From assembly GCA_947626435.1 (NCBI GenBank), contig CANQSB010000009.1, positions 1 to 64,000 of the forward strand: DNA of 64,000 nt, written 5' to 3'. Position numbers and translations under genes: made by a program. The stretch comes from an uncultured Lachnospiraceae bacterium. Its GTDB lineage: Bacteria > Bacillota > Clostridia > Lachnospirales > Lachnospiraceae. Positions 1 to 64,000 of this stretch are shown here, one piece after another (the first letter of the stretch is position 1; every line of letters begins with the position of its first letter). Below the pieces are notes generated by a model that did not search any database, was not told where the DNA came from, and was given only the letters and a program-made list of their open reading frames with translations.

Positions 1-162
1 ATTCTTTATTTAAGCCTTCACTGTATGGATATGCATTATATATTTAATATTGTTTTTCTAAACAGGAGTTTAACATTGTATTAAGCTCCCGTTTTTATTA
101 TTGAAAAGCAATCCGTTCCGTGTTAGTATTTTAGTAAATTTATCGCAGGGAGGGCGACTGGC

Positions 163-1566
163 ATGAACCTCGATTTTAATTCAGAGCAGTCTTCAAAATA
201 TTTACAGGTTTACGATTACTATAAGGACTTGATTGTCACGGGCAGGCTTGCGCAGGGTACAAAAATGCCCTCTATACGCAGATGCGCACAGCAGCTTAGC
301 CTGAGCCGCACAACTATCGAAACGGCATACTTGTGCCTTGCTGCCGACGGCTATATCATAGCGCGCCCGCAGAGCGGCTACTATGTGACAGGCAGACAGC
401 AGAAAGCCCCTGCTGCCGCTACGCTAAAAAATACAGCCAATTCCACTCCACAAAATGCTCAAAACAGCAAAAACAATATCCTCTACAACTTCACCTCAAA
501 CAACGTAGACGCAGACAGCTTTGATTTTAACCTATGGCGCAGGTACATCAAAAGCACCTTGCGACAGGACAAGCGCATGCTGACCTACGGCGAGCCACAG
601 GGCGAATACGAACTCAGGGAAACCATATGCAGCTACGTAATCAACAAACGCAACGCCGTCTGCCGCCCCGAAAACATAGTAATCGGCGCAGGCTCGCAGC
701 CGCTTATGAACCTGCTCTGCCCCCTCCTCAAAGGCAGGCACGGCGTATGCTTCCACGACACGCGCTTTGCGCAGGGAATTGTGGTTTTCGAGGATTACGG
801 CTTTGAAATTGTAAAAAATAAGGAAGATGCCGACATTTTATACATGACGCCCTCGCATATGACCTCTCTCGGCGATGTCATGAACGTGGAAAAACGCCTC
901 TCTCTCCTGCGCGAATGTGCCCAAAACAGCCGCCTAATCATAGAAGACGACTACGACAACGAATTTCGCTATTTCAGCAAGCCTATCCCATGCCTGCAGG
1001 GACTTTCGGGCGGCGAAAACGTAGTGTACCTCAGCACCTTTTCAAAGCTGCTGCTGCCGTCTATCAGACTGAGCTTTATGATTCTGCCCGATGACCTGCT
1101 CGAGCTTTACAATGAAAAAAAATCGCTCTACAACCAGACCGCCTCAAAGTCAGAGCAGCTTGCGCTATGCCAGTTTCTGCGCGACGGGCATCTCGACAGC
1201 CAAATTAGAAAGCTAAAAAGACTTTACTCCAACAAAGCAAGAACACTGTCACAGCTTTTGGAGAAAGCTTTTGAAAGCGACGCAGAAATATCAATGGGCG
1301 AGTCCGTGTTCCTAGTGCACCTAAAGGTCAAATGCGCCCTAAACGGAGCTGAATTAAGGGAACTTGCTCAAAAACGCGGAATGCTTATCTTTACTTCTGA
1401 AAGCAGGGAGAATATCCACAAGAAAGGGAATAGCAGCGAAAGTTATGCACATATTGCCCTCTCCTGCTGCGAAGTGCCTGTGGAAGAATTTCCGTCAGCT
1501 GTGGAATTGTTAAAGGAAATTGTCAGTGAAGCAAATTCACAGTCAGATTTTTTATGTTTTTTATAG
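163..1566 (+). CDS. MocR/PdxR-type GntR regulator with aminotransferase-like domain
   Basis: This 467-residue protein looks like a MocR-family transcriptional regulator. Residues about 10-80 form a GntR-type winged helix (the stretch with MPSIRRCAQQLSLSRTT is the recognition region), and residues about 110-450 resemble a fold-type I PLP aminotransferase, including IIEDDYDNEFRY and the lysine context STFSKLLLPSIRL expected to hold the cofactor. Members usually control vitamin B6 or amino acid metabolism genes next to them, but no such target is visible here, and its upstream neighbour lies outside the window. The start has a good GGGAGG site 9 bases upstream. It is the only plus-strand gene in the first 22 kb. 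Confidence 0.93.
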   Translation: MNLDFNSEQSSKYLQVYDYYKDLIVTGRLAQGTKMPSIRRCAQQLSLSRTTIETAYLCLAADGYIIARPQSGYYVTGRQQKAPAAATLKNTANSTPQNAQNSKNNILYNFTSNNVDADSFDFNLWRRYIKSTLRQDKRMLTYGEPQGEYELRETICSYVINKRNAVCRPENIVIGAGSQPLMNLLCPLLKGRHGVCFHDTRFAQGIVVFEDYGFEIVKNKEDADILYMTPSHMTSLGDVMNVEKRLSLLRECAQNSRLIIEDDYDNEFRYFSKPIPCLQGLSGGENVVYLSTFSKLLLPSIRLSFMILPDDLLELYNEKKSLYNQTASKSEQLALCQFLRDGHLDSQIRKLKRLYSNKARTLSQLLEKAFESDAEISMGESVFLVHLKVKCALNGAELRELAQKRGMLIFTSESRENIHKKGNSSESYAHIALSCCEVPVEEFPSAVELLKEIVSEANSQSDFLCFL

Positions 1567-1637
1567 TTAATTGCAAAACCTATTAAACCGCATAAAAACC
1601 GAGCAGAAACGGGCGGCAAAGTAACTGTAGTAAAAGT

Positions 1638-2531
1638 TTATCCCGATATGGTAAGTAAGCTAATAGCCGTTATCTTATAATCCCCAGAAGGCTTCTTATT
1701 AAACCATATGATCCCGTCTTCTACACATATTCCCTGATAGTTTGCAAACATATATTTCGTAAACATATTCTTGACTTGCTCTTTAAAGTCCTGTCCAAAT
1801 AACCCATCATATGCTTCAATCATCGCTGTTTCATCTTCTATCAGAATATTATTATTACCATCATAAATTGATATTGGATATGATATTAACTTAGCAAATG
1901 ATGTTTTATCCTCAACGGAATCCTTTATCATTTCCGCAAACCGCTCTGCCTCCTCTGCCTCATATCCTAGCGAAGAATAATAATTTGCACTATCCTCGCC
2001 TATTGGAAAAAAAGTATTCTGATTTAGCGTAAAAACAACATTGTTTCCAGAAATCTGCCCAATCCCGCTTATGCTGATCATACCATTATCATCTGTATTG
2101 ATGTCCATGTTAAGATAATCACCAGTATCATTATTTAGCGTAAACTCTGCTGAATCTTCCTTTAACTCTCCCTGAAAAAAATTTTCCGCGCCATCACGGG
2201 TTATATAAGCCGCTGATAAGTCAGCCTCTGTTCTGGTAATTACCATACGTATCTCATCATCTTCACACTTTCCCATATAAATATTATGCTCATTGTTATA
2301 TATTCCCATATCAACAAGCTCTGTATCATGTGAAGAAGTTTCCAAATCCTGAACAATGGATTCATCCGCAGCCATCTGGCTATCCGCTTCAGCATTCCTT
2401 TCCACACTGACGGTCGGCTGCAGTTCCTCCCTCATTATCCCTTCTTCATCTTCTGCCGCATTGGAATTACCGCACCCTGTTATCATCAAAACAAATATCA
2501 TTGGCAATATCGCCGCTAATCCCTTTTTCAC
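1638..2531 (-). CDS. Lipoprotein of unknown function
   Basis: A 297-residue predicted lipoprotein. It starts at a GTG preceded by GGAGGC, has a positively charged signal peptide with lipobox VLMITGCG near residue 20, and then an acidic Ser/Glu-rich linker before a globular domain of about 220 residues. It follows another small lipoprotein gene by 15 bases on the same strand, so the two probably form one transcript. I do not recognise the globular domain and assign no function beyond attachment to the outer face of the membrane. Confidence 0.85.
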   Translation of the reverse strand: MKKGLAAILPMIFVLMITGCGNSNAAEDEEGIMREELQPTVSVERNAEADSQMAADESIVQDLETSSHDTELVDMGIYNNEHNIYMGKCEDDEIRMVITRTEADLSAAYITRDGAENFFQGELKEDSAEFTLNNDTGDYLNMDINTDDNGMISISGIGQISGNNVVFTLNQNTFFPIGEDSANYYSSLGYEAEEAERFAEMIKDSVEDKTSFAKLISYPISIYDGNNNILIEDETAMIEAYDGLFGQDFKEQVKNMFTKYMFANYQGICVEDGIIWFNKKPSGDYKITAISLLTISG

Positions 2532-2546
2532 TATTTGCCTCCATAC

Positions 2547-2966
2547 CTACTCATGTTTATCAAGAGAGTTCAACAACTCTGTTATTTTTATGCCAAGTGT
2601 TGGGGCTGGCTCATATATACCCTGATATGGTTGTTCTACATATTCTTTACCGCGTTCTTTATAAAAAAATATTGTCTTTACTGTATCATCAGAGCAATTA
2701 AGATTAATTGTTATATAATCGTCCACACTCGGAAAATCATTAACGCTTACTTTGCTTGTTGCCGTCATATCCATCAGAATGGGCATAACTTCTCCCAGCC
2801 ATTCTTTATCAATAGAAGTAGCAGTTGTATCTCCACTTACAACAGTAATAGAAGTCACATCATCGGTCATTGGAAGAATAATGGGATCTGCTACCTTTGA
2901 AGAACAGGCTGAAAGTAAAATAACAATAAGCAAACTGATAATTGAAAACACATATATTCTTTTCAT
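2547..2966 (-). CDS. Small lipoprotein of unknown function
   Basis: A 139-residue predicted lipoprotein with signal peptide and lipobox ILLSACS near residue 20. The ATG at 2966 is preferred because GAGGAG sits 8 to 9 bases upstream; an in-frame TTG one codon earlier is less well placed. The mature part is mostly beta-like and has no motif I recognise. It is the first gene of a two-lipoprotein unit with the longer lipoprotein downstream. Confidence 0.82.
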   Translation of the reverse strand: MKRIYVFSIISLLIVILLSACSSKVADPIILPMTDDVTSITVVSGDTTATSIDKEWLGEVMPILMDMTATSKVSVNDFPSVDDYITINLNCSDDTVKTIFFYKERGKEYVEQPYQGIYEPAPTLGIKITELLNSLDKHE

Positions 2967-3046
2967 CAATAATTCTCCTCGTATTATACTCTCTCAAAAT
3001 TCTGAATTTGTTCAGCTCTACAACGGAAATTTGTTACTTCGCTTAA

Positions 3047-3640
3047 TTATTTCCTCCACTCAATTACATCATCAATTTTCCTGCGTGGTCTTTCTTTCGG
3101 AAATTCATTTGGATAACCAAATGCTATAGCCGCAACAAGTTGTCCGTCACTATTCAGCCATTTGCACAATTCTAAATATGCAAAATAAATGTCGCATATC
3201 CAAAGACTGCCTATTCCTTTTTCAGTAGCGGCAAGGAGCATATTTTGTATGGAGGCGCCTATGCTTTGAATATTACAGATTTCAAAAATGCGTTCTTCTG
3301 GTGTTAATTCTGATAAAATACTTTTCCCCAGTGAATTGACTACAAAAACTATGGTTGGCGCTTCTGCCATTATATCAACGGTGTATTTTGCCGAGGTTAT
3401 ATATTGTCGGCTTTCTGGCAATAATGCGCTATCATTTTCTTCCCTTTCAATTCCTTGGCGAAAGACCTTCAACATTTCTTCCTTGGCATTTCCCTGTATA
3501 ACAATGTACTTCCAAGGCTGTCTGTTTTTAGAAGAAGGAGCCTTTATTCCACTTTGGATAATATCTGTAATGTCTTTTTGCGATATAGGCTTATTGGTAA
3601 ATTTCCTTATACTTCGTCTATCAAAAATTTCCGAAATCAT
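3047..3640 (-). CDS. Nitroreductase-family flavoprotein
   Basis: A 197-residue nitroreductase-like protein, expected to bind FMN and reduce nitro, quinone or similar substrates with NAD(P)H in the cytoplasm. The N-terminal RRSIRKFTNKPI is the typical family signature that contacts the FMN phosphate, followed by IKAPSSKNRQPWKYIVI. The C-terminal ...AAIAFGYPNEFPKERPRRKID is also characteristic. The start has AGGAGA upstream. The substrate cannot be told from sequence. It is transcribed alone or with neighbours of unrelated function. Confidence 0.92.
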   Translation of the reverse strand: MISEIFDRRSIRKFTNKPISQKDITDIIQSGIKAPSSKNRQPWKYIVIQGNAKEEMLKVFRQGIEREENDSALLPESRQYITSAKYTVDIMAEAPTIVFVVNSLGKSILSELTPEERIFEICNIQSIGASIQNMLLAATEKGIGSLWICDIYFAYLELCKWLNSDGQLVAAIAFGYPNEFPKERPRRKIDDVIEWRK

Positions 3641-3729
3641 CGTTGTTCTCTCCTATCTCGCTTCTATATTTCAAACCGCCTTGTATTTTTGCGCTATTTC
3701 TTACTCAAAAAGTTCCAATATGCCTCAAG

Positions 3730-4056
3730 TCATGTGAGCATTTTCAATAAATCTGGAATATCAACCGTTAGGGTTTCAAACACAATATTCAAATCAACAT
3801 TACCGTAATCATGCACGATTCGATTTCTCAAACCGTTCAATGCGCTCCATGGGATCTCTCCCCTTGTCTGTTTGAATTCATCTGTTAGTTTCCTTGCATT
3901 CTCGGAAATTTGAATCATACGGAAAAGCATGGAGTCCAGTAGTACCTCATTAGCATTAAGCTCCTCAATGTCCACATTTTTCATATGCATCGAGATAAAT
4001 TCCAAATCCCGCTTTATTTTTTGAATATAATAATTATCATTTTTTACATTATCCAT
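3730..4056 (-). CDS. hepT: HepT-like toxin (DUF86 family)
   Basis: A 108-residue all-alpha protein of the HepT/DUF86 type. The key motif RNRIVHDYG near residue 83 matches the R-X(4-6)-H-X-Y signature of HEPN RNases. In the well-studied HepT/MntA pairs the toxin is an RNase kept in check when MntA adds AMP to the tyrosine of this motif; here that role is inferred from family knowledge. The gene overlaps the 3' end of the upstream nucleotidyltransferase by 8 bases, so the two are translationally coupled with the antitoxin made first. Confidence 0.9.
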   Translation of the reverse strand: MDNVKNDNYYIQKIKRDLEFISMHMKNVDIEELNANEVLLDSMLFRMIQISENARKLTDEFKQTRGEIPWSALNGLRNRIVHDYGNVDLNIVFETLTVDIPDLLKMLT

Positions 4057-4522
4057 ATATCTTAATTCCTTCTTGCAGTATCTCCTTAGTCAGTTCCAAA
4101 TTATCCTTCAATTGATTTATATCCAAAACATCTACCTTTTTGTGGAGGACATTTCTTATCTCCTCAACCAGTCCATAAAATTTTAAGCCTTTTATATTTG
4201 CTGAAATAAGAAGATCTACATCACTGGTCGGAACCGCTTTATGCTTGGCGTAGGAGCCAAAAAGATAACAAAAGTCAATGTCATATCTTTCAAACACCTT
4301 TGTGCATTTACGCTTTATGTCATCCACATCCAAAACACCGTGGCTCTCATCAACAGGATTAATTTTTTTTAATTTTTCCACAATGTAATTGTATTTTAAT
4401 GTGCCTGATTTATCAGCATCATTTTCGTATGTCTTATAAGATCGGAGAGAAATTCCTACCAATTCTGAAACCTGCTTTTGCGTCATTTTCTTTTCTATTC
4501 TTAGTTCTTTCAAATCTTCCAT
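4049..4522 (-). CDS. MntA-like antitoxin: HTH domain fused to minimal nucleotidyltransferase
   Basis: A 157-residue two-domain protein. Residues 1-30 (KKMTQKQVSELVGISLRSYKTYEN) form a Cro/C1-type helix-turn-helix. Residues about 65-155 are a minimal nucleotidyltransferase with the GSYA...SDVDLLI signature (GSx(10)DxD), the catalytic motif of MntA antitoxins that AMPylate HepT. Canonical MntA proteins lack the DNA-binding domain, so this one could both neutralise the toxin and repress its own promoter. The ATG at 4522 has GAGGTG upstream, and the promoter just upstream carries two related palindromes (see the operator entry). Confidence 0.88.
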   Translation of the reverse strand: MEDLKELRIEKKMTQKQVSELVGISLRSYKTYENDADKSGTLKYNYIVEKLKKINPVDESHGVLDVDDIKRKCTKVFERYDIDFCYLFGSYAKHKAVPTSDVDLLISANIKGLKFYGLVEEIRNVLHKKVDVLDINQLKDNLELTKEILQEGIKIYG

Positions 4523-4540
4523 TTCTGCACCTCTGCGTTT

Positions 4541-4592
4541 ATTTTAGTGCAGAATTTGCACTTTGTCAATTTAAAAATGCAAATTTTACACT
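4541..4592 (-). promoter_or_regulatory. Promoter with paired palindromic operators for the HTH-MntA/HepT operon
   Basis: On the minus strand TTGACA (4569-4564), a 17-base spacer and TAAAAT (4546-4541) make a near-consensus promoter about 12 bases before the likely transcript start. The spacer is filled by a 17-base palindrome, AGTGCA-5-TGCACT (4546-4562). A second, weaker copy, AATGCA-5-TACACT, lies at 4576-4592, with centres 30 bp apart, about three helical turns. A repressor bound here would block RNA polymerase. The obvious candidate is the HTH domain of the first gene product; that link is inference. Confidence 0.72.
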
Positions 4593-4848
4593 AATTGGAA
4601 TGAATGAAAGCGCATAGATTTTACTCTATACGCTTTGACGATGCATTTCCATCTTAGTTGTAACTGTGGTAATAGGAAAACTAAATCAATCCGCAATTAC
4701 ACATCTATATTGCCCATTTATATCAATATTATTTTTTGCCTTTTTATCTTTTGTAAAATTGATTCAACTTTTTATCATGATTAGCCTGCACCCGCTCATC
4801 TAAAATTCTGCTTGTCGCTTATCCTCCCCAGCTAGATAACACAACTGT
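4593..4848. other. Intergenic gap with no recognised gene
   Basis: This AT-rich gap separates the toxin-antitoxin operon (its promoter faces away) from the 3' end of the ABC permease gene. No reading frame with a ribosome site, no RNA gene and no strong hairpin followed by a T-run was seen. Confidence 0.5.
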
Positions 4849-6864
4849 CTACTCATTTATAACATCCGTAATCACCATACCGCCTATCCGCTTCGCTGGC
4901 GCATACACAGCTGCAACGCACGAAACAAAAACCAGCAAAGCCACACTCCCAACAGCAGCAAACGGCACATTCCACGCGCCGCCAAAATGCGTAATGATAA
5001 GCTTCTCATAAATCAGGTAATGAAGCGCAAGCCCCAGCACTAGCCCGACCGCCATGCCGCATACTGCATATGCTGCCGCCTCTGCCGCTATCATTCTCGT
5101 CATCTGGCGGCTCTCCATTCCGACAGCGCGCATTGCGCCGTACTGCCTTGTCCGCGCGGACACGCTCATGGAAATGCTGTTCATAATATTCAGCACAGTG
5201 ATAAGCGATATGATTGCCAGAAATCCATACGCCGCAATCCGAAACACCCAATAACTGCCGTGCATTTCACCCATTTCCTCCCTTCGGTCTGAAAATACGC
5301 CGTCTCCCGAAATGCGCCTGATTTTGTCCACAGTTTCTTCCGAAGCTCCCTTTTCCAATACGACATAAACTGCCTTATATCCTCGCGCGCCTACGAGACG
5401 CTCAAATGTTTCCTCGGAGCAGACGACCACCGCCGAGCCGCTGACGCTGCCTATTCCTTCAGAGGCAACACAGGCTATCTCAAGCTCTCCGCTGCAAAGC
5501 TCTATCCTGTCGCCCACATCAAGCCTGCTGTCTTGGGCAAAAACCGTCATTGCATAGCCCGAATCGCCATAAGCCTTTGACATTTCCCCGTTTATTATGG
5601 ATTTTTCCAACCACCGCCACATATATTCGTCATAGGAAATCAAGTCTATCACAGCCGCATCGCCGTTAATCTTTGCGGGAAGCGCGACCGCGTACATTGT
5701 GCCGATAACGTCGCTTACGCCCTGTATTTCCCTAATCCGCTCCGCAAGGCTTTTGTCCAGAGAATTGTCATTTTCCGCGCTTGCAATCACAAGGTCAGGC
5801 GCAAAATCGCTCTCCGACGGAAGAAGCCTTTGCACAAGGTCAAAGCAGCCCGAAAAAACCAAAAACAGCGCAATCGTAAGCGCAAATGAACCCGTCATAA
5901 GAAACAGATTTTTCCTAGCCTCTGTCGCGTGACGGATTCCAAGAGATATTTCCACCTTGAAAAGCCTTGTGTTTGCCGAATTGGTGATATTCTTAGGCTT
6001 ATCGGCGTTTCCCGATACCGCCGCCACTGGCGGTACTGATGCCGCCTTTCTTGCAGGAGCTGCCGCCGCGAAAAGCACCGTGATAACGCCGACTGCCGCG
6101 CCGCACAAAATCCCGCTCACGCTCACGGCAAAAAGCGGCATATCGGCAAATTCACCCTTTACAAGAAGCTTCAGCAGCGCACACGCCGCCTGACAGACGG
6201 CAATGCCCGACAGACAGCCGATTGGAATTGCCGTTTTGCACCAGTTTAGCGCCTCAAGCCTCACAAAACGCACAATCTGCTGCCTGCTCGCGCCTATGCA
6301 CCTAAGCATTCCGAAAAATTTTGTCCGCTGCGCCACGTTACTGTTCATGCAGCTTGAAATCATAAACACTCCCGCCGCCAATATGATTACAAAGCAGGCT
6401 GCCGCCAAGGGATATAACCCGTCTGCCTTTCCGCGGCTGCTCGCCCCAAGCGCCAGCAGGACACCCGTATTTTCCTTTACATTGGCATCTGAAAGATTAT
6501 ATCTTTGCTTTACGCCGTCTATTGTTTTTTTCAGACCGCGCTCACTTTTAAACTTAATATAAAGCTGCGGGAAATCATAGCCTTCGTCAGCATCTTCACG
6601 GGCTGCGTCTTTCCATTCCGAAAAGGCAATGTCTTCATTTTCGATTATCTGCGCCGCCGTTTCCTCTGTTATGCCGCACAGCGCAATATGCCAGTCGCCG
6701 TGCTTATTTCTCATGCTTTCCAGCTCTGCCCTTGTAAACATCTCCGTCATGGAAAAAATAGACGTCACAAGGAACACGGCAAGAATAATGCAAATCCGCG
6801 TCATACGGCTCTGGCGTTTATGCACGCGCGCTGAAATCGGTATAAGTCCAAGATAGCTTTTCAT
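4849..6864 (-). CDS. ABC transporter permease, MacB/FtsX type
   Basis: A 671-residue membrane permease. Residue 20-40 is a first membrane segment, followed by a soluble domain; membrane segments near 150-280 and near 550-665 form two FtsX-type modules (the second ends with [15 protein letters not shown]). A large extracytoplasmic domain lies between about 330 and 540. This layout fits exporters of peptides, lipoproteins or antibiotics that work with a LolD/MacB-type ATPase. The ATG at 6864 overlaps the ATPase stop codon as ATGA, with GGGGAGG upstream, so the two proteins are made together. The substrate is unknown; the neighbouring two-component system suggests a role in envelope stress or peptide resistance. 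Confidence 0.93.
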
Positions 6865-7544
6865 TCTCCGCACCTCCCCAAATCGGCAAGCACACCGTCT
6901 GAAACCTGCAGCACGCGGTCGGCTGTCTGCGCGATGCCGCGGTTGTGCGTAATCATAATGATTGTCTGCTCGTACTTTTTTGACGCCTCCTTTAACATAG
7001 CGATAACCTCGCTGCTGTTCTGCGAGTCAAGATTGCCTGTCGGCTCATCGGCAAGAATAAGTGACGGACGTGTCATAAGCGCGCGTCCGATTGCTACTCT
7101 CTGCTGCTGCCCGCCCGAAAGCTGGCTTGGCAGATGCCTGCGCCGCTCCTTTAGCTTCAGCGCTTCAAGCAGCTCCTCCATATGCCGCCCGTTCGGCTTC
7201 TGGTAATCAAGCAGGACAGGAAACACCATATTCTGCTCCACTGTAAGCTCTGGTATCAGGTTAAACGACTGAAAGATAAAGCCGATATTGCGCCTGCGGA
7301 ACACAGTAAGCTCCCTCTCCTTCATTGAAAATGTGTCCTTACCGTCAATCAGCACCTTGCCCGAAGTCGGTGTATCAAGCGCACCGAGCATATTCAAAAG
7401 CGTAGTTTTGCCAGAACCCGACTCGCCGACAATCGCCACAAACTCGCCCTTGGCGACGCTAAAGCTGACATCCTTCAAGGCATTTACAGCCGTTTCACCG
7501 CTCCCGTATGTCTTACAGATATTTCTGACTTCCAATAAATTCAT
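6861..7544 (-). CDS. ABC transporter ATP-binding protein, MacB/LolD type
   Basis: A 227-residue ATPase that powers the permease encoded directly downstream. Motifs are all present: Walker [11 protein letters not shown]-loop [13 protein letters not shown], signature [15 protein letters not shown], Walker [14 protein letters not shown] and the switch histidine in MITHNR. The reading frame extends 24 codons further upstream, but the ATG at 7544 has AGGAGG 6 bases before it and begins with the family-typical [14 protein letters not shown], so it is chosen. The upstream leader is long and structured (see leader entry). Confidence 0.96.
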
Positions 7545-7572
7545 CTCAAACCTCCTAAATTTGAATTTCTCA

Positions 7573-7749
7573 CGAAAAACGCCTGCCCTTGGCATTTCAC
7601 AAAGCATTAACATCAATAATCTTTATGAAAAATACCCAACTTTAACATTTCACAAAATATTAATGTCACCCCGAAAAATGCCCGCCTCTTGGCATTTTTC
7701 CAAACATTTAGAAACACTTGGGCAGCGTCTTTTGCTGCCTTAGTGTTTC
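7573..7749 (-). promoter_or_regulatory. Structured leader of the ABC exporter operon: three hairpins
   Basis: The untranslated region between promoter and ATPase start is about 240 bases. On the transcript it can form, in order: a strong hairpin at 7749-7711 (arms GAAACACT and AGTGTTTC continued by GGCAGC/GCTGCC), a second at 7700-7673 (GAAAAATGCC with GGGCATTTTTC) and a third at 7598-7573 (GAAATGCC with GGCGTTTTTCG). The last two are related in sequence, as if duplicated, and each ends in a U-rich arm like an intrinsic terminator. Attenuation is possible but not shown. Confidence 0.5.
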
Positions 7750-7791
7750 TTAATGTTTTTGTTTCTTAATGTTTGTTTCTTAATGTTTTTT

Positions 7792-7835
7792 ATCATAACA
7801 GGCAAATCCTACATCTCCCCTACAGCCGCCCTACA
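7792..7835 (-). promoter_or_regulatory. Response-regulator box (three TGTAGG repeats) and -10 of the ABC exporter
   Basis: On the minus strand three copies of TGTAGG (7835-7830, 7824-7819, 7813-7808) start exactly 11 bases apart, followed 10 bases later by a -10 TATGAT (7797-7792). There is no consensus -35; the last repeats take its place. Direct repeats on one DNA face with this period are the usual target of OmpR/PhoB-type regulators, and such a regulator gene lies next to it. I infer that the response regulator at 8886-9581 activates the exporter here. Confidence 0.68.
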
Positions 7836-7863
7836 GCTTTGTAGGAATGTGACTTCCCAATGC

Positions 7864-8886
7864 TCATACAAGAAAATTCATCGTAAATAAAGTTCCCCTG
7901 CCCAGCTCGCTGTCCACCTCTATCGTACCATCGTGAGCCTCCACTATCGCCTTTGCCAGCGTCAGTCCAAGTCCCAGCCCCTGCGTGTCCTTTGAAAAAC
8001 GGCTTCTGTAAAATCTCTTAAAAATATGATACAAGTCCTCCCGATGTATGCCGCAGCCGTCGTCCCTTACCGCAATACGCACAACCGACGCAAATGCGCT
8101 CCATTCCACACAGACAAGCCCTCCCTCATCAGTATGGTCAAGGGCATTTTTTATCAGGTTTCCAATCGCCTCCTGCAGCCAAGTCCTGTCACAGCAGAGC
8201 ATAACGTCATCGCCGCCCGACAGGCGTATTTCCTTTTTCTCCTGTCTTGCGCGGAACAAAAACTGTCTTTTTGCGCCCGCGGCAAGCTCCGCCACATTCA
8301 CCACTGATTTTTCCAGCACGATTGTGCCAGCGTCAAGCCTTGCAAGCTTCAAAAGGTTCTGCACCAGCGTCTCAATGCGGTCAAGCTCCTGTTCTGACAT
8401 CTGGCAGATTTCCCTAATATCCGACAGCTCCTCCGCCTCATAAAGTATTCCGTTGTAAATATTGAGCGCGGCAAGCGGGGTTTTCAGCTGATGCGAAATG
8501 TCGGATATCGTATCTTGCAGGAATTTTTTGGCGTTCTTTTCTCTTTCCGAATGGGCATTCAAAATCGACGCCAGCGAGTTTATCTCGTGAAACAGCCTGC
8601 AAAGCTCACCCTCGTCATTGCACTCTATATACGCGTCCATATTGCCTGAAACATATTCCGCAATCTGCGAAACCGCCTTTTCCATAAGCCTATTCTGCAC
8701 CTCAAAATACCTGACACACAAAAATAACACGCCGATTCCCTCGCACAAAAAAACCGCCACAACATACAGCGCCGCTCTGCCCCCGTCAAACGAAAGCAAT
8801 AGCGCCAACACTGTCATAGCGGATAAAACACAGGACAAAATGCCCGCAAAAAGGGCTTTAATTTTTCGGTCTGCAAATATCTTCAT
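7864..8886 (-). CDS. Sensor histidine kinase
   Basis: A 340-residue membrane histidine kinase. Two membrane segments at about 13-33 and 40-58 are joined by a loop of only a few residues, so it has no real extracytoplasmic sensor and resembles intramembrane-sensing kinases that monitor partner transporters. The phosphorylated histidine lies in DISHQLKTPLAALN, the N box is GNLIKNALDHT, and the ATP lid has DDGCGI and GLGLGLTLAK. The ATG at 8886 shares its A with the last base of the upstream regulator's TGA stop (TGATG), with GAGG upstream, so the pair is coupled. Confidence 0.95.
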   Translation of the reverse strand: MKIFADRKIKALFAGILSCVLSAMTVLALLLSFDGGRAALYVVAVFLCEGIGVLFLCVRYFEVQNRLMEKAVSQIAEYVSGNMDAYIECNDEGELCRLFHEINSLASILNAHSEREKNAKKFLQDTISDISHQLKTPLAALNIYNGILYEAEELSDIREICQMSEQELDRIETLVQNLLKLARLDAGTIVLEKSVVNVAELAAGAKRQFLFRARQEKKEIRLSGGDDVMLCCDRTWLQEAIGNLIKNALDHTDEGGLVCVEWSAFASVVRIAVRDDGCGIHREDLYHIFKRFYRSRFSKDTQGLGLGLTLAKAIVEAHDGTIEVDSELGRGTLFTMNFLV

Positions 8887-9581
8887 CACTCACCTCTGCC
8901 ATAAACATTCCATTTATATCCCATTCCACGGACTGTCACGATATGCCTCGGCTCGCTGGGATTGTCCTCAATCTTCGTGCGGAGCCTGCGGATATACACG
9001 GTAAGCGAATTGTTGTCTATAAAATTCTCGTCGCAGTCCCACAGCCTGCCCAAAATCTGTTCAGCGGAAAGCACCTGATTAGGATTTTCCATAAAAAAGC
9101 ACAGCAGCTTGTATTCACTCGCCGTCAGGTCAATCCGCCTGCCCGCTTTCCAGACCTCGCCCCTTGTGAGTCTCACGCTAATATCATCGGAGCAAAGCTC
9201 ACCCGCCTGTGCGCCAAAGCCCTCGCTCCTGCGCAGCAGCGCATTAAGCCTTGAGAGGAATACGGCAAGCTTGAAAGGCTTCGTGATATAATCATCGCCC
9301 CCTATGTCAAGCCCCATGATTATGTCCGTCTCATCATCAGCAGCAGTGAGAAACATAATCGGTATCATAGAGCTCTGCCGAATTTTCCTGCAAAAGTCAA
9401 AGCCCGAACCATCGGGCAACGACACATCTAAAATAGCAAGACGATATCTTCCCTCCTCCCACAACGCATCCGCCTCCCTAGCAGTACGCGCCACAGTCAA
9501 TCCATACCCTTGTTTCCTTATAGCAAAGGAAAGCCCGTTTATCAGGCTCAAATCGTCCTCCAACAGAAAAAGCTCTTTCAT
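8886..9581 (-). CDS. OmpR/PhoB-family response regulator
   Basis: A 231-residue response regulator. The receiver domain (residues 1-115) has the acidic pair EDD, the phosphorylated aspartate in LAILDVSLPDG near residue 53, and the lysine in DDYITKPF. The C-terminal winged helix (about 130-228) contains DNNSLTVYIRRLRTKI and ends with VRGMGYKW, typical of the OmpR class. The ATG at 9581 is chosen over an in-frame TTG because AAAGGGG lies 9 bases upstream. It is cotranscribed with the kinase, and its likely target is the TGTAGG repeat array at 7808-7835. Confidence 0.95.
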   Translation of the reverse strand: MKELFLLEDDLSLINGLSFAIRKQGYGLTVARTAREADALWEEGRYRLAILDVSLPDGSGFDFCRKIRQSSMIPIMFLTAADDETDIIMGLDIGGDDYITKPFKLAVFLSRLNALLRRSEGFGAQAGELCSDDISVRLTRGEVWKAGRRIDLTASEYKLLCFFMENPNQVLSAEQILGRLWDCDENFIDNNSLTVYIRRLRTKIEDNPSEPRHIVTVRGMGYKWNVYGRGE

Positions 9582-9610
9582 TCGTGTCAACCCCTTTCAT
9601 ATATGCAACA

Positions 9611-9774
9611 TATTAGGCATTTGCGAAACTCAATTCGATAACGTAGAATTTAGGCAAAATATATAAAATAAGCGGCGTCTTGCAGCTTGCTGCACCTAGC
9701 CGCGTTTTTATATATTTTGACTAAATTCGGACGGTTGAGAACACCTTTTCGCAATTACCTAATACAGCATAATG
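9611..9774. repeat. 164-bp imperfect palindromic element
   Basis: The interval starts TATTAGG and ends CCTAATA, and the two halves match as inverted copies over most of their length: for example TTGCGAAA with TTTTCGCAA, GAATTTAG with CTAAATTC, and CAAAATATATAAAA with TTTTATATATTTTG. The centre holds a short perfect hairpin TGCAGC-TT-GCTGCA. It lies between the two-component genes and the small HTH gene and contains no coding frame. It could be a MITE-like insertion or a large structured RNA; no clear target duplication was found. Confidence 0.68.
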
Positions 9775-9931
9775 ACAAATGTATTCAATATAAATGCACA
9801 ATAAACATCCAAACATAATAATAAGCGGCAACCCAGCCTGCGCATCTCTACAGACAGCGCACCCCAAACTACCACTTACGATTATAAACGATATTCAAAA
9901 TGAGAACAACTTACAATTTTGTAGGGAAAAT

Positions 9932-10153
9932 TTACTCCTCCTCCCCCTCATCTTCAACATATTCCAATATATCCCCAGGCTGGCAGTTCAGCGCCCTACA
10001 TATGGAATTTAACGTCGAAAGCCTCACAGCCTTTGCCTTGTTGTTTTTTAAAATCGAAAGATTGGCAAGCGTGATGTCCACCTCTTTTGCAAGCTCAGTC
10101 AGCCCGACCTTGCGCTTTGCCATCATTACATCAAGATTTATGATAATCGCCAT
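9932..10153 (-). CDS. Small Cro/C1-type HTH regulator (YozG-like)
   Basis: A 73-residue single-domain DNA-binding protein. The helix-turn-helix is RKVGLTELAKEVDITLANLSILKN at residues 12-37, and the ending CRALNCQPGDILEY is typical of the YozG-like family. The ATG at 10153 gives the family's usual N terminus MAIIINLDVMMAKRK, so the 13 extra upstream codons are dropped. It follows a DUF2975 membrane protein gene by 137 bases on the same strand, a pairing common in Firmicutes. Confidence 0.92.
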   Translation of the reverse strand: MAIIINLDVMMAKRKVGLTELAKEVDITLANLSILKNNKAKAVRLSTLNSICRALNCQPGDILEYVEDEGEEE

Positions 10154-10290
10154 TACGTTACCCCCGCCCTTCCTCGCCACGACACAATCCAATGCCTCTT
10201 AATTCCGCACAGTATAGCCTTGTGTGCTTCATTCCCACACCGCATATATTTATTCTGAAAATATACCCTTCCCACACATTCAAATAATTA

Positions 10291-10746
10291 TCAAATCGTC
10301 AAATCATTTTCCAGCTTGTAATCCACAGCCTTGTCAAACACAAACGCAAGCACCTTGCTGAAAAGCCCCGCTATCACAAACACCAGCACAAGCACAAGCA
10401 TCGCCGCCGTCATATACAAAAATGTCCGCAAAAGACACACCACGGCAATAAAAAAGCTGTATGTCCCCATCCTCTGCAGACTCACGACATTCTCACGCAC
10501 AAAGCAGTCATTATTCAGCACAGTGCGGAACATCTTCCTCAACTCCCCAAGTATCATAATCGCCAGCACACCCAGCACAAAGTAAATAACAACTATCTCC
10601 CTATAATGCCCGTCAAAGCTCTCATAATCAAAAAAATTCAAAATAATCCGCACACTCCACGGAAGCGACACAGTCACTAACATACCCGAAAAATACATGA
10701 AATCAAGCAGATACTTAGTAAACATAGCCACAGTTTCCCTTTTCAC
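10291..10746 (-). CDS. DUF2975-family membrane protein
   Basis: A 151-residue protein with four predicted membrane segments (about 10-30, 48-66, 90-112, 115-138) and a charged loop near ELRKMFRTVLNNDCFVRENV, as in DUF2975 proteins. Family members are found next to YozG-like regulators, as here, but their role is unknown. The start is probably the GTG at 10746, preceded by GGAGAGG. Confidence 0.85.
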   Translation of the reverse strand: MKRETVAMFTKYLLDFMYFSGMLVTVSLPWSVRIILNFFDYESFDGHYREIVVIYFVLGVLAIMILGELRKMFRTVLNNDCFVRENVVSLQRMGTYSFFIAVVCLLRTFLYMTAAMLVLVLVFVIAGLFSKVLAFVFDKAVDYKLENDLTI

Positions 10747-10841
10747 AACCTCTCCACTCCTCCCTAAACCACTTGCATAGATAAATGCAATAAAAATATC
10801 CCTTTTCCGAGCATCATTTCCAACACATAAAAGCTAAAATA

Positions 10842-11480
10842 TTATACAATTTCTGACAGTTGCAATTGCTTCAAAAAGCGATCCTCAATATAATATTGAA
10901 TATCCAACTTTTCTACCGATTGCTTTTTTGCTTTAATAGGTATTTTTAGTTTACCAAAAGAAACGCTCATTAAACCTATATTCAAATCCCTAAACTGTTG
11001 TCTGTCAACCTTGGACACATATTCTGAACTTAATGCAACATACACTTCATTGGCATATTGCTTATATCGGACCGCTTGTTCCAAACCAGATTTCCAATCA
11101 GAAATTTTTGCTTCTACAGCAATAAAATTTTTAGTGACAGCATCTACCTTTTTTACAGAGGTAATATAATTACCCTCAATTTTTACATACCCCATATCTT
11201 CTAATTCTCGAAGAAAATGATAAAATTTCTTTCCAATTTGCCCATCTGATATCTCGACATCTTCCAAATTAACTTTTTTATTATTATAAATATCACTAAA
11301 ATAATAATACGCATTAAAATATTCATCAAACACAACATTGCTTCTGTTAATTTCAGTTGAATAAACAATATCTGCAATATTATTTCCACCCCGTAACTCT
11401 CTGACAATATAATGTGTCCCAAATCTTTCCCGCAAATCAGAAACCAATTTTTCTACTAATGCTTTTTCATTTACAAACAT
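10842..11480 (-). CDS. Winged-helix protein with PD-(D/E)XK nuclease-like domain
   Basis: A 212-residue protein I do not recognise as a named family. Residues about 85-105 (FLRELEDMGYVKIEGNYI) look like a winged helix. The following region has aspartate at VDAV, then FIAVEAKISDW nine residues later, which is the D-x9-E-x-K pattern of PD-(D/E)XK nucleases, followed by EQAVRYKQYANEVYVAL, the helix and strand usually seen after it. The ATG at 11480 has AGGTGAGAG upstream and is preferred to the GTG three codons earlier. It is the last gene of the island with the kinase and MmeI-like enzyme. Confidence 0.68.
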   Translation of the reverse strand: MFVNEKALVEKLVSDLRERFGTHYIVRELRGGNNIADIVYSTEINRSNVVFDEYFNAYYYFSDIYNNKKVNLEDVEISDGQIGKKFYHFLRELEDMGYVKIEGNYITSVKKVDAVTKNFIAVEAKISDWKSGLEQAVRYKQYANEVYVALSSEYVSKVDRQQFRDLNIGLMSVSFGKLKIPIKAKKQSVEKLDIQYYIEDRFLKQLQLSEIV

Positions 11481-11503
11481 ATCTCTCACCTGCTACTTTG
11501 CTT

Positions 11504-13501
11504 CTAAATTATCTTTTTTAAATTTTTCAGTAACTTATAATAGTCTGTATTTTTTTGAGTTCCCAAAATTTCTTTTGGTATCGCATCAAGATTATTTAAA
11601 GCTGATTTAATCCGATCCTTCAAATAAGTAATTTTATCATTTACTGCACATTCATTTATCTTATCAACTTCCTCTATCATCATCTGCCAATGATGCAGCT
11701 GTATGCTTTTATCTCCTGTGCCTATTTCAATCGCTGATTTTCCACTGCACCACTTACAATTGCAGCCTCCAAAATAGTCATAAAGCTGTTTAAATGCAAA
11801 TGTGTCCTTTTTGGGATATGTCAAAAATGATAATACTTGCGGAAAATAAAATTTTGAGTATAAATTAAATGAATCTTTTTCCTCTTTTATGTACTGCTCA
11901 TCAAAATAATCAATACTTGCCAGCCCCAGAGAAAAACCGTGTATTCCCTTCGCAATCAATGTCAGCCCTAAAGGAATCGGAACTTTCAATGCAATCACAG
12001 GTTTATTCGTATATTTTTGCAAATTAATCATAAAATCAAGATAACTTCCCAACGATTGTTCATTTAACTGTTTCATATCAGAAACCTGTACAATAAATCC
12101 ATCTACCTGCGCATGAACAAAATAAGACAATATTTTATCTGCCTGAAACACCAAATGACCAAGCCCTATTGATATCATTGCATACTTCTCTTTTCCTTCA
12201 TCCACCACCTGTACGCTTTCATCAATTAATTGAATGTTTATTTTAATCCAATCATCTATTTTATCTACAGAATAATCTGTATTGCTGATATAATGGTATG
12301 GTAAAATCAATTTTTGTCCCATAGACACTGTAGAATACCATGTCTCGATATATTCTTTTCGCTTATTTGGATTATGTAAATATTCTAAGGAAATAACTCC
12401 CTTATCTGGTGAATAAGGTAGATCTATCAGCCCCTTTGTATTAGCAAATGCAACATACGATAATCTTTGTGTAGAAGGATCAATAATTACATTTTTAAAA
12501 TTATTTTTTGCAAAATATAAATGTAAATTTTTCATCCAATTTTGAACATGGATAGGATAAATAATATCCGATTTATTTACATTCTCAAATTGCTCTGTCA
12601 CATCTTTCTCTCGATATATCCAAGCGTAATATTTTCCTACTGTTATCAGTTCTTCTTGAATATTATCTTTTTCAAAAGCATCTATGAACTCATCAACTGT
12701 CTGAAAACGTGCATATGGCTCTTTCGCAGTCGCTTTAAATATAATTCTTTCCAACCCATCACTAATATTAGGATTATACTGTCTAGGCGGAATAATTGGA
12801 TCATTCAATATTTTCAATAGCAATTCGGGTAATGTTGCTGCTTTGTATGGAATATTCTTTGTCAACATCTCATATAAAATAATTCCTAATGCATATATAT
12901 CAGCCCTGTAGTCAATATGCTTGCTGTCCCTTAATTGTTCTGGCGACATATATAATGGCGACCCGATTTGTGTTCCTGTTGAGGTTATTGAAGAAAAATC
13001 TATAATTTTGCTCAAGCCATAATCAATGATTTTAACATTCAAATTTTTATCAATCATTATGTTATCTGGCTTTAAATCTCTATGAACGATACCTTCTCTT
13101 TCAATTATTGTAGTGTGCAACTCCTTTACCCCATTTAAAATATCCACAAAAATGTGAATTAATACGTCAGGCGAAGACGCTGTTTTCAAAAAATTTCTCA
13201 AAGTTATGCCTTCAAAATACTCCATTACAATGACATATTCCATGATACCAAATTCATTTTCAAAATAGAAATCCTCTTGATATTGAATCAGGTTTTTACC
13301 CTTTACATTTTTTAAAACGTCAATTTCTCTCGTAATTCGATTCTGTTCGTTTTTAAATTCATCTAATATATAAGTCTCCGACAAGACTTTTGCGGCATAC
13401 TTTTTACCGTTCTTCGATACCTTGTATACATCTCCAAAACTTCCACTTCCAAGTGCTTCTTCAAATAAATACTCATTGATTACTCGTCCAACAATATTCA
13501 C
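11504..13501 (-). CDS. Ser/Thr protein kinase fused to a TIM-barrel-like, CxCxxC...H domain
   Basis: A 665-residue protein. Residues 8-275 are a complete Hanks-type kinase: glycine loop GSGSFGDV (18-25), lysine K38, HRDLKPDN (140-147), DYG in place of DFG (160-162) and SPE (186-188). No membrane segment or PASTA repeat follows. Residues about 305-665 look like an alternating beta/alpha barrel that ends in GGCNCKWC (580, 582, 585) and a pair of histidines at 603-604, and contain GFSLGLAS (522-529). This recalls the zinc site CxCx2C...H and substrate loop of tRNA-guanine transglycosylases; that is an inference. The GTG start at 13501 has GAGG 9 bases upstream and avoids overlap with the restriction gene. 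Confidence 0.86.
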   Translation of the reverse strand: MNIVGRVINEYLFEEALGSGSFGDVYKVSKNGKKYAAKVLSETYILDEFKNEQNRITREIDVLKNVKGKNLIQYQEDFYFENEFGIMEYVIVMEYFEGITLRNFLKTASSPDVLIHIFVDILNGVKELHTTIIEREGIVHRDLKPDNIMIDKNLNVKIIDYGLSKIIDFSSITSTGTQIGSPLYMSPEQLRDSKHIDYRADIYALGIILYEMLTKNIPYKAATLPELLLKILNDPIIPPRQYNPNISDGLERIIFKATAKEPYARFQTVDEFIDAFEKDNIQEELITVGKYYAWIYREKDVTEQFENVNKSDIIYPIHVQNWMKNLHLYFAKNNFKNVIIDPSTQRLSYVAFANTKGLIDLPYSPDKGVISLEYLHNPNKRKEYIETWYSTVSMGQKLILPYHYISNTDYSVDKIDDWIKINIQLIDESVQVVDEGKEKYAMISIGLGHLVFQADKILSYFVHAQVDGFIVQVSDMKQLNEQSLGSYLDFMINLQKYTNKPVIALKVPIPLGLTLIAKGIHGFSLGLASIDYFDEQYIKEEKDSFNLYSKFYFPQVLSFLTYPKKDTFAFKQLYDYFGGCNCKWCSGKSAIEIGTGDKSIQLHHWQMMIEEVDKINECAVNDKITYLKDRIKSALNNLDAIPKEILGTQKNTDYYKLLKNLKKII

Positions 13502-13542
13502 TTGTGTTTTCCTCACTTTCACTAAAAATGCAAATAATGTTT

Positions 13543-16317
13543 TTACGCAGTTACAATTTTCTGATACATCTTCATCAGTTCTGCCACGCATTGAGTTTCA
13601 GTCGTATCTTTTATAGAAAAACCATATGCCCGCATAACTGCCTTGTCGTTTTCAGTATGCGCCTGCCTCAAATCGCTTGGCATTGTCAAATCACCATATA
13701 AATCTGCCAGTGAGCTTTTTGTATATTTATTCCTTACATCAAGTATTCGTTGTGCCGTTGTTCTAATTTTTTCTTTTGAATTTTCATTAAGTTCGGGCCA
13801 CGGAAACGTGTTATACACCACGCTAACCGAATATGTAAAATCTTCCCGCAATCGTCCTGCTACTGCTCGTAACCAAGCATTATGCACATTTGATGATAAT
13901 ATTCCAAATTCATATAATCCACCGTCACGCATCACTTGCAACTTATTATTTACCATAACATCAGGAGTAAGAAATCCAATAGGCACATATCTCCTGCGCC
14001 CTGATGAAGTTTGTGGAATAACAAGATATTCCTGCTCTGGCATATTCTCAAAATGAAACTTTGCAGGCGTTTCTGCAAGTTTGTATGTCTGAACACTTGA
14101 TGAGGATAGCCTATACTCTCGTATTTCTTTTAGCTTTTCTAAAACTAATGGCATATGTGATAATTCATTGGGCGGGATGCGGTTTATTATCAGGAACCAT
14201 CGTTCAATATTATTTATAAACTCCTTACTGCCCATATATTTATAAAAATATGGTTCCGACTTTGGCTCTTGTTTAATAAATTCTGCCTTTTCCTCTGGTG
14301 TAAAGGCACATATAGCATTATCTAACGGTTTACTGCCGTTACTTATAAGCGGTACATCGCATATTGGTTTCTTTTGCCCATCAATCCACAAATCAGGCGC
14401 ATCAAGCAAATAGCCATTTATATGCGTTGCAAGCGACTTCTGCTTATCCTCAACTATATATTTCTTTTGCACTTGCTGCCCTATAGTAAATAGGATAATA
14501 ACACAATGCACACCCGCCTTAATTTTCGCCTCACTCTCCCAGTTAAAAGAACGAATAGCATAAAAAATATCCAATCCATATTTCTCAAAAAGAATTTTCC
14601 ACAATAATACAACCTGTTCCCCTTGAGTAATAGAGCTTGTTGAAACAAATCCCGCCCTTACATTAGTGCCTTGCATAAAACGTGCTGCTTTAATATACCA
14701 TAATGAAACATAATCCAAATCACCATTTTTAGGAAATTCTTTTGCAACAGTGTTCATATCTTGCCTTTGAGCGGTCCCCATTCTCCTACCTGCCGAAAAC
14801 GGTGGATTACCCATAATATAATCCAACTCGCTTTTATGGATTACATTATCCCATTCAATTTCCATAGCGTTCCCCTCAACAATATTCGCATACGATTTCA
14901 GCGGCAAAAAGTCAAGGCTCATATGCACTATGTCCTCTGTTTCCTTCATCATCTGGCTTTCCGCAATCCATAGTGCCGTTTTTGCGACAGTTACGGCAAA
15001 ATCATTAATTTCAATTCCATAAAACTGGCTGATTGATACCTGTATGGGATTGATTGCATCTCCAAGCACTATCTGCCCACTCTGCAATTCATAAAGTACC
15101 TCATTTTCAAGTCGCCGCATTGATATATAGGTTTCCGTTAAGAAATTTCCTGAACCGCACGCTGGATCAAGAAATTTCAATCTCGCAAGTTTTTCTTGAA
15201 ATGCGTTCAGCCTTGCTTTCTTTGTTCGTTCTACTGCAATCCCCTTAATCTCGTCAAACTCGGCTCTAAGCTCATCCATAAATAGCGGATTGATAACCTT
15301 GTGTATGTTCTCAATGGAAGTATAGTGCATACCTCCGCTCCGCCTCGTTTCAGGATTTAATGTACTTTCAAATACTGCCCCAAAGATAGTCGGGCTTATG
15401 TCTGACCAGTCAAAATCTGCACTTGCTTTATTCAAGAGCAGGCTTTTGAGTTCCTCGGTAAACGGCGGTATCTCTATGGTTTCATCTGCGAACAGTCCGC
15501 CATTAACATATGGGAACGCCGCAAGCTTTGGATTATCCTCCGACAAATATTTGTCCCTGTCCTCTGGCTTAGTGTCTAGTATCTTAAACAGTTCTACAAG
15601 TGCTTTGCGAAAACCATTTATAGGAATGTCCTTCAGATAATCATGAAACATCATATGCGCGCCAAAAATACCTGCGTCCTCTGCATACAGGCAGAAAACA
15701 AGGCGCACACACAAAGCATTAAGGCTCTTAAAAGACTGCTCATCAGGCTCTTTGTACTGCACTATCAGCTTATCATAAAGCAGACCGACAATCTCCCCCG
15801 CCTTGACCGATATTTCCATTTCGTGGGAAAGCTCCTTGACTTCTTTCTTGAACATAAAATCAAACAGCGGCAGCTTGTTGCGCACTTCCTCAAGTGGAAT
15901 GACTGTTGCAGGCTCATTTGGCTTATTCATATCGTGTATTTCAAAGGTCTTGAAATTACAGGCAACTATCCATAAGGGTGTTTCATTAGGTATCATCCAT
16001 TGTGCGTAATTGCGTCCCTGCTCAAACGGTGTTCGCATTGTCCCGTCTGACTGTTGCGCTTTCTTACTCAAATCCTTATCTATGCTTTTCTGCTCTATCA
16101 GCACTCTTGTTTCAGGTATGTAGACATCTATGAATTTCGTCTGACCGTCCACGACTACACGCTTTTCAAAAATGATTTTCTTTGTCACATCTTCTATCCC
16201 AAGCACATTGCTGAAAAACTCAATCCAGAAACGCTGGCTGTCGCTTTTCTCGTCCCCGATGCCCCGCCAATCATTGTAAAATTTAGTAGCTGCTGATCTC
16301 TTTTCCGCCTCTGTCAT
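13543..16317 (-). CDS. MmeI-like type IIL restriction-modification enzyme (nuclease + N6-adenine methyltransferase)
   Basis: A 924-residue single-chain enzyme. The N-terminal nuclease shows D64-x10-E75-Q-K77 (FIDVYIPETRVLIEQK), as in MmeI. A helical linker follows; the methyltransferase has DPACGSG (384-390) and NPPF (504-507), the gamma-class amino-methyltransferase arrangement. The last 350 residues would hold the target recognition region. Length and order match MmeI (about 919 residues), so one polypeptide should both methylate and cut DNA, with a specificity that cannot be read from sequence alone. The ATG at 16317 is preferred because its SD (ATGAGG) overlaps the upstream ATG. It is the first gene of the island. 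Confidence 0.92.
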   Translation of the reverse strand: MTEAEKRSAATKFYNDWRGIGDEKSDSQRFWIEFFSNVLGIEDVTKKIIFEKRVVVDGQTKFIDVYIPETRVLIEQKSIDKDLSKKAQQSDGTMRTPFEQGRNYAQWMIPNETPLWIVACNFKTFEIHDMNKPNEPATVIPLEEVRNKLPLFDFMFKKEVKELSHEMEISVKAGEIVGLLYDKLIVQYKEPDEQSFKSLNALCVRLVFCLYAEDAGIFGAHMMFHDYLKDIPINGFRKALVELFKILDTKPEDRDKYLSEDNPKLAAFPYVNGGLFADETIEIPPFTEELKSLLLNKASADFDWSDISPTIFGAVFESTLNPETRRSGGMHYTSIENIHKVINPLFMDELRAEFDEIKGIAVERTKKARLNAFQEKLARLKFLDPACGSGNFLTETYISMRRLENEVLYELQSGQIVLGDAINPIQVSISQFYGIEINDFAVTVAKTALWIAESQMMKETEDIVHMSLDFLPLKSYANIVEGNAMEIEWDNVIHKSELDYIMGNPPFSAGRRMGTAQRQDMNTVAKEFPKNGDLDYVSLWYIKAARFMQGTNVRAGFVSTSSITQGEQVVLLWKILFEKYGLDIFYAIRSFNWESEAKIKAGVHCVIILFTIGQQVQKKYIVEDKQKSLATHINGYLLDAPDLWIDGQKKPICDVPLISNGSKPLDNAICAFTPEEKAEFIKQEPKSEPYFYKYMGSKEFINNIERWFLIINRIPPNELSHMPLVLEKLKEIREYRLSSSSVQTYKLAETPAKFHFENMPEQEYLVIPQTSSGRRRYVPIGFLTPDVMVNNKLQVMRDGGLYEFGILSSNVHNAWLRAVAGRLREDFTYSVSVVYNTFPWPELNENSKEKIRTTAQRILDVRNKYTKSSLADLYGDLTMPSDLRQAHTENDKAVMRAYGFSIKDTTETQCVAELMKMYQKIVTA

Positions 16318-16438
16318 AATATACCTCATATTCTATAAAAAATATTTTCAAATAATTACCACTGATATATTATCATAAATCTATTGAAAAATCAGCAAAA
16401 ACCATAAACTTTTATTATCTGCAAGGATTAAATGCATA

Positions 16439-16486
16439 AAAAATTTTCCCTTGTAAAACACCACATAAGGGCAAAAACAAGGGAAA
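16439..16486 (-). terminator. Intrinsic terminator of the acylation operon
   Basis: On the minus strand TTTCCCTTG and CAAGGGAAA (16486-16478 and 16453-16445) form a 9-bp stem, followed by ATTTTTT. It lies 47 bases beyond the stop codon of the DHHW gene and ends that four-gene operon. Confidence 0.7.
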
Positions 16487-16532
16487 GGTACATAATTTAA
16501 AACTAATCTAAACAAAGCTACACCCTAACAAT

Positions 16533-17657
16533 CTAATAAACTCCCCCAACCCCCAAATCCCCATCAATCGTATTCATATTATACAACAACACCACATCAA
16601 CCTCACAATCAAGCCCTTCCACAAACGCCGCCACTCCCTTTTTATAATACCTAGTGTCAAAAACATAAATCCTCTCATAATGATGCGCCAAAAACGGCAC
16701 CATAGAATTAGCATAACTATCCTTGACAAGCACAAGCGTCCTATCGCTCTGCGCATTTTCGTTCGTAATCTCTATCAGCGGATGAAGATTGTCAAGGAAA
16801 AGCGAATACTTGTCCTTTTTCTTCAGATATTCCAAATTGTACAGACTGTCAGTGACCACTCCCGTATCCGTATAATTGACACTAAGACAGTCATCAGAAC
16901 GGGTATAAATCGTTATTCTGTCGCCATCTAAGCTGTAGTCATTCGCCTTTGAATACAACGTCCCAAAAAAATCCTGCGTCACAACCTCTGCATCCCAGTT
17001 CTCCAACGCTTCCGCTTCGAACCCCATCTCCTCACAAAACGCCTTATACCCCACATACGCCCCGAAAGTCGTCCAATGATGGTCCGTCCTATAATAAACC
17101 TCCCCCTCATCCCTACTCTGCATAAGCATATTGCTACAGTCAATCGGCGCAATCCCCGTCATCTCATACAGCCGCCTTGCCGTATCCATCTGATTTCTGA
17201 CAGGCGCATTGGCAGGCAGCTTATCACTGTTTACATACACAGCCGTCGGCACAAGCATTAGATGCACCTCCGCCTTGCCGTCAAGCTTCTCCGCAAAGCT
17301 CTTAAAAATCCTCCCAATCCTCTCCGTATTTTCAGGCGCAGAATAATCCTCAATAAGACTACCATCATCAACCAAAAATATACCGTTTATCTCCCTCTTG
17401 CCCAATGCCTTGAGCACAGCCGTCTTCGCTCCCACAAACGCATCGCGCAGCGGAAAATGGTCGGCAAGGTAATCGTTGACGCCATCCATATAATCGCCAC
17501 TTCTCACAGCTTCCCACGTAAAAGCAGGCATTTTCGCAAGATAACGGTTTTCATTTTCCGAAAATTCCTTTTTGTCCAAAAGCACAAGCAAAGCCGCCAA
17601 GCCAAGCACGCATGCAAAAATGCCGTATGCCGTGATTTTTCTCATAGTGACTTTCAT
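16533..17657 (-). CDS. DHHW-family protein (AlgX/AlgJ-like, surface acylation)
   Basis: A 374-residue protein anchored by one N-terminal membrane segment (about 8-26), with the rest outside the membrane. YYRTDHHWTTFG near residue 195 is the DHHW signature of the SGNH-like AlgJ/AlgX group, and a later VLVKDSYANSMVPFLA resembles their nucleophile block. In known systems such proteins transfer acetyl groups delivered by an MBOAT protein to a polysaccharide. Here the MBOAT gene lies directly upstream (40 bases), which supports that role. The polymer modified is unknown. Confidence 0.9.
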   Translation of the reverse strand: MKVTMRKITAYGIFACVLGLAALLVLLDKKEFSENENRYLAKMPAFTWEAVRSGDYMDGVNDYLADHFPLRDAFVGAKTAVLKALGKREINGIFLVDDGSLIEDYSAPENTERIGRIFKSFAEKLDGKAEVHLMLVPTAVYVNSDKLPANAPVRNQMDTARRLYEMTGIAPIDCSNMLMQSRDEGEVYYRTDHHWTTFGAYVGYKAFCEEMGFEAEALENWDAEVVTQDFFGTLYSKANDYSLDGDRITIYTRSDDCLSVNYTDTGVVTDSLYNLEYLKKKDKYSLFLDNLHPLIEITNENAQSDRTLVLVKDSYANSMVPFLAHHYERIYVFDTRYYKKGVAAFVEGLDCEVDVVLLYNMNTIDGDLGVGGVY

Positions 17658-17697
17658 CTGCCACTCTCCCCTTTAAAAGCCAATTCCCATTAATCAT

Positions 17698-19167
17698 TTA
17701 AAACCTAAAATACAAAAACGGATTGTAAGTATCACTCACCAAAAACGCCACAGACACCAAAAACAGTGCCATATATCCGACAGCCGACACAATATAAACC
17801 GCCCTCATCCTTAAGCTCTGCTCACCCGCAGACGCCTCAATCCTCTCCAGCCTCTCCTTTACCCAAGGATACACAGGAAACGCAAGCACAACCGCTACAA
17901 GTAGCACAGCGCCGTAATTGCCAAGATACCACAAGCACTCACTCCCCCACAACGGATTACCCGCAAGCAGCAGCATCGAGCTGATAAACAGCTTAATCTC
18001 ACCCATATCCTCGCATACAAAAATGACGAACCCGACTACCACAATAATTATCGAGTACAAATGCTGGAAAATTTTTGGCAGCTTTTTCAGCCATTTCCCC
18101 CACACATATTTTTCCAGCGCAAGCAGTACGCCATGATACAGCCCCCAAAGCACAAAATTCCAAGCCGCACCGTGCCAAAGTCCCGTAAGAAACCACACGA
18201 CAAACATATTCCTCAGATGTCTCGCCGTACCCTTTCGGTTGCCTCCCAGCGGAATATAAACATAATCGCGAAACCACGTACCAAGCGAAATATGCCATCT
18301 ACGCCAAAAATCCGTTATGGAAACGCTCGAAAGCGGATATACGAAATTTTCAGGGAAGTGGAACCCCAACATACGCCCCATGCCAATCGCCATATCGCTG
18401 TACGCGCTAAAATCAAAATAAAGCTGCAGCGTAAATGCCGCCGCCCCAAGCCATGCCGTAGCAGCCGACATATGCGCCAAAGCCTGTATCCCTGACGCGG
18501 CGGACGTTCCCTCCACTCCAAGCAGATGTATCTCCTCCCAGAGCGCACCTACATTATTTGCCAGCAGCACCTTTTTAAAAAGTCCCCGCAAGAAACGCAG
18601 AAACCCCTCATAAACCTCGGTCTTATCTATTCTGCGCCCGCGCAATTCTTTCTGCACAGTCGCATACCGCACGATAGGTCCCGCCACGAGCTGCGGGAAC
18701 ATTGACACATATGTCAGATAATCCTTATAGCTTTTTTCAACAGGCACTTCTCCCTTATACAAGTCAATGGTATAGCTCATAGTCTGAAAAGTAAAAAAGC
18801 TGATGCCCACAGGCAGCCCCAGCCCAAGCGGTTTGACGGACGTATTAAAAATCCCGTTTACCGTCCCAATTAAAAAATCCGCGTATTTGAAAAAGGCAAG
18901 CACAGACAGATTTATTCCCACTGAAATAATGAGAAAAATCCGCCTTCTGCCCGCCGTCGTCCCAAACCGCGTCATAAGCCTGCCGCTACAGTAGTCCACC
19001 ATCGTGGCAAACAGCAACAGCAAAATATATACAGGCTCGCCCCAAGCATAAAATATGAGGCTGAATACAAGCAATACCGTGTTTTTATATTTATAAGGAA
19101 CAAGATAATACAAAATCAGGCAAAGCGGTAAAAAGAAAAATAAGAACGGTATGCTACTGAAAACCAC
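17698..19167 (-). CDS. MBOAT-family O-acyltransferase (AlgI/DltB-like)
   Basis: A 489-residue polytopic membrane protein. VSITDFWRRWHISLGTWFRDY and GLWHGAAWNFVLWGLYHG contain the conserved histidines of the AlgI/DltB branch of membrane-bound O-acyltransferases, which move acetyl groups across the membrane. It starts with GTG, with AGGAGG upstream, 14 bases after the DUF4358 gene stop. With the neighbouring DHHW and SGNH proteins it should form an O-acetylation machine for a surface polymer. Confidence 0.95.
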   Translation of the reverse strand: MVFSSIPFLFFFLPLCLILYYLVPYKYKNTVLLVFSLIFYAWGEPVYILLLLFATMVDYCSGRLMTRFGTTAGRRRIFLIISVGINLSVLAFFKYADFLIGTVNGIFNTSVKPLGLGLPVGISFFTFQTMSYTIDLYKGEVPVEKSYKDYLTYVSMFPQLVAGPIVRYATVQKELRGRRIDKTEVYEGFLRFLRGLFKKVLLANNVGALWEEIHLLGVEGTSAASGIQALAHMSAATAWLGAAAFTLQLYFDFSAYSDMAIGMGRMLGFHFPENFVYPLSSVSITDFWRRWHISLGTWFRDYVYIPLGGNRKGTARHLRNMFVVWFLTGLWHGAAWNFVLWGLYHGVLLALEKYVWGKWLKKLPKIFQHLYSIIIVVVGFVIFVCEDMGEIKLFISSMLLLAGNPLWGSECLWYLGNYGAVLLVAVVLAFPVYPWVKERLERIEASAGEQSLRMRAVYIVSAVGYMALFLVSVAFLVSDTYNPFLYFRF

Positions 19168-19181
19168 TGTCTGCCGCCCTC

Positions 19182-19709
19182 CTAGATGCCTGCTTCTATT
19201 ATTTCAAGGATTGCGTCCTTATTTTGAGAAATCACAAGCCATACATAGCTGCCCTTTGAATCCACAGAGCTTTTGTCCACAATCTCAAACTGCTCGGGCA
19301 AATAATTCTCCATTTCCGCGCGCTTCTCATCTATTACCGTACTAAGCGCCGCCTCTATGTCCGCTACCGAAGCTTCGTCCTTTGCCTTCATAATTACGAC
19401 CGTTTCCGCGCTTGTCGCATCTTCGGACATCGAGAAGACATATTCCTCCAATGTATCCGGCTCTATTCCATAATAATTTGAAATAAACTCGTCGTCCATC
19501 TCCACAGGCGATATAAGCTCGACATTCTTAGTTATCTCGTCATATATCTCACTGATTGCTTTTGGTTCTTCAGCCGTTTCATCTGCTTCCTGAGTCGATA
19601 CGCCGTTCGACACCGCGGCAGCGCTTTCCTCCGCTCCACCGCAGCCGCCAAGCAATGCCGCGCTGATAAGTATTGCCGCAAAACCATATTTATATGATAC
19701 TTTTTTCAT
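19182..19709 (-). CDS. DUF4358-family lipoprotein
   Basis: A 175-residue predicted lipoprotein with lipobox AALLGGCGG near residue 22, an acidic linker, and a DUF4358-like domain whose core includes EEYVFSMSEDATSAETVVIMKAKD. Proteins of this family are often encoded with MBOAT and SGNH genes in Lachnospiraceae, but their role is not known. It probably sits on the outer membrane face as an accessory part of the acylation operon. Confidence 0.88.
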   Translation of the reverse strand: MKKVSYKYGFAAILISAALLGGCGGAEESAAAVSNGVSTQEADETAEEPKAISEIYDEITKNVELISPVEMDDEFISNYYGIEPDTLEEYVFSMSEDATSAETVVIMKAKDEASVADIEAALSTVIDEKRAEMENYLPEQFEIVDKSSVDSKGSYVWLVISQNKDAILEIIEAGI

Positions 19710-19774
19710 TTTCTCCTCATTTCTTCACTGTGTTCTTACATACCCCTACAGCACAGAAGCCAATCACAGTAAAT

Positions 19775-20647
19775 TTATTGTTTCTCTGCCTCGCCGTTAT
19801 TGAACTTCTCAGAGCTTTCATTTTCTTCCGTTTCTACACCGCTAAGCTGCTGCGCGGCATAATCCTTTAAAACCGAAACCCACACATCATACGCCGCCGC
19901 ATTCTGGTGTACAAAGCCGTCACTGCAAAACTTTTCCGCCAAATCGCCGTTCTCGTCAGCAAGCGCATCGGCAAGGCTGACATAGCCCCACTCGTTCTCT
20001 TTGGCAAGCTCCTCAAGCATCGTATTGAACTCGCGGATTGTATCGTTTTTAAGATTGCCCTTTTCTTTTCCATGAAGCACATAGGTCACGCTCATTATAT
20101 AAACTTCAGCGTCAGGGCAGCTTTCCTCTATTTTCTCTATCAGCTCCTTATACTTGTCGCGCGTCTTTTCAAGGCCGTAAACATTCAAATCGTTCATGCC
20201 GAGCATAATGAACACGCGCCTACTCTCCATAAGCGCAAGGCTGTCCCAGATATAGCGCTTCTGACCTTTGTATACGGGATGAACGCTCTTTTTATTTTTT
20301 GTGTCCCAAAACGCGTTGTTTACCGAAAGGCTGCCCGCTGCAAGGAATTTCATGCGGCTAAGCAGCGTATCCTCCTTGCGTTTCTGGGTATAATTGCGAA
20401 AACCAAGCATAACGGAATCGCCCACAAATACGGAATCATCATAGAAGCCCTCTATCTCCTCCTGAGTAAGCTCCAAAGGCTTGCCGCCGTTTTCCTCTTC
20501 AGTGCCTGCTTCCGTCGCTTGTTCAGTTGTCGCGTTAATCGGGGCTTGCCCGCCATCCTGCGCCGCCTGCGCGATTATTTCATTATTTACAAGAACCGCA
20601 GCCATAAGGCACAGCGCCAGACCGCAGCCATAAAATTTTTTAATCAT
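19775..20647 (-). CDS. Exported SGNH/GDSL hydrolase
   Basis: A 290-residue secreted hydrolase. A signal peptide (residues 1-30) is followed by a low-complexity linker rich in Glu and Thr. The SGNH blocks are visible: FVGDSVMLGF with the nucleophile serine, GMNDLNVYG, and DGFVH with the catalytic Asp/His. It likely removes or transfers acyl groups on a surface polymer. The ATG at 20647 has GGGTGA just upstream and gives a proper signal peptide, so the earlier in-frame start is not used. First gene of the acylation operon. Confidence 0.93.
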   Translation of the reverse strand: MIKKFYGCGLALCLMAAVLVNNEIIAQAAQDGGQAPINATTEQATEAGTEEENGGKPLELTQEEIEGFYDDSVFVGDSVMLGFRNYTQKRKEDTLLSRMKFLAAGSLSVNNAFWDTKNKKSVHPVYKGQKRYIWDSLALMESRRVFIMLGMNDLNVYGLEKTRDKYKELIEKIEESCPDAEVYIMSVTYVLHGKEKGNLKNDTIREFNTMLEELAKENEWGYVSLADALADENGDLAEKFCSDGFVHQNAAAYDVWVSVLKDYAAQQLSGVETEENESSEKFNNGEAEKQ

Positions 20648-20694
20648 CAGTTCACCCTTCATTCTTTTGCCGTATATAGGTAAGTGCCATGCTC

Positions 20695-20727
20695 AAATCG
20701 ACAGGCCGTTATTTAACCTGTCGATTT
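20695..20727 (-). promoter_or_regulatory. Inverted repeat at the start of the acylation operon transcript
   Basis: AAATCGACAGG (20695-20705) and CCTGTCGATTT (20717-20727) form a perfect 11-bp inverted repeat with an 11-base loop. It begins 2 bases beyond the -10 and covers the expected transcript start region, so it could be a repressor site or an RNA stem-loop. No T-run follows, so it is unlikely to be a terminator. Confidence 0.55.
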
Positions 20728-20728
20728 A

Positions 20729-20757
20729 AGTATATCTTTGTCATTATAAAATGTCAA
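20729..20757 (-). promoter_or_regulatory. Promoter of the acylation operon
   Basis: On the minus strand TTGACA (20757-20752), a 17-base spacer and TATACT (20734-20729) form a near-perfect vegetative promoter that reads into the SGNH hydrolase gene 80 bases downstream. Confidence 0.8.
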
Positions 20758-20792
20758 CCCACAAGGCGTTAAGATTTGGCGTTATTTGGCGT

Positions 20793-21971
20793 TTATGCCG
20801 CCGCGTTATCAGGCGCCTTGGCGTACAGCAGCTTCAGCAGTATGGGCACCAAAACTGATGATACGATTATCAACAGGATTACCGCCGTAAAGAACTGGGA
20901 AGACATAAGCCCTACGGAAAGCCCTTTCTGCGACACTATCAGCGCAACCTCGCCGCGCGTCATCATTCCCACGCCGATTTTAAGGCAGTCATACCCCTTA
21001 AAGCCGCACAGCCTCGACATCAGCCCGCAGCCTATTACCTTTGAGATTAGCGCGACAATGATAAATGCTATTGAGAAAAGCACCAGCGAGCTGTCTATGC
21101 CGTCTATGTTCGTTTTCAGCCCGATGCTTGCAAAAAACACAGGTCCGAAGAACATATAGGAGTTGATGTCGATTTTTTCATCTATATATTTGGAATCCCT
21201 GATACTGCACAGGATTATGCCCGCCACATACGCGCCCGTAATGTCCGCTATGCCGAAATATTTCTCCGCCGCGTACGCGAGAAACAGGCAGAACGCCAGC
21301 CCCGCAATCGGAATGCGGCGCGTGTGCGGATAGCGGTTGTCAACATATTTGAACAGCTTGTAAAAAATTATGCCCAAGACGGCGGCAAGCACGAAGAATA
21401 ATATAGTGTTTATGACAACCTTGCTCGGGCTCGACGACGGGCTCTTAAAGCCGATTACGAATGTGAGCACTATGATGCCGATAACATCATCGATTATCGC
21501 CGCGCTCAAAATCGTAGTGCCGACATGGCTCTGCAAATGCCCCATCTCCTTGAGCGACTGCACCGTAATGCTCACTGATGTCGCCGTCATAATGCACCCC
21601 GTAAAAATCGCCTTGTAAAACTCCTCCGTCCCCTGAGCCGACCAGAACACCTTATACAAAAGCGCGCCCATTACAAGCGGCACAAACACGCCCGCACACG
21701 CAATCAGAAACGCAATCGGTCCTGTCTTTAAAAGCTCCTTTAAGTCAGTTTCCAGTCCCGCGGAAAACATTAGCAGGATAACGCCTATCTCCGCCATGTC
21801 GGCGAGGAAATCGGTCTGGCGCACCCAGCCTAAGACGCTTGGCCCTATAAGAAGTCCCGCGACAATCATGCCGACCACTTGCGGGGCTTTTAGCTTTCTG
21901 GCTACTATGCCGCACAGCTTCGCTGCCACTATTATTATAGCCAAATCCCTAAACACTTCATACGGTTCCAT
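20793..21971 (-). CDS. Cation:proton antiporter (CPA2/Kef type)
   Basis: A 392-residue integral membrane protein with about 12 segments. AAIIDDVIGIIVL carries the double aspartate that marks CPA2-type antiporters, and GMMTRGEVALIVSQ near residue 335 is also typical. It lacks the C-terminal RCK/TrkA-N domain seen in KefB/C, so gating by nucleotide or glutathione is unlikely. It should exchange Na+ or K+ for protons across the membrane. It has AGGAG upstream and appears to be transcribed alone. Confidence 0.93.
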   Translation of the reverse strand: MEPYEVFRDLAIIIVAAKLCGIVARKLKAPQVVGMIVAGLLIGPSVLGWVRQTDFLADMAEIGVILLMFSAGLETDLKELLKTGPIAFLIACAGVFVPLVMGALLYKVFWSAQGTEEFYKAIFTGCIMTATSVSITVQSLKEMGHLQSHVGTTILSAAIIDDVIGIIVLTFVIGFKSPSSSPSKVVINTILFFVLAAVLGIIFYKLFKYVDNRYPHTRRIPIAGLAFCLFLAYAAEKYFGIADITGAYVAGIILCSIRDSKYIDEKIDINSYMFFGPVFFASIGLKTNIDGIDSSLVLFSIAFIIVALISKVIGCGLMSRLCGFKGYDCLKIGVGMMTRGEVALIVSQKGLSVGLMSSQFFTAVILLIIVSSVLVPILLKLLYAKAPDNAAA

Positions 21972-22107
21972 TTTTTCATTTCTCCTCTTTTTTCGTTATT
22001 TAATTCCAATATGGATTTTAGCACTACTGTACTGCTCATTCAACTGATTTTTTATAATTTTTTAAGGATTTTTCAGGGATTTTTTTTAAGTATTTTGGAA
22101 AAAACAC

Positions 22108-22135
22108 TTGCACTTTTTTTTAATTTCTATATAAT
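22108..22135 (+). promoter_or_regulatory. tRNA-Pro promoter
   Basis: TTGCAC (22108-22113), a 16-base spacer and TATAAT (22130-22135) precede the tRNA by 18 bases, which fits a vegetative promoter dedicated to it. Confidence 0.72.
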
Positions 22136-22153
22136 AGAAGAAGTGTATTAATT

Positions 22154-22227
22154 CGTCGCGTGGCTCAGTTTGGTAGAGCGCTGCGTTCGGGACGCAGAGG
22201 TCGCAAGTTCGAATCTTGTCGCGACGA
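22154..22227 (+). tRNA. tRNA-Pro (anticodon CGG)
   Basis: A 74-base cloverleaf: acceptor stem CGTCGCG with CGCGACG, D stem GCTC/GAGC, anticodon stem CTGCG/CGCAG around loop TTCGGGA, and T arm GCAAG-TTCGAAT-CTTGT. The anticodon CGG reads the proline codon CCG. The 3' CCA is not encoded (CTC follows), so the CCA transferase at 42992-44320 would be needed to complete it. Confidence 0.95.
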
Positions 22228-22236
22228 CTCGTATTA

Positions 22237-22270
22237 AAAGTATGGAGTTTTTAATTCCATACTTTTTGTT
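22237..22270 (+). terminator. Terminator after tRNA-Pro
   Basis: AAAGTATGGA (22237-22246) pairs with TCCATACTTT (22256-22265), followed by TTGTT. It ends the tRNA transcript 10 bases after the tRNA and before the CapA-like gene. Confidence 0.75.
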
Positions 22271-22316
22271 TTACAAGCTCAAAAATCACCAGCCAATCGC
22301 GGATAGAGGAAACACC

Positions 22317-23558
22317 ATGAAAAAAACTCGTAAATTGATACAAGCCTGCTGCTTTTTAATTTTCGCTCTATGTCTTGTCGCTTTTTCGATGCCCTGGCAG
22401 AATATCGCATTAAAATCTCAGTCTGTAAAAGTCCCGGACAAAGCTTTGCCCGGCGATTCCTTTTATGAGCATAAAATCTCCATCATGGCGCTTGGCGACA
22501 ATGTGATGCACATGGGAATAGTCAATACGGGGCGCTTGGCAGGAGGCGGATATAATTATGACTTCTTATTTGACGAAATCTCGGAATTTCTCGACATGGC
22601 GGAGGTCAAAATTATCAATCAGGAGACAATCATGGCAGGAAACCGACTTGGTTTTTCGGGCTATCCGCAGTTCAACTCTCCGACGCAGGTAGCTGACGCT
22701 ATTGCCGGAGCGGGCTTTAATGTCGTGCTCCACGCCACGAATCATTCCGCTGACAGGGGCATAAACGGGCTCAAATATTGCGCGTCATACTGGGAGCAGT
22801 ACCCTGAAGTGCTCATGGTAGGCATTTCCGACGAGGAAAATAGCGGCACTGATATACCGATTTTGGAGGTAGATGGCGTCAGATTCGCAGTGCTAAACTA
22901 TACCTACGGTCTTAATTCGTCCGTATTTCCCCCGGAGTATAGAGGACATTTGAATATGCTGTGCGATTACGACGCTAAGACAGGAGCCGTCAATTTTACG
23001 AAGCTGAATCCGCAGGTTATCGCGGATATCCAAAACGCCAAGGCGACGGCGGACATTGTAATAGTATGTCCTCACTGGGGCACTGAATACGCTGAAAATC
23101 CCTCGTCTTACCAGAGGAAATTCGCTCAGCAGATGGCCGACGCGGGCGCCGACATCATAATCGGCACGCACCCGCATGTCCCCGAGCCGATTGAATGGCT
23201 TACCGCGCCTGACGGCACGAAGACCCTTTGCTATTATTCCCTTGGCAATTATGTTTCCACGCAGCAAAATCCGCTCTCAATGCTGGAGGGCATGGCGTGG
23301 ATTACTTTCAAGGTAAACAACGACGGCATTTCCATCGATGAAGGCGAAACAGGCGTAGTGCCGCTCGTATGCCATTACAGCAGTTCTCCCATAAGGCTTA
23401 CGGGAGTATATCCGCTTGAAGATTACACAGAAGCTATGGCTGTATCGCATGGAATAAAAAGCTACGGCGACAAGACGCTGCACCTCAGTTATTTAAGGCA
23501 GAAAGCTGAAGACATTTTCGGAGATATGGCGCTTACCAAGTCGGAAATTTTGTATTAG
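22317..23558 (+). CDS. CapA-family metallophosphatase-like protein
   Basis: A 413-residue protein with an N-terminal membrane anchor or signal (residues 8-28). The rest is a CapA/PgsA-type domain of the calcineurin-like phosphatase fold, with MALGDNVMHMG, HATNHSADRG, VICPHWGTEY and IIGTHPHVPEP marking the metal-site blocks. CapA proteins take part in poly-gamma-glutamate capsule synthesis in Bacillus, but here no capB or capC genes are nearby, so the role is open. The frame runs back into the tRNA; the ATG at 22317 with GAGG upstream is the credible start. Confidence 0.9.
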   Translation: MKKTRKLIQACCFLIFALCLVAFSMPWQNIALKSQSVKVPDKALPGDSFYEHKISIMALGDNVMHMGIVNTGRLAGGGYNYDFLFDEISEFLDMAEVKIINQETIMAGNRLGFSGYPQFNSPTQVADAIAGAGFNVVLHATNHSADRGINGLKYCASYWEQYPEVLMVGISDEENSGTDIPILEVDGVRFAVLNYTYGLNSSVFPPEYRGHLNMLCDYDAKTGAVNFTKLNPQVIADIQNAKATADIVIVCPHWGTEYAENPSSYQRKFAQQMADAGADIIIGTHPHVPEPIEWLTAPDGTKTLCYYSLGNYVSTQQNPLSMLEGMAWITFKVNNDGISIDEGETGVVPLVCHYSSSPIRLTGVYPLEDYTEAMAVSHGIKSYGDKTLHLSYLRQKAEDIFGDMALTKSEILY

Positions 23559-23595
23559 ACGCTGATTTGCCACATTTTAGTTTCTATGGCAATTT

Positions 23596-24207
23596 TCATG
23601 CTTTCCGCTTCCTGTCCATGACCTTGCAATAAACCACCGCCAAAATGCTGCTCACGAAAGTCGCCGCGATTGCGGGCGCGACAATCCTTGTGGGGTTGGT
23701 GCTGCCGTATTGGCTGCGGTAGGCTATGATGTTTACGGGGATTAGCTGCAGGGAGGAGATATTCATTATCAAAAAAACGCACATTTCACTGCTGGCTGTG
23801 CGCCCTTTGACTTCCCCTGTATATTCCTTGTTTCCTCTTTCTAATTCAAGCTGCTCCAAGTCGTTCATTGCCCTAAGTCCCGCAGGCGTCGCCGCCCACC
23901 CCAAACCTAAAATATTGGCCACGAAATTTGCCGACATTGAATCAAGCGCTTTATGTCCCTTTGGTATCCTTGGAAATAAAAACCGCATAAGCGGCGATAT
24001 GGCATTAGTGAGCGAGCTTATCACGCCCGCCTCAGACGCAACCTCCATAAGCCCATTCCAAAACGCCACGATGCCAAGCATTGATATACCAAGCGTCACA
24101 GCCTCCTTTGACGACGACAGCACCGCGTCAGTCACCGCCTGCATATTTCCACTGAGCGCGCCGTATATAATCCCGATTATCAGCATACCACCCCATAAAT
24201 AATTCAT
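23596..24207 (-). CDS. spmA: Spore maturation protein A
   Basis: A 203-residue membrane protein of the SpmA type with nucleoside-recognition (Gate) features. AISPLMRFLFPRIP, ANFVANILGLGWAATPAGLRAM and EMCVFLIMNISSLQLIP are characteristic blocks. In Bacillus SpmA and SpmB help dehydrate the spore core. Here no spmB follows; the next genes are a convergent CapA-like gene and the EcoRII-type genes. Two adjacent ATG codons are possible starts; 24207 is better spaced from GAGG. Confidence 0.93.
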   Translation of the reverse strand: MNYLWGGMLIIGIIYGALSGNMQAVTDAVLSSSKEAVTLGISMLGIVAFWNGLMEVASEAGVISSLTNAISPLMRFLFPRIPKGHKALDSMSANFVANILGLGWAATPAGLRAMNDLEQLELERGNKEYTGEVKGRTASSEMCVFLIMNISSLQLIPVNIIAYRSQYGSTNPTRIVAPAIAATFVSSILAVVYCKVMDRKRKA

Positions 24208-24306
24208 CATACCTCAATGCTCTCCTGCAAACTGTATCGTTACAGCTTATGCGCCAAAAAATAATATATGATTTTTAAATTTCATCTCAGTTTTTTTATA
24301 TCCATC

Positions 24307-25482
24307 TTATTTTCCCTCAATCATTTTTACATACTGAACAAACCTGGCTAATGTCCATATTCTGTCTCTGCGATCCTTGGGATATGTCACTATGTAAGGT
24401 TTTGGTACAACCAGTATGACATTTTCCGCCTGCATTTCATCCATCTGCGCCCCTGATATTCCCTGTTGAAGCGTACATAGATACTTCGGTTTATCCCGCA
24501 ATCGATCTGCTTCGTTTAATACCTGTCTCCACCTGTCTTTACAGGTTGTTTTCGCTGCCAGAGAAATAATGTAATCTGTTGAAAAACCATAATCATGATA
24601 TGCCTCCTGCGAGGGAAAGAGAAAATCCGGCTTTTTATTACCTTCCGTAACAGCCTGTGATGAATACTCTATGCCATTCCCATCAAATATTGCTGATAAA
24701 TGATGTTCAAGGCTTTTACCCGCTCGGCTTTTTCTACGGTTCAATACTGCATTAGCAACTCTTACAAATTCATCCACCGACCGAAATCCTTTTGTAATTA
24801 TATCGCCATATCTTGCATATTCTAATGCCCTGAAAAGAGTATATTCCATATTTGTCCAACTAATAATTTTGTCATCAGGGTTAGTGAGAATATATTCCGC
24901 ATGATCATATGCCTTTTCTTCAATCGCCCTTGCCGCCGCTGACATTACATCCGATGCCGGAAAATCCACATCAAGTCCGCTGATAAATTCCTGTATTGCC
25001 AGTTTTTCCTGTATCTCTGACGATATTTTCCCTGTGTCAATAAGACGGTTCGTTTCTGTAGGGCTGATTCCAAATGTGTCAAGAAATTCTTCTATTTCCT
25101 CATCCGTTTCCAGAAAATATCCACTGTAATCAGCATCCGTCTGTTTCGTAAATACAAACAATGCCCCCGTCTGTTCCGGTTTCAAAAATGGAAAGCCTCT
25201 GCCGAATCGAGTAATTCTCAACTCATCTTTGCTCTCATAATATGTAAAACAGCTTTCCGTTACAAAATCATCCTGCCACCTAATTTTTACTGTTCTTTTA
25301 GGAATGCCTTCCTGCTCAAGTTCCCGCCTGCTGAACATCATCTCTACTGCCGATTTTGAAATCAAAATTCCGAACTGGTGACCGCCCGTTGCTCCTGTGT
25401 CATTTGCAGAGAGAAATTTGCAAAATCCTTTGTCACTGTTAAGAACAGATTCTATCGCCTGTCCTGCATATTCTGCAGTCAT
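24307..25482 (-). CDS. EcoRII-family type II restriction endonuclease
   Basis: A 391-residue endonuclease closely resembling EcoRII. The N-terminal effector domain has [12 protein letters not shown] (25-36) and [10 protein letters not shown]; the C-terminal catalytic domain has [35 protein letters not shown] and [10 protein letters not shown] (lysines near 311 and 315). These match the EcoRII positions I recall, including the catalytic Asp and two Lys. EcoRII cuts CCWGG and needs two sites. The ATG at 25482 gives a start just before the effector domain; the frame is open 17 codons further. It overlaps the methyltransferase gene by 44 bases. Confidence 0.95.
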
Positions 25483-26629
25483 CCAAATCACCGCCCTTTG
25501 TAATTTTTCCCTCCGCCAAATCCATTTCTCCAATTTTCTTTACTATCAATTTTGCGACATTTTCCATCAATGGCACTACAACAGAATTCCCGAACTGTTT
25601 ATATGCCTGTGTGTCAGATACCGGGATTTTAAAATCATCCGGGAATCCCTGCAATCTGGCACATTCTCGAGGTGTAAGCCTCCTCGGATTTTTTCCTTTC
25701 TGTTCAATCAGTATTTCTGAACCATCTTTATAATATCTTGCACTGATTGTTCTTGATACGCCATCTATCGGCGCAATGCCATACCCGAACCCATTTCCTG
25801 CCGCCTTATGTTTTGCCGCATAATTCTGGAGATATGTCCAGAGTTTGTCAGATAATGTATATTTTTCATCAACATTTTCATCCAGAATATCGCGCATAAC
25901 AGGCTTTGGAAATTTAGGCGTCAAATCAAAATCAAATTGCACATTCTTTCCATATTTTTTACGATTAAATCCCACAATAAGGATGCGTTCTCTGTGCTGC
26001 GGTACATAATTCTGTCCATCCAGAACAGAATAAAACACACTGTAATCCAATTCTTCCAATGCTTCCAGTATTACCTTAAAAGTTCTTCCTTTATCATGGC
26101 TGCACAAATTTTTTACATTCTCCAACAAAAAAGCTTTTGGTCTTTTCGCTTTTAATATTCGACAGACATCAAAAAAGAGCGTTCCCTGTGTTTTGTCCTC
26201 AAATCCTGTCGCCCGTCCAAGACTATTCTTTTTGGAAACACCGGCAATGGAAAACGGCTGACAGGGAAATCCGGCTACCAGAATATCATGATCCGGTATA
26301 GACGAAGCCGGTACCTGCGTAATATCTCCTTCCGGTTGTTCTCCAAAATTAGCAAAATATGTCTGCTGACTGTATTTATTCCACTCATTAGAATAAACAC
26401 AATTCCCACCGGCCCTTTCAAAAGCAATTCGCATTCCACCTATTCCGGCAAACAAATCAATAAATGTAAACTGACGGTCTTTCACTTCCCGCTGCTTTCT
26501 TCTCATATCAGTAACATAATATGCAATCGCTTCTCTTACGCAATCCTGCATTGTCTGTTCCATCATCACAGAATATGTATTCAATTCATTATATAACTCA
26601 TCATCAACTCTTAAATGTACCTGTTTCAT
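25439..26629 (-). CDS. DNA (cytosine-5) methyltransferase, Dcm/EcoRII type, with N-terminal RHH-like domain
   Basis: A 396-residue C5-methyltransferase with all main motifs: [10 protein letters not shown] (56-65), catalytic cysteine in PCQPFS (122-127), ENV (170-172), QHRER (211-215) and QFGNSVVVP near the C terminus. It should methylate the site cut by the EcoRII-like enzyme encoded downstream, most likely CCWGG, inferred from the partner. The first 45 residues ([16 protein letters not shown], then a helix with [10 protein letters not shown]) look like a ribbon-helix-helix DNA-binding domain, which could let the protein repress its own promoter. Confidence 0.95.
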
Positions 26630-26658
26630 CTATATCACTCTTGGGAAATATTTTATAC

Positions 26659-26701
26659 CTGATTTTTCCCTTATTATACTATCAAATCAGTTCAAAATCA
26701 A
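26659..26701 (-). promoter_or_regulatory. Promoter of the EcoRII-type operon with inverted repeat
   Basis: On the minus strand TTGATT (26701-26696), a 17-base spacer and TATAAT (26678-26673) form a promoter 44 bases before the methyltransferase start. CTGATTT (26659-26665) and AAATCAG (26684-26690) form a 7-bp inverted repeat that brackets the -10, a possible operator for the methyltransferase's own RHH-like domain. Confidence 0.62.
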
Positions 26702-27017
26702 GCAAAACATGCCAAACATATATTCTTTTTTGCTTTTTATCAGCCAATCAAGAGTATACTGAATGCCTGTGACAATCTTGACTAACCGGCGAGAATTCGC
26801 TTCATGGCAGCTAAGAGGGCTTTAAGCAGACATCTGCCTGTCAGCGTACATCCCGACTATATTTGCTTACTTGCTTCATAATATGTTGCCTTAATTACTA
26901 TCAAAATGACACAAAAAAATCGTCATTTTCCCTCTTTTTATCATCCTGAACGCAGTTTCCATGTCCGCCCTACCTTTTCCTGTCCGGTAATTCTTCCCTG
27001 AAAAAGCGACCATTAAG
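26702..27017. other. Intergenic region without a gene
   Basis: No coding frame with a ribosome site is seen between the restriction-modification promoter and the DinB-like gene. A short hairpin AAAATGAC/GTCATTTT lies at 26903-26929, followed by a pyrimidine tract on the plus strand. A patch of higher GC at 26780-26860 may be a decayed gene remnant; I could not assign it. Confidence 0.4.
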
Positions 27018-27172
27018 GAAAATGTGATAGGAAAATGGGCGTGATTGTGATATAATAGCAGCATTGAACAATCAAACAAATCGAATTTATGGGGATATAT
27101 TATGAACGAATTGTGTATGATTATTAAGGATATGGTAAAACCTAATTTTCTTAATATAAAAACATCCATACA
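27018..27172 (+). repeat. Copy 1 of duplicated promoter and 5' gene segment
   Basis: This stretch, which holds an extended -10 (TG-A-TATAAT, 27048-27056), the leader and the first 23 codons of the DinB-like gene, is repeated almost exactly at 28590-28745. The two copies differ at only a few bases, so the duplication is recent. Confidence 0.85.
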
Positions 27173-27626
27173 AACCTATGATAGGGATGCTTTATGTTGC
27201 GGAGCCCCTTGTTGGAGGTGGGTTTACCATGCGCTTCATTCTGCGGATAAATGGTTTATCAATCCATTTGATTATGAAGAACCGCCATTCCACGAAGAGG
27301 GATTGGATGATCCTGACAAGCCTTGCAGAATAGTTTTATCTGATGAACAGTTACTTGCTTATCTTGATAGAGTAGAAAAAAAGACGCTTGCTTATCTTGA
27401 TACGCTTACAGACGAGATGTTATATGAAAAGCCTGAGAAGTGTCGATATACACGCATGGAGCTTGTATTAAGACAATTTAGGCATATATCTTTCCATACA
27501 GGTATGCTAAATGGTCAAACAGCAGTATCAACAGGAGAATTTCCCATGTGGGTATCGGAAACAGGACAGTATGTCGATGACGGAAAGTTCTTTGGCAGAT
27601 ACCGTAAGGGAAAAATAAAACTATAA
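27102..27626 (+). CDS. DinB-like domain protein
   Basis: A 174-residue protein resembling the DinB/YfiT four-helix family, which binds a metal through histidines; YHALHSADKWF near residue 42 and HISFHTGML near 130 hold the likely ligands. Family members are linked to thiol transfer or detoxification, but substrates are mostly unknown. It has its own promoter and GGGGAT ribosome site. A truncated second copy lies 1.5 kb downstream, on the far side of an XRE regulator gene. Confidence 0.85.
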   Translation: MNELCMIIKDMVKPNFLNIKTSIQTYDRDALCCGAPCWRWVYHALHSADKWFINPFDYEEPPFHEEGLDDPDKPCRIVLSDEQLLAYLDRVEKKTLAYLDTLTDEMLYEKPEKCRYTRMELVLRQFRHISFHTGMLNGQTAVSTGEFPMWVSETGQYVDDGKFFGRYRKGKIKL

Positions 27627-27739
27627 ATTTCCCTTTTTTAGCGATGTAAAGTCATGTTGCGGAAATGTAAAGTTGGTGTGGTGGTATTAAACGGAGCTTT
27701 CGGCTACAATGAAATCACCAAAGCAAAGGAGGTTTCGTT

Positions 27740-28366
27740 ATGAAGTTGCCGGATAAGATTATTCAACTTAGAAAATCAAATGGCTGGTCGCAAGAGGACT
27801 TAGCCGAAAAACTAAATGTATCCAGACAAGCGATTTCTCGTTGGGAAGGTGCAACAGCACAGCCGGATGCTGCCAATATTTTACAACTTAGCAAGTTGTT
27901 TGGAGTTACCACGGATTATCTTTTGAATGATGAGTATGAAAGCGATAATGACTTACCAAAGGTTAAGGAAGTAAAAAGCGATGGGGTTCATCAAATTATG
28001 ATTTTCATGATTACGCTCGAAGTTATGATATTGATTATTCAGTTCATAGCAACTATCATTTTACAAAATATATTCTTTGGTGTGCTTAGCTTCATACCGT
28101 TTGTTGCACTTATAGGTGGATTCGAATATTCCTATCAGAAGGGAAAAAGTGAAGCGAATGAAAATGTACAGGCATTTCGTAAAAAATTTTATAAGATTTC
28201 AGTATGGTTGGGAATATATTTCCCTATTAGATTTATAGTGAGAACATTGTCAAACTTTTACCCTCGCCCTTATTCTACAATAGCTTTAGAGGGTGTGATA
28301 CTCGTTATTTATCTAATGACAGCAACACTTATCTGCTTACAGATAGAAAAAAATAGCAAAAAATAA
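27740..28366 (+). CDS. XRE-family HTH regulator with membrane domain
   Basis: A 208-residue protein. Residues 5-60 are a Cro/C1 helix-turn-helix (SQEDLAEKLNVSRQAISRWE), followed by a linker and four hydrophobic segments (about 92-110, 112-125, 150-170, 183-200). Such membrane-tethered XRE regulators are common in Firmicutes. AAAGGAGG gives a strong start. Two copies of TGTAAAGT (27645 and 27666) lie upstream and may be its operator. No target gene is obvious beyond its neighbours. Confidence 0.9.
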   Translation: MKLPDKIIQLRKSNGWSQEDLAEKLNVSRQAISRWEGATAQPDAANILQLSKLFGVTTDYLLNDEYESDNDLPKVKEVKSDGVHQIMIFMITLEVMILIIQFIATIILQNIFFGVLSFIPFVALIGGFEYSYQKGKSEANENVQAFRKKFYKISVWLGIYFPIRFIVRTLSNFYPRPYSTIALEGVILVIYLMTATLICLQIEKNSKK

Positions 28367-28393
28367 GAAAAATCCCCTTTGTCGATGTAAGAC

Positions 28394-28467
28394 GCCCGAA
28401 AACATCTCAAATATACAAAAACGCGTTGCTGCTGTCGCAATGCACCGCTTATTTTGCATATTCGGGC
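28394..28467. repeat. Imperfect hairpin after the XRE gene
   Basis: GCCCGAA (28394-28400) and TTCGGGC (28461-28467) bracket further partial inverted matches (AATATACAAAA with TTTTGCATATT) and a small central stem. It may be a weak terminator or the remnant of a palindromic element. Confidence 0.4.
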
Positions 28468-28589
28468 TGTTTTCCACCTTATCTAATTAAAATTCACCTA
28501 AAAATAATAAAACCTTGAATGTGTGGAGCGGAACGAGGGAAGACAGCAGGCTGTCTGCAGGACTAAAGAGGATGGAGAAAGAGATTTAA

Positions 28590-28871
28590 TGGAAATGTGA
28601 TAGGAAAATGGGCGTGATTGTGGTATAATATCAGCGTTGAACAATTAAATAAATCGAATTTATGGGGGTATATTATGAATGAATTGTGTATGATTATTAA
28701 GGATATGGTAAAACCTAATTTTCTTAATATAAAAACATCCATACAGGTATGCTAAATGGTCAAACAGCAGTATCAACAGGAAAATTTCCCATGTGGGTAT
28801 CGGAAACAGGACAGTATGTCGATGACGGAAAGTTCTTTGGCAGATACCGTAAAGGAAAAATAAAACTATAA
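28590..28871 (+). pseudogene. Truncated duplicate of the DinB-like gene
   Basis: This segment repeats the promoter, leader, start and first codons of the DinB-like gene at 27102, then jumps to its last 126 bases. The join is at the 8-base word TCCATACA, which occurs at both edges (27165 and 27493) in the intact copy, so 328 bases were lost between short direct repeats. Since 328 is not a multiple of three, the frame shifts and stops after 26 codons. The promoter (TG-G-TATAAT, 28621-28629) is intact and could still drive the downstream flavodoxin-like gene. Confidence 0.9.
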
Positions 28872-28897
28872 ATTTCTGTTTAATGGAGCAGATTATA

Positions 28898-29452
28898 ATG
28901 AAAACCTTGATACTAAACGGCTCGCCAAGAAAAAACGGTGACACCGTTAGTCTTATTGAGAAAATTACCGAGAAAATTGCAGGTGAATATAAAATTGTAA
29001 ATGCCTACAGGTGTAATATTTCACCTTGTCTTGACTGTAGATATTGCCGGGAAAATAATGGCTGCGTTTTAAATGACGAAATGCAGGAAATATATAAATA
29101 CATACAGGAATGTGACAACATTTTGATTGCTTCTCCGCTTTATTTTTCGGAATTAACCGGAAAATTATTAGATGTTGGAAGCAGGCTTCAAACATATTTC
29201 TGCGCCAGATTTTTTAGAAATGAGGAACCTATTATAAAACCCAAAAATGGTGCTGTTATATTAGTAGGAGGCGGTGATGGTCGTATAGATACAGCTTATA
29301 GCACAGCCTGTACTCTGCTGCATCATATGAACTGCTATAATATTCATAAAGTATTATATAGCCATAACACCAACGAAAGACCTGCGGTTGATGATGAAAA
29401 TGCAATTTTAGGACTAAACAGTATTATAAATTTTTTTATTTGTGGTGAATAA
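28898..29452 (+). CDS. Flavodoxin-like NAD(P)H-dependent FMN reductase
   Basis: A 184-residue protein of the NADPH-dependent FMN reductase / iron-sulfur flavoprotein group. MKTLILNGSPRKNGDT at the N terminus binds the FMN phosphate, CLDCRYCRENNGC near residue 45 is the typical cysteine cluster, and IASPLYFSELTGKLL is the second flavin loop. The ATG at 28898 with GGAG upstream matches the family start. It follows the truncated DinB-like copy and may now use that copy's promoter. Confidence 0.92.
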   Translation: MKTLILNGSPRKNGDTVSLIEKITEKIAGEYKIVNAYRCNISPCLDCRYCRENNGCVLNDEMQEIYKYIQECDNILIASPLYFSELTGKLLDVGSRLQTYFCARFFRNEEPIIKPKNGAVILVGGGDGRIDTAYSTACTLLHHMNCYNIHKVLYSHNTNERPAVDDENAILGLNSIINFFICGE

Positions 29453-29575
29453 CAATACTACTATCAGGACCTCGTATTTTTTCAACATTATAAATCGCAA
29501 ATAAATTTTAACAAGTATGTTTTTATGGGACTATGGCACTGTAACATAACCATATTAAAGAACCGGAGGGACGAA

Positions 29576-30262
29576 ATGGTAAAAGAGCTTCTGCTTAAAA
29601 TCGCAAAAAGCCCGTCCATGGGCAGTATTGTGGGCATGGCGTTTCGGTTTTGCAGCCCGGTGATCCCAGTGAAAAAAGTGCTGCAAAACCGCGAAATCAT
29701 CGCGTTTTATCATCCGAAGCCGTCGTATCGAAATCACCTGATCATCACGCCGAAAAGGGCAATAAAAAACCTTCAGGAGCTGTCTTTGGAGAAATTTTTC
29801 GGATATTTTCCGGCAATATTGTCGGCAGCGTATGAAGTCAGCGGAAAGAATCCCGAATTCAGGGATAATTTTACACTTATTGCCAACGGCGGACCGCGCC
29901 AGGAAGTCGGTCAGGTGCATTTCCATATGTTCACCAATCATAAATCGGTTAATGATTATCATGATGACAGGCAGCCCGGCGAAGTCATCTATCGCGACGA
30001 ATATATCCGCGTGATGAAGCACCCCGAGCCGAATTGGGAAATCCATTATCTTTTCCTCCCCGAGTCGCCGGAAGGCATGCGCGAGGACAAAGATTTTAAT
30101 AAAAACCATTATCTTCAAGGCGTGCTGAAGAGCATTGAATTGTTGGACGAGAAATACGGAATCGTGAAACGGGGGTACTCGCTTGTGCATCAGTATGAAA
30201 GAGTAGTTGCAGAGGCGGGCTTGCCGATTTTCCACATTACTGCCGGAAAGAAAACGAAGTGA
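29576..30262 (+). CDS. HIT-like hydrolase or transferase
   Basis: A 228-residue protein with histidine-triad features: FYHPKPSYRNHLIITPKRAIKN is the N-terminal half of the HIT fold and RQEVGQVHFHMF contains the triad, in which the first histidine is replaced by glutamine (QVHFH). The central nucleophile histidine and the third are kept, so nucleotide-binding activity remains possible. It is longer than standard HINT proteins (about 115-140 residues). The ATG at 29576 has GGAGG 6 bases upstream and is preferred to the longer frame. Confidence 0.82.
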   Translation: MVKELLLKIAKSPSMGSIVGMAFRFCSPVIPVKKVLQNREIIAFYHPKPSYRNHLIITPKRAIKNLQELSLEKFFGYFPAILSAAYEVSGKNPEFRDNFTLIANGGPRQEVGQVHFHMFTNHKSVNDYHDDRQPGEVIYRDEYIRVMKHPEPNWEIHYLFLPESPEGMREDKDFNKNHYLQGVLKSIELLDEKYGIVKRGYSLVHQYERVVAEAGLPIFHITAGKKTK

Positions 30263-30367
30263 ATTGTCCGATATACTTAAGCCAACTCTGTGTGGTGAAA
30301 GTCATCTAATCAATGTACACAACAGATGTTTACATCTGCAAGGATAGCCGCTTTAGCTGCGCAACAG

Positions 30368-30868
30368 CTACATTCTTGTAGCGAACGCCTCACACCATAC
30401 CTTAACCGTTCCATCTTTCATGGTAGACTCGTTTTGCCAGTGAAATTTGTCTGGCGCGATTTCCGTAAATACCCACCGATTTCGTCTGCTGTTTATGTTT
30501 GTCAATACAATGCGGCCATTTTCTTTTGTTCCGACAAAACGGCTCATAGTTTTATAGCAGGTATATACCATGTCCCATTTATTAGTGCCCGGATTAAACA
30601 TTCTTATAGTCGTGCCATATTCTTCCGATACTTTGGCGGGTTTTGACCTGAATCCTCTTGCCGGGCAAATGAAGACATCCTGAATGCCGAGACCTTCCAG
30701 AATCCTCGCAAAATGCCATTCGCCTTTAATATGCCGCTCTTTTTCTGTTCCACGATTATATACAAAATCCAACTCCCAACTGCCTATTACATCTTTCCAA
30801 TAGTCATATTCGTCAGGAATTAAACCGCTTTTTTCTTCGCTGATAAGAGCATCCATAAATCTGTTCAT
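30368..30868 (-). CDS. Lipocalin-like (DUF1579-type) protein
   Basis: A 166-residue cytoplasmic protein. IGSWELDFVYNRGTE, GEWHFARILEGLGIQDVF and KWDMVYTCYKTMSRFVG suggest the small beta barrel of DUF1579-like proteins, with regular beta strands and no signal peptide. Function is not known. GGAGG lies 8 bases upstream of the start. It is convergent with the HIT-like gene. Confidence 0.75.
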   Translation of the reverse strand: MNRFMDALISEEKSGLIPDEYDYWKDVIGSWELDFVYNRGTEKERHIKGEWHFARILEGLGIQDVFICPARGFRSKPAKVSEEYGTTIRMFNPGTNKWDMVYTCYKTMSRFVGTKENGRIVLTNINSRRNRWVFTEIAPDKFHWQNESTMKDGTVKVWCEAFATRM

Positions 30869-30909
30869 TTAAAAATACCTCCAACTCCAATTTGCCGAAC
30901 CGTCGTCCA

Positions 30910-31062
30910 TTAAACATAACATACTACCCAAATGTGAAAAAATTCACCCGAAACCTGCCCGGATTTAACCTCTCCCTCCGCGTCGCCGCAGCATGCCATC
31001 ATAACACATACCGCAGCCGTAACCGCAGCCATAATCCATTTCTTTCCCGATTTCTTTTTCAT
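30910..31062 (-). CDS. Small lipoprotein-like frame, possibly a remnant
   Basis: A 50-codon frame that starts MKKKSGKKWIMAAVTAAVCV and then MMACCG, a convincing lipoprotein signal, but only about 24 residues follow. This is short for a lipoprotein and looks like a gene cut off after its signal peptide. The ribosome site (AAAGGTG) is weak. Treat as a possible pseudogene. Confidence 0.4.
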   Translation of the reverse strand: MKKKSGKKWIMAAVTAAVCVMMACCGDAEGEVKSGQVSGEFFHIWVVCYV

Positions 31063-31163
31063 CTTAAACACCCACACACCTTTCGTTTTGATTCCTTAAG
31101 CTTCCAAATGTCCCTATAATACCCCTCCCTGTATACTTCTGTCAAGCATAATTGTACAAGCAA

Positions 31164-31196
31164 TAAAAAACAGTCAACCCCTATCCAAGCTGACTG
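31164..31196 (-). terminator. Terminator downstream of acpP
   Basis: On the minus strand CAGTCA (31196-31191) pairs with TGACTG (31176-31171), followed by TTTTTT (31170-31165). It lies 95 bases after the acyl carrier protein stop. Confidence 0.6.
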
Positions 31197-31290
31197 CCCC
31201 ACTATACCTTTAACTCTTTTCTACCACCCAATCATCTAAACTTCACCATCTCGATTTTCACTCTATTCACATACCAGTACACAGACACCC

Positions 31291-31524
31291 TCAAACATCC
31301 GCCCCCTGCTCCCTCAAAAACTCAACCACATCGCCAACAGTCTTTACCCTCTTTTCAAGCTCCTCATACGGCACCTCAATACCATACTCATCCTCAAACG
31401 CCATCACCAGCTCCACCAAATCTATCGAATCCGCCCCCAAGTCGTCCTTAAAAGTCATATCCTCCGTAAGCTCCACTCCCGTCAAATGCAGCTGCTCCTC
31501 AATAATCTCAAATACCCTCTCCAT
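31291..31524 (-). CDS. acpP: Acyl carrier protein
   Basis: A 77-residue acyl carrier protein. The phosphopantetheine-accepting serine is in GADSIDLVEL near residue 37, flanked by the usual acidic helices. It would carry growing fatty acids or another acyl chain. The start at 31524 has GGAGGG upstream. Unlike most acpP genes it is not in a fatty acid operon here; it stands alone with its own promoter and palindrome. It may be the housekeeping ACP or a dedicated copy. Confidence 0.95.
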   Translation of the reverse strand: MERVFEIIEEQLHLTGVELTEDMTFKDDLGADSIDLVELVMAFEDEYGIEVPYEELEKRVKTVGDVVEFLREQGADV

Positions 31525-31599
31525 AACAATCCCTCCATTTTTAATATTCACCTTATAACTCCTACCAATTCCACCTCACCACCCCAACCCCCACTCACC

Positions 31600-31635
31600 A
31601 AATGGAAGTATATTATTACATATTCCATTTGTCAA
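31600..31635 (-). promoter_or_regulatory. acpP promoter overlapped by a palindrome
   Basis: On the minus strand TTGACA (31635-31630), a 17-base spacer and TATACT (31612-31607) form a near-consensus promoter about 80 bases before acpP. AAATGGAA (31600-31607) and TTCCATTT (31623-31630) form an 8-bp inverted repeat that spans the spacer and -10, a position suited to a repressor. The regulator is unknown. Confidence 0.7.
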
Positions 31636-31746
31636 CCACTTTATACCAATCCCTCACAAAATTCAAGCACAAAGGCACAAAAGCACACGCTACCAATCCC
31701 CCACACCCCAACGCCAACGCCAACCTTAAGCGCCAACCAATACCCA

Positions 31747-31913
31747 GCCCGAGCAGCGGCATATACCCCTGGCGGACCCTGGGAAACATCGGCACTTAGC
31801 GAGGCAAGCTGTAAAAGCGTAGCTCCTTTTACAGCGCCGCCGAGCTTAGTGTCCGCTATGTTTCCCACTGAGCGCAAGCGATGTCCGCCAGGGGTATATG
31901 CCGCTGCTCGGGC
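31747..31913. repeat. 167-bp nested palindromic element
   Basis: The ends are perfect 31-base inverted repeats (31747-31777 and 31883-31913), beginning GCCCGAGCAGCGGC. Inside, GGGAAACAT pairs with ATGTTTCCC and GCTGTAAAAG with CTTTTACAGC around an 8-base loop, so nearly the whole element folds on itself as one long hairpin. It sits in the 600-base gap between acpP and ftsH and codes for nothing recognisable. It is GC-rich compared with its flanks, which suggests an inserted element. It may be a MITE-like element or a structured RNA. Confidence 0.8.
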
Positions 31914-31956
31914 GTCCCATTGCCACCCACCCCCATACCCTACATAAAAACAAGCC

Positions 31957-31993
31957 ACAAAAAAAGAAACAGCCGTAACCTGCTGTTTCTTTT
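31957..31993 (-). terminator. Terminator of the ftsH operon
   Basis: On the minus strand AAAAGAAACAGC (31993-31982) pairs with GCTGTTTCTTTT (31973-31962) and continues into further T's. It lies about 130 bases after the ftsH stop and just before the palindromic element. Confidence 0.75.
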
Positions 31994-32126
31994 CAGAGAA
32001 GGTATTTCTTTTCTATTGGGGTATAGCAAAAAAACTATAAATATATTGGGGGTTACATTCTGTATTATATCAGCCCTACCATATAAAGTCTATTTATACA
32101 ATTCACAAATTTTACAAACTTATCCG

Positions 32127-33989
32127 TCAATCTTTGTGAATATCTACCAATTTCCCCTCACTTTCACCATTTCCACCCACATTATCCGCAAAAAGCCTCT
32201 CAAACTCATCACGCCCAATTTTTTCTTTCTCAATCAAAAGCTTCGCGCAGCTATGGAGCACCGCCTCATTCTCCATAATAATACCCTTCGCCCTCTTGTA
32301 GCACTCATCAATAATCGCCTTAACCTCTATATCTATCGCGTTTGCCACCGCCTCGGAATGACTCCTCGTATGCGCAAGGTCCCGTCCGATAAATACCTCA
32401 TTGTCATTCTCATCATAATTGATGACGCCAATATTCTCCGAAAACCCATATCGCGTCACCATCGCCCTCGCCACCTTAGTCGCCTTTTTGATGTCGCTTG
32501 ACGCGCCCGTCGTTATATCGTCAAATATAATCTCCTCCGCAATACGCCCCCCAAGCGATACCATAATGTCCTGCATCATCTTTCCCTTCGTGTTGAACAT
32601 CTCGTCGCGCTCAGGCAACGGCATCGTGTACCCCGCCGCTCCAAGACCCGTAGGTATGATTGATACGGTATACACAGGCCCCACATCCGGCAGCACATGG
32701 AAAAGTATCGCGTGCCCCGCCTCGTGGTACGCAGTGATGCGCTTTTCCTTGTCCGATATGATACGGCTCTTCTTCTCAGCCCCGATGCCTATCTTTATAA
32801 AGGACTTCTTGATATCCTCCTGCACGATATACGCGCGGTTGTCCTTTGCGGCGCTTATCGCCGACTCGTTCAAAAGATTTTCCAAATCCGCGCCCGTAAA
32901 GCCCGCCGTCGTCTGTGCCACCTGCTTTAAGTCCACATCCTCGGCAAGCGGCTTGTTTTTGGCGTGAATGTGGAGAATGTCCTCCCTACCGCCTACATCG
33001 GGGGGCGCTACGCTGATTTTCCTGTCAAAGCGTCCCGGCCTCAGTATGGCTGGATCCAATATGTCCACGCGGTTTGTCGCCGCCATCACTATGATTCCCT
33101 CGTTTGTGCCAAAACCGTCCATCTCCACGAGAAGCTGGTTAAGCGTCTGCTCGCGCTCGTCATGTCCGCCTCCCATGCCTGTGCCTCTGCGCCTTGCCAC
33201 AGCGTCAATCTCGTCGATAAACACGATACAGGGTGCGTTTTTCTTGGCGTCCGCAAACAAATCCCTCACGCGCGAAGCGCCTACGCCGACAAACATTTCC
33301 ACGAAATCCGAACCCGATATCGAAAAGAACGGCACATGCGCCTCGCCCGCAATCGCCTTGGCAAGAAGCGTCTTACCCGTACCGGGCGCACCCTCCAAAA
33401 GCACTCCCTTGGGAATCCTCGCGCCCACCTTCGTGTATTTGGCAGGATCCTTGAGGAAGTCGACTATCTCTTCCAAGTCCTCCTTTTCTTCCTGAAGCCC
33501 GGCGACGTCCTTAAGCGTAATCTCCCCGCCCGTAGACAGCCTCGCGCGGCTCTTTCCGAAGTTCATCATCTTGCCGCCGCCGCTGTTTCCCGCGTTCTGG
33601 GCGTTCATCATGCTAAACATAAAGACAATCACCACCACCAGCATAAGCAGCGGCAGAAGCTCCGTCAAAAACCAGTTTTCCTGCGGAACGTCCCTTACAA
33701 TCGGGTCTATATTGTACTTTTCGAGCATGTCCTGTATCTCTACCACATCCGATACGTACAAGGTCCTCTGCTGGTTGTTTTTAAGGGTGACGTAAACCGT
33801 ACCCGTAGGCACCTGCTCATTCGGATGTATCTCCACGTCCACTACAAGTCCGTCCTTAAGCTGGCTCTCAAATTCGCCCTTGGTATACGAGTCGTCCGTC
33901 CCCCTGATAGTGCCTACCCATATCGTGACGAACACGAGAATCATTATAATTATAAAAGTTAGATTAATTCCTTTTGCGCCTTTTCCCAA
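32127..33989 (-). CDS. ftsH: ATP-dependent zinc metalloprotease FtsH
   Basis: A 620-residue membrane protease that unfolds and degrades membrane and regulatory proteins. Two membrane segments (about 10-26 and 110-127) bracket a small extracytoplasmic domain. The AAA module has GAPGTGKT (200-207) and IDEID (258-262); the protease site is HEAGH (422-426). The start is probably TTG at 33989, with AGGAG 7 bases upstream. It follows hpt by 27 bases, the usual order in Clostridia, and ends at a strong terminator. Confidence 0.98.
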
Positions 33990-34016
33990 TTTCTTTCTCC
34001 TATTCCTATTTTTACG

Positions 34017-34541
34017 CTAATTTAATTCAACCACACCAATATAGGGAAGATTCCTGTATCTTTGGTTGTAATCCAGACCGTACCCCACCACAAACTTGTC
34101 GGGTATCTCAAAGCCCGTATAATCAACATGCACGTCTATTACGCGCCTGTCGGGCTTGTCAAGCAATGTGCAGAGCGCGAGGCTCTTAGGTCCGCGCTGC
34201 TGCAGAAGCTCCAAAAGATAGCTAAGCGTCCTGCCGGAGTCCACGATGTCCTCCACCACGATGACGTCCTTATCCTTCAGCGGTTCGTCCAAATCCTTGA
34301 CTATCTTCACTACGCCGCTTGATTTCGTGGCGCCGCCGTAGCTCGATACTGACATAAAGTCAATGGACACCGGCACCGTTATGCGTTTTGCAAGCTCGCA
34401 CATAAAAAAGCTGCCGCCTTTCAGCACGCATACCAGATGTACCTGCTTCCCCGCATAATCGCGGCTTATCTGCTCTCCTATGGCGCTTATTCTCGCGTCC
34501 ACCTCTTTCTCTGAAAGTAACACCCTTACCTTTTCAGCCAT
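34017..34541 (-). CDS. hpt: Hypoxanthine phosphoribosyltransferase
   Basis: A 174-residue purine salvage enzyme that joins hypoxanthine or guanine to PRPP. The PRPP-binding loop VIVVEDIVDSGRTL near residues 93-106 and the substrate-side KFVVGYGLDYNQRYRNLPYIG are clear. It lies between tilS and ftsH, an order conserved in many Firmicutes. GGAGG is placed 6 bases upstream. Confidence 0.98.
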   Translation of the reverse strand: MAEKVRVLLSEKEVDARISAIGEQISRDYAGKQVHLVCVLKGGSFFMCELAKRITVPVSIDFMSVSSYGGATKSSGVVKIVKDLDEPLKDKDVIVVEDIVDSGRTLSYLLELLQQRGPKSLALCTLLDKPDRRVIDVHVDYTGFEIPDKFVVGYGLDYNQRYRNLPYIGVVELN

Positions 34542-34584
34542 ATTCGTCCTCCATGCCGCATTTGCGGCTCAAACAGTAAATTTT

Positions 34585-36030
34585 TCAATGGTCAACGTAC
34601 TGCGTAAATTCAGCCCTAAGGACAAGCTTCGTGTCCTCTGAAACCTTGTAGTAATTGCTGATACGCCCTCCGACTACCCATATTATATGGCTGTTTTCGG
34701 CTAAAAGGCAGATGCTGTCCCTTTCCTGCGCCGCTATCTTTTCATCCGCAAAATACGATTTCAAGGTTTTGTGCTGATTTGATGCGTTTATTGTCAGAAA
34801 ATCACCCGTTTTTCGAGTTCTTACGACAATGTTGTTTTTTATTTTACCATAATCAAACCATTTAGTATACTTTTTTTGTTCAATATTTTGCAAATTACTT
34901 TTTTTAATGAGCGAAAGTTCGAGTTTTCCCTGCTTTCCCCACTCAAAGAAAAGGCTTCCGCCGTCCTTTAAGCTCTCCAATTTTTCCCTCGTTATCTCTA
35001 TCGGCGGATACTCGTCCGCGTTTTTGTCAAAAGCCTCCCTTTTTGCAATCGTCACGCCGTCATAGGTCCGCACCGCCTTTACTCCATAAGGAAGGTCAAC
35101 GCTTCGCCCGCACTGCATGTCAAAAAGCGCAAGAAGCTGTCTTACATGGACTGCCTCAATATCCTTCCTGCTCCCCGCCGCGCGCCGGAGCGCCTCCATT
35201 GCGACATAGCCCTTAAGCGTGTCGTGCAGCCCGCCAAAGCGCTCCGCATTTATATTGTAAAGCGCATGTGCGCAGCCCGCGCCGTTTTTCTTCTCCTCCG
35301 CCTTCGTACACTCCTCATACGCTTTTGCGGCAAGCTCCTCTATCAACGCATACGCATCCCTCAGCCTTTCGCACGCATCGCTTATGTGGCTTACAACGGA
35401 CGGGTTTATTTCGTCACCGGCTGCTTTAAGTATATGATGGCGGATTTTATTTCTTGTATAATTATCCTCAAAATTTGTGGCATCTATACAGAACCCGATA
35501 TCCCGTTCCTTTAAAAAATCCTCTATTTCCGCTCTCTCGAGGCACATAAGCGGTCTTACTATTTCCCCGCGCACAGGCCTTATCCCCGCAAGCCCCCTAA
35601 GCGAGCTGCCCCTGAAAAGGTTGAACAAAAAGGTTTCGCAGCAGTCGTTTTTGTTGTGCGCTACGGCTATCTTGCCCTTCCTACTGCCAAGCACATCGCA
35701 AAACGCCTCATATCTTACATTTCTGCCCGCCTCCTCCACAGAAATATGCTGCTTTGACGCTATACTCTCTACATCGCGCTCTACCAGCGTAAAGGGCAGC
35801 CTGTACCGACTGCACAGCTCCCTTACATACTCCGCGTCCCTGCCCGCCTCCTGCCTGATTAGATGATTTACATGTACGACGCTAATTTCAAGGTCATACG
35901 CCTTTTTCAGCTCCAGCAGCATTAAAAGAAGACAGACTGAATCCGCGCCCCCAGACACCCCTGCCACCACATAATCGTTTTTTTCAAACATATGCTGCCG
36001 CGCCGCGTACTCCAAAACCCTGTTTATCAT
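34585..36030 (-). CDS. tilS: tRNA(Ile)-lysidine synthase
   Basis: A 481-residue enzyme that converts cytidine 34 of the CAU-anticodon isoleucine tRNA to lysidine, which is essential for reading AUA. The PP-loop motif SGGADS is at residues 26-31, followed by NKNDCCETFLFNLFRGS. The C-terminal third (VRTRKTGDFLTI...HKTLKSYFADEKI) is the TilS substrate-binding domain. The ATG at 36030 is chosen over an overlapping GTG for its better SD spacing. It directly follows the SpoIIE-type phosphatase gene. Confidence 0.97.
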   Translation of the reverse strand: MINRVLEYAARQHMFEKNDYVVAGVSGGADSVCLLLMLLELKKAYDLEISVVHVNHLIRQEAGRDAEYVRELCSRYRLPFTLVERDVESIASKQHISVEEAGRNVRYEAFCDVLGSRKGKIAVAHNKNDCCETFLFNLFRGSSLRGLAGIRPVRGEIVRPLMCLERAEIEDFLKERDIGFCIDATNFEDNYTRNKIRHHILKAAGDEINPSVVSHISDACERLRDAYALIEELAAKAYEECTKAEEKKNGAGCAHALYNINAERFGGLHDTLKGYVAMEALRRAAGSRKDIEAVHVRQLLALFDMQCGRSVDLPYGVKAVRTYDGVTIAKREAFDKNADEYPPIEITREKLESLKDGGSLFFEWGKQGKLELSLIKKSNLQNIEQKKYTKWFDYGKIKNNIVVRTRKTGDFLTINASNQHKTLKSYFADEKIAAQERDSICLLAENSHIIWVVGGRISNYYKVSEDTKLVLRAEFTQYVDH

Positions 36031-36051
36031 TAATGTATATCCCTCTCCCAC

Positions 36052-37233
36052 TTATCCGTATATATTTTTCAGCACCGAGCATACCAGCACCGTCATATCG
36101 TCAGCTATATGGCCTCCCTGGCGGCTTATCGCGCTTCTAAGCAGATAATCGGAAAGCCCTTTCGGATTTAGTATACCGCATTTTGATATCGCCTGCCCGA
36201 TACCCCCCAAAGCCGTATCGTCAAACGCGTCCGCTATCCCGTCGGAAACCATTATCAGCATGTCGCCATGCTCCAGCCGCGTCGACTGCAGCATAGGGTA
36301 AAGCTCCGCCATGCCGCCGAGGGGAAGCGTGTCGGACGCGATTTCCTCCACGCAGCTTCCGCGTTTTATATAGCTTGGCGCCGCGCCCGCCTTTAGAAAT
36401 TCAGCCTCGCCTGTCAAAAGGTTAAGCGCGCACAAGTCAAGCGTAGTGAGCTTGCAGCACTGCGCCTGTGACGCCAAAGCGCTGTTTGCCATCGCAAACG
36501 CCTTTTCCTTGTGGAAGCCCGCCTCAAGAAGCTTCTCCATAAGCTCTATGACCGCCTGGCTGTCCTTATTTGCCGCCTCGCCGCTGCCCATCCCGTCCGC
36601 AATCATTAAAATCGTCTGATTTTGATTATATTCCTCCAGCGAAAAATTGTCACCCGAAATTTTTTCGCCCTCCTTCACAGCCCTGGAAACGGCGCTCATT
36701 ATGGTATAGCAGGGCTCGTCCTCGAATATAAAGGTTTCATACCACCTGCCAAGCTGCTGCGCGCTCTCATACGCGGGGGCAAGCCGCCTGTTGAAAAAAT
36801 CCGACAAAAGCCGCCCAAGCTCCTCCACGCCAGCCACGCGCCTGCCGTTCAGCCTCGCCTCTATGCTTATCCTGTCGGTAAAATCGCCGCCATCCAAAAA
36901 CATAAGCTTCCGCACCGCTATACCATTTTTCTTGAGGTACTGTATAAGCGCCCGGCGTTTGTGCTCCATGGGGACGCTTACGCGCACAGTGGTGTCAGCG
37001 ACCTCCGCAAACGCCTGCGATATCTCGCTTAAATGATTGGCAAACACCTGATTTGCCTGATACAGCTGATACTGATACAAAATATCGTTTCTGCCGCCGA
37101 GGCTCTCCTCCTGCGGCATGTCGCGGTAAAGCTTCGCAAGCTCCTCGTAAGTCTTTGAAAGGCAATACAGCTTTTTCTTGCTGTACCCGGTAAACAAGTA
37201 ACCATCTATTTTATTGCTCTCTTTTAGCTTCAT
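36052..37233 (-). CDS. SpoIIE-type PP2C phosphatase lacking membrane segments
   Basis: A 393-residue protein. The C-terminal 200 residues form a SpoIIE-type PP2C domain: ADGMGSGEAANKDSQAV, AGAAPSYIKRG, MVSDGIADAFDD and HIADDMTVLVC hold the metal-binding aspartates and glycine turns. In Bacillus SpoIIE (about 827 residues, ten membrane segments) dephosphorylates SpoIIAA to activate sigma-F. Here there is no hydrophobic stretch at all, and the protein is less than half that length. The genomic position next to tilS is the classic spoIIE position. The ATG at 37233 has AAAGGAG upstream. Confidence 0.9.
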   Translation of the reverse strand: MKLKESNKIDGYLFTGYSKKKLYCLSKTYEELAKLYRDMPQEESLGGRNDILYQYQLYQANQVFANHLSEISQAFAEVADTTVRVSVPMEHKRRALIQYLKKNGIAVRKLMFLDGGDFTDRISIEARLNGRRVAGVEELGRLLSDFFNRRLAPAYESAQQLGRWYETFIFEDEPCYTIMSAVSRAVKEGEKISGDNFSLEEYNQNQTILMIADGMGSGEAANKDSQAVIELMEKLLEAGFHKEKAFAMANSALASQAQCCKLTTLDLCALNLLTGEAEFLKAGAAPSYIKRGSCVEEIASDTLPLGGMAELYPMLQSTRLEHGDMLIMVSDGIADAFDDTALGGIGQAISKCGILNPKGLSDYLLRSAISRQGGHIADDMTVLVCSVLKNIYG

Positions 37234-37258
37234 CACAAAAATCTCCTTTCGCGTTTTG

Positions 37259-37300
37259 ATTATACCAGTATAAATGCATGCGGCATAATTTTTTGTCAAA
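37259..37300 (-). promoter_or_regulatory. Promoter region of the SpoIIE-type gene, Spo0A-like features
   Basis: On the minus strand TTGACA (37299-37294) is separated by 21 bases from TATACT (37272-37267). This unusual spacing is known for the Spo0A-activated spoIIE and spoIIG promoters of Bacillus. TTTTGTCAAA (37291-37300, plus strand) resembles a Spo0A box at one mismatch. An alternative extended -10, TGGTATAAT, ends at 37259. Regulation by Spo0A is inference. Confidence 0.5.
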
Positions 37301-37340
37301 TTCGCGAAAGGATTTTATAATTTTAAACTTTTTTTATTGA

Positions 37341-37390
37341 CAAAAACTGCACCTTATCTACTTTAAAGGCTTAAAGTAAATCAGATGCAG
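37341..37390 (-). terminator. Terminator after divIC
   Basis: On the minus strand a long imperfect stem (CTGCA...TACTTTAA with TTTAAAGTA...TGCAG) is followed by TTTTT (37346-37342). It begins 7 bases after the divIC stop, separating the hup-to-divIC transcript from the SpoIIE-type gene. Confidence 0.72.
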
Positions 37391-37396
37391 CAAATT

Positions 37397-37789
37397 TCAG
37401 TCGGTCTCCTTAAATATTATCTCATTGTCGTACACCAGCCCCAGCTTATCCTTGGCTACCTCCTCCACATACTTCTTTGTCTTTGTGTATTTCTCCAGCT
37501 CCTTTAGCTCTTCTGTACGCGCGTTTTCCTGTTCGATACTCAGTTCAAGCGCACTTTCCTCTGCGGCGTACTTTCTTTCTTTCTCTTTAAGAAAGTATGA
37601 ATTTACGCCCACAGCCACCACCAGTATACTTATTGCTATCGCCGCTATCAACATTCCAAAGCCGTTTTCATTGCGGGAACGAAGAAACTCAGGTGTTTTT
37701 TTTCTGCCCTTTGGCTTTTTTGCGCTTCCATGTCCGTCTGCCGCCCTTGATGTACTTTGCGCCCTTGTCGTCCTGTATGTCTGTGGCAT
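37397..37789 (-). CDS. divIC: Septum formation initiator family protein (DivIC/FtsB-like)
   Basis: A 130-residue bitopic membrane protein. The N terminus is basic and Ser/Thr-rich, a single membrane segment lies at about 45-66, and a coiled coil (EERKYAAEESALELSIEQ) follows, as in DivIC/FtsB divisome proteins. It should act at mid-cell with FtsL and DivIB. AGGAGG lies 9 bases before the ATG. The gene overlaps the 3' end of yabQ by 101 bases in a different frame, which is long for a real overlap. Confidence 0.93.
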   Translation of the reverse strand: MPQTYRTTRAQSTSRAADGHGSAKKPKGRKKTPEFLRSRNENGFGMLIAAIAISILVVAVGVNSYFLKEKERKYAAEESALELSIEQENARTEELKELEKYTKTKKYVEEVAKDKLGLVYDNEIIFKETD

Positions 37790-38258
37790 TTGAGCTCTCC
37801 TCCTTTCCCTTTTTATGTACGGATCTTTTTATTTTTCTCCTGCTTATCTTAATTTTAAGGCTGTTTTTGAGCTTAGTCAACCTTATTTGCACAAATAAGC
37901 GTAATTTTTTTAATATTTTCTTAATAATTCTGCTTACAGGCGTAAAAATTTTATTTATGAGCAGATAGCCGTACCTTACAAAAATTTTTCCTAAGGTAAG
38001 CTCATAGGCGAGCATACCCGCGCCCGCGCCCAAAACGGCTGCGAAGCGTATGACGCCGTTGTTGCCATAATACAAAAGCGTAAAGCTCGCAAAAAAGCAC
38101 AGCGTCCAGAACAGCAAATCCTCGGCATCAACCCACAGCCTGCCATGCCTGACCAGACGCCTGAAAAGGCGAAGCAAATCATACGCAAACGCCATCACAG
38201 CCCCCGTCACTATGGAAGCAAGCCAAAAATGCCACTCCGATATGATAGCGCTGCTCAT
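37689..38258 (-). CDS. yabQ: Spore cortex biosynthesis protein YabQ
   Basis: A 189-residue membrane protein with several N-terminal hydrophobic segments (about 10-27, 47-64, 68-88) and a strongly basic C-terminal half, as in YabQ. In Bacillus YabQ is needed for cortex formation in the spore membrane. The ATG shares one base with the yabP stop (TGATG). The lysine-rich final 33 codons lie inside the divIC gene. Confidence 0.92.
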   Translation of the reverse strand: MSSAIISEWHFWLASIVTGAVMAFAYDLLRLFRRLVRHGRLWVDAEDLLFWTLCFFASFTLLYYGNNGVIRFAAVLGAGAGMLAYELTLGKIFVRYGYLLINKIFTPVSRIIKKILKKLRLFVQIRLTKLKNSLKIKISRRKIKRSVHKKGKEESSNATDIQDDKGAKYIKGGRRTWKRKKAKGQKKNT

Positions 38259-38560
38259 CAGCCAAACATCCTCGCCAAAAGACCCTCTCCTTTTTTGGCA
38301 AGAGAGCCGCGCTCTGAATAGCTAAGCGAATCTACCTTTCCGTCCACATCAGCCTCGCCCTTGTCAAGATTGAGGCGGCTCACATGAAGCCCGCTGCCCT
38401 TTATGGTGAGCACTCCCTCTACCGTCTCCAGCATTACGGTATTTTCATCGAAGGAATGTACCTCCACCACTCCCGTTAGCTTACATTCACGCCTCTGCTC
38501 CATGCTCAGCCTGTGCTTTCCGATATTTGCGCTCATTGACGGACTTGAAACGTTATCCAT
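38258..38560 (-). CDS. yabP: Sporulation protein YabP
   Basis: A 100-residue protein of the YabP/YqfC family. EQRRECKLTGVVEVHSFDENTVMLET and GVLTIKGSGLHVSRLNLDKGEADVDG are the conserved core. YabP is expressed in the mother cell of Bacillus and is needed for cortex formation. GGAGG precedes the start, and translation continues directly into yabQ. Confidence 0.95.
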   Translation of the reverse strand: MDNVSSPSMSANIGKHRLSMEQRRECKLTGVVEVHSFDENTVMLETVEGVLTIKGSGLHVSRLNLDKGEADVDGKVDSLSYSERGSLAKKGEGLLARMFG

Positions 38561-38671
38561 ATATTTTCCTCCACTCCCGATACGCCTAATGCGCTTCTTA
38601 CGCCTGACATATTTACGCCTGACGCTATGCCTTGTTCATATAAATATATTGGGAATGAAGCCGATATATGA

Positions 38672-38911
38672 CTACAAATATCTAAAAAGCTCCTTTGCCT
38701 CGTCCTTTTTCACAGTTTCCTGTACATCCAGCACCTCTACTTTGACATCCTTGTTTCCGAATTGGATAGTCAGTATATCCCCTGCCTTGACCGCCGAAGA
38801 CGCTTTGGCAGGCTTGTCGTTTATGAGCACCCTGCCCGCATCGCACGCCTCGTTTGCCACAGTACGGCGCTTTATGAGCCTTGACACCTTTAAATATTTA
38901 TCTAAACGCAT
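38672..38911 (-). CDS. S4-domain RNA-binding protein (RqcP/YabO-like)
   Basis: A 79-residue protein made almost entirely of an S4 RNA-binding domain: MRLDKYLKVSRLIKRRTVANEACDAGRVLINDKPAK. In Bacillus the homologue at this locus (YabO, also called RqcP) helps ribosome-associated quality control add alanine tails. GGGAGG lies 6 bases upstream. It is between hup and yabP, its usual place. Confidence 0.95.
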   Translation of the reverse strand: MRLDKYLKVSRLIKRRTVANEACDAGRVLINDKPAKASSAVKAGDILTIQFGNKDVKVEVLDVQETVKKDEAKELFRYL

Positions 38912-39004
38912 TATTTTCCTCCCTTATCAGCTTCCCTTGCCGATTTCCATTGCAAAAAAAGAACAACCGACATACATCAGTTGTTCTCAATCAGGCACGA
39001 TTAA

Positions 39005-39280
39005 TTATTTGTCTACCTCGTCCTTCAATGCCTTGCCGGGCTTGAACTTAGGAGCCTTTGATGCAGCAATGTGCATTGCCTTGCCTGTCTGGGGATTTCT
39101 GCCCTCTCTTGCGGCTCTCTCTACAACCTCAAATGTGCCGAAGCCAACCAACTGAATCTTCTCGCCCTTCTTTAATTCCCTTGTTACAACCTCTGTAAAA
39201 GCTGTCAGAGCCTTCTCCGCGTCCTTCTTTGTCAGGTCAGCCTGCTCTGCAATAGCTGCAACTAATTCTGTTTTGTTCAT
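39005..39280 (-). CDS. hup: HU-family DNA-binding protein
   Basis: A 91-residue histone-like protein that bends and compacts [28 protein letters not shown], the GFGTFEV turn and the DNA-contact arm region around [25 protein letters not shown] are complete. The frame is open further upstream, but the ATG at 39280 has GAGGAGGAG before it and gives the standard length. It has its own strong promoter. Confidence 0.98.
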
Positions 39281-39347
39281 TGTAAACTCCTCCTCTTGGT
39301 TCGTTGAAATAGTTATATTTAGTGTGTGTCGCACACGCCTATATCTA

Positions 39348-39376
39348 TTTATAAGCAAAACCTCTCTGTTTGTCAA
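39348..39376 (-). promoter_or_regulatory. hup promoter
   Basis: On the minus strand TTGACA (39376-39371), a 17-base spacer and TATAAA (39353-39348) form a near-consensus promoter. The roughly 60-base leader includes the small inverted repeat GTGTG-C-GACACAC. Confidence 0.82.
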
Positions 39377-39456
39377 GAAAAATTACGCATTTTTTAATAA
39401 ATTTTGCTTATTTCATTAACATTTTTATTATTTCCGTCATTTTTATCATTTTGCCG

Positions 39457-40953
39457 CTAATCCTCAAGCTTGCTCAGCTCCGTAAACGAGTAATTTACGT
39501 TCTTTTTCTCGCTGTCTATCTGCAGCGTGTAGCTTCTCGTCTGGCAGCCATCCTTTCTCAGCGTGACCACGTAATTGCCCGCCTTTTTTGCAAAGCTTGT
39601 CGGGGTTATGCCTATATAATTACCATTTAAGTATGCCTCCACACCCTCCGGGGCATCTATATATACCTTATAGCTGCTGTCTGATGATACTACGTCGTCA
39701 TTATCAGCATCGCTTTCTTTTTCCTTGCTGCTTTCCTCCTCACTGCTGCCCTCTTTCTCGCTGCTGCTTTCTTCCTCATCGTCAGCATCGTTTGATTTCT
39801 GCGCGCTCGTCTGGGTTTTCGTGCCTGACGGGCTGGTGGTGACATTATCATTTTGGGCAAGGCTTGTGTCTTTTTGCTCGCTGCTTTTCTCCCCGCCGCT
39901 TTCCTCTTCGCTTTTCTGCAGCTCTATGTCAATGCTCGCCGTCGGCTCCGCCACTCTTATATACTGCGATATCGTGTCATACCCCTCCGCCGTCACACGC
40001 ATACGGTGCAGACCATACTCAAGCTCTACAGGCTTGGAGATGTTTACCGCACTGCCGTCTATCGTCACTGCCGCCTTAGCCGTAGCTGGAGAAACGGTGA
40101 AAATAATGCTGCCCTTCTGCACCACAGTAATCTCCACACTGCCCAAATCCCACGCCATTTCCTCGTTCCGCGCAAAGGTTATCCGCTGCACAGCCCGGCT
40201 TCCCTTGCTGCTTACAGTCACGTCAAACGTCCCCTCCGGCACAACGAGCAGCATGTCCTCCGTAATCTTCTGCATAATCCTGTCGCCGACCTCCAGCCAG
40301 CCGTCCACAAAGTACGTTTCGTTCTGCAGGCGCAGATAACCATGCCCGCGCTCCACGTTTATGCCGTAAATCATGTTGTCAAAGCCCCATATGCTAAGCA
40401 CGTCCACCTGATTTACGTCCATGAGGTCGGCTTCTTTTCCGTCAGAGATGACGACGATATGCCCGCTTATATTGTATACGTTCCCATTGGTGGAAAGCGT
40501 CCCTTTTTCCAAATCTATCGAGTAATCGTCAAGCTTGCTGTAATAAATGCCGTCCGAAATCACCTTTACATACGAAAGCGCCTTATTTTCCTTGTAAAAG
40601 CGCGCAGTAACCACGCTGCCCTCCTCAAGCTGGCTCATGGAAATATCCTCCCCATGGCGGTTGTAGAGCCTTGTGGTGCCGCTGTAGTTAAGCGTATAGC
40701 GGCGCGAGGTCCTGATATTCTGAAGCTGCACAGTGCCTGCCTCGTAATCCTTTTTTACCACTACCGCCGTATCCTCAGAATCATAAATATTCGAGGGGCG
40801 CACCGCTTCCTCCTGCCGCGTCTGCGTTTCCTGCGCATCCTCGTCATTAGACGTAATAAAGCCGTATAAATTATTTTGTAAACTGCAGCCCGCCAACATA
40901 AGCGCCGCCACTAAAACCAAAAAAACGCTCCTGCCCTTATAAATGCACTTCAT
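39457..40953 (-). CDS. Lipoprotein with two PEGA domains
   Basis: A 498-residue predicted lipoprotein (lipobox LMLAGCS near residue 22). Residues about 55-270 form a beta-rich region of unknown type. A first PEGA-like domain is at about 280-345 (VSPATAKAAVTIDGS), then an acidic Ser/Glu/Lys low-complexity linker (about 350-425), and a second PEGA domain at about 430-485 (APEGVEAYLNGNYIGITPTSF). PEGA domains are thought to bind surface polymers or proteins. The linker would allow the last domain to reach into the cell wall. Confidence 0.88.
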   Translation of the reverse strand: MKCIYKGRSVFLVLVAALMLAGCSLQNNLYGFITSNDEDAQETQTRQEEAVRPSNIYDSEDTAVVVKKDYEAGTVQLQNIRTSRRYTLNYSGTTRLYNRHGEDISMSQLEEGSVVTARFYKENKALSYVKVISDGIYYSKLDDYSIDLEKGTLSTNGNVYNISGHIVVISDGKEADLMDVNQVDVLSIWGFDNMIYGINVERGHGYLRLQNETYFVDGWLEVGDRIMQKITEDMLLVVPEGTFDVTVSSKGSRAVQRITFARNEEMAWDLGSVEITVVQKGSIIFTVSPATAKAAVTIDGSAVNISKPVELEYGLHRMRVTAEGYDTISQYIRVAEPTASIDIELQKSEEESGGEKSSEQKDTSLAQNDNVTTSPSGTKTQTSAQKSNDADDEEESSSEKEGSSEEESSKEKESDADNDDVVSSDSSYKVYIDAPEGVEAYLNGNYIGITPTSFAKKAGNYVVTLRKDGCQTRSYTLQIDSEKKNVNYSFTELSKLED

Positions 40954-40977
40954 ATACCTTTTTCCTGTGCCTTTCTC

Positions 40978-41799
40978 CTAACTCTCATCCGTCTTTCCAC
41001 CGCTGCTTATCCTGCCGTACAGCTCTTCCCGTCTGTCCGCCTTTGTCGGAAAAGCCGCCCTAAACGCGTCCGCGTCATCCGCAAGGTCATAATACAGCAT
41101 ATCCTCCCTCAGCGAGGTAAACGCCTGTATGTCGCCGTTTGGGTTTATCACCATGCTGTCGCCCGCGTACTCTATACCGCCTATCTCTCCCACGCAATTG
41201 ACCGCAAGCACATATGTCTGATTCTCTATCGCCCTCGCCCTTAGAAGCGTCTTCCAATGCTCCCGGCGTTTTGCGGGCCAGTTGGCAGGCACGATTATGA
41301 CGCTCGCCCTTTTTGACGCCGCCTGAAAAATCTCGGGAAAACGCAGGTCATAGCAGATAAAGCTTGAAAACGTTATGCCGTTCAGCTCAAAAAAGCCTAG
41401 CTTCTCCCCGCCCTTGAATTTCTTGTCCTCGCCCGAATATGAAAACGGGTGTAACTTTGCATAGTCCGAAATCACAGCGCCCGTTTTATCCGCAACGGTA
41501 TAATGGTTTTCCGCCTTTTCCCCGCAATTCTTTACCCAGCCAAAGCCCACGCTTATACGGTATTCGCGCGCAAACCAACATACAAAGTCCACCGTACTGC
41601 CGTCCGACTCGCCGGTAAGCTCAGTGTTCATGGAAAAGCCCGTAAAGCTCATTTCAGGGAAGAACACCGCATCTGCTCCACGCTCGGCTGCCTGTTTTAT
41701 GCAGCTTTCTGCCCTTTGGATGTTTTTCTCCTTATCCTCCCACACAATATTTGTCTGCGCCAAGGCTATATTTATCCTGTTTTGTCCGGTCTTCCTCAT
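40978..41799 (-). CDS. Carbon-nitrogen hydrolase (nitrilase superfamily)
   Basis: A 273-residue enzyme with the Glu-Lys-Cys triad of the nitrilase superfamily: FPEMSFTGFS (Glu), YAKLHPFSYSGE (Lys) and SFICYDLRFPE (Cys). It resembles omega-amidase or YafV-like amidases, which remove ammonia from alpha-keto-glutaramate or related amides. GAGGG lies 8 bases upstream. The exact substrate is not clear. It is followed on the same strand by the PEGA lipoprotein gene. Confidence 0.92.
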   Translation of the reverse strand: MRKTGQNRINIALAQTNIVWEDKEKNIQRAESCIKQAAERGADAVFFPEMSFTGFSMNTELTGESDGSTVDFVCWFAREYRISVGFGWVKNCGEKAENHYTVADKTGAVISDYAKLHPFSYSGEDKKFKGGEKLGFFELNGITFSSFICYDLRFPEIFQAASKRASVIIVPANWPAKRREHWKTLLRARAIENQTYVLAVNCVGEIGGIEYAGDSMVINPNGDIQAFTSLREDMLYYDLADDADAFRAAFPTKADRREELYGRISSGGKTDES

Positions 41800-41928
41800 G
41801 CTGTACCCTCGATTTCCTTTATTTTTATCCTCTCCGCTTTTTGCTTCTTATATTTCCGTTGCTTTCCCGTAAGCCTTATTTTTCCTTAATTATAAAAAAT
41901 AATCCTTCGAAGTACAAGCCTAAACTTT

Positions 41929-42915
41929 TTACATAAGGCTTTTCAAAAGCTTCTCTTTATATTTCTCCTGCCGCACAAGCCCCTCAAGTTTTTCGAGATT
42001 CCTGTCCGGCATCCATGATTTCCTTGAATTTATGTAAAAATTAATGATTTTCCAAAACTTTTCAGGGTAGGACAGCCTCAAAACAAGCGAACGCCACTCA
42101 CAGGGCGCAAAGTTCCTCTTTTTCCTGTACGCCTCAAGCATACTGTCGGCAAGCTTTTCCGACCAGTCGCTTTTCTCGGAAACCTTCCTGAAAAGCAGGT
42201 AAAAATCCCTTACGCCCGCATCATGCGCGAAATGCTCAAAATTTATTATACCCGTCTTCCCCGCTCCGTTTTTGGGAAATACGACGTTATGATACTGATA
42301 ATCACCATGACAATACAGCCCGTTGCCGCGCACATACTCCTCATACTCCCCGCGCGGCTCTTTTTTTGCCTGCTCCGTCACATCCACTGCCTTTTCAAAA
42401 AAATAATCGTACTGCCCGAACAGCATACGCTCAAAGTCAGACTTTACGCGGAGCTTTTTTAGGTAATTCCTGACGCGCCTGCACTCCTGCGTATGTTTTT
42501 CCATCTCATCGGCATAAAAACAAACAGGCATCTCCTCGCTTTCGCCATCCTGCGGTTTTATTGCAAAGCTTGAATGGAGCACAGCCATTGCACTGAAAGC
42601 TCCGATTACGTCGTCTTCATTTTTGTAGCCGCACTCCCTGCCCTCTATCTGCTCCTTTAATATATATACGCTCCCGTCCGCATCCTTAACGGACAATCCG
42701 CCTTCCTTATTTCTGACAATAGTGTCAGTTTTTATTGACCTGTCCGCCCCGCTCTGAAGCCGATCCAAAAGTTCAAGCTTTTCAAGCCTGCCTTTATATT
42801 CCTTAAGCACGCGCACGCCCTTGTCCGTATCGCATATGATTGTGCCCCTGCCCTTAAAGGTGCGCGTTACCTCCATATCATATTGGGTTAGAACGTTTAC
42901 AGTCTTGTCATTCAA
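41929..42915 (-). CDS. CotS-like / aminoglycoside phosphotransferase-fold protein
   Basis: A 328-residue protein with a kinase-like fold of the APH/CotS type: YCHGDYQYHNVVF holds the catalytic loop and GIINFEHFAHDAGVRDFYLLF the metal site region, with the usual aspartate of that motif changed to asparagine (INFE). In sporulating Firmicutes such proteins occur in the coat (CotS, YutH), though the changed residue raises doubt about activity. The start appears to be TTG at 42915 with GGGGGA upstream; the nearby ATG is out of frame. Confidence 0.85.
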   Translation of the reverse strand: MNDKTVNVLTQYDMEVTRTFKGRGTIICDTDKGVRVLKEYKGRLEKLELLDRLQSGADRSIKTDTIVRNKEGGLSVKDADGSVYILKEQIEGRECGYKNEDDVIGAFSAMAVLHSSFAIKPQDGESEEMPVCFYADEMEKHTQECRRVRNYLKKLRVKSDFERMLFGQYDYFFEKAVDVTEQAKKEPRGEYEEYVRGNGLYCHGDYQYHNVVFPKNGAGKTGIINFEHFAHDAGVRDFYLLFRKVSEKSDWSEKLADSMLEAYRKKRNFAPCEWRSLVLRLSYPEKFWKIINFYINSRKSWMPDRNLEKLEGLVRQEKYKEKLLKSLM

Positions 42916-42991
42916 GAAAAGTCCCCCTCTGCATAAGTGATAAAATTACTAATCTATCTTATGTGGGAGAGTTTTTGTTTATTACTTGATT

Positions 42992-44320
42992 TTACTTGAA
43001 TTTTTCAACTTCCGAGAGCAGATGTTCCCGGGTATTGTGTTCGGGATTTTGAAGCACGTCCTCCAAAAGCGCGTTTAATATCTCGCCGATTTTCCTGCCC
43101 GCCGGTATGCCAAGCCCGATAAGGTCACTGCCGTCTACGGCTAGGGTTTTGAGCGACACGCACTGGTTTTCTTCTTTTATCTCATTATAAATAGAAACAA
43201 CCTTCGACAGCAGCGCAAGCTTTTCCTCACGCCTGTAGTAGCTCTGCGCCAATATGTCCGCCTGCTTTATCTCAAGCACCTGACCGAAATATTCCTCGCC
43301 GATTTTGCTGACGGCGCGGCGCACTGCCTTGTGCGTCGGCTCTATGTCGCAATCGTGGTATCTGATGTATCTGCTTACCTTGGAGATAGTGTCATTGTCA
43401 AATTTTAAGCGTCTTAGGATTTTGAGCGCCATCTCCTCGCTCAGCTCGACATGGCCATGGAAATGGTCTATGCCCTTTTTGTCAGTCGTGCGCGTCAACG
43501 GCTTTCCTATGTCATGCAGCAGCGCCGCAATCCGCAACGCTTTGTCGTTTCTGACGTTTGACATACAGCGTACGATGTGCTCACCCACCGTATACATATG
43601 GTGCGGGTTATTCTGCAGCGTTTCAAACGCATCGTCAAGCTCCGGCAGTATTATCCGCGTAACGCCGAGGTCATACGCTATTTTGATATAATCAGGATTT
43701 GGCGAGGTGACAAGCTTGACAAGCTCCGTCTGTATGCGCTCGGCGCTTATGTTTTTCAGCCTGTCCGCAAGCTCCACTATCGCTCCCGCTGTTCTATCCT
43801 CTATAGTAAACCCAAGCTGCGCCGAAAAACGCACAGCCCTCATTATGCGCAGCGCGTCCTCCGCAAAACGCTCCTCCGCTTTCCCCACGCATCTTATTAT
43901 CCCACCGTCAAGGTCAGCCCGTCCGCCAAACTCGTCCACCAAGCCGTTTTTGTCATTGTACGCCATGGCGTTTATCGTGAAGTCGCGGCGCTTCAAATCT
44001 TCTATAAGGCTTGACGTAAATTTCACGTCCTTGGGGTGGCGGCCGTCCTCATACTCGCCGTCCACGCGGTACGTCGTGACCTCAAAACCCACGCGATTCA
44101 GCATTACCGTAACCGTACCATGCTGTATGCCCGTATCAATCGTGCGGTTAAACAGCTTTTTTACCTGAAGCGGCGCCGCCGACGTGGTGATGTCCCAGTC
44201 ATCAGGCTCCCTGCCCAAAATCGAATCCCTCACGCAGCCACCTACGGCATACGCCTCAAAACCCGCGTCCTCAAGCTTACTGATTATATAACTTACATTT
44301 TCCGGAAGCTTTATATACAT
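42992..44320 (-). CDS. cca: CCA tRNA nucleotidyltransferase
   Basis: A 442-residue enzyme that adds or repairs the 3' CCA of tRNAs. The nucleotidyltransferase head has AVGGCVRDSILGREPDDWDITTSA with the DxD metal site, then RRDFTINAMAYN, and an HD domain (LLHDIGKP) follows near residue 260. Because the tRNA-Pro in this window lacks an encoded CCA, the enzyme is needed. The ATG at 44320 with CGGAG upstream starts at the family-typical position, so 27 extra upstream codons are dropped. Confidence 0.96.
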   Translation of the reverse strand: MYIKLPENVSYIISKLEDAGFEAYAVGGCVRDSILGREPDDWDITTSAAPLQVKKLFNRTIDTGIQHGTVTVMLNRVGFEVTTYRVDGEYEDGRHPKDVKFTSSLIEDLKRRDFTINAMAYNDKNGLVDEFGGRADLDGGIIRCVGKAEERFAEDALRIMRAVRFSAQLGFTIEDRTAGAIVELADRLKNISAERIQTELVKLVTSPNPDYIKIAYDLGVTRIILPELDDAFETLQNNPHHMYTVGEHIVRCMSNVRNDKALRIAALLHDIGKPLTRTTDKKGIDHFHGHVELSEEMALKILRRLKFDNDTISKVSRYIRYHDCDIEPTHKAVRRAVSKIGEEYFGQVLEIKQADILAQSYYRREEKLALLSKVVSIYNEIKEENQCVSLKTLAVDGSDLIGLGIPAGRKIGEILNALLEDVLQNPEHNTREHLLSEVEKFK

Positions 44321-44427
44321 AGTCCGTCTCCGTTCCCGCCGTCTTAAGCGACTGCGCTTTTGCTCTTTACCCATTCTATCATTTTTTCCGGAAAAAAGCA
44401 TTAAAAAATTAGCCTGATTATCCTGCC

Positions 44428-44478
44428 AAAATAAAAGGAATATACCTCACACCTATACAGTGACGGCATATCCCTTTT
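44428..44478 (-). terminator. Terminator of ackA
   Basis: On the minus strand AAAAGGGATAT (44478-44468) pairs with ATATTCCTTTT (44443-44433), continuing into TATTTT. It lies 32 bases after the ackA stop. Confidence 0.62.
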
Positions 44479-44509
44479 ATCATATTTCATTTTTATTTTA
44501 CAAATATCA

Positions 44510-45703
44510 TTACTTAACAAGCGCCAGCGTCTGCCTTGCAATCGCAAGCTCCTCGTTTGTCGGGATGCACATGAGCGCGACCTTGCTGCCGTCCTTAGAG
44601 ATAATTCTCTCCTCGCCGCGCATATTGTTCTTTTCCAAATCTATTTCAGTGCCAAGATAACCTAAATACTTCGCAATCTCCACGCGTCCCGAAATATTGT
44701 TCTCACCAACGCCTGCCGTAAAGGCGATAGCGTCAACGCCGTTCATTGCCGCCGTATAAGCGCCGATGTACTTAGCCACCCTGTAGTAGAATGCATCAAG
44801 CGTAACCCTGGCAAGCTTGTTACCGTCATTCGCCGCCGCCTCAATATCCCTAAAGTCGCTTGAAACCTTTGAAAGACCGAGCACGCCCGATTTCTTGTTC
44901 AGAATATTGTTCATCTCGGCAGGCGTAAGATTTTCCTTCTGGCAGATAAAATCGCATATGGCAGGGTCGATGTCGCCCGAACGCGTACCCATGATAAGTC
45001 CCTCAAGCGGCGTGAGTCCCATGCTCGTGTCCACGCACTTGCCATGGTCTACAGCGGAAATAGAGCCGCCGTTTCCCAAATGGCAAACTATAATCTTCAA
45101 ATCTTCCCTCGTCTTGCCAAGCAGCTTAGCCGCCCTGTCCGATACATAGTCATGGCTCGTGCCATGGAACCCATAGCGGCGAACCTTGTATTTCTCATAA
45201 TACTCATAGGGAAGTCCGTAAAGGTATGCCTTCTCCGGCATCGTCTGATGGAAAGCCGTATCAAATACCGCAACCATAGGCACATTTGGCATAATCTCCT
45301 TGCACGAATTGATACCGATAAGGTTTGCGGGATTATGCAAAGGTGCCAAATCATTGCACTCCTCAATCGCTTTCATGACCTCGTCATTGATAACTACAGA
45401 TGACGCAAATTTCTCTCCGCCATGCACTACGCGGTGTCCAACGGCGCCAATCTCGTCAAGCGACTTGATAACGCCATGCGATGCATCCGTCAAAGCGTCA
45501 ATGACAAGCTTAACGGCAACCGTATGATTAGGCATAGGCGTTTCAATTTTTACCTTGTCCTTGCCTGCGGGCTGGTGCGTAAGCACGCTCCCGTCAATGC
45601 CAATCCTTTCACAAAGCCCCTTCGCCAGCACAGCCTCCGAATCGCTGTCAATAAGCTGATACTTAAGCGATGAGCTTCCGCAGTTGATAACCAGAATGTT
45701 CAT
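44510..45703 (-). CDS. ackA: Acetate kinase
   Basis: A 397-residue enzyme that makes ATP and acetate from acetyl phosphate in fermentation. [11 protein letters not shown] (N terminus), [28 protein letters not shown] and HLGNGGSI are the standard acetate kinase motifs, with FTAGVGENN near residue 325. GGAGG precedes the ATG at 45703. The usual partner pta (phosphotransacetylase) is not next to it. Confidence 0.98.
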
Positions 45704-45796
45704 AAAAAATACCTCCAATTATTTTAATTTTTTAATTACCCTAATTAACAGTCTACTACTATTCCCCAAAAAACAAAAGAACTTAATCAAAATTTT

Positions 45797-46726
45797 TTAT
45801 TTCATGTGCTTATTTATCCACCCCAGCACGTCTGTGTAAACCACATTTTTGTCAAGCTCGTTCAAAATCTCATGCCTGTCGTCAATATAAAGCTTCATGC
45901 TCACGTCCTCAATGCCTGCCGCCTTGTACGACTCATACACTTTCTTCACGCCCTTGCCGTAATCCCCCACAGGGTCAGCGTCCCCCGCAATCAAAAAAAT
46001 AGGCAGCTCCTTGGAAATCTTTTTGATATTACCGCCGTCCTGGATATACGCCAACACCTCAAACAGCGTGTTATAACCGTTTACGGTAAAATCATAGGTG
46101 CAATACTTATTTGAAAGATAATCGTCCACGACGTCGCTATCCCTCGTAAGCCAGTCGTTCGACGTCCTCGGCTGCGCTATGCGCTTCTGATAGCCGCTGA
46201 ATGCCGCGCGTTTCAGCAGCCTTGAGCGAAATCTGTCGCCGAAAAACAGCCTTGACAGCCCCACCACAGTCATTCCGGACATCAAAACAAGCGGATTTTT
46301 AGTCCCCGTACCACAAATAATCACGCCATCCAACGCGTCAGGGTATGTCATAATATATCTCCTGGCCATAAACGATCCCATGCTGTGCCCAAACAAAAAA
46401 TACGGCATGTTCGGATACCTCTTTTTTGCGCATTTTGTCACCCTGTAAAGGTCAGCAACCACCGTCGCGCTCATATTCTTAGGGCAAAAATACCCCAAAT
46501 CCGTATCATTTCCCGCCGTCAAGCCATGCCCCAAATGGTCATTTCCGACTACCGCAATACCGTTTTTATTCAAAAATTTTGCAAAATTGTCATACCTGTC
46601 AATCATCTCAATCATGCCATGTGAAATCTGCACTACTGCCTTTATCTCACCCTCAGGCTCCCACACGACAACATGAAGCCTGTGCACTCCATCCCTCGAC
46701 GGTATTCTAAAATCTTTTCTTCCCAT
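45797..46726 (-). CDS. Alpha/beta hydrolase, lysophospholipase/monoacylglycerol lipase type
   Basis: A 309-residue serine hydrolase. The nucleophile elbow FGHSMGSF near residue 105 and ISHGMIEMIDRYDNFAKFL near 38 are typical of the monoacylglycerol lipase and PldB group; the acid is likely in AGDADPVGDYG and the base in DDRHEIL. It should act on lipid esters in the cytoplasm, as there is no signal peptide. The ATG at 46726 has AAGGAGG upstream and is preferred to the longer frame. Confidence 0.92.
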   Translation of the reverse strand: MGRKDFRIPSRDGVHRLHVVVWEPEGEIKAVVQISHGMIEMIDRYDNFAKFLNKNGIAVVGNDHLGHGLTAGNDTDLGYFCPKNMSATVVADLYRVTKCAKKRYPNMPYFLFGHSMGSFMARRYIMTYPDALDGVIICGTGTKNPLVLMSGMTVVGLSRLFFGDRFRSRLLKRAAFSGYQKRIAQPRTSNDWLTRDSDVVDDYLSNKYCTYDFTVNGYNTLFEVLAYIQDGGNIKKISKELPIFLIAGDADPVGDYGKGVKKVYESYKAAGIEDVSMKLYIDDRHEILNELDKNVVYTDVLGWINKHMK

Positions 46727-46874
46727 TTTGTGATTCCTCCTTTTCACCATGTACATTTTTATGCTATCATATTGATTATTTCATTTCAATATTTTATTTA
46801 ATTTACATAAATTATTTTTAATATACGCCAAAATTTTGGTAATTTTATAAGATAAAAATTTTTGTATACAATGC

Positions 46875-46888
46875 AACACAATTGTGTT
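46875..46888. promoter_or_regulatory. 14-base perfect palindrome upstream of the HD-GYP gene
   Basis: AACACAATTGTGTT is a perfect palindrome in the 226-base gap between the lipase and the HD-GYP gene, followed by AT-rich sequence with possible -10 elements. It may be an operator for either divergent gene; the regulator is unknown. Confidence 0.4.
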
Positions 46889-46952
46889 ATTATTATATCG
46901 GACGGTCAAAATCAGTTTTTATTGAATTTTTGTTATATAATGAGGTGTTTTT

Positions 46953-48002
46953 ATGTATAATCTTTCACCGCAGTCACTCAAACCCGGCATGGTAGTTTAT
47001 GAGGACATATATTCGCCAAAAAGAGAAATCTTAGTCAAGGCAAACACTTCTCTTACGGAGGATATGATACGGAATTTGTGCGAATATAATTTTGAAACCA
47101 TTCCATTATCAGAGCCCTCCGAAGTAGACATCACGCGTTACCATCAGCTCCATGGCAGCCCCCACTTCCAGCGTTTCAACGATAACTACGCCCTGTCACT
47201 CAATTCATTTATGAAGCTGATGCGCGTGCTTGACACAGGACTCGACCTCAATCTTACAAAGCTGCTTACCCTGCGCGACGACATCATGGGTACGGTCATG
47301 AACGGGGAACAGCTTCTCGATTACCTCTACAACATGATGCCAAACGAAAATGAGATTACATATAACCACTGCTTTAACTGCGGTCTTTTATGCTATGTAT
47401 TCGGCAAGTGGCTCGGCATGAACGAAGCGGATTTGGACACGCTCACCATATCAGGGTTTCTGTTCGACATCGGAAAGACAAAGGTTTCCGACGAGCTTCT
47501 CTGGAAGCCGGACAAGCTTACCCCCGAGGAATATATACAGATGCAGCACCACATACACCTTGGCTACGAGCTTCTCAAAAACAGAGAGCTTCCCCCGCAC
47601 ATCATCAGCGTGATGATTATGCACCACGAGCGCTGCGACGGCAGCGGATATCCCGCGCGGCTCAAGGAAGCACGCATTGACCCGTTTGCCCTTATCGCGG
47701 CTATCGCCGATACCTACGAGGCAATGACGCACCCGAGGGCGCAGCGGCTTGCGCTGACCCCGTTTCAGGCAATCCGCGTGTTTGAACAGCAGGGCTTTGA
47801 CAAATACGGCAAGTCCATCAAGCCGATACTTACGCGCATAGCCAATATGTATGTTGACCGGCGTATCTGCATTACCGGAAACATCAACGGCAAAATAACG
47901 CAGATAAATGAAGACGCCTTATCCAGCCCCATCGTATTTACCGGCACCGTTTATCATGATTTGCGCACTACTCCGTATACTGAAATTATTCGTATGCTGT
48001 AA
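46953..48002 (+). CDS. HD-GYP domain phosphodiesterase
   Basis: A 349-residue protein of the HD-GYP group, which breaks down cyclic di-GMP or related second messengers. The HD part is degenerate at its first pair (FLFDIGKTKVSDELLWK), while MHHERCDGSGYP near residue 225 is the clear GYP block. The N-terminal 100 residues have no recognised domain. The ATG has GAGGTG upstream, and a strong terminator follows the stop codon. Confidence 0.93.
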   Translation: MYNLSPQSLKPGMVVYEDIYSPKREILVKANTSLTEDMIRNLCEYNFETIPLSEPSEVDITRYHQLHGSPHFQRFNDNYALSLNSFMKLMRVLDTGLDLNLTKLLTLRDDIMGTVMNGEQLLDYLYNMMPNENEITYNHCFNCGLLCYVFGKWLGMNEADLDTLTISGFLFDIGKTKVSDELLWKPDKLTPEEYIQMQHHIHLGYELLKNRELPPHIISVMIMHHERCDGSGYPARLKEARIDPFALIAAIADTYEAMTHPRAQRLALTPFQAIRVFEQQGFDKYGKSIKPILTRIANMYVDRRICITGNINGKITQINEDALSSPIVFTGTVYHDLRTTPYTEIIRML

Positions 48003-48009
48003 AACAAAA

Positions 48010-48043
48010 CCCATCCGGACGCCACAATCCGAATGGGTTTTTT
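48010..48043 (+). terminator. Terminator of the HD-GYP gene
   Basis: CCCATCCGGA (48010-48019) pairs with TCCGAATGGG (48028-48037) with one mismatch, followed by TTTTTT. It lies 7 bases after the stop codon and between convergent genes. Confidence 0.85.
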
Positions 48044-48054
48044 CTTACTCAATT

Positions 48055-48411
48055 TTACTCATTATTCTTAAAAATATCGGCTATTTTTTCATCAAGCTCA
48101 TCGTCCGACAAGTCCTTCGCCTTTTCAAGTACGCCGTAAACTGCCGCCTTCGTCTTTTCGACAGCCTCATCGTCAAGCTCATAATCATCTATATAGCTCT
48201 CTATGGATTTTTCAAGCTTCTGCGCCCGCTCGCCGCTTATGCCAAGCGTCTTCTCCAAATCATCACTTTTGAAGAAATCCACGACGCCCGCCTTAAAGGT
48301 TTCCTTTATGCTGTCGCCAATGCTCTGAGAATCTACGGGAATATTGCCCTGACAGCCTCCAAGCAATACTGCAGACAGCGCAGCCGCTATAATAATCGTT
48401 AAACGCTTCAA
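48055..48411 (-). CDS. Small lipoprotein of unknown function
   Basis: A 118-residue predicted lipoprotein with lipobox AVLLGGCQG near residue 19. The remaining part is helical, acidic and lysine-rich, with no motif I recognise. The start is TTG at 48411, with AGGAG 7 bases upstream. It follows a gene for another small protein by 20 bases. Confidence 0.82.
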   Translation of the reverse strand: MKRLTIIIAAALSAVLLGGCQGNIPVDSQSIGDSIKETFKAGVVDFFKSDDLEKTLGISGERAQKLEKSIESYIDDYELDDEAVEKTKAAVYGVLEKAKDLSDDELDEKIADIFKNNE

Positions 48412-48431
48412 TTTTATTCTCCTGCTCCTTT

Positions 48432-48875
48432 TTATTGTGCCGATGCCTGCGGTGGCTGCTGCTCCGGCATGACCGCCTGCGACATTCTCTTTTCCTTCGT
48501 AATGCCTTCAATTACGCTCTGGTCTATGATTCCTTTATTTTCCGCCAGATTGAGCGGTTTTTCCGGCCAAGGCGCCGATTTTATCCCGCGCGTGCTCGTC
48601 TTTATCCTAAGATAAGTTTTGCCATCTTCGATAAATTTAATAATTGAAACATTTTTCCAGGCATAAAACTCAAATGGCGCGACCTCTACCCTGATTTCCT
48701 TTGACGCGCCCTTCAATTCAAAATTAATCAGCTTTTTATCAACATGAATCGGCAGCGCGTATATATATTTGTTGTCCGTAGTCTGAATTATTGTCGTCTG
48801 AAATACCGCGGATTTCCCCTCTTTGCTCACCTTTATGGATGCCGCGGCAGGTATTGGAATTTTTTCTACTTGCAT
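48432..48875 (-). CDS. Hypothetical beta-rich protein
   Basis: A 147-residue protein without signal peptide. Residues about 1-105 are mostly beta strands (AVFQTTIIQTTDNKYIYALPI, KEIRVEVAPFEFYAWKNVSII), and the tail is rich in Gln and Pro. I do not recognise the family. The ATG at 48875 with GGGGGAAGAG upstream is preferred to an earlier in-frame start. It is probably cotranscribed with the small lipoprotein downstream. Confidence 0.75.
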   Translation of the reverse strand: MQVEKIPIPAAASIKVSKEGKSAVFQTTIIQTTDNKYIYALPIHVDKKLINFELKGASKEIRVEVAPFEFYAWKNVSIIKFIEDGKTYLRIKTSTRGIKSAPWPEKPLNLAENKGIIDQSVIEGITKEKRMSQAVMPEQQPPQASAQ

Positions 48876-49094
48876 TTTCTCACTCTTCCCCCTTGCTGCT
48901 TTCAAAAAGCAGACTGTAATTATATTTTGTATTATATTCTGCCCATTTTATATTGTCAAGCGGCGCAATGCGCATATAAAAACTTAATTTGTGAATTTTT
49001 GTGAAAATGACATTTAAGCTATTTATTTTTTTCTTAGTTTATGATAAATTATTTCAGTGGGTAATTTGGCATACAAAAAGGAGTTGAAATCAAA

Positions 49095-50306
49095 ATGTCA
49101 AAGAAAAATGACAAAAATAATACCGTTACTATGAGTAAGAGCAAGGCAAAGCGCGAGGCGCGCAAAAAGGAAGTCGCAAAAAGCAAGCGCAAAAAGCTTA
49201 TTTGGAAAATAGTCGGCATAGTCGCAGCAATTGCCGTCATCGCCGCATTGGCTTTTGCAATCGGCGGAAAGGTTTATCTGGCGGTCATCCGTACCTCTCC
49301 GAACTCTGATATGAGCGCGGGGCTTACCGCAGAGGGAAAGATTGACGGTGTCGACGCGGCTTCGCTTATAGAGCTTGCCGATTACAAAAATATTTCCGTC
49401 CCCGCTGACGAGGTCGCGGCGACAGCAGAGGAAGTGGATGAAAGCATCAATTCGACGCTTGAAAGCTACACCGAGCTCAGCACAGACGAAACCCTCTCAA
49501 TCGCTGACGGAGACCAGGTAAGCATCGACTATGTCGGCACTATCGACGGGGTTGAATTTGAGGGCGGCAGCGCGGAGGACTATTCCCTCACTATCGGCTC
49601 AGGCACCTTTATAGACGATTTTGAGCAGCAGCTTATTGGACACAAGCCGGGCGAGGAAGTCACTGTGGAAGTCACTTTCCCTGACGATTACAGCAATGCG
49701 GACATTGCGGGCAAGGACGCGAGCTTTGATGTGACTATAAAGGGCATAACCGTTACGCCTGAACTTACGGACGAGTTTGTTGCCGAGAAGCTTTCCGAGA
49801 CGGAGGGCGTATCGACTGCGGAGGAATACCGCGCAAAGGTTGAGAACGACTTTTACGAGCAACACCTTGAAGATTATTTGACCAATTATATCATGGATAA
49901 CTCCACCGTTAAGTCTTATCCGAAAAAATATGTGAAAACTTTAAAGTCGATACTTAAATATGACGACACTCAAATGGTGGCATATTACAACCAACTGTTT
50001 TCAGGTTATGGCATGTCATATGAAAATCCCTGGGACATGCGCGGCGAAGATATAGACGACGAACTTTCCTATGAAAAGGAGCTTGTGACGCGCGCCGAGG
50101 AGGGGGCTAAGACGGCTTTAGTTTATCAGACAATTTTCGAGCAGGAGGGGCTGTCCATTGACATGGATGCCGCTATCGCCGAAATGACGGAGGAAAACGG
50201 CGAAGAATATGTCACAAACATGAAGAACACCTACGGCGACGGCTATATGGCGCAGGCAGAGATGAAAGAGGTTGTTATTGAATATTTGATGAGTTTATAC
50301 AAATAA
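49095..50306 (+). CDS. Membrane-anchored trigger-factor-like peptidyl-prolyl isomerase
   Basis: A 403-residue protein. A highly basic N terminus (about 1-35) precedes one membrane segment (36-58), so the rest is exported. Residues about 145-235 are an FKBP domain (DGDQVSIDYVGTIDGVEF, IGSGTFIDDFEQQLIGHKPGE) and residues about 240-400 resemble the helical C-terminal arms of trigger factor. It lacks the N-terminal ribosome-binding domain. It would act as a foldase outside the membrane, comparable in role to PrsA. GGAG precedes the ATG. Confidence 0.92.
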   Translation: MSKKNDKNNTVTMSKSKAKREARKKEVAKSKRKKLIWKIVGIVAAIAVIAALAFAIGGKVYLAVIRTSPNSDMSAGLTAEGKIDGVDAASLIELADYKNISVPADEVAATAEEVDESINSTLESYTELSTDETLSIADGDQVSIDYVGTIDGVEFEGGSAEDYSLTIGSGTFIDDFEQQLIGHKPGEEVTVEVTFPDDYSNADIAGKDASFDVTIKGITVTPELTDEFVAEKLSETEGVSTAEEYRAKVENDFYEQHLEDYLTNYIMDNSTVKSYPKKYVKTLKSILKYDDTQMVAYYNQLFSGYGMSYENPWDMRGEDIDDELSYEKELVTRAEEGAKTALVYQTIFEQEGLSIDMDAAIAEMTEENGEEYVTNMKNTYGDGYMAQAEMKEVVIEYLMSLYK

Positions 50307-50330
50307 TCCAAAAAGTGTCATTTATCTAAT

Positions 50331-50433
50331 GTGGCTGGCGCACTAAGAATTTGCTATACAAAATATAGTATTGATATATAATTTATCAATTCTATTAGTA
50401 CTTTGTATATACTTTGCTTAGTGCGGCAGCCAC
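50331..50433. repeat. 103-bp palindromic element
   Basis: GTGGCTGGCGCACTAAG (50331-50347) and CTTAGTGCGGCAGCCAC (50417-50433) are inverted repeats with one mismatch. Inside, TATACAAA matches TTTGTATA and the centre is ATTGATA/TATCAAT. The element is AT-rich in the middle and is flanked by AAT on both sides, a possible 3-base target duplication. It lies between convergent genes (trigger-factor-like and leucine-rich-repeat protein). Confidence 0.65.
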
Positions 50434-50452
50434 AATTTTATCTGCTCTTTGC

Positions 50453-51376
50453 CTACCAGTCCAGCTCGAAAGCTGCAAATGCGTCCTTCTGCTCCAGCTT
50501 TTCACTTTTATAGCGAAGCATATATGCCTTTATCTCGGCATTCGCGTTTTTCAGGTCATCAAGCAGGGCGTCAAAATTTTCCTCATTTATACAGCCTGCT
50601 TCTGCAAACAGAATGTAATATTCAAGCTCATCTCTATGTTCCTCTATTATTATATCCCACGCCTCCGGCGTGTCCGTACCCTTGGTGTGGCTCTTCAAAT
50701 ACTGCTTTAATTCCCGCTCCGCCTCGTCTGAAATGCCATACGGGTGCAAAAGCCTGAAATAAACAATCCTAAGCTTGAGCTTCCGCTTTTCTACAGGATA
50801 AGATTTGATGTCATAATCCTTTCCCTCGTAATCCTCCTCCCCGCAGGTCCAAAGCTCCTCAAAGCCGTCTAAATCATCAAGCCTTATCAGTTTAATAAGG
50901 TTATCGTCCCAACGCTTTATCCAGTCGGGCGTGCCCACATATGACGGTTCGAACAGGAAATAATCATGCAGCACCGTCACGCCCATCGCAAGCATGCGCC
51001 ATATGCCAAGCTCCCCAAAGCGCGCTTTCTCAGAAATGCCAAAGCTTACTTCCCTAAGACGCTTACACCCGAGAAAAAGCTCCTTTCCTCTAATTGCAAG
51101 ACCCGCAGAAAACGCAATACTCCTCAGCCCCTCCGCGTGAGCAAACGCCCAATCGCCTACTTGCGTAACGGTGTCAGGAATATCTATCTCCTTGAGCGTC
51201 TTACAGCTAAGAAACGCCTTACGCCCTATCTCCGTAACGGGCTCATTGTCTATTTCATCCGGTACGGAAAGGCGCGTCGCGGTACCGCTGTATTTTTCGA
51301 TTATAATGCTGTCGTCCTTTTTATGGCTGTAGCTTATAGCGCCATTTTCCATAGAATAAATCAATTTTTTCGGCAT
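50453..51376 (-). CDS. Leucine-rich repeat (BspA-type) protein
   Basis: A 307-residue protein without signal peptide. Residues about 35-125 contain BspA-type LRR_5 repeats (DEIDNEPVTEIGRKAFLSCKTL, DTVTQVGDWAFAHAEGLRSI, GKELFLGCKRLREV). The rest is helical and charged, with an ankyrin-like feel near DLDGFEELWTCGEEDY. GAGGAAG lies 8 bases upstream. It is the last gene of the Tad-side cluster. Its role is not known. Confidence 0.88.
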   Translation of the reverse strand: MPKKLIYSMENGAISYSHKKDDSIIIEKYSGTATRLSVPDEIDNEPVTEIGRKAFLSCKTLKEIDIPDTVTQVGDWAFAHAEGLRSIAFSAGLAIRGKELFLGCKRLREVSFGISEKARFGELGIWRMLAMGVTVLHDYFLFEPSYVGTPDWIKRWDDNLIKLIRLDDLDGFEELWTCGEEDYEGKDYDIKSYPVEKRKLKLRIVYFRLLHPYGISDEAERELKQYLKSHTKGTDTPEAWDIIIEEHRDELEYYILFAEAGCINEENFDALLDDLKNANAEIKAYMLRYKSEKLEQKDAFAAFELDW

Positions 51377-51527
51377 CTTTTAACTTCCTCTTGACTATAG
51401 CGTTTCAATATTTTTAATAATGACTTTTTCATTATAATTTTTTATAGCTTTTTAATTCAGCAGCTATCAGTATTCATTTTTTAAGCTTTTCATTTACCGG
51501 TATTTTCTACTTCTTTTCCTCAATGTC

Positions 51528-53036
51528 CTACAGCTCCAGCCGTTCAATCTCTTGAAGTATATCGTCCTGGCGCTCATGGAGCATCAGATCCTCATTGTGC
51601 TTTTGGTAGTCGGAGCTGCCGTATATGCCTATAAAACGCGAGCTGTAGGCATTTATTGTGAGCTCTGTGACAAGCACTGTCATCTCGTTGCCGTCCATAA
51701 AGGCTATCTCGCTGAAGGCAAATACATTGTGCAGGCGCGACTGTATTTTAGCGTTGTCCTGTTTCATAAGTGACACAGCATTGTCAAATGCGGCTTTGAG
51801 GAGCTGCAGATTGGATGCGTCGTCTTTGTTTTCCAGCCTAAGCTGCTTTTCCCTTTCCTCCCAGAAACGAAGTATTGAACGGTTTTTACGCTTTTCCTCG
51901 GCTGAAAGGGCACCCGCCGTAGATTTTGACGCGATAAGGCGGTTTCTGGCATCTATCTGTTTCTGCACCAGCGAAAGCACGCTCTCGCCCGTCTTTTCAT
52001 TCGCCGCTTTTAACGCTTTCATGCCATGCACTATGTCCGTAAGCATATCTGACTGTTCAAGATTTTCACGCATTTCGTTTTCAAGCTTGTCAAGTATCAT
52101 TCCAAGCAGGGAAAGGCGTTCGTCAAACTTTGCGATACGCGCGCGCTCCACTGCCTGCGCTGAGCTTGTGCCGTCAAGAATTTCCTCAATCTTATAGTCC
52201 TTTTTGTATTTGTTGTACAGCTCATAAAAGGCTGTAAATTCCTTAACTATTTTTTCGTTATGGAGATATTGACCTATAAGCGTTTCGTCTACCTTTATCC
52301 CTTCCTCCTCGCACAAAAGCAGCGTCGCCGATAAATCCTCCCAACCGCGCGCCGTAACATACGACTTTCCGCCGACGGTCGTTTCCACACGATAAAAGTC
52401 GGATTTTTTCATGTCAAGGTAAGTAGTCACAGCATTGTGTATGCCTTGCTTTAGCGCGTATTCCTTCCATGTTGCGTAATCAGCCTCAACCTCTATCAAC
52501 TTCATTCTGTCCATTGTCACCACATCAAACTCACGAACAGATTTGTTGTACTCTGGCGGATTGCCTGCCGTAATGATTACCCAGCCGTCGGGGACGCTGT
52601 GCTTTCCAAAGACCTTGTACTGCAGAAACTGGAGCATTGACGGCGCAAGCGTTTCTGACACACAATTTATTTCATCAAGGAAAAGTATGCCCTCCTCAAT
52701 GCCCGAGCTCTCCATAACCTCATATATTGAGGCAATTATCTCGCTCATTGTGTACTCGGAAATGTCAAATTCCTTCCCTTTATAGCTTTTATGCGAGATA
52801 AACGGAAGTCCAAGCGCGGACTGCCTCGTGTGGTGCGTCATTGAATACGACACAAGCGCTATGCCAAGCTCCTGTGCTACCTGCTCCATTATCGCGGTCT
52901 TGCCTATGCCCGGCGAGCCCAGCAGGAATATCGGGCGCTGACGCACTACGGGTATGCGGTAATCGCCAAATTCATCCTTTTTCAGATACAGCTTAATTGA
53001 ATTTTTTATATGCTCTTTCGCCTGTTTTATATTCAT
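51528..53036 (-). CDS. MoxR-like AAA ATPase
   Basis: A 502-residue AAA+ protein. Walker A FLLGSPGIGKTA near residue 40, Walker B GILFLDEINCVSETLAPSML near 115 and sensor 1 VIITAGNPPEYN are present; the C-terminal half is a coiled-coil-rich region (about 300-430) without motif. Such MoxR ATPases act with VWA proteins as chaperones that insert cofactors or remodel complexes. The ATG at 53036 has GGGAGG upstream and lies 12 bases after the VWA-like gene stop, so the two form one unit. Confidence 0.9.
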   Translation of the reverse strand: MNIKQAKEHIKNSIKLYLKKDEFGDYRIPVVRQRPIFLLGSPGIGKTAIMEQVAQELGIALVSYSMTHHTRQSALGLPFISHKSYKGKEFDISEYTMSEIIASIYEVMESSGIEEGILFLDEINCVSETLAPSMLQFLQYKVFGKHSVPDGWVIITAGNPPEYNKSVREFDVVTMDRMKLIEVEADYATWKEYALKQGIHNAVTTYLDMKKSDFYRVETTVGGKSYVTARGWEDLSATLLLCEEEGIKVDETLIGQYLHNEKIVKEFTAFYELYNKYKKDYKIEEILDGTSSAQAVERARIAKFDERLSLLGMILDKLENEMRENLEQSDMLTDIVHGMKALKAANEKTGESVLSLVQKQIDARNRLIASKSTAGALSAEEKRKNRSILRFWEEREKQLRLENKDDASNLQLLKAAFDNAVSLMKQDNAKIQSRLHNVFAFSEIAFMDGNEMTVLVTELTINAYSSRFIGIYGSSDYQKHNEDLMLHERQDDILQEIERLEL

Positions 53037-53048
53037 AATTCCTCCCAC

Positions 53049-54368
53049 TCAATAATCACTCGGCAACACTACCTTTATCGCCCATGGCGGTATTTCCGGC
53101 TTGTCAAACTCATCATCAAGAAACACAAACGCTACATCATAATTGTAAGGCGGCTTATGCTCCGGAAACACTCCATAGCCGTCGGTAAAATATATCAGCC
53201 CTTTGAGGTTTTCAAACTCGCCGTTTTCAATCGCGTTGTCAACATACTCAAATACGGGACGGAAATCCGTCGCACCAAAACCTTCAAGCTGCCCTTCCTT
53301 CATAAAGCTTTCAAATTCGTCATCGTTGGTTATCTTCGTGTCCCTTTGCACCTCTGAATCGCACTGAATTATATGGATATTTACCTTTCGGAAAAAATTC
53401 TCGCTGCTCTTTAATATGCCGTAGGTTTTGTTTAAAAAGGTCTGCACTATGGCGCCGCGGCATGAGCCTGATGTGTCTATCGCTATCACAAATTCCTTTA
53501 TCTTATTTACATCTTTGTATTCCAGAGGCTCCACCAGCGGCAGATTGCCGTAAAGCGATAAGCCATAGGTATAATAGACATAGTCAAATTCGTCGTCGTT
53601 TATGCGTATGTCCTCGCCTGACACGCAAAAACGCCGCAAAAAATCGTCATAATCATACTCCTCCTTGGTAGCCTCCTCCAAATTTTGAAGCATGCCCTTA
53701 TCATTTGACTTGTCCTGTGAGAAGCCCTTCAGCTCCGCCTTTATGCGCTCGCTTATCTTTTTCCATTGTGCCTGGGTTATTTCAAGCATTTCAGTATCCG
53801 CGGCTTTCCAGCTTTCGTGCGCATCAAACTCAAAAAGCCTGCGCAGCTCCAAAAGCTCAGAAATGCCAAGCCTGTCATTTTTAAGGCGTTTATATATTTT
53901 TTCAGCAGTGATGGCGCCAAGCCGCTGCCGCCACTGCGCTAAAACCTCTCTGCGCTCCCTGTCGGCAGGAAGCTCCATTCCCGACATGCCCAAGCTCATA
54001 GCCACACTCTCCACCGCCATATCAGCCGACACATCCCAAAGCTCCTGCTCCACGCGGTCATAGCGATATGCGTGATTAAAAATGCAGTGAAGTATTATAT
54101 GAAGATAAAGACGCAAGACGCTGTTTTGATTCTTTTTGTAGCGGTTCAATATATATTGCGAATCATAACATATCACTGTGCCGCCTTTCGGCGCGGACGC
54201 AAAATACGGCTTATCAATGCCATAGCGCGCATCAAAGGATATGCCCAAAAGCGCCGTATCTAAAAATCTTAGATTTACCAAAATCCTGTCGCGGGATAAA
54301 CGCCATATTTTCGCGGCTATCTCGTCAGTCATTCGCTGTTTTTCTGACACCTGTGTCACTTTTGTCAC
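53049..54368 (-). CDS. VWA-like metallopeptidase-type partner of the AAA ATPase
   Basis: A 439-residue protein of the DUF2201 VWA-like group. FVIAIDTSGSCRG near residue 285 is a MIDAS motif (DxSxS-like), followed by FTDGYGVFPE. The N-terminal region has LHIILHCIFNHAYRYD, a HxxxH-like helix that recalls zinc metallopeptidases. It should be the substrate-side partner of the neighbouring MoxR ATPase. Several GTG and one ATG (54332) are possible starts; the outermost is given. Confidence 0.85.
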   Translation of the reverse strand: MTKVTQVSEKQRMTDEIAAKIWRLSRDRILVNLRFLDTALLGISFDARYGIDKPYFASAPKGGTVICYDSQYILNRYKKNQNSVLRLYLHIILHCIFNHAYRYDRVEQELWDVSADMAVESVAMSLGMSGMELPADRERREVLAQWRQRLGAITAEKIYKRLKNDRLGISELLELRRLFEFDAHESWKAADTEMLEITQAQWKKISERIKAELKGFSQDKSNDKGMLQNLEEATKEEYDYDDFLRRFCVSGEDIRINDDEFDYVYYTYGLSLYGNLPLVEPLEYKDVNKIKEFVIAIDTSGSCRGAIVQTFLNKTYGILKSSENFFRKVNIHIIQCDSEVQRDTKITNDDEFESFMKEGQLEGFGATDFRPVFEYVDNAIENGEFENLKGLIYFTDGYGVFPEHKPPYNYDVAFVFLDDEFDKPEIPPWAIKVVLPSDY

Positions 54369-54415
54369 TGCCTCTCAAAATAAAATGATAATTCCTGCCA
54401 CACGCGCAAAGCTTT

Positions 54416-55576
54416 TTATTGATTTTTTGCGATTATCGGCACAGTTTCCGCCATTTTCCTGTATGCCTTATCCGATGGGTGCAGATGGTCGCCGCTGTCG
54501 TATTCCGGCTTAAAGGCGGCCGGATTCGACTCATCGCGAAGCGCCGCGTCAAAGTCAATGCAGCCGTCAATTTCCGAAGTCGTCCTAATCCATTCATTTA
54601 CCCTGTTTCTCAAATCATTCCTAAATGGTTCGTATGTCCTCCAGCCATAAATCGGCAGAAGCGTACCCATATACACCTTTAAATCAAGCTCTCTCGCCCA
54701 GCCTATGTACCTGCGAAGCCCTTCAATCAGCTCGTCCGCAGTCGGCAAATCACTCCATGGCCTGAACGGATTGACCTCTACGCCGACAGGATGAATAATG
54801 TCATTTATGCCATGCTGTATTATGACCGTATCCGCTCCGCTCACTCTTGCCTCCCTTGGGAAACGCGTCTCACCCTTTAAACCGTAGGAATCGTATGTAA
54901 TATTGTCATACTGCCGTAAAATTCTCGTACCGCTTGCGGCACGCCTCACTATGGCGGTGTCCGTTATATTTTCTTCAAAGAGCCGTAGCGCAAGGTAATC
55001 GGGCCAAGCCTGGGAAGTGATAGAATCGCCGTAGCATATTATAGCGCGATTTTTGTCGGAAGTATAAATCTCCATATCACTCAAAAAATAAAACCAGTTG
55101 GTATTGCGCGTATAGTCGAGCGGAAGTTCGCCGCTTTCCGCATAGTCGCCAACCGAATAAAAGCCCTTTGAAAGCGGTCCCGTAATGAGCACCGCTGAGC
55201 GCATATTTGTAAACTCTCCCAGATAAAAACTGACACTTATGTCATTACCGCGTCTTACCTCAAAGCTTATCTCATCGCTTACCGCCGTTTTGCCCGCAGG
55301 TATGTCCACACTTGTCCGCCCGCCAAATGTGACCGCCACGCTGCTGTCCTCAATAATCGCGCGCCCGCCGTTGCCGTCCGCATATGCGACAAACACGCTG
55401 CTGATGGTTACGCTTTCCGTACCGCAGAAATTGTCGAGCGTGATTTTCAATTTATCTCCGTCAAACATCGGGCGTATCGGATACCTAAGCGTCAAATCTT
55501 TGGCATAATTTTCAGGCCGCCTGTCGGCTATTGATATCGCGTTACCCCATGTTGAAACATATTTTTTGTGTCCCAT
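54416..55576 (-). CDS. SGNH/GDSL hydrolase
   Basis: A 386-residue hydrolase with an N-terminal beta-rich domain (about 1-150) and a C-terminal SGNH domain: AIICYGDSITSQAW (block I, nucleophile serine), VIIQHGINDIIHP (block III) and DSGDHLHPSDKAY (block V, Asp/His). No signal peptide is seen with this start. The ATG at 55576 is chosen because the protein then begins at a typical position; GGAGG is 12 bases upstream. It should de-esterify a glycan or lipid. Confidence 0.92.
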   Translation of the reverse strand: MGHKKYVSTWGNAISIADRRPENYAKDLTLRYPIRPMFDGDKLKITLDNFCGTESVTISSVFVAYADGNGGRAIIEDSSVAVTFGGRTSVDIPAGKTAVSDEISFEVRRGNDISVSFYLGEFTNMRSAVLITGPLSKGFYSVGDYAESGELPLDYTRNTNWFYFLSDMEIYTSDKNRAIICYGDSITSQAWPDYLALRLFEENITDTAIVRRAASGTRILRQYDNITYDSYGLKGETRFPREARVSGADTVIIQHGINDIIHPVGVEVNPFRPWSDLPTADELIEGLRRYIGWARELDLKVYMGTLLPIYGWRTYEPFRNDLRNRVNEWIRTTSEIDGCIDFDAALRDESNPAAFKPEYDSGDHLHPSDKAYRKMAETVPIIAKNQ

Positions 55577-55667
55577 TGTATAACTAATCCTCCGCACTGC
55601 CCTAAATTCATCATTTTCTATAATTATACAAAAAAACACTGCCAATTCAATAGACGCTTGCAATTCA

Positions 55668-57014
55668 TCAGCAATATGTCAGGCTTACCCGCCCCATTTT
55701 TATCTTGTCGCCCACATCAAGCTGCGTGGGCGCGTTTATTTTGACAAACTCACCGTTTTTCAAAGTGCCGTTTGTCGAATTTAAATCATACATATAAATC
55801 TTGCCGTCATGCTCCTCAAAGCGGGCATGCATTTTGCTCACTGTATTGTCATCTATCACATAATCCGACATTCCTGCCAGCTTCCCGACAGTCATAGGAA
55901 GCTTATCGAGGGGCACGCTTATCTCCTCGCCGTTAAGCCTTCCTTTAAGCACCTTTTCTTCTAATATGCCCTCTGCAAGGCAAATCGTTTCCCCATAAAA
56001 AAATTCTTCTCTTTCATTAGTGATTGCCTTATGTATAGCTTTCTCTGTCGGTGCCGTATGCCTTTTATTCTCATTTTCCCACAGCAAGGGCTCGTCATCG
56101 CTCTCTTCGTTTTCAGACAGCTTTCCGAGCCTTCTTTTTTTATTTCCGTCGTAAAAAAACATGACCGCAGCCGCAAATGCCATGACCGCAGCGCCATACA
56201 GGCTTGCCAGCCTTCCCGTATCCAGCATAAGCGGGCTGTATACGCTTATTGTCACAGCAAGCCCCGCAATTCCCAACGCAATAATGACACATATAATCCC
56301 ACCAATTATATCCCCCATATATTTATATTTTGGCTTGTTTCTTTCCTCCTCATCGTATATGTCTTCTATATATGCTTCTTCCATGTACGGCTCCCTGTAA
56401 TCCGCATCCATCGTTTTTTCCTGCATTGACGCGGCTTTGTCAGGCATATGTTCCACATACTGCCGAATCTCGCCCATAACAAAATTGGGATTCCGCGTAT
56501 ATCTGTATACCTGATATCCCATCATAACAGCCCTCTCATCATTGTGGTTTATCCTAGTCAGCAGCTTGTCGACAAGCTCCGTAAACGACTGGCGCACATC
56601 ATGTTCATAATCGGGATAGTAAATAAAATACGGCGTAAGCTTCTCTATATCAACATATATGTAATCACAGTCCAATATTACCTGCGCTCCGTCAAGCAGA
56701 TATTCCTCAAGCGTCTCAAAAATCCTGATGCAGCCGATAAAAATCGCTTTTAGCTCATGGCTTCCAAGCTCCCTTTTTTCCAACACACGCTCAAGCGACT
56801 GCAGAGAATTTATCTCATAGTAAAATTTGCTCTCCTTATCCGTCCTCCTGTATGTCGCAGGAAGCAGACCCTTTATGTTATTTTCAAGAAACATCCTAAC
56901 GCGGTAATCTTTTTCATCAATGCCGCCGTTTCCAAAAAAACTGCATTTGCTTAAAATCAGATAATTATGGTTTATGCCTCTTTCATAGTTTTTACTTGGT
57001 ACCTCCGCCTTCAT
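55668..57014 (-). CDS. FHA-domain protein with DUF6382-like N terminus
   Basis: A 448-residue protein. Residues about 5-195 look like the DUF6382 domain found before FHA domains in Clostridia. Two membrane segments lie at about 235-255 and 262-288. The C-terminal FHA domain (about 370-448) has DNTVSKMHARFEEHDGKIY and DLNSTNGTLKNG, which bind phosphothreonine. It overlaps the TadE-like gene by 23 bases. No Ser/Thr kinase lies close by; the nearest in the window is 42 kb away. Confidence 0.9.
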   Translation of the reverse strand: MKAEVPSKNYERGINHNYLILSKCSFFGNGGIDEKDYRVRMFLENNIKGLLPATYRRTDKESKFYYEINSLQSLERVLEKRELGSHELKAIFIGCIRIFETLEEYLLDGAQVILDCDYIYVDIEKLTPYFIYYPDYEHDVRQSFTELVDKLLTRINHNDERAVMMGYQVYRYTRNPNFVMGEIRQYVEHMPDKAASMQEKTMDADYREPYMEEAYIEDIYDEEERNKPKYKYMGDIIGGIICVIIALGIAGLAVTISVYSPLMLDTGRLASLYGAAVMAFAAAVMFFYDGNKKRRLGKLSENEESDDEPLLWENENKRHTAPTEKAIHKAITNEREEFFYGETICLAEGILEEKVLKGRLNGEEISVPLDKLPMTVGKLAGMSDYVIDDNTVSKMHARFEEHDGKIYMYDLNSTNGTLKNGEFVKINAPTQLDVGDKIKMGRVSLTYC

Positions 57015-57486
57015 TCCCTGTCAACCCCTTTCCGTTTATTGTCCTGAAAAATCTTATCTCCTGCACCTGCCTTAAACGCTTTGCCTCGCCTGCCGCATCA
57101 ATCGAAAAATTCAAAGCGTCAACATATTCGCCAAGCCAGCTAAGAAGCGGCATATTTATCTCGCAATGGTATGCCACTCTTACAATGTCCGCTGTCACAG
57201 CCACACTGTATGTGAAATTCTTAATCGCGAACAGTCTTTCGTCCGTAAGCCTCCCCGCCGCAAGCTGCGCCTCCTTGTACGCCTCCTGTGCGTCCTTAAT
57301 ATTATTCCCGGTCCCACGAAGCGCAGCCTCATACGCGCTCTGTTCCATGATACACCTGTCATGCACATAAAACGCCATAAAAATCATAACCGTCGTAAAT
57401 AATATCACCATCGGCAATACCAACGCAGCCTCAACCGTAAAGTATGCTTTTTCCCGCCTTTTCAGAAGTTTTTCTATACAACTCAA
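56992..57486 (-). CDS. TadE-like pseudopilin 2
   Basis: A 164-residue type IVb pseudopilin. KAYFTVEAALVLPMVILF is the TadE-type N-terminal segment with the +5 glutamate, followed by an extracytoplasmic domain. The TTG start at 57486 overlaps the prepilin peptidase stop as TTGA and has GGGGGA 9 bases upstream; the 45 codons upstream of it have no membrane or pilin character. It should be a minor subunit or assembly factor of the Tad pilus. Confidence 0.85.
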   Translation of the reverse strand: MSCIEKLLKRREKAYFTVEAALVLPMVILFTTVMIFMAFYVHDRCIMEQSAYEAALRGTGNNIKDAQEAYKEAQLAAGRLTDERLFAIKNFTYSVAVTADIVRVAYHCEINMPLLSWLGEYVDALNFSIDAAGEAKRLRQVQEIRFFRTINGKGLTGNEGGGTK

Positions 57487-57914
57487 AATATAATATCCCC
57501 CACATATATGACATATCCCGCAAAAAGCGCGGGCAGAAACGGTATTTTCGCATACCTCCCCGCTTTTTTGAACAAAATAAGCCCTACCGAAACAAACGCC
57601 ATAAGCATCATTGCATAGCACACCATTATAAAGCAGCCGCGAATGCCAATCAACGCACCAACCGCCATTATAACTATACCGTCGCCTCTGCCTATCTGTT
57701 CGCGCGTAAGCTTTGATATGGCAAGGGTCAGTATGCCTATAATCATACCGCTTACTGCGTCCATCAGCGTAGCGCTTCTATTAGATAACGCGCCAGTCAC
57801 GCACACTGCCGCTATTGCCATGATAAAACCTATGCTTATTTCCTTTTTTACAAAGTCTACAATGCCTGCTGCCAAAAGCATAAATCCCGTCAATACTAAT
57901 GCAAGTATATACAT
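57483..57914 (-). CDS. Prepilin peptidase (A24 type)
   Basis: A 143-residue membrane aspartyl protease. GRGDGIVIM near residue 70 is the GxGD motif and GIVDFVKKEI holds the first catalytic aspartate. It would process the Flp and TadE-like prepilins encoded around it. It lacks the methyltransferase domain of PilD, as is usual for TadV/CpaA enzymes. GGGAGG precedes the ATG. Confidence 0.92.
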   Translation of the reverse strand: MYILALVLTGFMLLAAGIVDFVKKEISIGFIMAIAAVCVTGALSNRSATLMDAVSGMIIGILTLAISKLTREQIGRGDGIVIMAVGALIGIRGCFIMVCYAMMLMAFVSVGLILFKKAGRYAKIPFLPALFAGYVIYVGDIIF

Positions 57915-57953
57915 AATTTCCTCCCATCACTGCCGCCGGCTCCGGACACCGTA

Positions 57954-58838
57954 TTATCCACCGCATTTTTCACACGCTCCTCTTGCTCCAACCTCCGAAA
58001 TCGGAACAGCCATAATAGTCCTTTTCAGTCCGCTGCACTTTAGCGTTGAATGGTATCTGTTGCCGAAATTTGTAATGAATACCACGCTTGTTTCTCCGCC
58101 GCCACAGCTTTCACAGGGATAATATTTCTCTCTGTTTTCATTACGCTTGTTTTCAATAAAGTCCAAATCAACCGATACAATTGAAAGCTCTAAGTATGTG
58201 CAGGCTCTCGAATTGTGGTATACACTTCCTGTCGGCGTGACATATACGATTTTTTCGCTTTCGCCATCCATATTTCCCTGATTTTCAACATCATACCCCG
58301 TCCATGCGCGTGCGCACATGCGATTGTACACACTAAGCCTGCCAAAACCCATCAGCGATATCGGCGGCTTTACCTTGTACTCAGCTGTCAGGTCTATGCA
58401 GTCATCATCCGTCATTACTCGCGAGCGAAGCCAGCTTATGCTCTCAAAACCCTCTATTATAGGCGATGTCTTAAAATAGTTTTCGCCTGCCTCAGCTTTT
58501 ACTTTATTTACCGCATAGACGGTAAGCGCCGCCGTCCCCGCTAATCCTGTGCTGCCGCCCGAAAGCGCCTCATATTCACTCCCATGCGCCGCCATCTGTT
58601 TTGCTACAGAGTGCATTGCCGCGCTCATATTGCTTTGAAGCCTGTATATTTCCATAGCGGACATCAGATTCAAAAAAGCAAACAAAAACAGCGGAAATAC
58701 CAGCGAAGCTTCTACCGTCATGCTCGCCCTTAATTTACGCATTTTTCCCATACCAGCTCCCATCTTCAAATTTTGGCAGAAGAGCATCAGGATATTCTTT
58801 TTACATGAAAGCGGTCTTAATATTGGACCTATGCACAT
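57954..58838 (-). CDS. TadE-like pseudopilin 1
   Basis: A 294-residue protein if translation starts at the ATG at 58838, which has a very strong AAAGGAGGG site. The pilin-like segment (RASMTVEASLVFPLFLF) lies only from about residue 37, so the alternative ATG at 58751 (GGAG upstream, 265 residues) gives a more usual TadE start. The exported domain has paired CxxC-like cysteines near the C terminus (PCESCGGGET, ACEKCGG), which may bind metal. The upstream start sits in the loop of a large inverted repeat. Confidence 0.82.
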   Translation of the reverse strand: MCIGPILRPLSCKKNILMLFCQNLKMGAGMGKMRKLRASMTVEASLVFPLFLFAFLNLMSAMEIYRLQSNMSAAMHSVAKQMAAHGSEYEALSGGSTGLAGTAALTVYAVNKVKAEAGENYFKTSPIIEGFESISWLRSRVMTDDDCIDLTAEYKVKPPISLMGFGRLSVYNRMCARAWTGYDVENQGNMDGESEKIVYVTPTGSVYHNSRACTYLELSIVSVDLDFIENKRNENREKYYPCESCGGGETSVVFITNFGNRYHSTLKCSGLKRTIMAVPISEVGARGACEKCGG

Positions 58839-58916
58839 ACAAGACCCTCCTTTCGATTTATTATATTTGTAAGCTGTACCGCTTACATAAAAAGAATATC
58901 CTAATGCCCTCCTGCC
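58775..58916. repeat. Long inverted repeat flanking a ribosome-binding site
   Basis: About 40 bases at 58775-58815 (starting GGCAGAAGAGCATCAGG) are repeated in inverted order at 58878-58916, with a few mismatches, around a 62-base loop. The loop holds the AAAGGAGGG site and the ATG at 58838. In the transcript the arms would form a stem of nearly 40 bp. The left arm lies inside the longer reading frame of the TadE-like gene. Confidence 0.65.
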
Positions 58917-58920
58917 ACTG

Positions 58921-60390
58921 TCATTCATAACACATTTCTCTATCAAAAACTACCTCATGCCCATACGAATTGCTGAATCCGAACCCCGCGCGCATATAAT
59001 CAACACAGTTGTCTATCCTGAAACTCTCATTTCCTTTTGTCTGCCTTATGTCCATCTCTACTATATCAAGGCTTCTAAGCGCCTTTTCCTTTTTATCCAT
59101 AAGCGCTATAAAAATCTTAAGATACTCCTCATATGAAAGTCCCTCGGATTCTTTACCGCCCGAAAGCTTTGTTTCAAGCGCGTCCATCAAGCCGCTTGCC
59201 CAGCTCCCGCTATTTTTTAATAGCGGCACTTTTCCTCCGTCAAGCAAAACCTGTACATCATCAAGCGCTTCAACCATTGCCCATATTGCAAGAATTATAT
59301 ATGTCAGCAGCTCCGCCGCTTCCGGCACAAGCAACAAGGTACATATTATGGCGGCTATCACTTCCGCCTCCGTCTTTTTGACACTGTCCCCAGCCAGATA
59401 AATCATATTTGATACGGCTCTGAGCGCAAAGAGCTTTTCGGCAAAATCCCTTAGATTCGATATGTCGCTGCTGTTTCCGCACAAAATATATTCAAGCTCA
59501 TATTTTAACAGACTGCCCTCTTTTACCCTGCCGTAATTTCCACAAACTCTTGCCAGATACTCATTATAAATAAGCTCATCCGTTATTCCATCAGGCTTTT
59601 CTGCTCCGTCCCGCAGACCCATGCCTTTATTTATATGCCCCTGCTTCATGCGCGCATACAGATACTGCCCTGTGTAAGCGGAAGCCGATGACAGTTCGCC
59701 GCCCTGTGGAAGCACCAGATAAAGTATACCCTTACCCTTGACGCGGTCCGCCGCCTCTGAAACCATATCGTAAGAGTAGCCCTCCTCACTCTCCGCACCG
59801 CCGTACTCCTCAATCTCATCATCCGACAAAAGCTCCTCAAAGCTCTCCTGCTGCGCTTCAAGCTCTCCTGCGATATCCCTGGAAGCAAGCTCATTTGAAT
59901 TTACCGTATCAAGCTGCTGTTTTATTGCGGAAATAATGTCACCGCCATATACCGCCTTCACATAATTAACTGCCTGCGCTTTCCACACATCACCATCTTC
60001 ATCGCTGGCATATGACAATTCCTTTATCTCAAGGTACGGATTATCAAGCTTCAATAAAGTGTTCCCACTCATAAGCTTCAGGTCCTTGTCAGGGTTCAGG
60101 TTTTTATCCATATAATATGAAAGCCGCTGTTCAAGCCTGCCTGTCCCGCCGCTTGTACCGCCATACGCGCTGTCCACAAAAAACAGTCCGTACTGATTCA
60201 AAATTTCCCTGTTATACTCCGCAAATACGGAATCCATGCCCAAATCAGCGACAATCTCAGACTGCGCCCTTGCGGCGCCTGCCGCCGCGCCCTCTATAAG
60301 GGCTAAAAGCAGCGACAGGATTATGCCAAACACAAGCGATAAATAAACCGTAAGATATGCGCCCGTATGGCAGTTAAATCTTTCCCGCAT
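58921..60390 (-). CDS. DUF5702-type Tad-locus membrane protein
   Basis: A 489-residue protein with an N-terminal pilin-like membrane segment (AYLTVYLSLVFGIILSLLLALIEGA) and a large exported region, with further hydrophobic stretch near 345-375. Proteins of the DUF5702 type occur in Clostridial Tad loci next to TadE-like genes. It overlaps the flp gene by 17 bases and is presumably coupled to it. It may be a pilus-assembly or tip component. Confidence 0.85.
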   Translation of the reverse strand: MRERFNCHTGAYLTVYLSLVFGIILSLLLALIEGAAAGAARAQSEIVADLGMDSVFAEYNREILNQYGLFFVDSAYGGTSGGTGRLEQRLSYYMDKNLNPDKDLKLMSGNTLLKLDNPYLEIKELSYASDEDGDVWKAQAVNYVKAVYGGDIISAIKQQLDTVNSNELASRDIAGELEAQQESFEELLSDDEIEEYGGAESEEGYSYDMVSEAADRVKGKGILYLVLPQGGELSSASAYTGQYLYARMKQGHINKGMGLRDGAEKPDGITDELIYNEYLARVCGNYGRVKEGSLLKYELEYILCGNSSDISNLRDFAEKLFALRAVSNMIYLAGDSVKKTEAEVIAAIICTLLLVPEAAELLTYIILAIWAMVEALDDVQVLLDGGKVPLLKNSGSWASGLMDALETKLSGGKESEGLSYEEYLKIFIALMDKKEKALRSLDIVEMDIRQTKGNESFRIDNCVDYMRAGFGFSNSYGHEVVFDREMCYE

Positions 60391-60541
60391 TTTTCTGGAT
60401 TTTACTCAGCGTGTCTTTTACGACCTTCGTGATAGTGTCCTTAAACAATGCTACCAGTGCAATAAGCACCACCAAAATAAGTACAATTTCTACCGTTCCC
60501 ATTCCGTCCTCTTCTTTTATAAAGCTTTTTAAATTTCTCAT
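60374..60541 (-). CDS. flp: Flp-type major pilin (short gene)
   Basis: A 55-residue type IVb pilin too short to stand out by length. The prepilin cleavage site reads EEDG/MGTVE with glutamate at +5, followed by a hydrophobic segment IVLILVVLIALVALF and a short basic tail. GGAGG lies 9 bases before the ATG. It sits between tadC and the DUF5702 gene, where the major pilin is expected. It should be the subunit of the Tad pilus fibre. Confidence 0.92.
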   Translation of the reverse strand: MRNLKSFIKEEDGMGTVEIVLILVVLIALVALFKDTITKVVKDTLSKIQKNAGKI

Positions 60542-60579
60542 AATTTTTTCTCCTCCAATTTTTTATAAAATATTTTTAG

Positions 60580-61881
60580 TTAAAGATAATTTGTAAACGC
60601 CGGCAATACCATTATTACCATAATCATGCCCAGAAGCAGCATCATTGGCATAAGAAGCTTTGTACTTGCTTTTTCACCAAGTTCCCTTGCTATATGCTTC
60701 CTCTCCTCAAAAACATCCGCCGCCTCTTCTCTCAGCAAATCCGCAAGATTTGATGAGCCCTTCGTCACACTATGCGCCATCAGCGCCGCAAGCTTGTTAT
60801 AATTCGTCAACTGGCACCTCAGTCCAAAGCGTTCATAAGCGGCAGGCTGTGATATTCCGTTTTGAATTTCACGCGCCGTAAAAAGCATTTCTTCATATGC
60901 GCAGCGGCTTTTGCCGGTATTTTCTTTTTTTGTTACATAATCCTTTACCAGCTTAGCCCATGCATTTGTCGGCGTCATGCCGGCTCCGATAAGCAGTGCG
61001 AGCGAACCTACTATGTCCGGATAATCAAGCCTCAACTCCTGTTTTCTGTCCTCTACCTGCCTGTATAAGTCCCTGTCAAAGCTATAATACAGAAGCATCG
61101 CAATTAATGGCGCGACTAGCAGCACAAGCAAACCGGTATGGCTTTTTTTGAAGCGCCAGCTTAAACCTGTGCCTCCAATTTCTGACGGGAGTGTCATAAA
61201 TTCATTCTCGCGACTGCCCGCCTCCGCCTGCCTTAACTCATTCAAAAGAATAGTGCCCGTATCGCTGTCCGCTTTTCCGGGGTATACATAACAGCTCATT
61301 CTGTGCTCCACCTCATACAAGTCACAGCTTATCAATGCCGTAAGCTCCACTATAGCAGGCTGTTTTAGATTTTCGCAGAGCAGATGTCCGGCATAATCTA
61401 TATACTCGCCGTCCGTACTCCACTCAACCAAAAACGGGAAACCTTCAATGCTGTCAATAAAGCGCAAATCCTGCAACACCATGTCTAAGCCTTGGTTATT
61501 GCCAAGCACCGCCTCTTCCAGTGCAGGAATAAACTCCTGCAGAAGCGCATCGAGCTCCTTGGCGTTATATTGTTTTTCTTCTATTTCAAGGGACAGCGCA
61601 ATTTCTTCACCGTCATTTTCCGCCACAAGCTCTACCTGTTTTGCGCCGTCACCATATGCATTTCTGTACAGCTTATTGTCCACAACATCTGTCTGAGAAC
61701 GCTCCTTTATCCACAAAGCCGCGGACAAAATAATCCCCAAACCCACAACTGCCGCACAAAGCATGAGCTTTTTAGTCAAATACTCCTTCTGATATTCCTT
61801 TATATTGCCCGTAGGCTTAAGCGTCCTTAGGGCATCCCTTATATTATCATTACACAGCTTTTCAGCTAATTCTCCGCTCAA
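60580..61881 (-). CDS. tadC: TadC-like type II secretion F protein with inserted domain
   Basis: A 433-residue inner-membrane platform protein. The C-terminal half (about 240-433) is a T2SSF domain (ELRLDYPDIVGSLALLIGAGMTPTNAW...LLREEAADVFEERKHIARELGEKASTKLLMPM). Between the first membrane segment (about 38-57) and the second (about 250-270) lies an extracytoplasmic insert of about 190 residues, which standard TadC proteins lack. The TTG start at 61881 has AGGAGG 5 bases upstream and is preferred. Confidence 0.9.
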   Translation of the reverse strand: MSGELAEKLCNDNIRDALRTLKPTGNIKEYQKEYLTKKLMLCAAVVGLGIILSAALWIKERSQTDVVDNKLYRNAYGDGAKQVELVAENDGEEIALSLEIEEKQYNAKELDALLQEFIPALEEAVLGNNQGLDMVLQDLRFIDSIEGFPFLVEWSTDGEYIDYAGHLLCENLKQPAIVELTALISCDLYEVEHRMSCYVYPGKADSDTGTILLNELRQAEAGSRENEFMTLPSEIGGTGLSWRFKKSHTGLLVLLVAPLIAMLLYYSFDRDLYRQVEDRKQELRLDYPDIVGSLALLIGAGMTPTNAWAKLVKDYVTKKENTGKSRCAYEEMLFTAREIQNGISQPAAYERFGLRCQLTNYNKLAALMAHSVTKGSSNLADLLREEAADVFEERKHIARELGEKASTKLLMPMMLLLGMIMVIMVLPAFTNYL

Positions 61882-61918
61882 ATCAACCTCCTGACAGCAT
61901 CTCACAATCTAATCAAAC

Positions 61919-62713
61919 CTATATATTTATGTCAAGTATCTTGTCAGCTATGCGGCAGGCTGCAAAATAAACAGCCAAGCCCGCCGTCATAACCGCCCGG
62001 CCAAAGGCATTGTGATAAAGACCTTCAAAATAATTCTTAGATGTCAGTGAAATATAAAGCATAATTATAAACGGTATATATCTCATAATTGTCTGTTCAA
62101 GCTTTTTCTCACTTATGACTGTCTCTATCTCCCGCCTTACCTCCTGCTTATCGCTGATAATCGACGCAGTATTCGCTATTATTCCTCTCATGTTTCCTCC
62201 ACTTCTTTTGGCAATCTGAAAAATATCAGCAAAATCCTTTATATCATCTGCGCCGCTGCGTTTTGCCAGGTCCGCCAGAATGTTCTCCAACTGCTCATTG
62301 TTGTCAAGCCGCCTGAGCATAAGCCTTAGCTCCGCAAGCATTAAAGAGCCCTTGCCAAACAATGCCGCTATCTCCTGCTGCGCCTCCTTAAACGCATTTT
62401 CAATGCTGTAGCCCGCCTGTAGGTTTGACGACACTATGAGTATCGTCTCCTTAAATTCTATTTCCAACCGCCGTTTTCGCCTAACGCAAAGCTTTTCTTT
62501 TTTACCCTTTAATGTAACCGCCGCGTATGGCGCCGCAAAAACCAAAACGACATAACTGTCATAAAACAACCGGCTAATCATTGCAACGAACAGCGTGCAT
62601 ATCAAAATATGTCCTGCCAGCTCTTTACCACTGAGCGTATAGCTGTTGTAATCTATCGCGGGCGGCAGCCTGCATCTTTTTTCTATCTGCTTTGTATGTC
62701 CTGTGTCTTTCAT
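61919..62713 (-). CDS. tadB: TadB-like type II secretion F protein
   Basis: A 264-residue membrane protein with a T2SSF domain: LEIEFKETILIVSSNLQAGYSIENAFKEA and IFQIAKRSGGNMRGIIANTASIISDKQEV are typical. It is the partner of TadC in the pilus base. AGGAG lies 8 bases upstream. It lies between tadA and tadC. Confidence 0.93.
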   Translation of the reverse strand: MKDTGHTKQIEKRCRLPPAIDYNSYTLSGKELAGHILICTLFVAMISRLFYDSYVVLVFAAPYAAVTLKGKKEKLCVRRKRRLEIEFKETILIVSSNLQAGYSIENAFKEAQQEIAALFGKGSLMLAELRLMLRRLDNNEQLENILADLAKRSGADDIKDFADIFQIAKRSGGNMRGIIANTASIISDKQEVRREIETVISEKKLEQTIMRYIPFIIMLYISLTSKNYFEGLYHNAFGRAVMTAGLAVYFAACRIADKILDINI

Positions 62714-62762
62714 TACATATTTCTCCTCATTACACCCTTAAAATACTGTCTTTACGAATTTC

Positions 62763-63995
62763 TTAATGTTTTATGCCGGCTATATCAAGCTTATCCGTAT
62801 GCGTAAGCTCGCCAACAGCCGTAAGCTCACCCAAAACCCTGCCATTTTCTTCGCCTGTTTCAATAAACTGATATAGCGGCTTTGTCACAATCTCGCCATC
62901 CTCGTATCCCATTACTTCCACTATCTCCAACACCCTGCGTGACTTATCCCTCAGCCTCCCCAGATGAACGATAATGTCTACACCCGAAGCAATCTGTCTC
63001 CTAATTGCGGCAAGCGGTAGGTCCATTCCCATAAGCACCATCGTCTCAAGCCTGCTCAGCAAATCACGCGCTGAATTTGCGTGTGCGGTGCTTAGTGAAC
63101 CGTCATGACCTGTGTTGAGCGCCTGAAGCATGTCTATCGCCTCTCCACCCCTGACCTCTCCGACGACAATCCTGTCAGGTCTCATTCTAAGAGAGGTCTT
63201 TATCAAATCCCTTATGGTTATTTGCCTTACGCCGTCCTCATTGGAGCTTCTCGTTTCCAACCGCACTAAATTTGGCGTTGATTGCAGCTGCAGCTCTGCG
63301 GAATCCTCAATCGTGATTACACGCTCGGTTTTGGGGATAAAGCCTGACATTACATTCAAAAATGTCGTTTTCCCCGAACCGGTGCCGCCGCTTATCAAAA
63401 TGTTGTACCCTGCAATGACAAGCTTTTGCAGTTCGTCCGCAGCCTCCTGCGTGATGGAGCCAAAGCTAAGCAAATCCTCAATTGAAATAGGGTGGTCCGG
63501 AAAGCGCCTGATTGTTATTATCGGTCCATTCAGGGCTACCGGCGGAAGCACAATGCTTACGCGCGCACCGTTTTCCAGTCTTGCGTCCGCTATCGGCGCC
63601 GCTTCATTTACTGCCCTGTTGCACTTTGCCACTATCTGCTGCGTAATGTCTTCCAGCTTTTCCTTTGATTCAAATTTTTTGTCCCAGCAAAAGAGCTTCC
63701 CCGCTTTTTCGACAAAAATTCCTTCTATGCCGTTTACCATTATCTCCGTAATGTCATCGGCATCTATAAGCTCCTGCAGGATATCCATTTTCCTTACGGA
63801 ATGAAATATGCTTTTCCCAAGCTCATTTCGCTGTTCCATAGACAATGCGTATCCCCTGCTGACGCGCGAAACAATGTCATCTAATATGTCATGCACCTCG
63901 TCATCAGACACATCGCGCGACAAATCAATCCGTTCCCTAAGCTGCGCGCTTATCTCCCGCCTGCACTGCTCGTATCTGTCATTTTCTCTCATCAT
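62763..63995 (-). CDS. tadA: CpaF/TadA-type pilus assembly ATPase
   Basis: A 410-residue ATPase of the type IV secretion/pilus family. Walker A ISGGTGSGKTTFLNV near residue 200, the Asp box RMRPDRIVVGEVRGGEA and the His box TGHDGSLSTAHANSARD are complete. It powers pilus assembly through TadB/TadC. Two ATGs (63995, 63992) are possible starts. The window ends 5 bases upstream, so the ribosome site cannot be checked and the gene may extend beyond. Confidence 0.95.
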   Translation of the reverse strand: MMRENDRYEQCRREISAQLRERIDLSRDVSDDEVHDILDDIVSRVSRGYALSMEQRNELGKSIFHSVRKMDILQELIDADDITEIMVNGIEGIFVEKAGKLFCWDKKFESKEKLEDITQQIVAKCNRAVNEAAPIADARLENGARVSIVLPPVALNGPIITIRRFPDHPISIEDLLSFGSITQEAADELQKLVIAGYNILISGGTGSGKTTFLNVMSGFIPKTERVITIEDSAELQLQSTPNLVRLETRSSNEDGVRQITIRDLIKTSLRMRPDRIVVGEVRGGEAIDMLQALNTGHDGSLSTAHANSARDLLSRLETMVLMGMDLPLAAIRRQIASGVDIIVHLGRLRDKSRRVLEIVEVMGYEDGEIVTKPLYQFIETGEENGRVLGELTAVGELTHTDKLDIAGIKH

Positions 63996-64000
63996 CGCCT

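Follow-up and report, generated by a model that had tools for sequence, protein, structure and literature searches.

A Conserved Kinase, Tail Domain, and Predicted Nuclease With a Putative Role in Anti-Phage Defense

Three adjacent genes in the genome of an uncultured Lachnospiraceae bacterium raise the question of which of them belong together and what they may do for their host. The genes encode an MmeI-like restriction-modification enzyme, a protein kinase with an unfamiliar C-terminal domain (hereafter, the tail), and a small nuclease-like protein, and were originally predicted to form an undescribed defense locus. In this work, we examined these genes in a window of 64,000 nucleotides (contig CANQSB010000009.1, positions 1 to 64,000) and compared them with related loci in other genomes, plasmids, and phage-like contigs.

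Organization and Mobility of the Locus

All three genes are intact open reading frames that lie head to tail on the minus strand with intergenic gaps of 41 and 23 bases (Table 1), as described in the original prediction. The AT-rich composition noted there was also found, with a GC content of 31–42% within 11001–16000 and 43–52% in the flanks (5001–10000 and 17001–24000). In the related genome G028, a block of 5.7 kb that includes the MmeI-like gene is missing as a single piece, and this absence is clean, with 298 unrelated bases found at the site.

Table 1. Features of the locus, with positions given in the window.
Feature	Position	Strand	Basis
Putative PD-(D/E)xK-type nuclease, insert resembling a winged helix	10842..11480	-	Motif conservation, weak wHTH matches
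Nuclease motif Glu123-x-Lys125	11106..11114	-	Alignments of relatives
Nuclease motif Asp37	11370..11372	-	Alignments of relatives
Hanks-type kinase fused to a C-terminal domain of ~395 aa	11504..13501	-	Pkinase match; tail alignments A2/A7/A8
Tail (C-terminal domain of ~395 aa)	about 11507-12691	-	Conserved in alignments A2/A7/A8
Later His of the tail zinc site	11693-11695	-	Tail alignments
Tail CxCxxC, zinc site like that of TGT in some members	11747..11764	-	Tail alignments
Tail Asp-Pro	12476..12481	-	Asp in 25/25 aligned members, Pro in 23/25
Kinase domain	about 12701-13465	-	Pkinase, E = 1.5e-47
MmeI-like type IIG restriction-modification enzyme	13543..16317	-	Pfam, PADLOC; local partner
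Exchange of the MmeI methylase 3' part, TRD, and C-terminus	13550..15000	-	Two loci otherwise 95-100% identical
Block missing as a single piece in G028	10763..16515	.	Comparison with G028

The Conserved Unit

The conserved unit consists of the kinase, the tail, and the nuclease-like protein, rather than the trio with the MmeI-like enzyme. Among 398 genomes of the phylum, the tail family adjoins nine of the 10 strong nuclease matches (that of the window itself excluded), and in the tenth the contig ends inside the kinase gene. Reciprocally, the nuclease gene adjoins all nine strong tail matches in these genomes, and a search of genome contigs found it next to the fused kinase in 10 of 10 loci. 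The linkage counts refer to strong matches; of the 13 genomes with weak nuclease matches (E = 2e-5 to 1e-3), one (G179) was covered through its tail, and of the four with weak tail matches, two (G205 and G115) were covered and have tail fragments only and no nuclease. Loci that repeat others (L006–L009 and L078, which repeat L010, L014, L018, L019, and L017) were counted once.

The core module, about 2.7 kb in size, has a wide distribution. All three of its parts are present in seven of seven plasmid records, which are from Bacillota, Pseudomonadota, Actinomycetota, and one haloarchaeon, and in five of nine phage-like contigs, two more of which carry the tail and the nuclease. The parts are thus kept together in different phyla and domains of life, and their catalytic motifs are retained. 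Three loci have no kinase and still carry the nuclease and tail together (L052, L104, and L105), and one has the nuclease with neither partner (L050). For the P4-like copy (L048), no match was found in 20,395 records of Escherichia coli DNA. Phage records gave no match to the tail of the window or of L048, and viral scans found either no relative or the contig of L021 only. With the nuclease adjacent in the 10 fused-kinase loci from genome contigs and at all nine strong tail matches, the tail is not widespread without the nuclease, a scenario that would have counted against the original prediction. Nor do the homologs resemble housekeeping genes, given their patchy distribution and their presence on plasmids, on phage-like contigs, and in defense loci.

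The MmeI-like protein is a complete single-chain enzyme, as predicted. All five MmeI Pfam domains (N-terminal nuclease, helical, methylase, TRD, and C-terminal domains) are above the cut-off in one chain, and the PADLOC model REase_MTase_IIG scores 1096 bits. An alternative ATG start of this gene is located at 16329. Besides the window, a tblastn search found the enzyme in four of 38 loci (L010–L013), which belong to one clade; one further short methylase-like match was found in L025 (28% over 135 aa, tblastn). All loci with the enzyme have a fused kinase-tail gene, such that it occurs in five of the 14 fused loci (window included) and in none of the split-gene loci. On the basis of this narrow distribution, we rejected the MmeI-like enzyme as a core part, and the original prediction has to be revised in this respect; its view of the locus as undescribed and defense-associated, with a kinase and a nuclease that belong together, is retained. 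The replacement of the 3' part of the MmeI gene between near-identical loci is a specificity swap.

The Nuclease-Like and Kinase-Tail Proteins

The nuclease-like protein has 212 aa and matches no Pfam family over the cut-off. Among 12 diverse members, E123-x-K125, Q135, and A136 are invariant and D37 and R138 are nearly so; the D...ExK motif is kept across the family, and the strict pattern ExK...QA is found in 31 of 33 nucleases. The conservation of D37...E123-x-K125 in relatives, together with that of Q135, A136, and R138, indicates that the nuclease-like pattern recognized in the original prediction is not due to chance. The inserted segment has weak wHTH matches, and an AF2 model has moderate confidence (mean pLDDT 69.7). 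Judged from these motifs and matches, the protein looks like a PD-(D/E)xK-type nuclease with a winged-helix-looking insert.

The kinase-tail protein has 665 aa and starts with GTG, preceded by TGAGGA; in L014, L015, and other relatives, the corresponding residue is encoded by ATG. Its Hanks-type kinase domain contains intact HRDLKPDN and IIDYG motifs, and AAKV, visible in the translation, provides a candidate ATP lysine. In a motif scan of the loci, HRD was found in 25 of 26 kinases and DxG in all 26. The domain joined to this kinase, already regarded as unfamiliar, has no Pfam family over the cut-off, and neither the tail nor the nuclease has a confident family in Pfam, PADLOC, NCBIfam, or PHROGs. 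Among the loci, kinase and tail are fused in some and split in others.

The original prediction also described the tail as transglycosylase-like. In hhalign comparisons with TGT, profile A7 gave a weak but colinear match that includes CxCxxC...H (P = 1e-4 and 2.8e-4). The values were 0.0018 and 0.0013 with 16 members, 0.021 and 0.086 with the 23 members of A8, and 0.0017 and 0.0031 with 25 realigned members; thus, the match weakens with more members. For the members with CxCxxC on their own, P was 0.0036 and 0.016, compared with 0.082 and 0.042 for those that lack this motif, and removal of the zinc/C-terminal part gave 0.02–0.5. Among the controls, P was 0.19 and 0.27 for reversed profiles and 0.29 and 0.5 for two nuclease profiles. 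None of 150 column shuffles scored above 23.6, compared with 41.8 for the real match. In further shuffles (100 and 200, same seed), two scored 132–135 over 11–19 columns, apparently an artifact of near-empty columns, and the others scored at most 20.5, compared with 39.5 for the real match.

No TGT match to the tail was found in Pfam or PADLOC, and in a PDB search with the larger profile A8, an earlier TGT match vanished. The CxCxxC...H site is present in the fused members from Bacillota and in L028, L029, L052, L104, and L105, and absent in L021, L025–L027, L048, L049, L053, and L055. The Asp of FDCV, which we take to be the TGT nucleophile, corresponds to S/E/A/G in the tail family, with an uncertain alignment at this position. 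Membership in the TGT family was rejected, as no profile match to TGT (P = 1e-4 to 0.086) or to DpdA alone (P = 0.22) is significant and the nucleophilic Asp is apparently missing. That the tail has a TGT-like fold is no more than a suggestion.

Genomic Neighborhood and Putative Function

In several loci, the module is found near defense genes. In L018, it lies directly downstream of PglX in a BREX locus, with BrxC and a PtuA-like gene as other neighbors, and in L108, HmaB-HmaC are directly upstream. Other neighbors include LmuA/LmuB of Lamassu (L014), a type III RM system (L020), and REase_III and PDC-S06 (L051). In L021, an HsdR-N-like gene lies about 1 kb upstream. In PADLOC, 17 of 18 neighboring proteins from eight loci were matched at 1e-5; these neighbors were picked by eye, so the result represents a defense association without a rate or control. 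Some copies, such as L079, L103, L106, and L107, have no defense gene nearby by eye.

Based on their joint conservation and retained motifs, the kinase, tail, and PD-(D/E)xK protein probably form an undescribed mobile module in which a kinase would gate a nuclease, presumably directed against phages and sometimes added to methylation-based restriction. In such an anti-phage (or anti-invader) system, the tail, possibly a TGT-like barrel without the TGT nucleophile, would be a receptor for invader-linked nucleic acid or an invader-linked base and would gate the kinase, and phosphorylation would license DNA cutting by the nuclease. Where the module follows a methyltransferase system (MmeI, PglX, or HmaBC), it may serve as a second layer. 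More tentatively, it may represent a new class of immune modules in bacteria and archaea, in which a receptor kinase with a catalytically retired TGT-like barrel would read the invader-linked base or nucleic acid, or sense the inhibition of a neighboring methylase, and release the winged-helix PD-(D/E)xK nuclease through phosphorylation.

The position directly downstream of MmeI (the window and L010–L013), PglX (L018), or HmaC (L108) is also consistent with a guard of restriction, which would sense the inhibition of the adjoining methylase or restriction system by anti-restriction proteins, rather than the invader directly, and then trigger the nuclease; PARIS beside BREX is such a back-up according to PMC12839542. 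However, this co-location may merely reflect defense islands, and the ORF or gene lists show no directly adjacent RM gene in L021, L048, L053, L055, Arthrobacter, or Kineococcus, which are phage-like contigs or plasmids. We consider this explanation rather unlikely. A toxin-antitoxin or addiction system, in which the kinase-tail protein would keep a toxic nuclease inactive and loss of the module would kill the cell, is somewhat less probable still. The module is compact, mobile, and borne on plasmids and phage-like contigs, and the nuclease gene is convergent to kinase-tail in Priestia, Kocuria, Arthrobacter, Kineococcus, L048, L049, and L055, which implies its own transcription unit. Nevertheless, the three kinase-less pairs and the solitary nuclease of L050 argue against this role, and the size and defense context are unlike those of usual TA pairs. 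Finally, it is very improbable that the tail marks self DNA or tRNA as an active TGT-like enzyme such that its nuclease partner cuts unmarked DNA in a Dpd-like manner, since despite the weak colinear match that includes CxCxxC...H, the nucleophile position is S/E/A/G (in an uncertain alignment), several members lack the zinc site, and the annotated plasmid records name no Dpd or preQ0 genes.

Comparison With Known Systems

Among the literature matches listed, the set of kinase, tail, and nuclease is unnamed in titles and abstract openings, a scope to which preprints and most subscription papers do not belong. The kinase-gated nuclease module proposed here shares individual elements with several known systems. 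PglW of type 2 BREX combines a PD-(D/E)xK-clan (NERD) nuclease and a Hanks kinase in one defense system, according to PMC12839542. The kinase domain of the window is similar (NF033442, E = 2.6e-25), but its 88 bits are below the cut-off of 990, which places it outside this family; also, the nuclease of the module is a separate gene of another family and the tail gives no match. Like the window, MADS has a methylase (MAD2) and a kinase (MAD6) with a similar kinase domain in one locus. However, the window kinase scores 136 bits against a MAD6 cut-off of 460, the tail is outside the match, and the conserved module itself has no methylase. Among the best 25 of 37 PADLOC matches per long protein, mad2 (methylase region) and mad6 (kinase domain) were the only mad genes, and membership in MADS was rejected. 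PD-T4-6 (PADLOC, E = 1.1e-60) and Stk2 share a single Hanks kinase domain with the module, but the match is limited to this domain; neither system is known to have a comparable tail or nuclease partner.

The tail resembles the TGT family, DpdA, and the BRC systems with TGT in its weak colinear profile match and in the CxCxxC...H of a subset, but the nucleophile is apparently not kept. BRC, as described in PMC12839542, has seven listed components, including PglZ, HerA, and GNAT, and no kinase. The same paper presents PARIS as a back-up layer that was recruited beside BREX and consists of a sensor and a nuclease. The module may share this arrangement, but PARIS has an ABC ATPase sensor, a TOPRIM nuclease, and no kinase. 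Two of the three families of the module have no confident library match, yet the link between them holds in Lachnospiraceae, on a haloarchaeal plasmid, and on phage-like contigs. Should the module function in defense, the known repertoire would gain a nuclease under kinase control that has a new receptor domain, and BREX, Hma, and type IIG restriction would gain a possible second layer.

Gene Content and Linkage of the Module

The three genes lie on the minus strand with intact frames and gaps of 41 and 23 bases, and the GC content of the locus is lower than that of its surroundings, all in agreement with the original prediction. The first gene encodes a complete MmeI-like type IIG enzyme and the second a Hanks kinase (E = 1.5e-47), as had been proposed from sequence. 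The C-terminal domain of the second gene (the tail, approximately 395 aa) has no match in Pfam, PADLOC, or PHROGs, and the NCBIfam matches of the whole protein are confined to the kinase part. The third gene, a putative nuclease, reaches no family above cut-off in Pfam (best match weak, E = 0.061), NCBIfam (sce7726, 18 bits against a cut-off of 70), or PHROGs (weak match, E = 0.005), and has no PADLOC match.

Coordinates of the features discussed (L numbers denote individual loci with relatives)
Sequence	Position	Strand	Feature
Window	3730-4522		HepT-like RNase with HTH-nucleotidyltransferase fusion (HEPN/MNT toxin-antitoxin type)
Window	10842-11480	-	Gene 3, putative PD-(D/E)xK-type nuclease, 212 aa
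Window	11504-13501	-	Gene 2, kinase with tail
Window	13543-16317	-	Gene 1, MmeI-like enzyme
Window	24307-26629		EcoRII-type endonuclease (PF09019, PF09217) beside C5 cytosine methylase; second restriction-modification system
L025 (haloarchaeal plasmid)	13357-13740		Short methylase-like MmeI match, 28% over 135 aa, ~3.7 kb from trio
L048 (P4-like element)	238-996		Calcineurin-like phosphoesterase gene adjoining trio
L050 (phage-like contig)	1446-2174		Nuclease without kinase or tail found nearby; near contig end

Kinase, tail, and nuclease form a co-conserved module. The original prediction had grouped all three genes; at 10 tail-profile loci on genome contigs, the nuclease stands beside the fused kinase-tail gene in all 10 (truncated at the contig end in L013; tail frame interrupted in L016), but MmeI in only four. 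By tblastn against 38 loci, MmeI was found in L010-L013 only, and it is present in 5 of 14 fused kinase-tail loci (the window, L010-L020, L027, and L079), window included; its absence in L015 and L019 is not firm because little upstream sequence is available there.

A search of 398 genomes from the phylum with the nuclease profile yielded 24 at E <= 1e-3. One is the window's own genome; of the others, ten reach E <= 1.2e-11 and thirteen are weak. All ten strong genomes (G numbers) were inspected. The tail adjoins the nuclease in nine, as a 147-aa part only in G353 and as a weak match in G308 and G259 (E = 7e-10 and 9e-9, respectively); in the tenth, G321, a kinase is visible before the contig ends. 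The kinase lies beside the nuclease in 7/10; that of G358 is cut by the contig start, and none is present beside the nuclease at the loci of G308 and G259. A 23-member tail profile matched nine of the 398 genomes at E <= 2.2e-12, the window's genome aside, and the nuclease is adjacent in all nine (a stub at the contig end in G179). Because this profile was built partly from the same loci, these matches are not independent finds, but the adjacency is. Four weaker matches were also obtained, and the two inspected are tail fragments without the nuclease. Narrower searches, each counting the window genome, were positive in 5/98 relatives and 4/392 genomes of the order, and a search with the Bacillota-type tail in 2/398 genomes of the phylum. 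A kinase-less variant, nuclease plus a CxCxxC tail, occurs in L104 and L105 (genomes of the phylum) and in L052 (phage-like contig).

Mobility and History of the Site

The module is mobile. Searches with the window tail, the Priestia nuclease, and a phage-like nuclease and tail found seven plasmid records, and in all seven the three parts are adjacent. Priestia and Kocuria have kinase and tail in one gene; the two are separate in Bradyrhizobium (frames broken), Natribaculum (a haloarchaeon; record unannotated), Polaromonas, Arthrobacter, and Kineococcus. The nuclease is convergent to the others in Priestia, Kocuria, Arthrobacter, and Kineococcus, and is the first gene in the remaining three. 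The nuclease family also occurs in nine distinct IMG/VR loci, five of which carry all three genes (L021, L048, L049 with a partial kinase, L053, and L055); L051 retains the nuclease and a tail remnant, L052 the nuclease and tail without a kinase, L050 the nuclease with neither partner, and the contig of L054 ends with the nuclease. Among the neighbors are a terminase small subunit in L021, a portal protein in L053, and an amidase in L055. In L048, the neighbors include a primase, probably of P4 type judging from its Pfam domains, AlpA, and the phosphoesterase; its proximity to the kinase, as a phosphatase, may be coincidental.

At the site itself, G028, a genome of the same genus, has 298 other bases in place of window positions 10763-16515, with flanks that are 94 and 82% identical to those of the window. 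The flanks are joined there without the block, which indicates that the MmeI, kinase-tail, and nuclease genes were gained or lost here together. Compared with L010 in genome G017, the window is 95-100% identical over 10801-13500 and 15001-17400 but 52-72% identical over about 13500-15000. Within MmeI, the N-terminal domain is 99%, the methylase 71%, and the TRD 39% identical; thus, the restriction-modification specificity was replaced, and kinase and nuclease remained unchanged. The methylase-TRD half (13550-15000) was swapped by recombination, a naturally occurring change of specificity in a type IIG enzyme.

Catalytic Motifs and the Tail Domain

Catalytic motifs are conserved. By pattern search, HRD is kept in 25/26 kinases and DxG in 26/26, and the strict ExK...W...QA pattern in 31/33 nucleases (exceptions L107 and L108). 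A set of 12 diverse nucleases shares E5, E123, K125, W129, Q135, A136, and G169 without exception; D37 and R138 are nearly invariant. Residues 45-115 or so resemble an inserted winged helix, with weak profile matches to transcription regulators; the Polaromonas nuclease lacks this insert.

The tail had been described as transglycosylase-like. A 12-member tail profile found archaeosine TGT as its top PDB match (E = 0.42, CxCxxC...H in register), and hhalign against TGT profiles gave P = 1e-4 and 2.8e-4, the second colinear over 237 columns. However, this signal leans on the zinc region and falls off to P = 0.0017-0.086 when the profile holds 23-25 members; the 23-member profile retrieved no TGT from PDB, and DpdA alone gave P = 0.22. 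A TGT-like barrel is suggestive; if the tail has this fold, the nucleophile does not seem to be conserved at its position.

Neighboring Defense Genes and Proposed Function

Defense genes stand beside the module in eight loci picked by eye, where 17 of 18 neighbor proteins matched PADLOC at 1e-5, a selection that gives no rate. In L018, the module follows BrxC, a PtuA-like ATPase, and PglX; the kinase begins 36 bases past PglX, and the nuclease is followed by an LmuA-like gene. Two more ORFs, farther upstream, look like BrxB and BrxA by inspection. PADLOC identified LmuA and LmuB (L014), PDC-S02 and a type III restriction enzyme (L017), type III Mod and Res (L020), a type III restriction enzyme and PDC-S06 (L051), LmuB-like and PDC-M62A (L100), a partial type I methylase (L102), and HmaB and HmaC immediately upstream (L108). 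On the Bradyrhizobium plasmid, a SAVED-domain gene and two Fic genes are near the trio.

The module is best read as a putative defense system in which the tail would act as receptor, the nuclease as effector, probably on DNA, and the kinase as a relay gating the nuclease. The kinase-less pairs fit this scheme; they suggest that the other two parts can function on their own. A position directly after MmeI, PglX, and HmaC would suit a second layer, a role argued for PARIS and other nucleases in section 35, part 1, of PMC12839542; that part does not describe the kinase-tail-nuclease set. As in the original prediction, no described system is known to have this combination; the family libraries searched gave no confident match, and the gene set is unnamed among the matches listed from the literature searched. 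PglW, MADS, PD-T4-6, and Dpd/BRC each share one part with the module, but either fall short of their defining tests here or have only the kinase domain in common with it.
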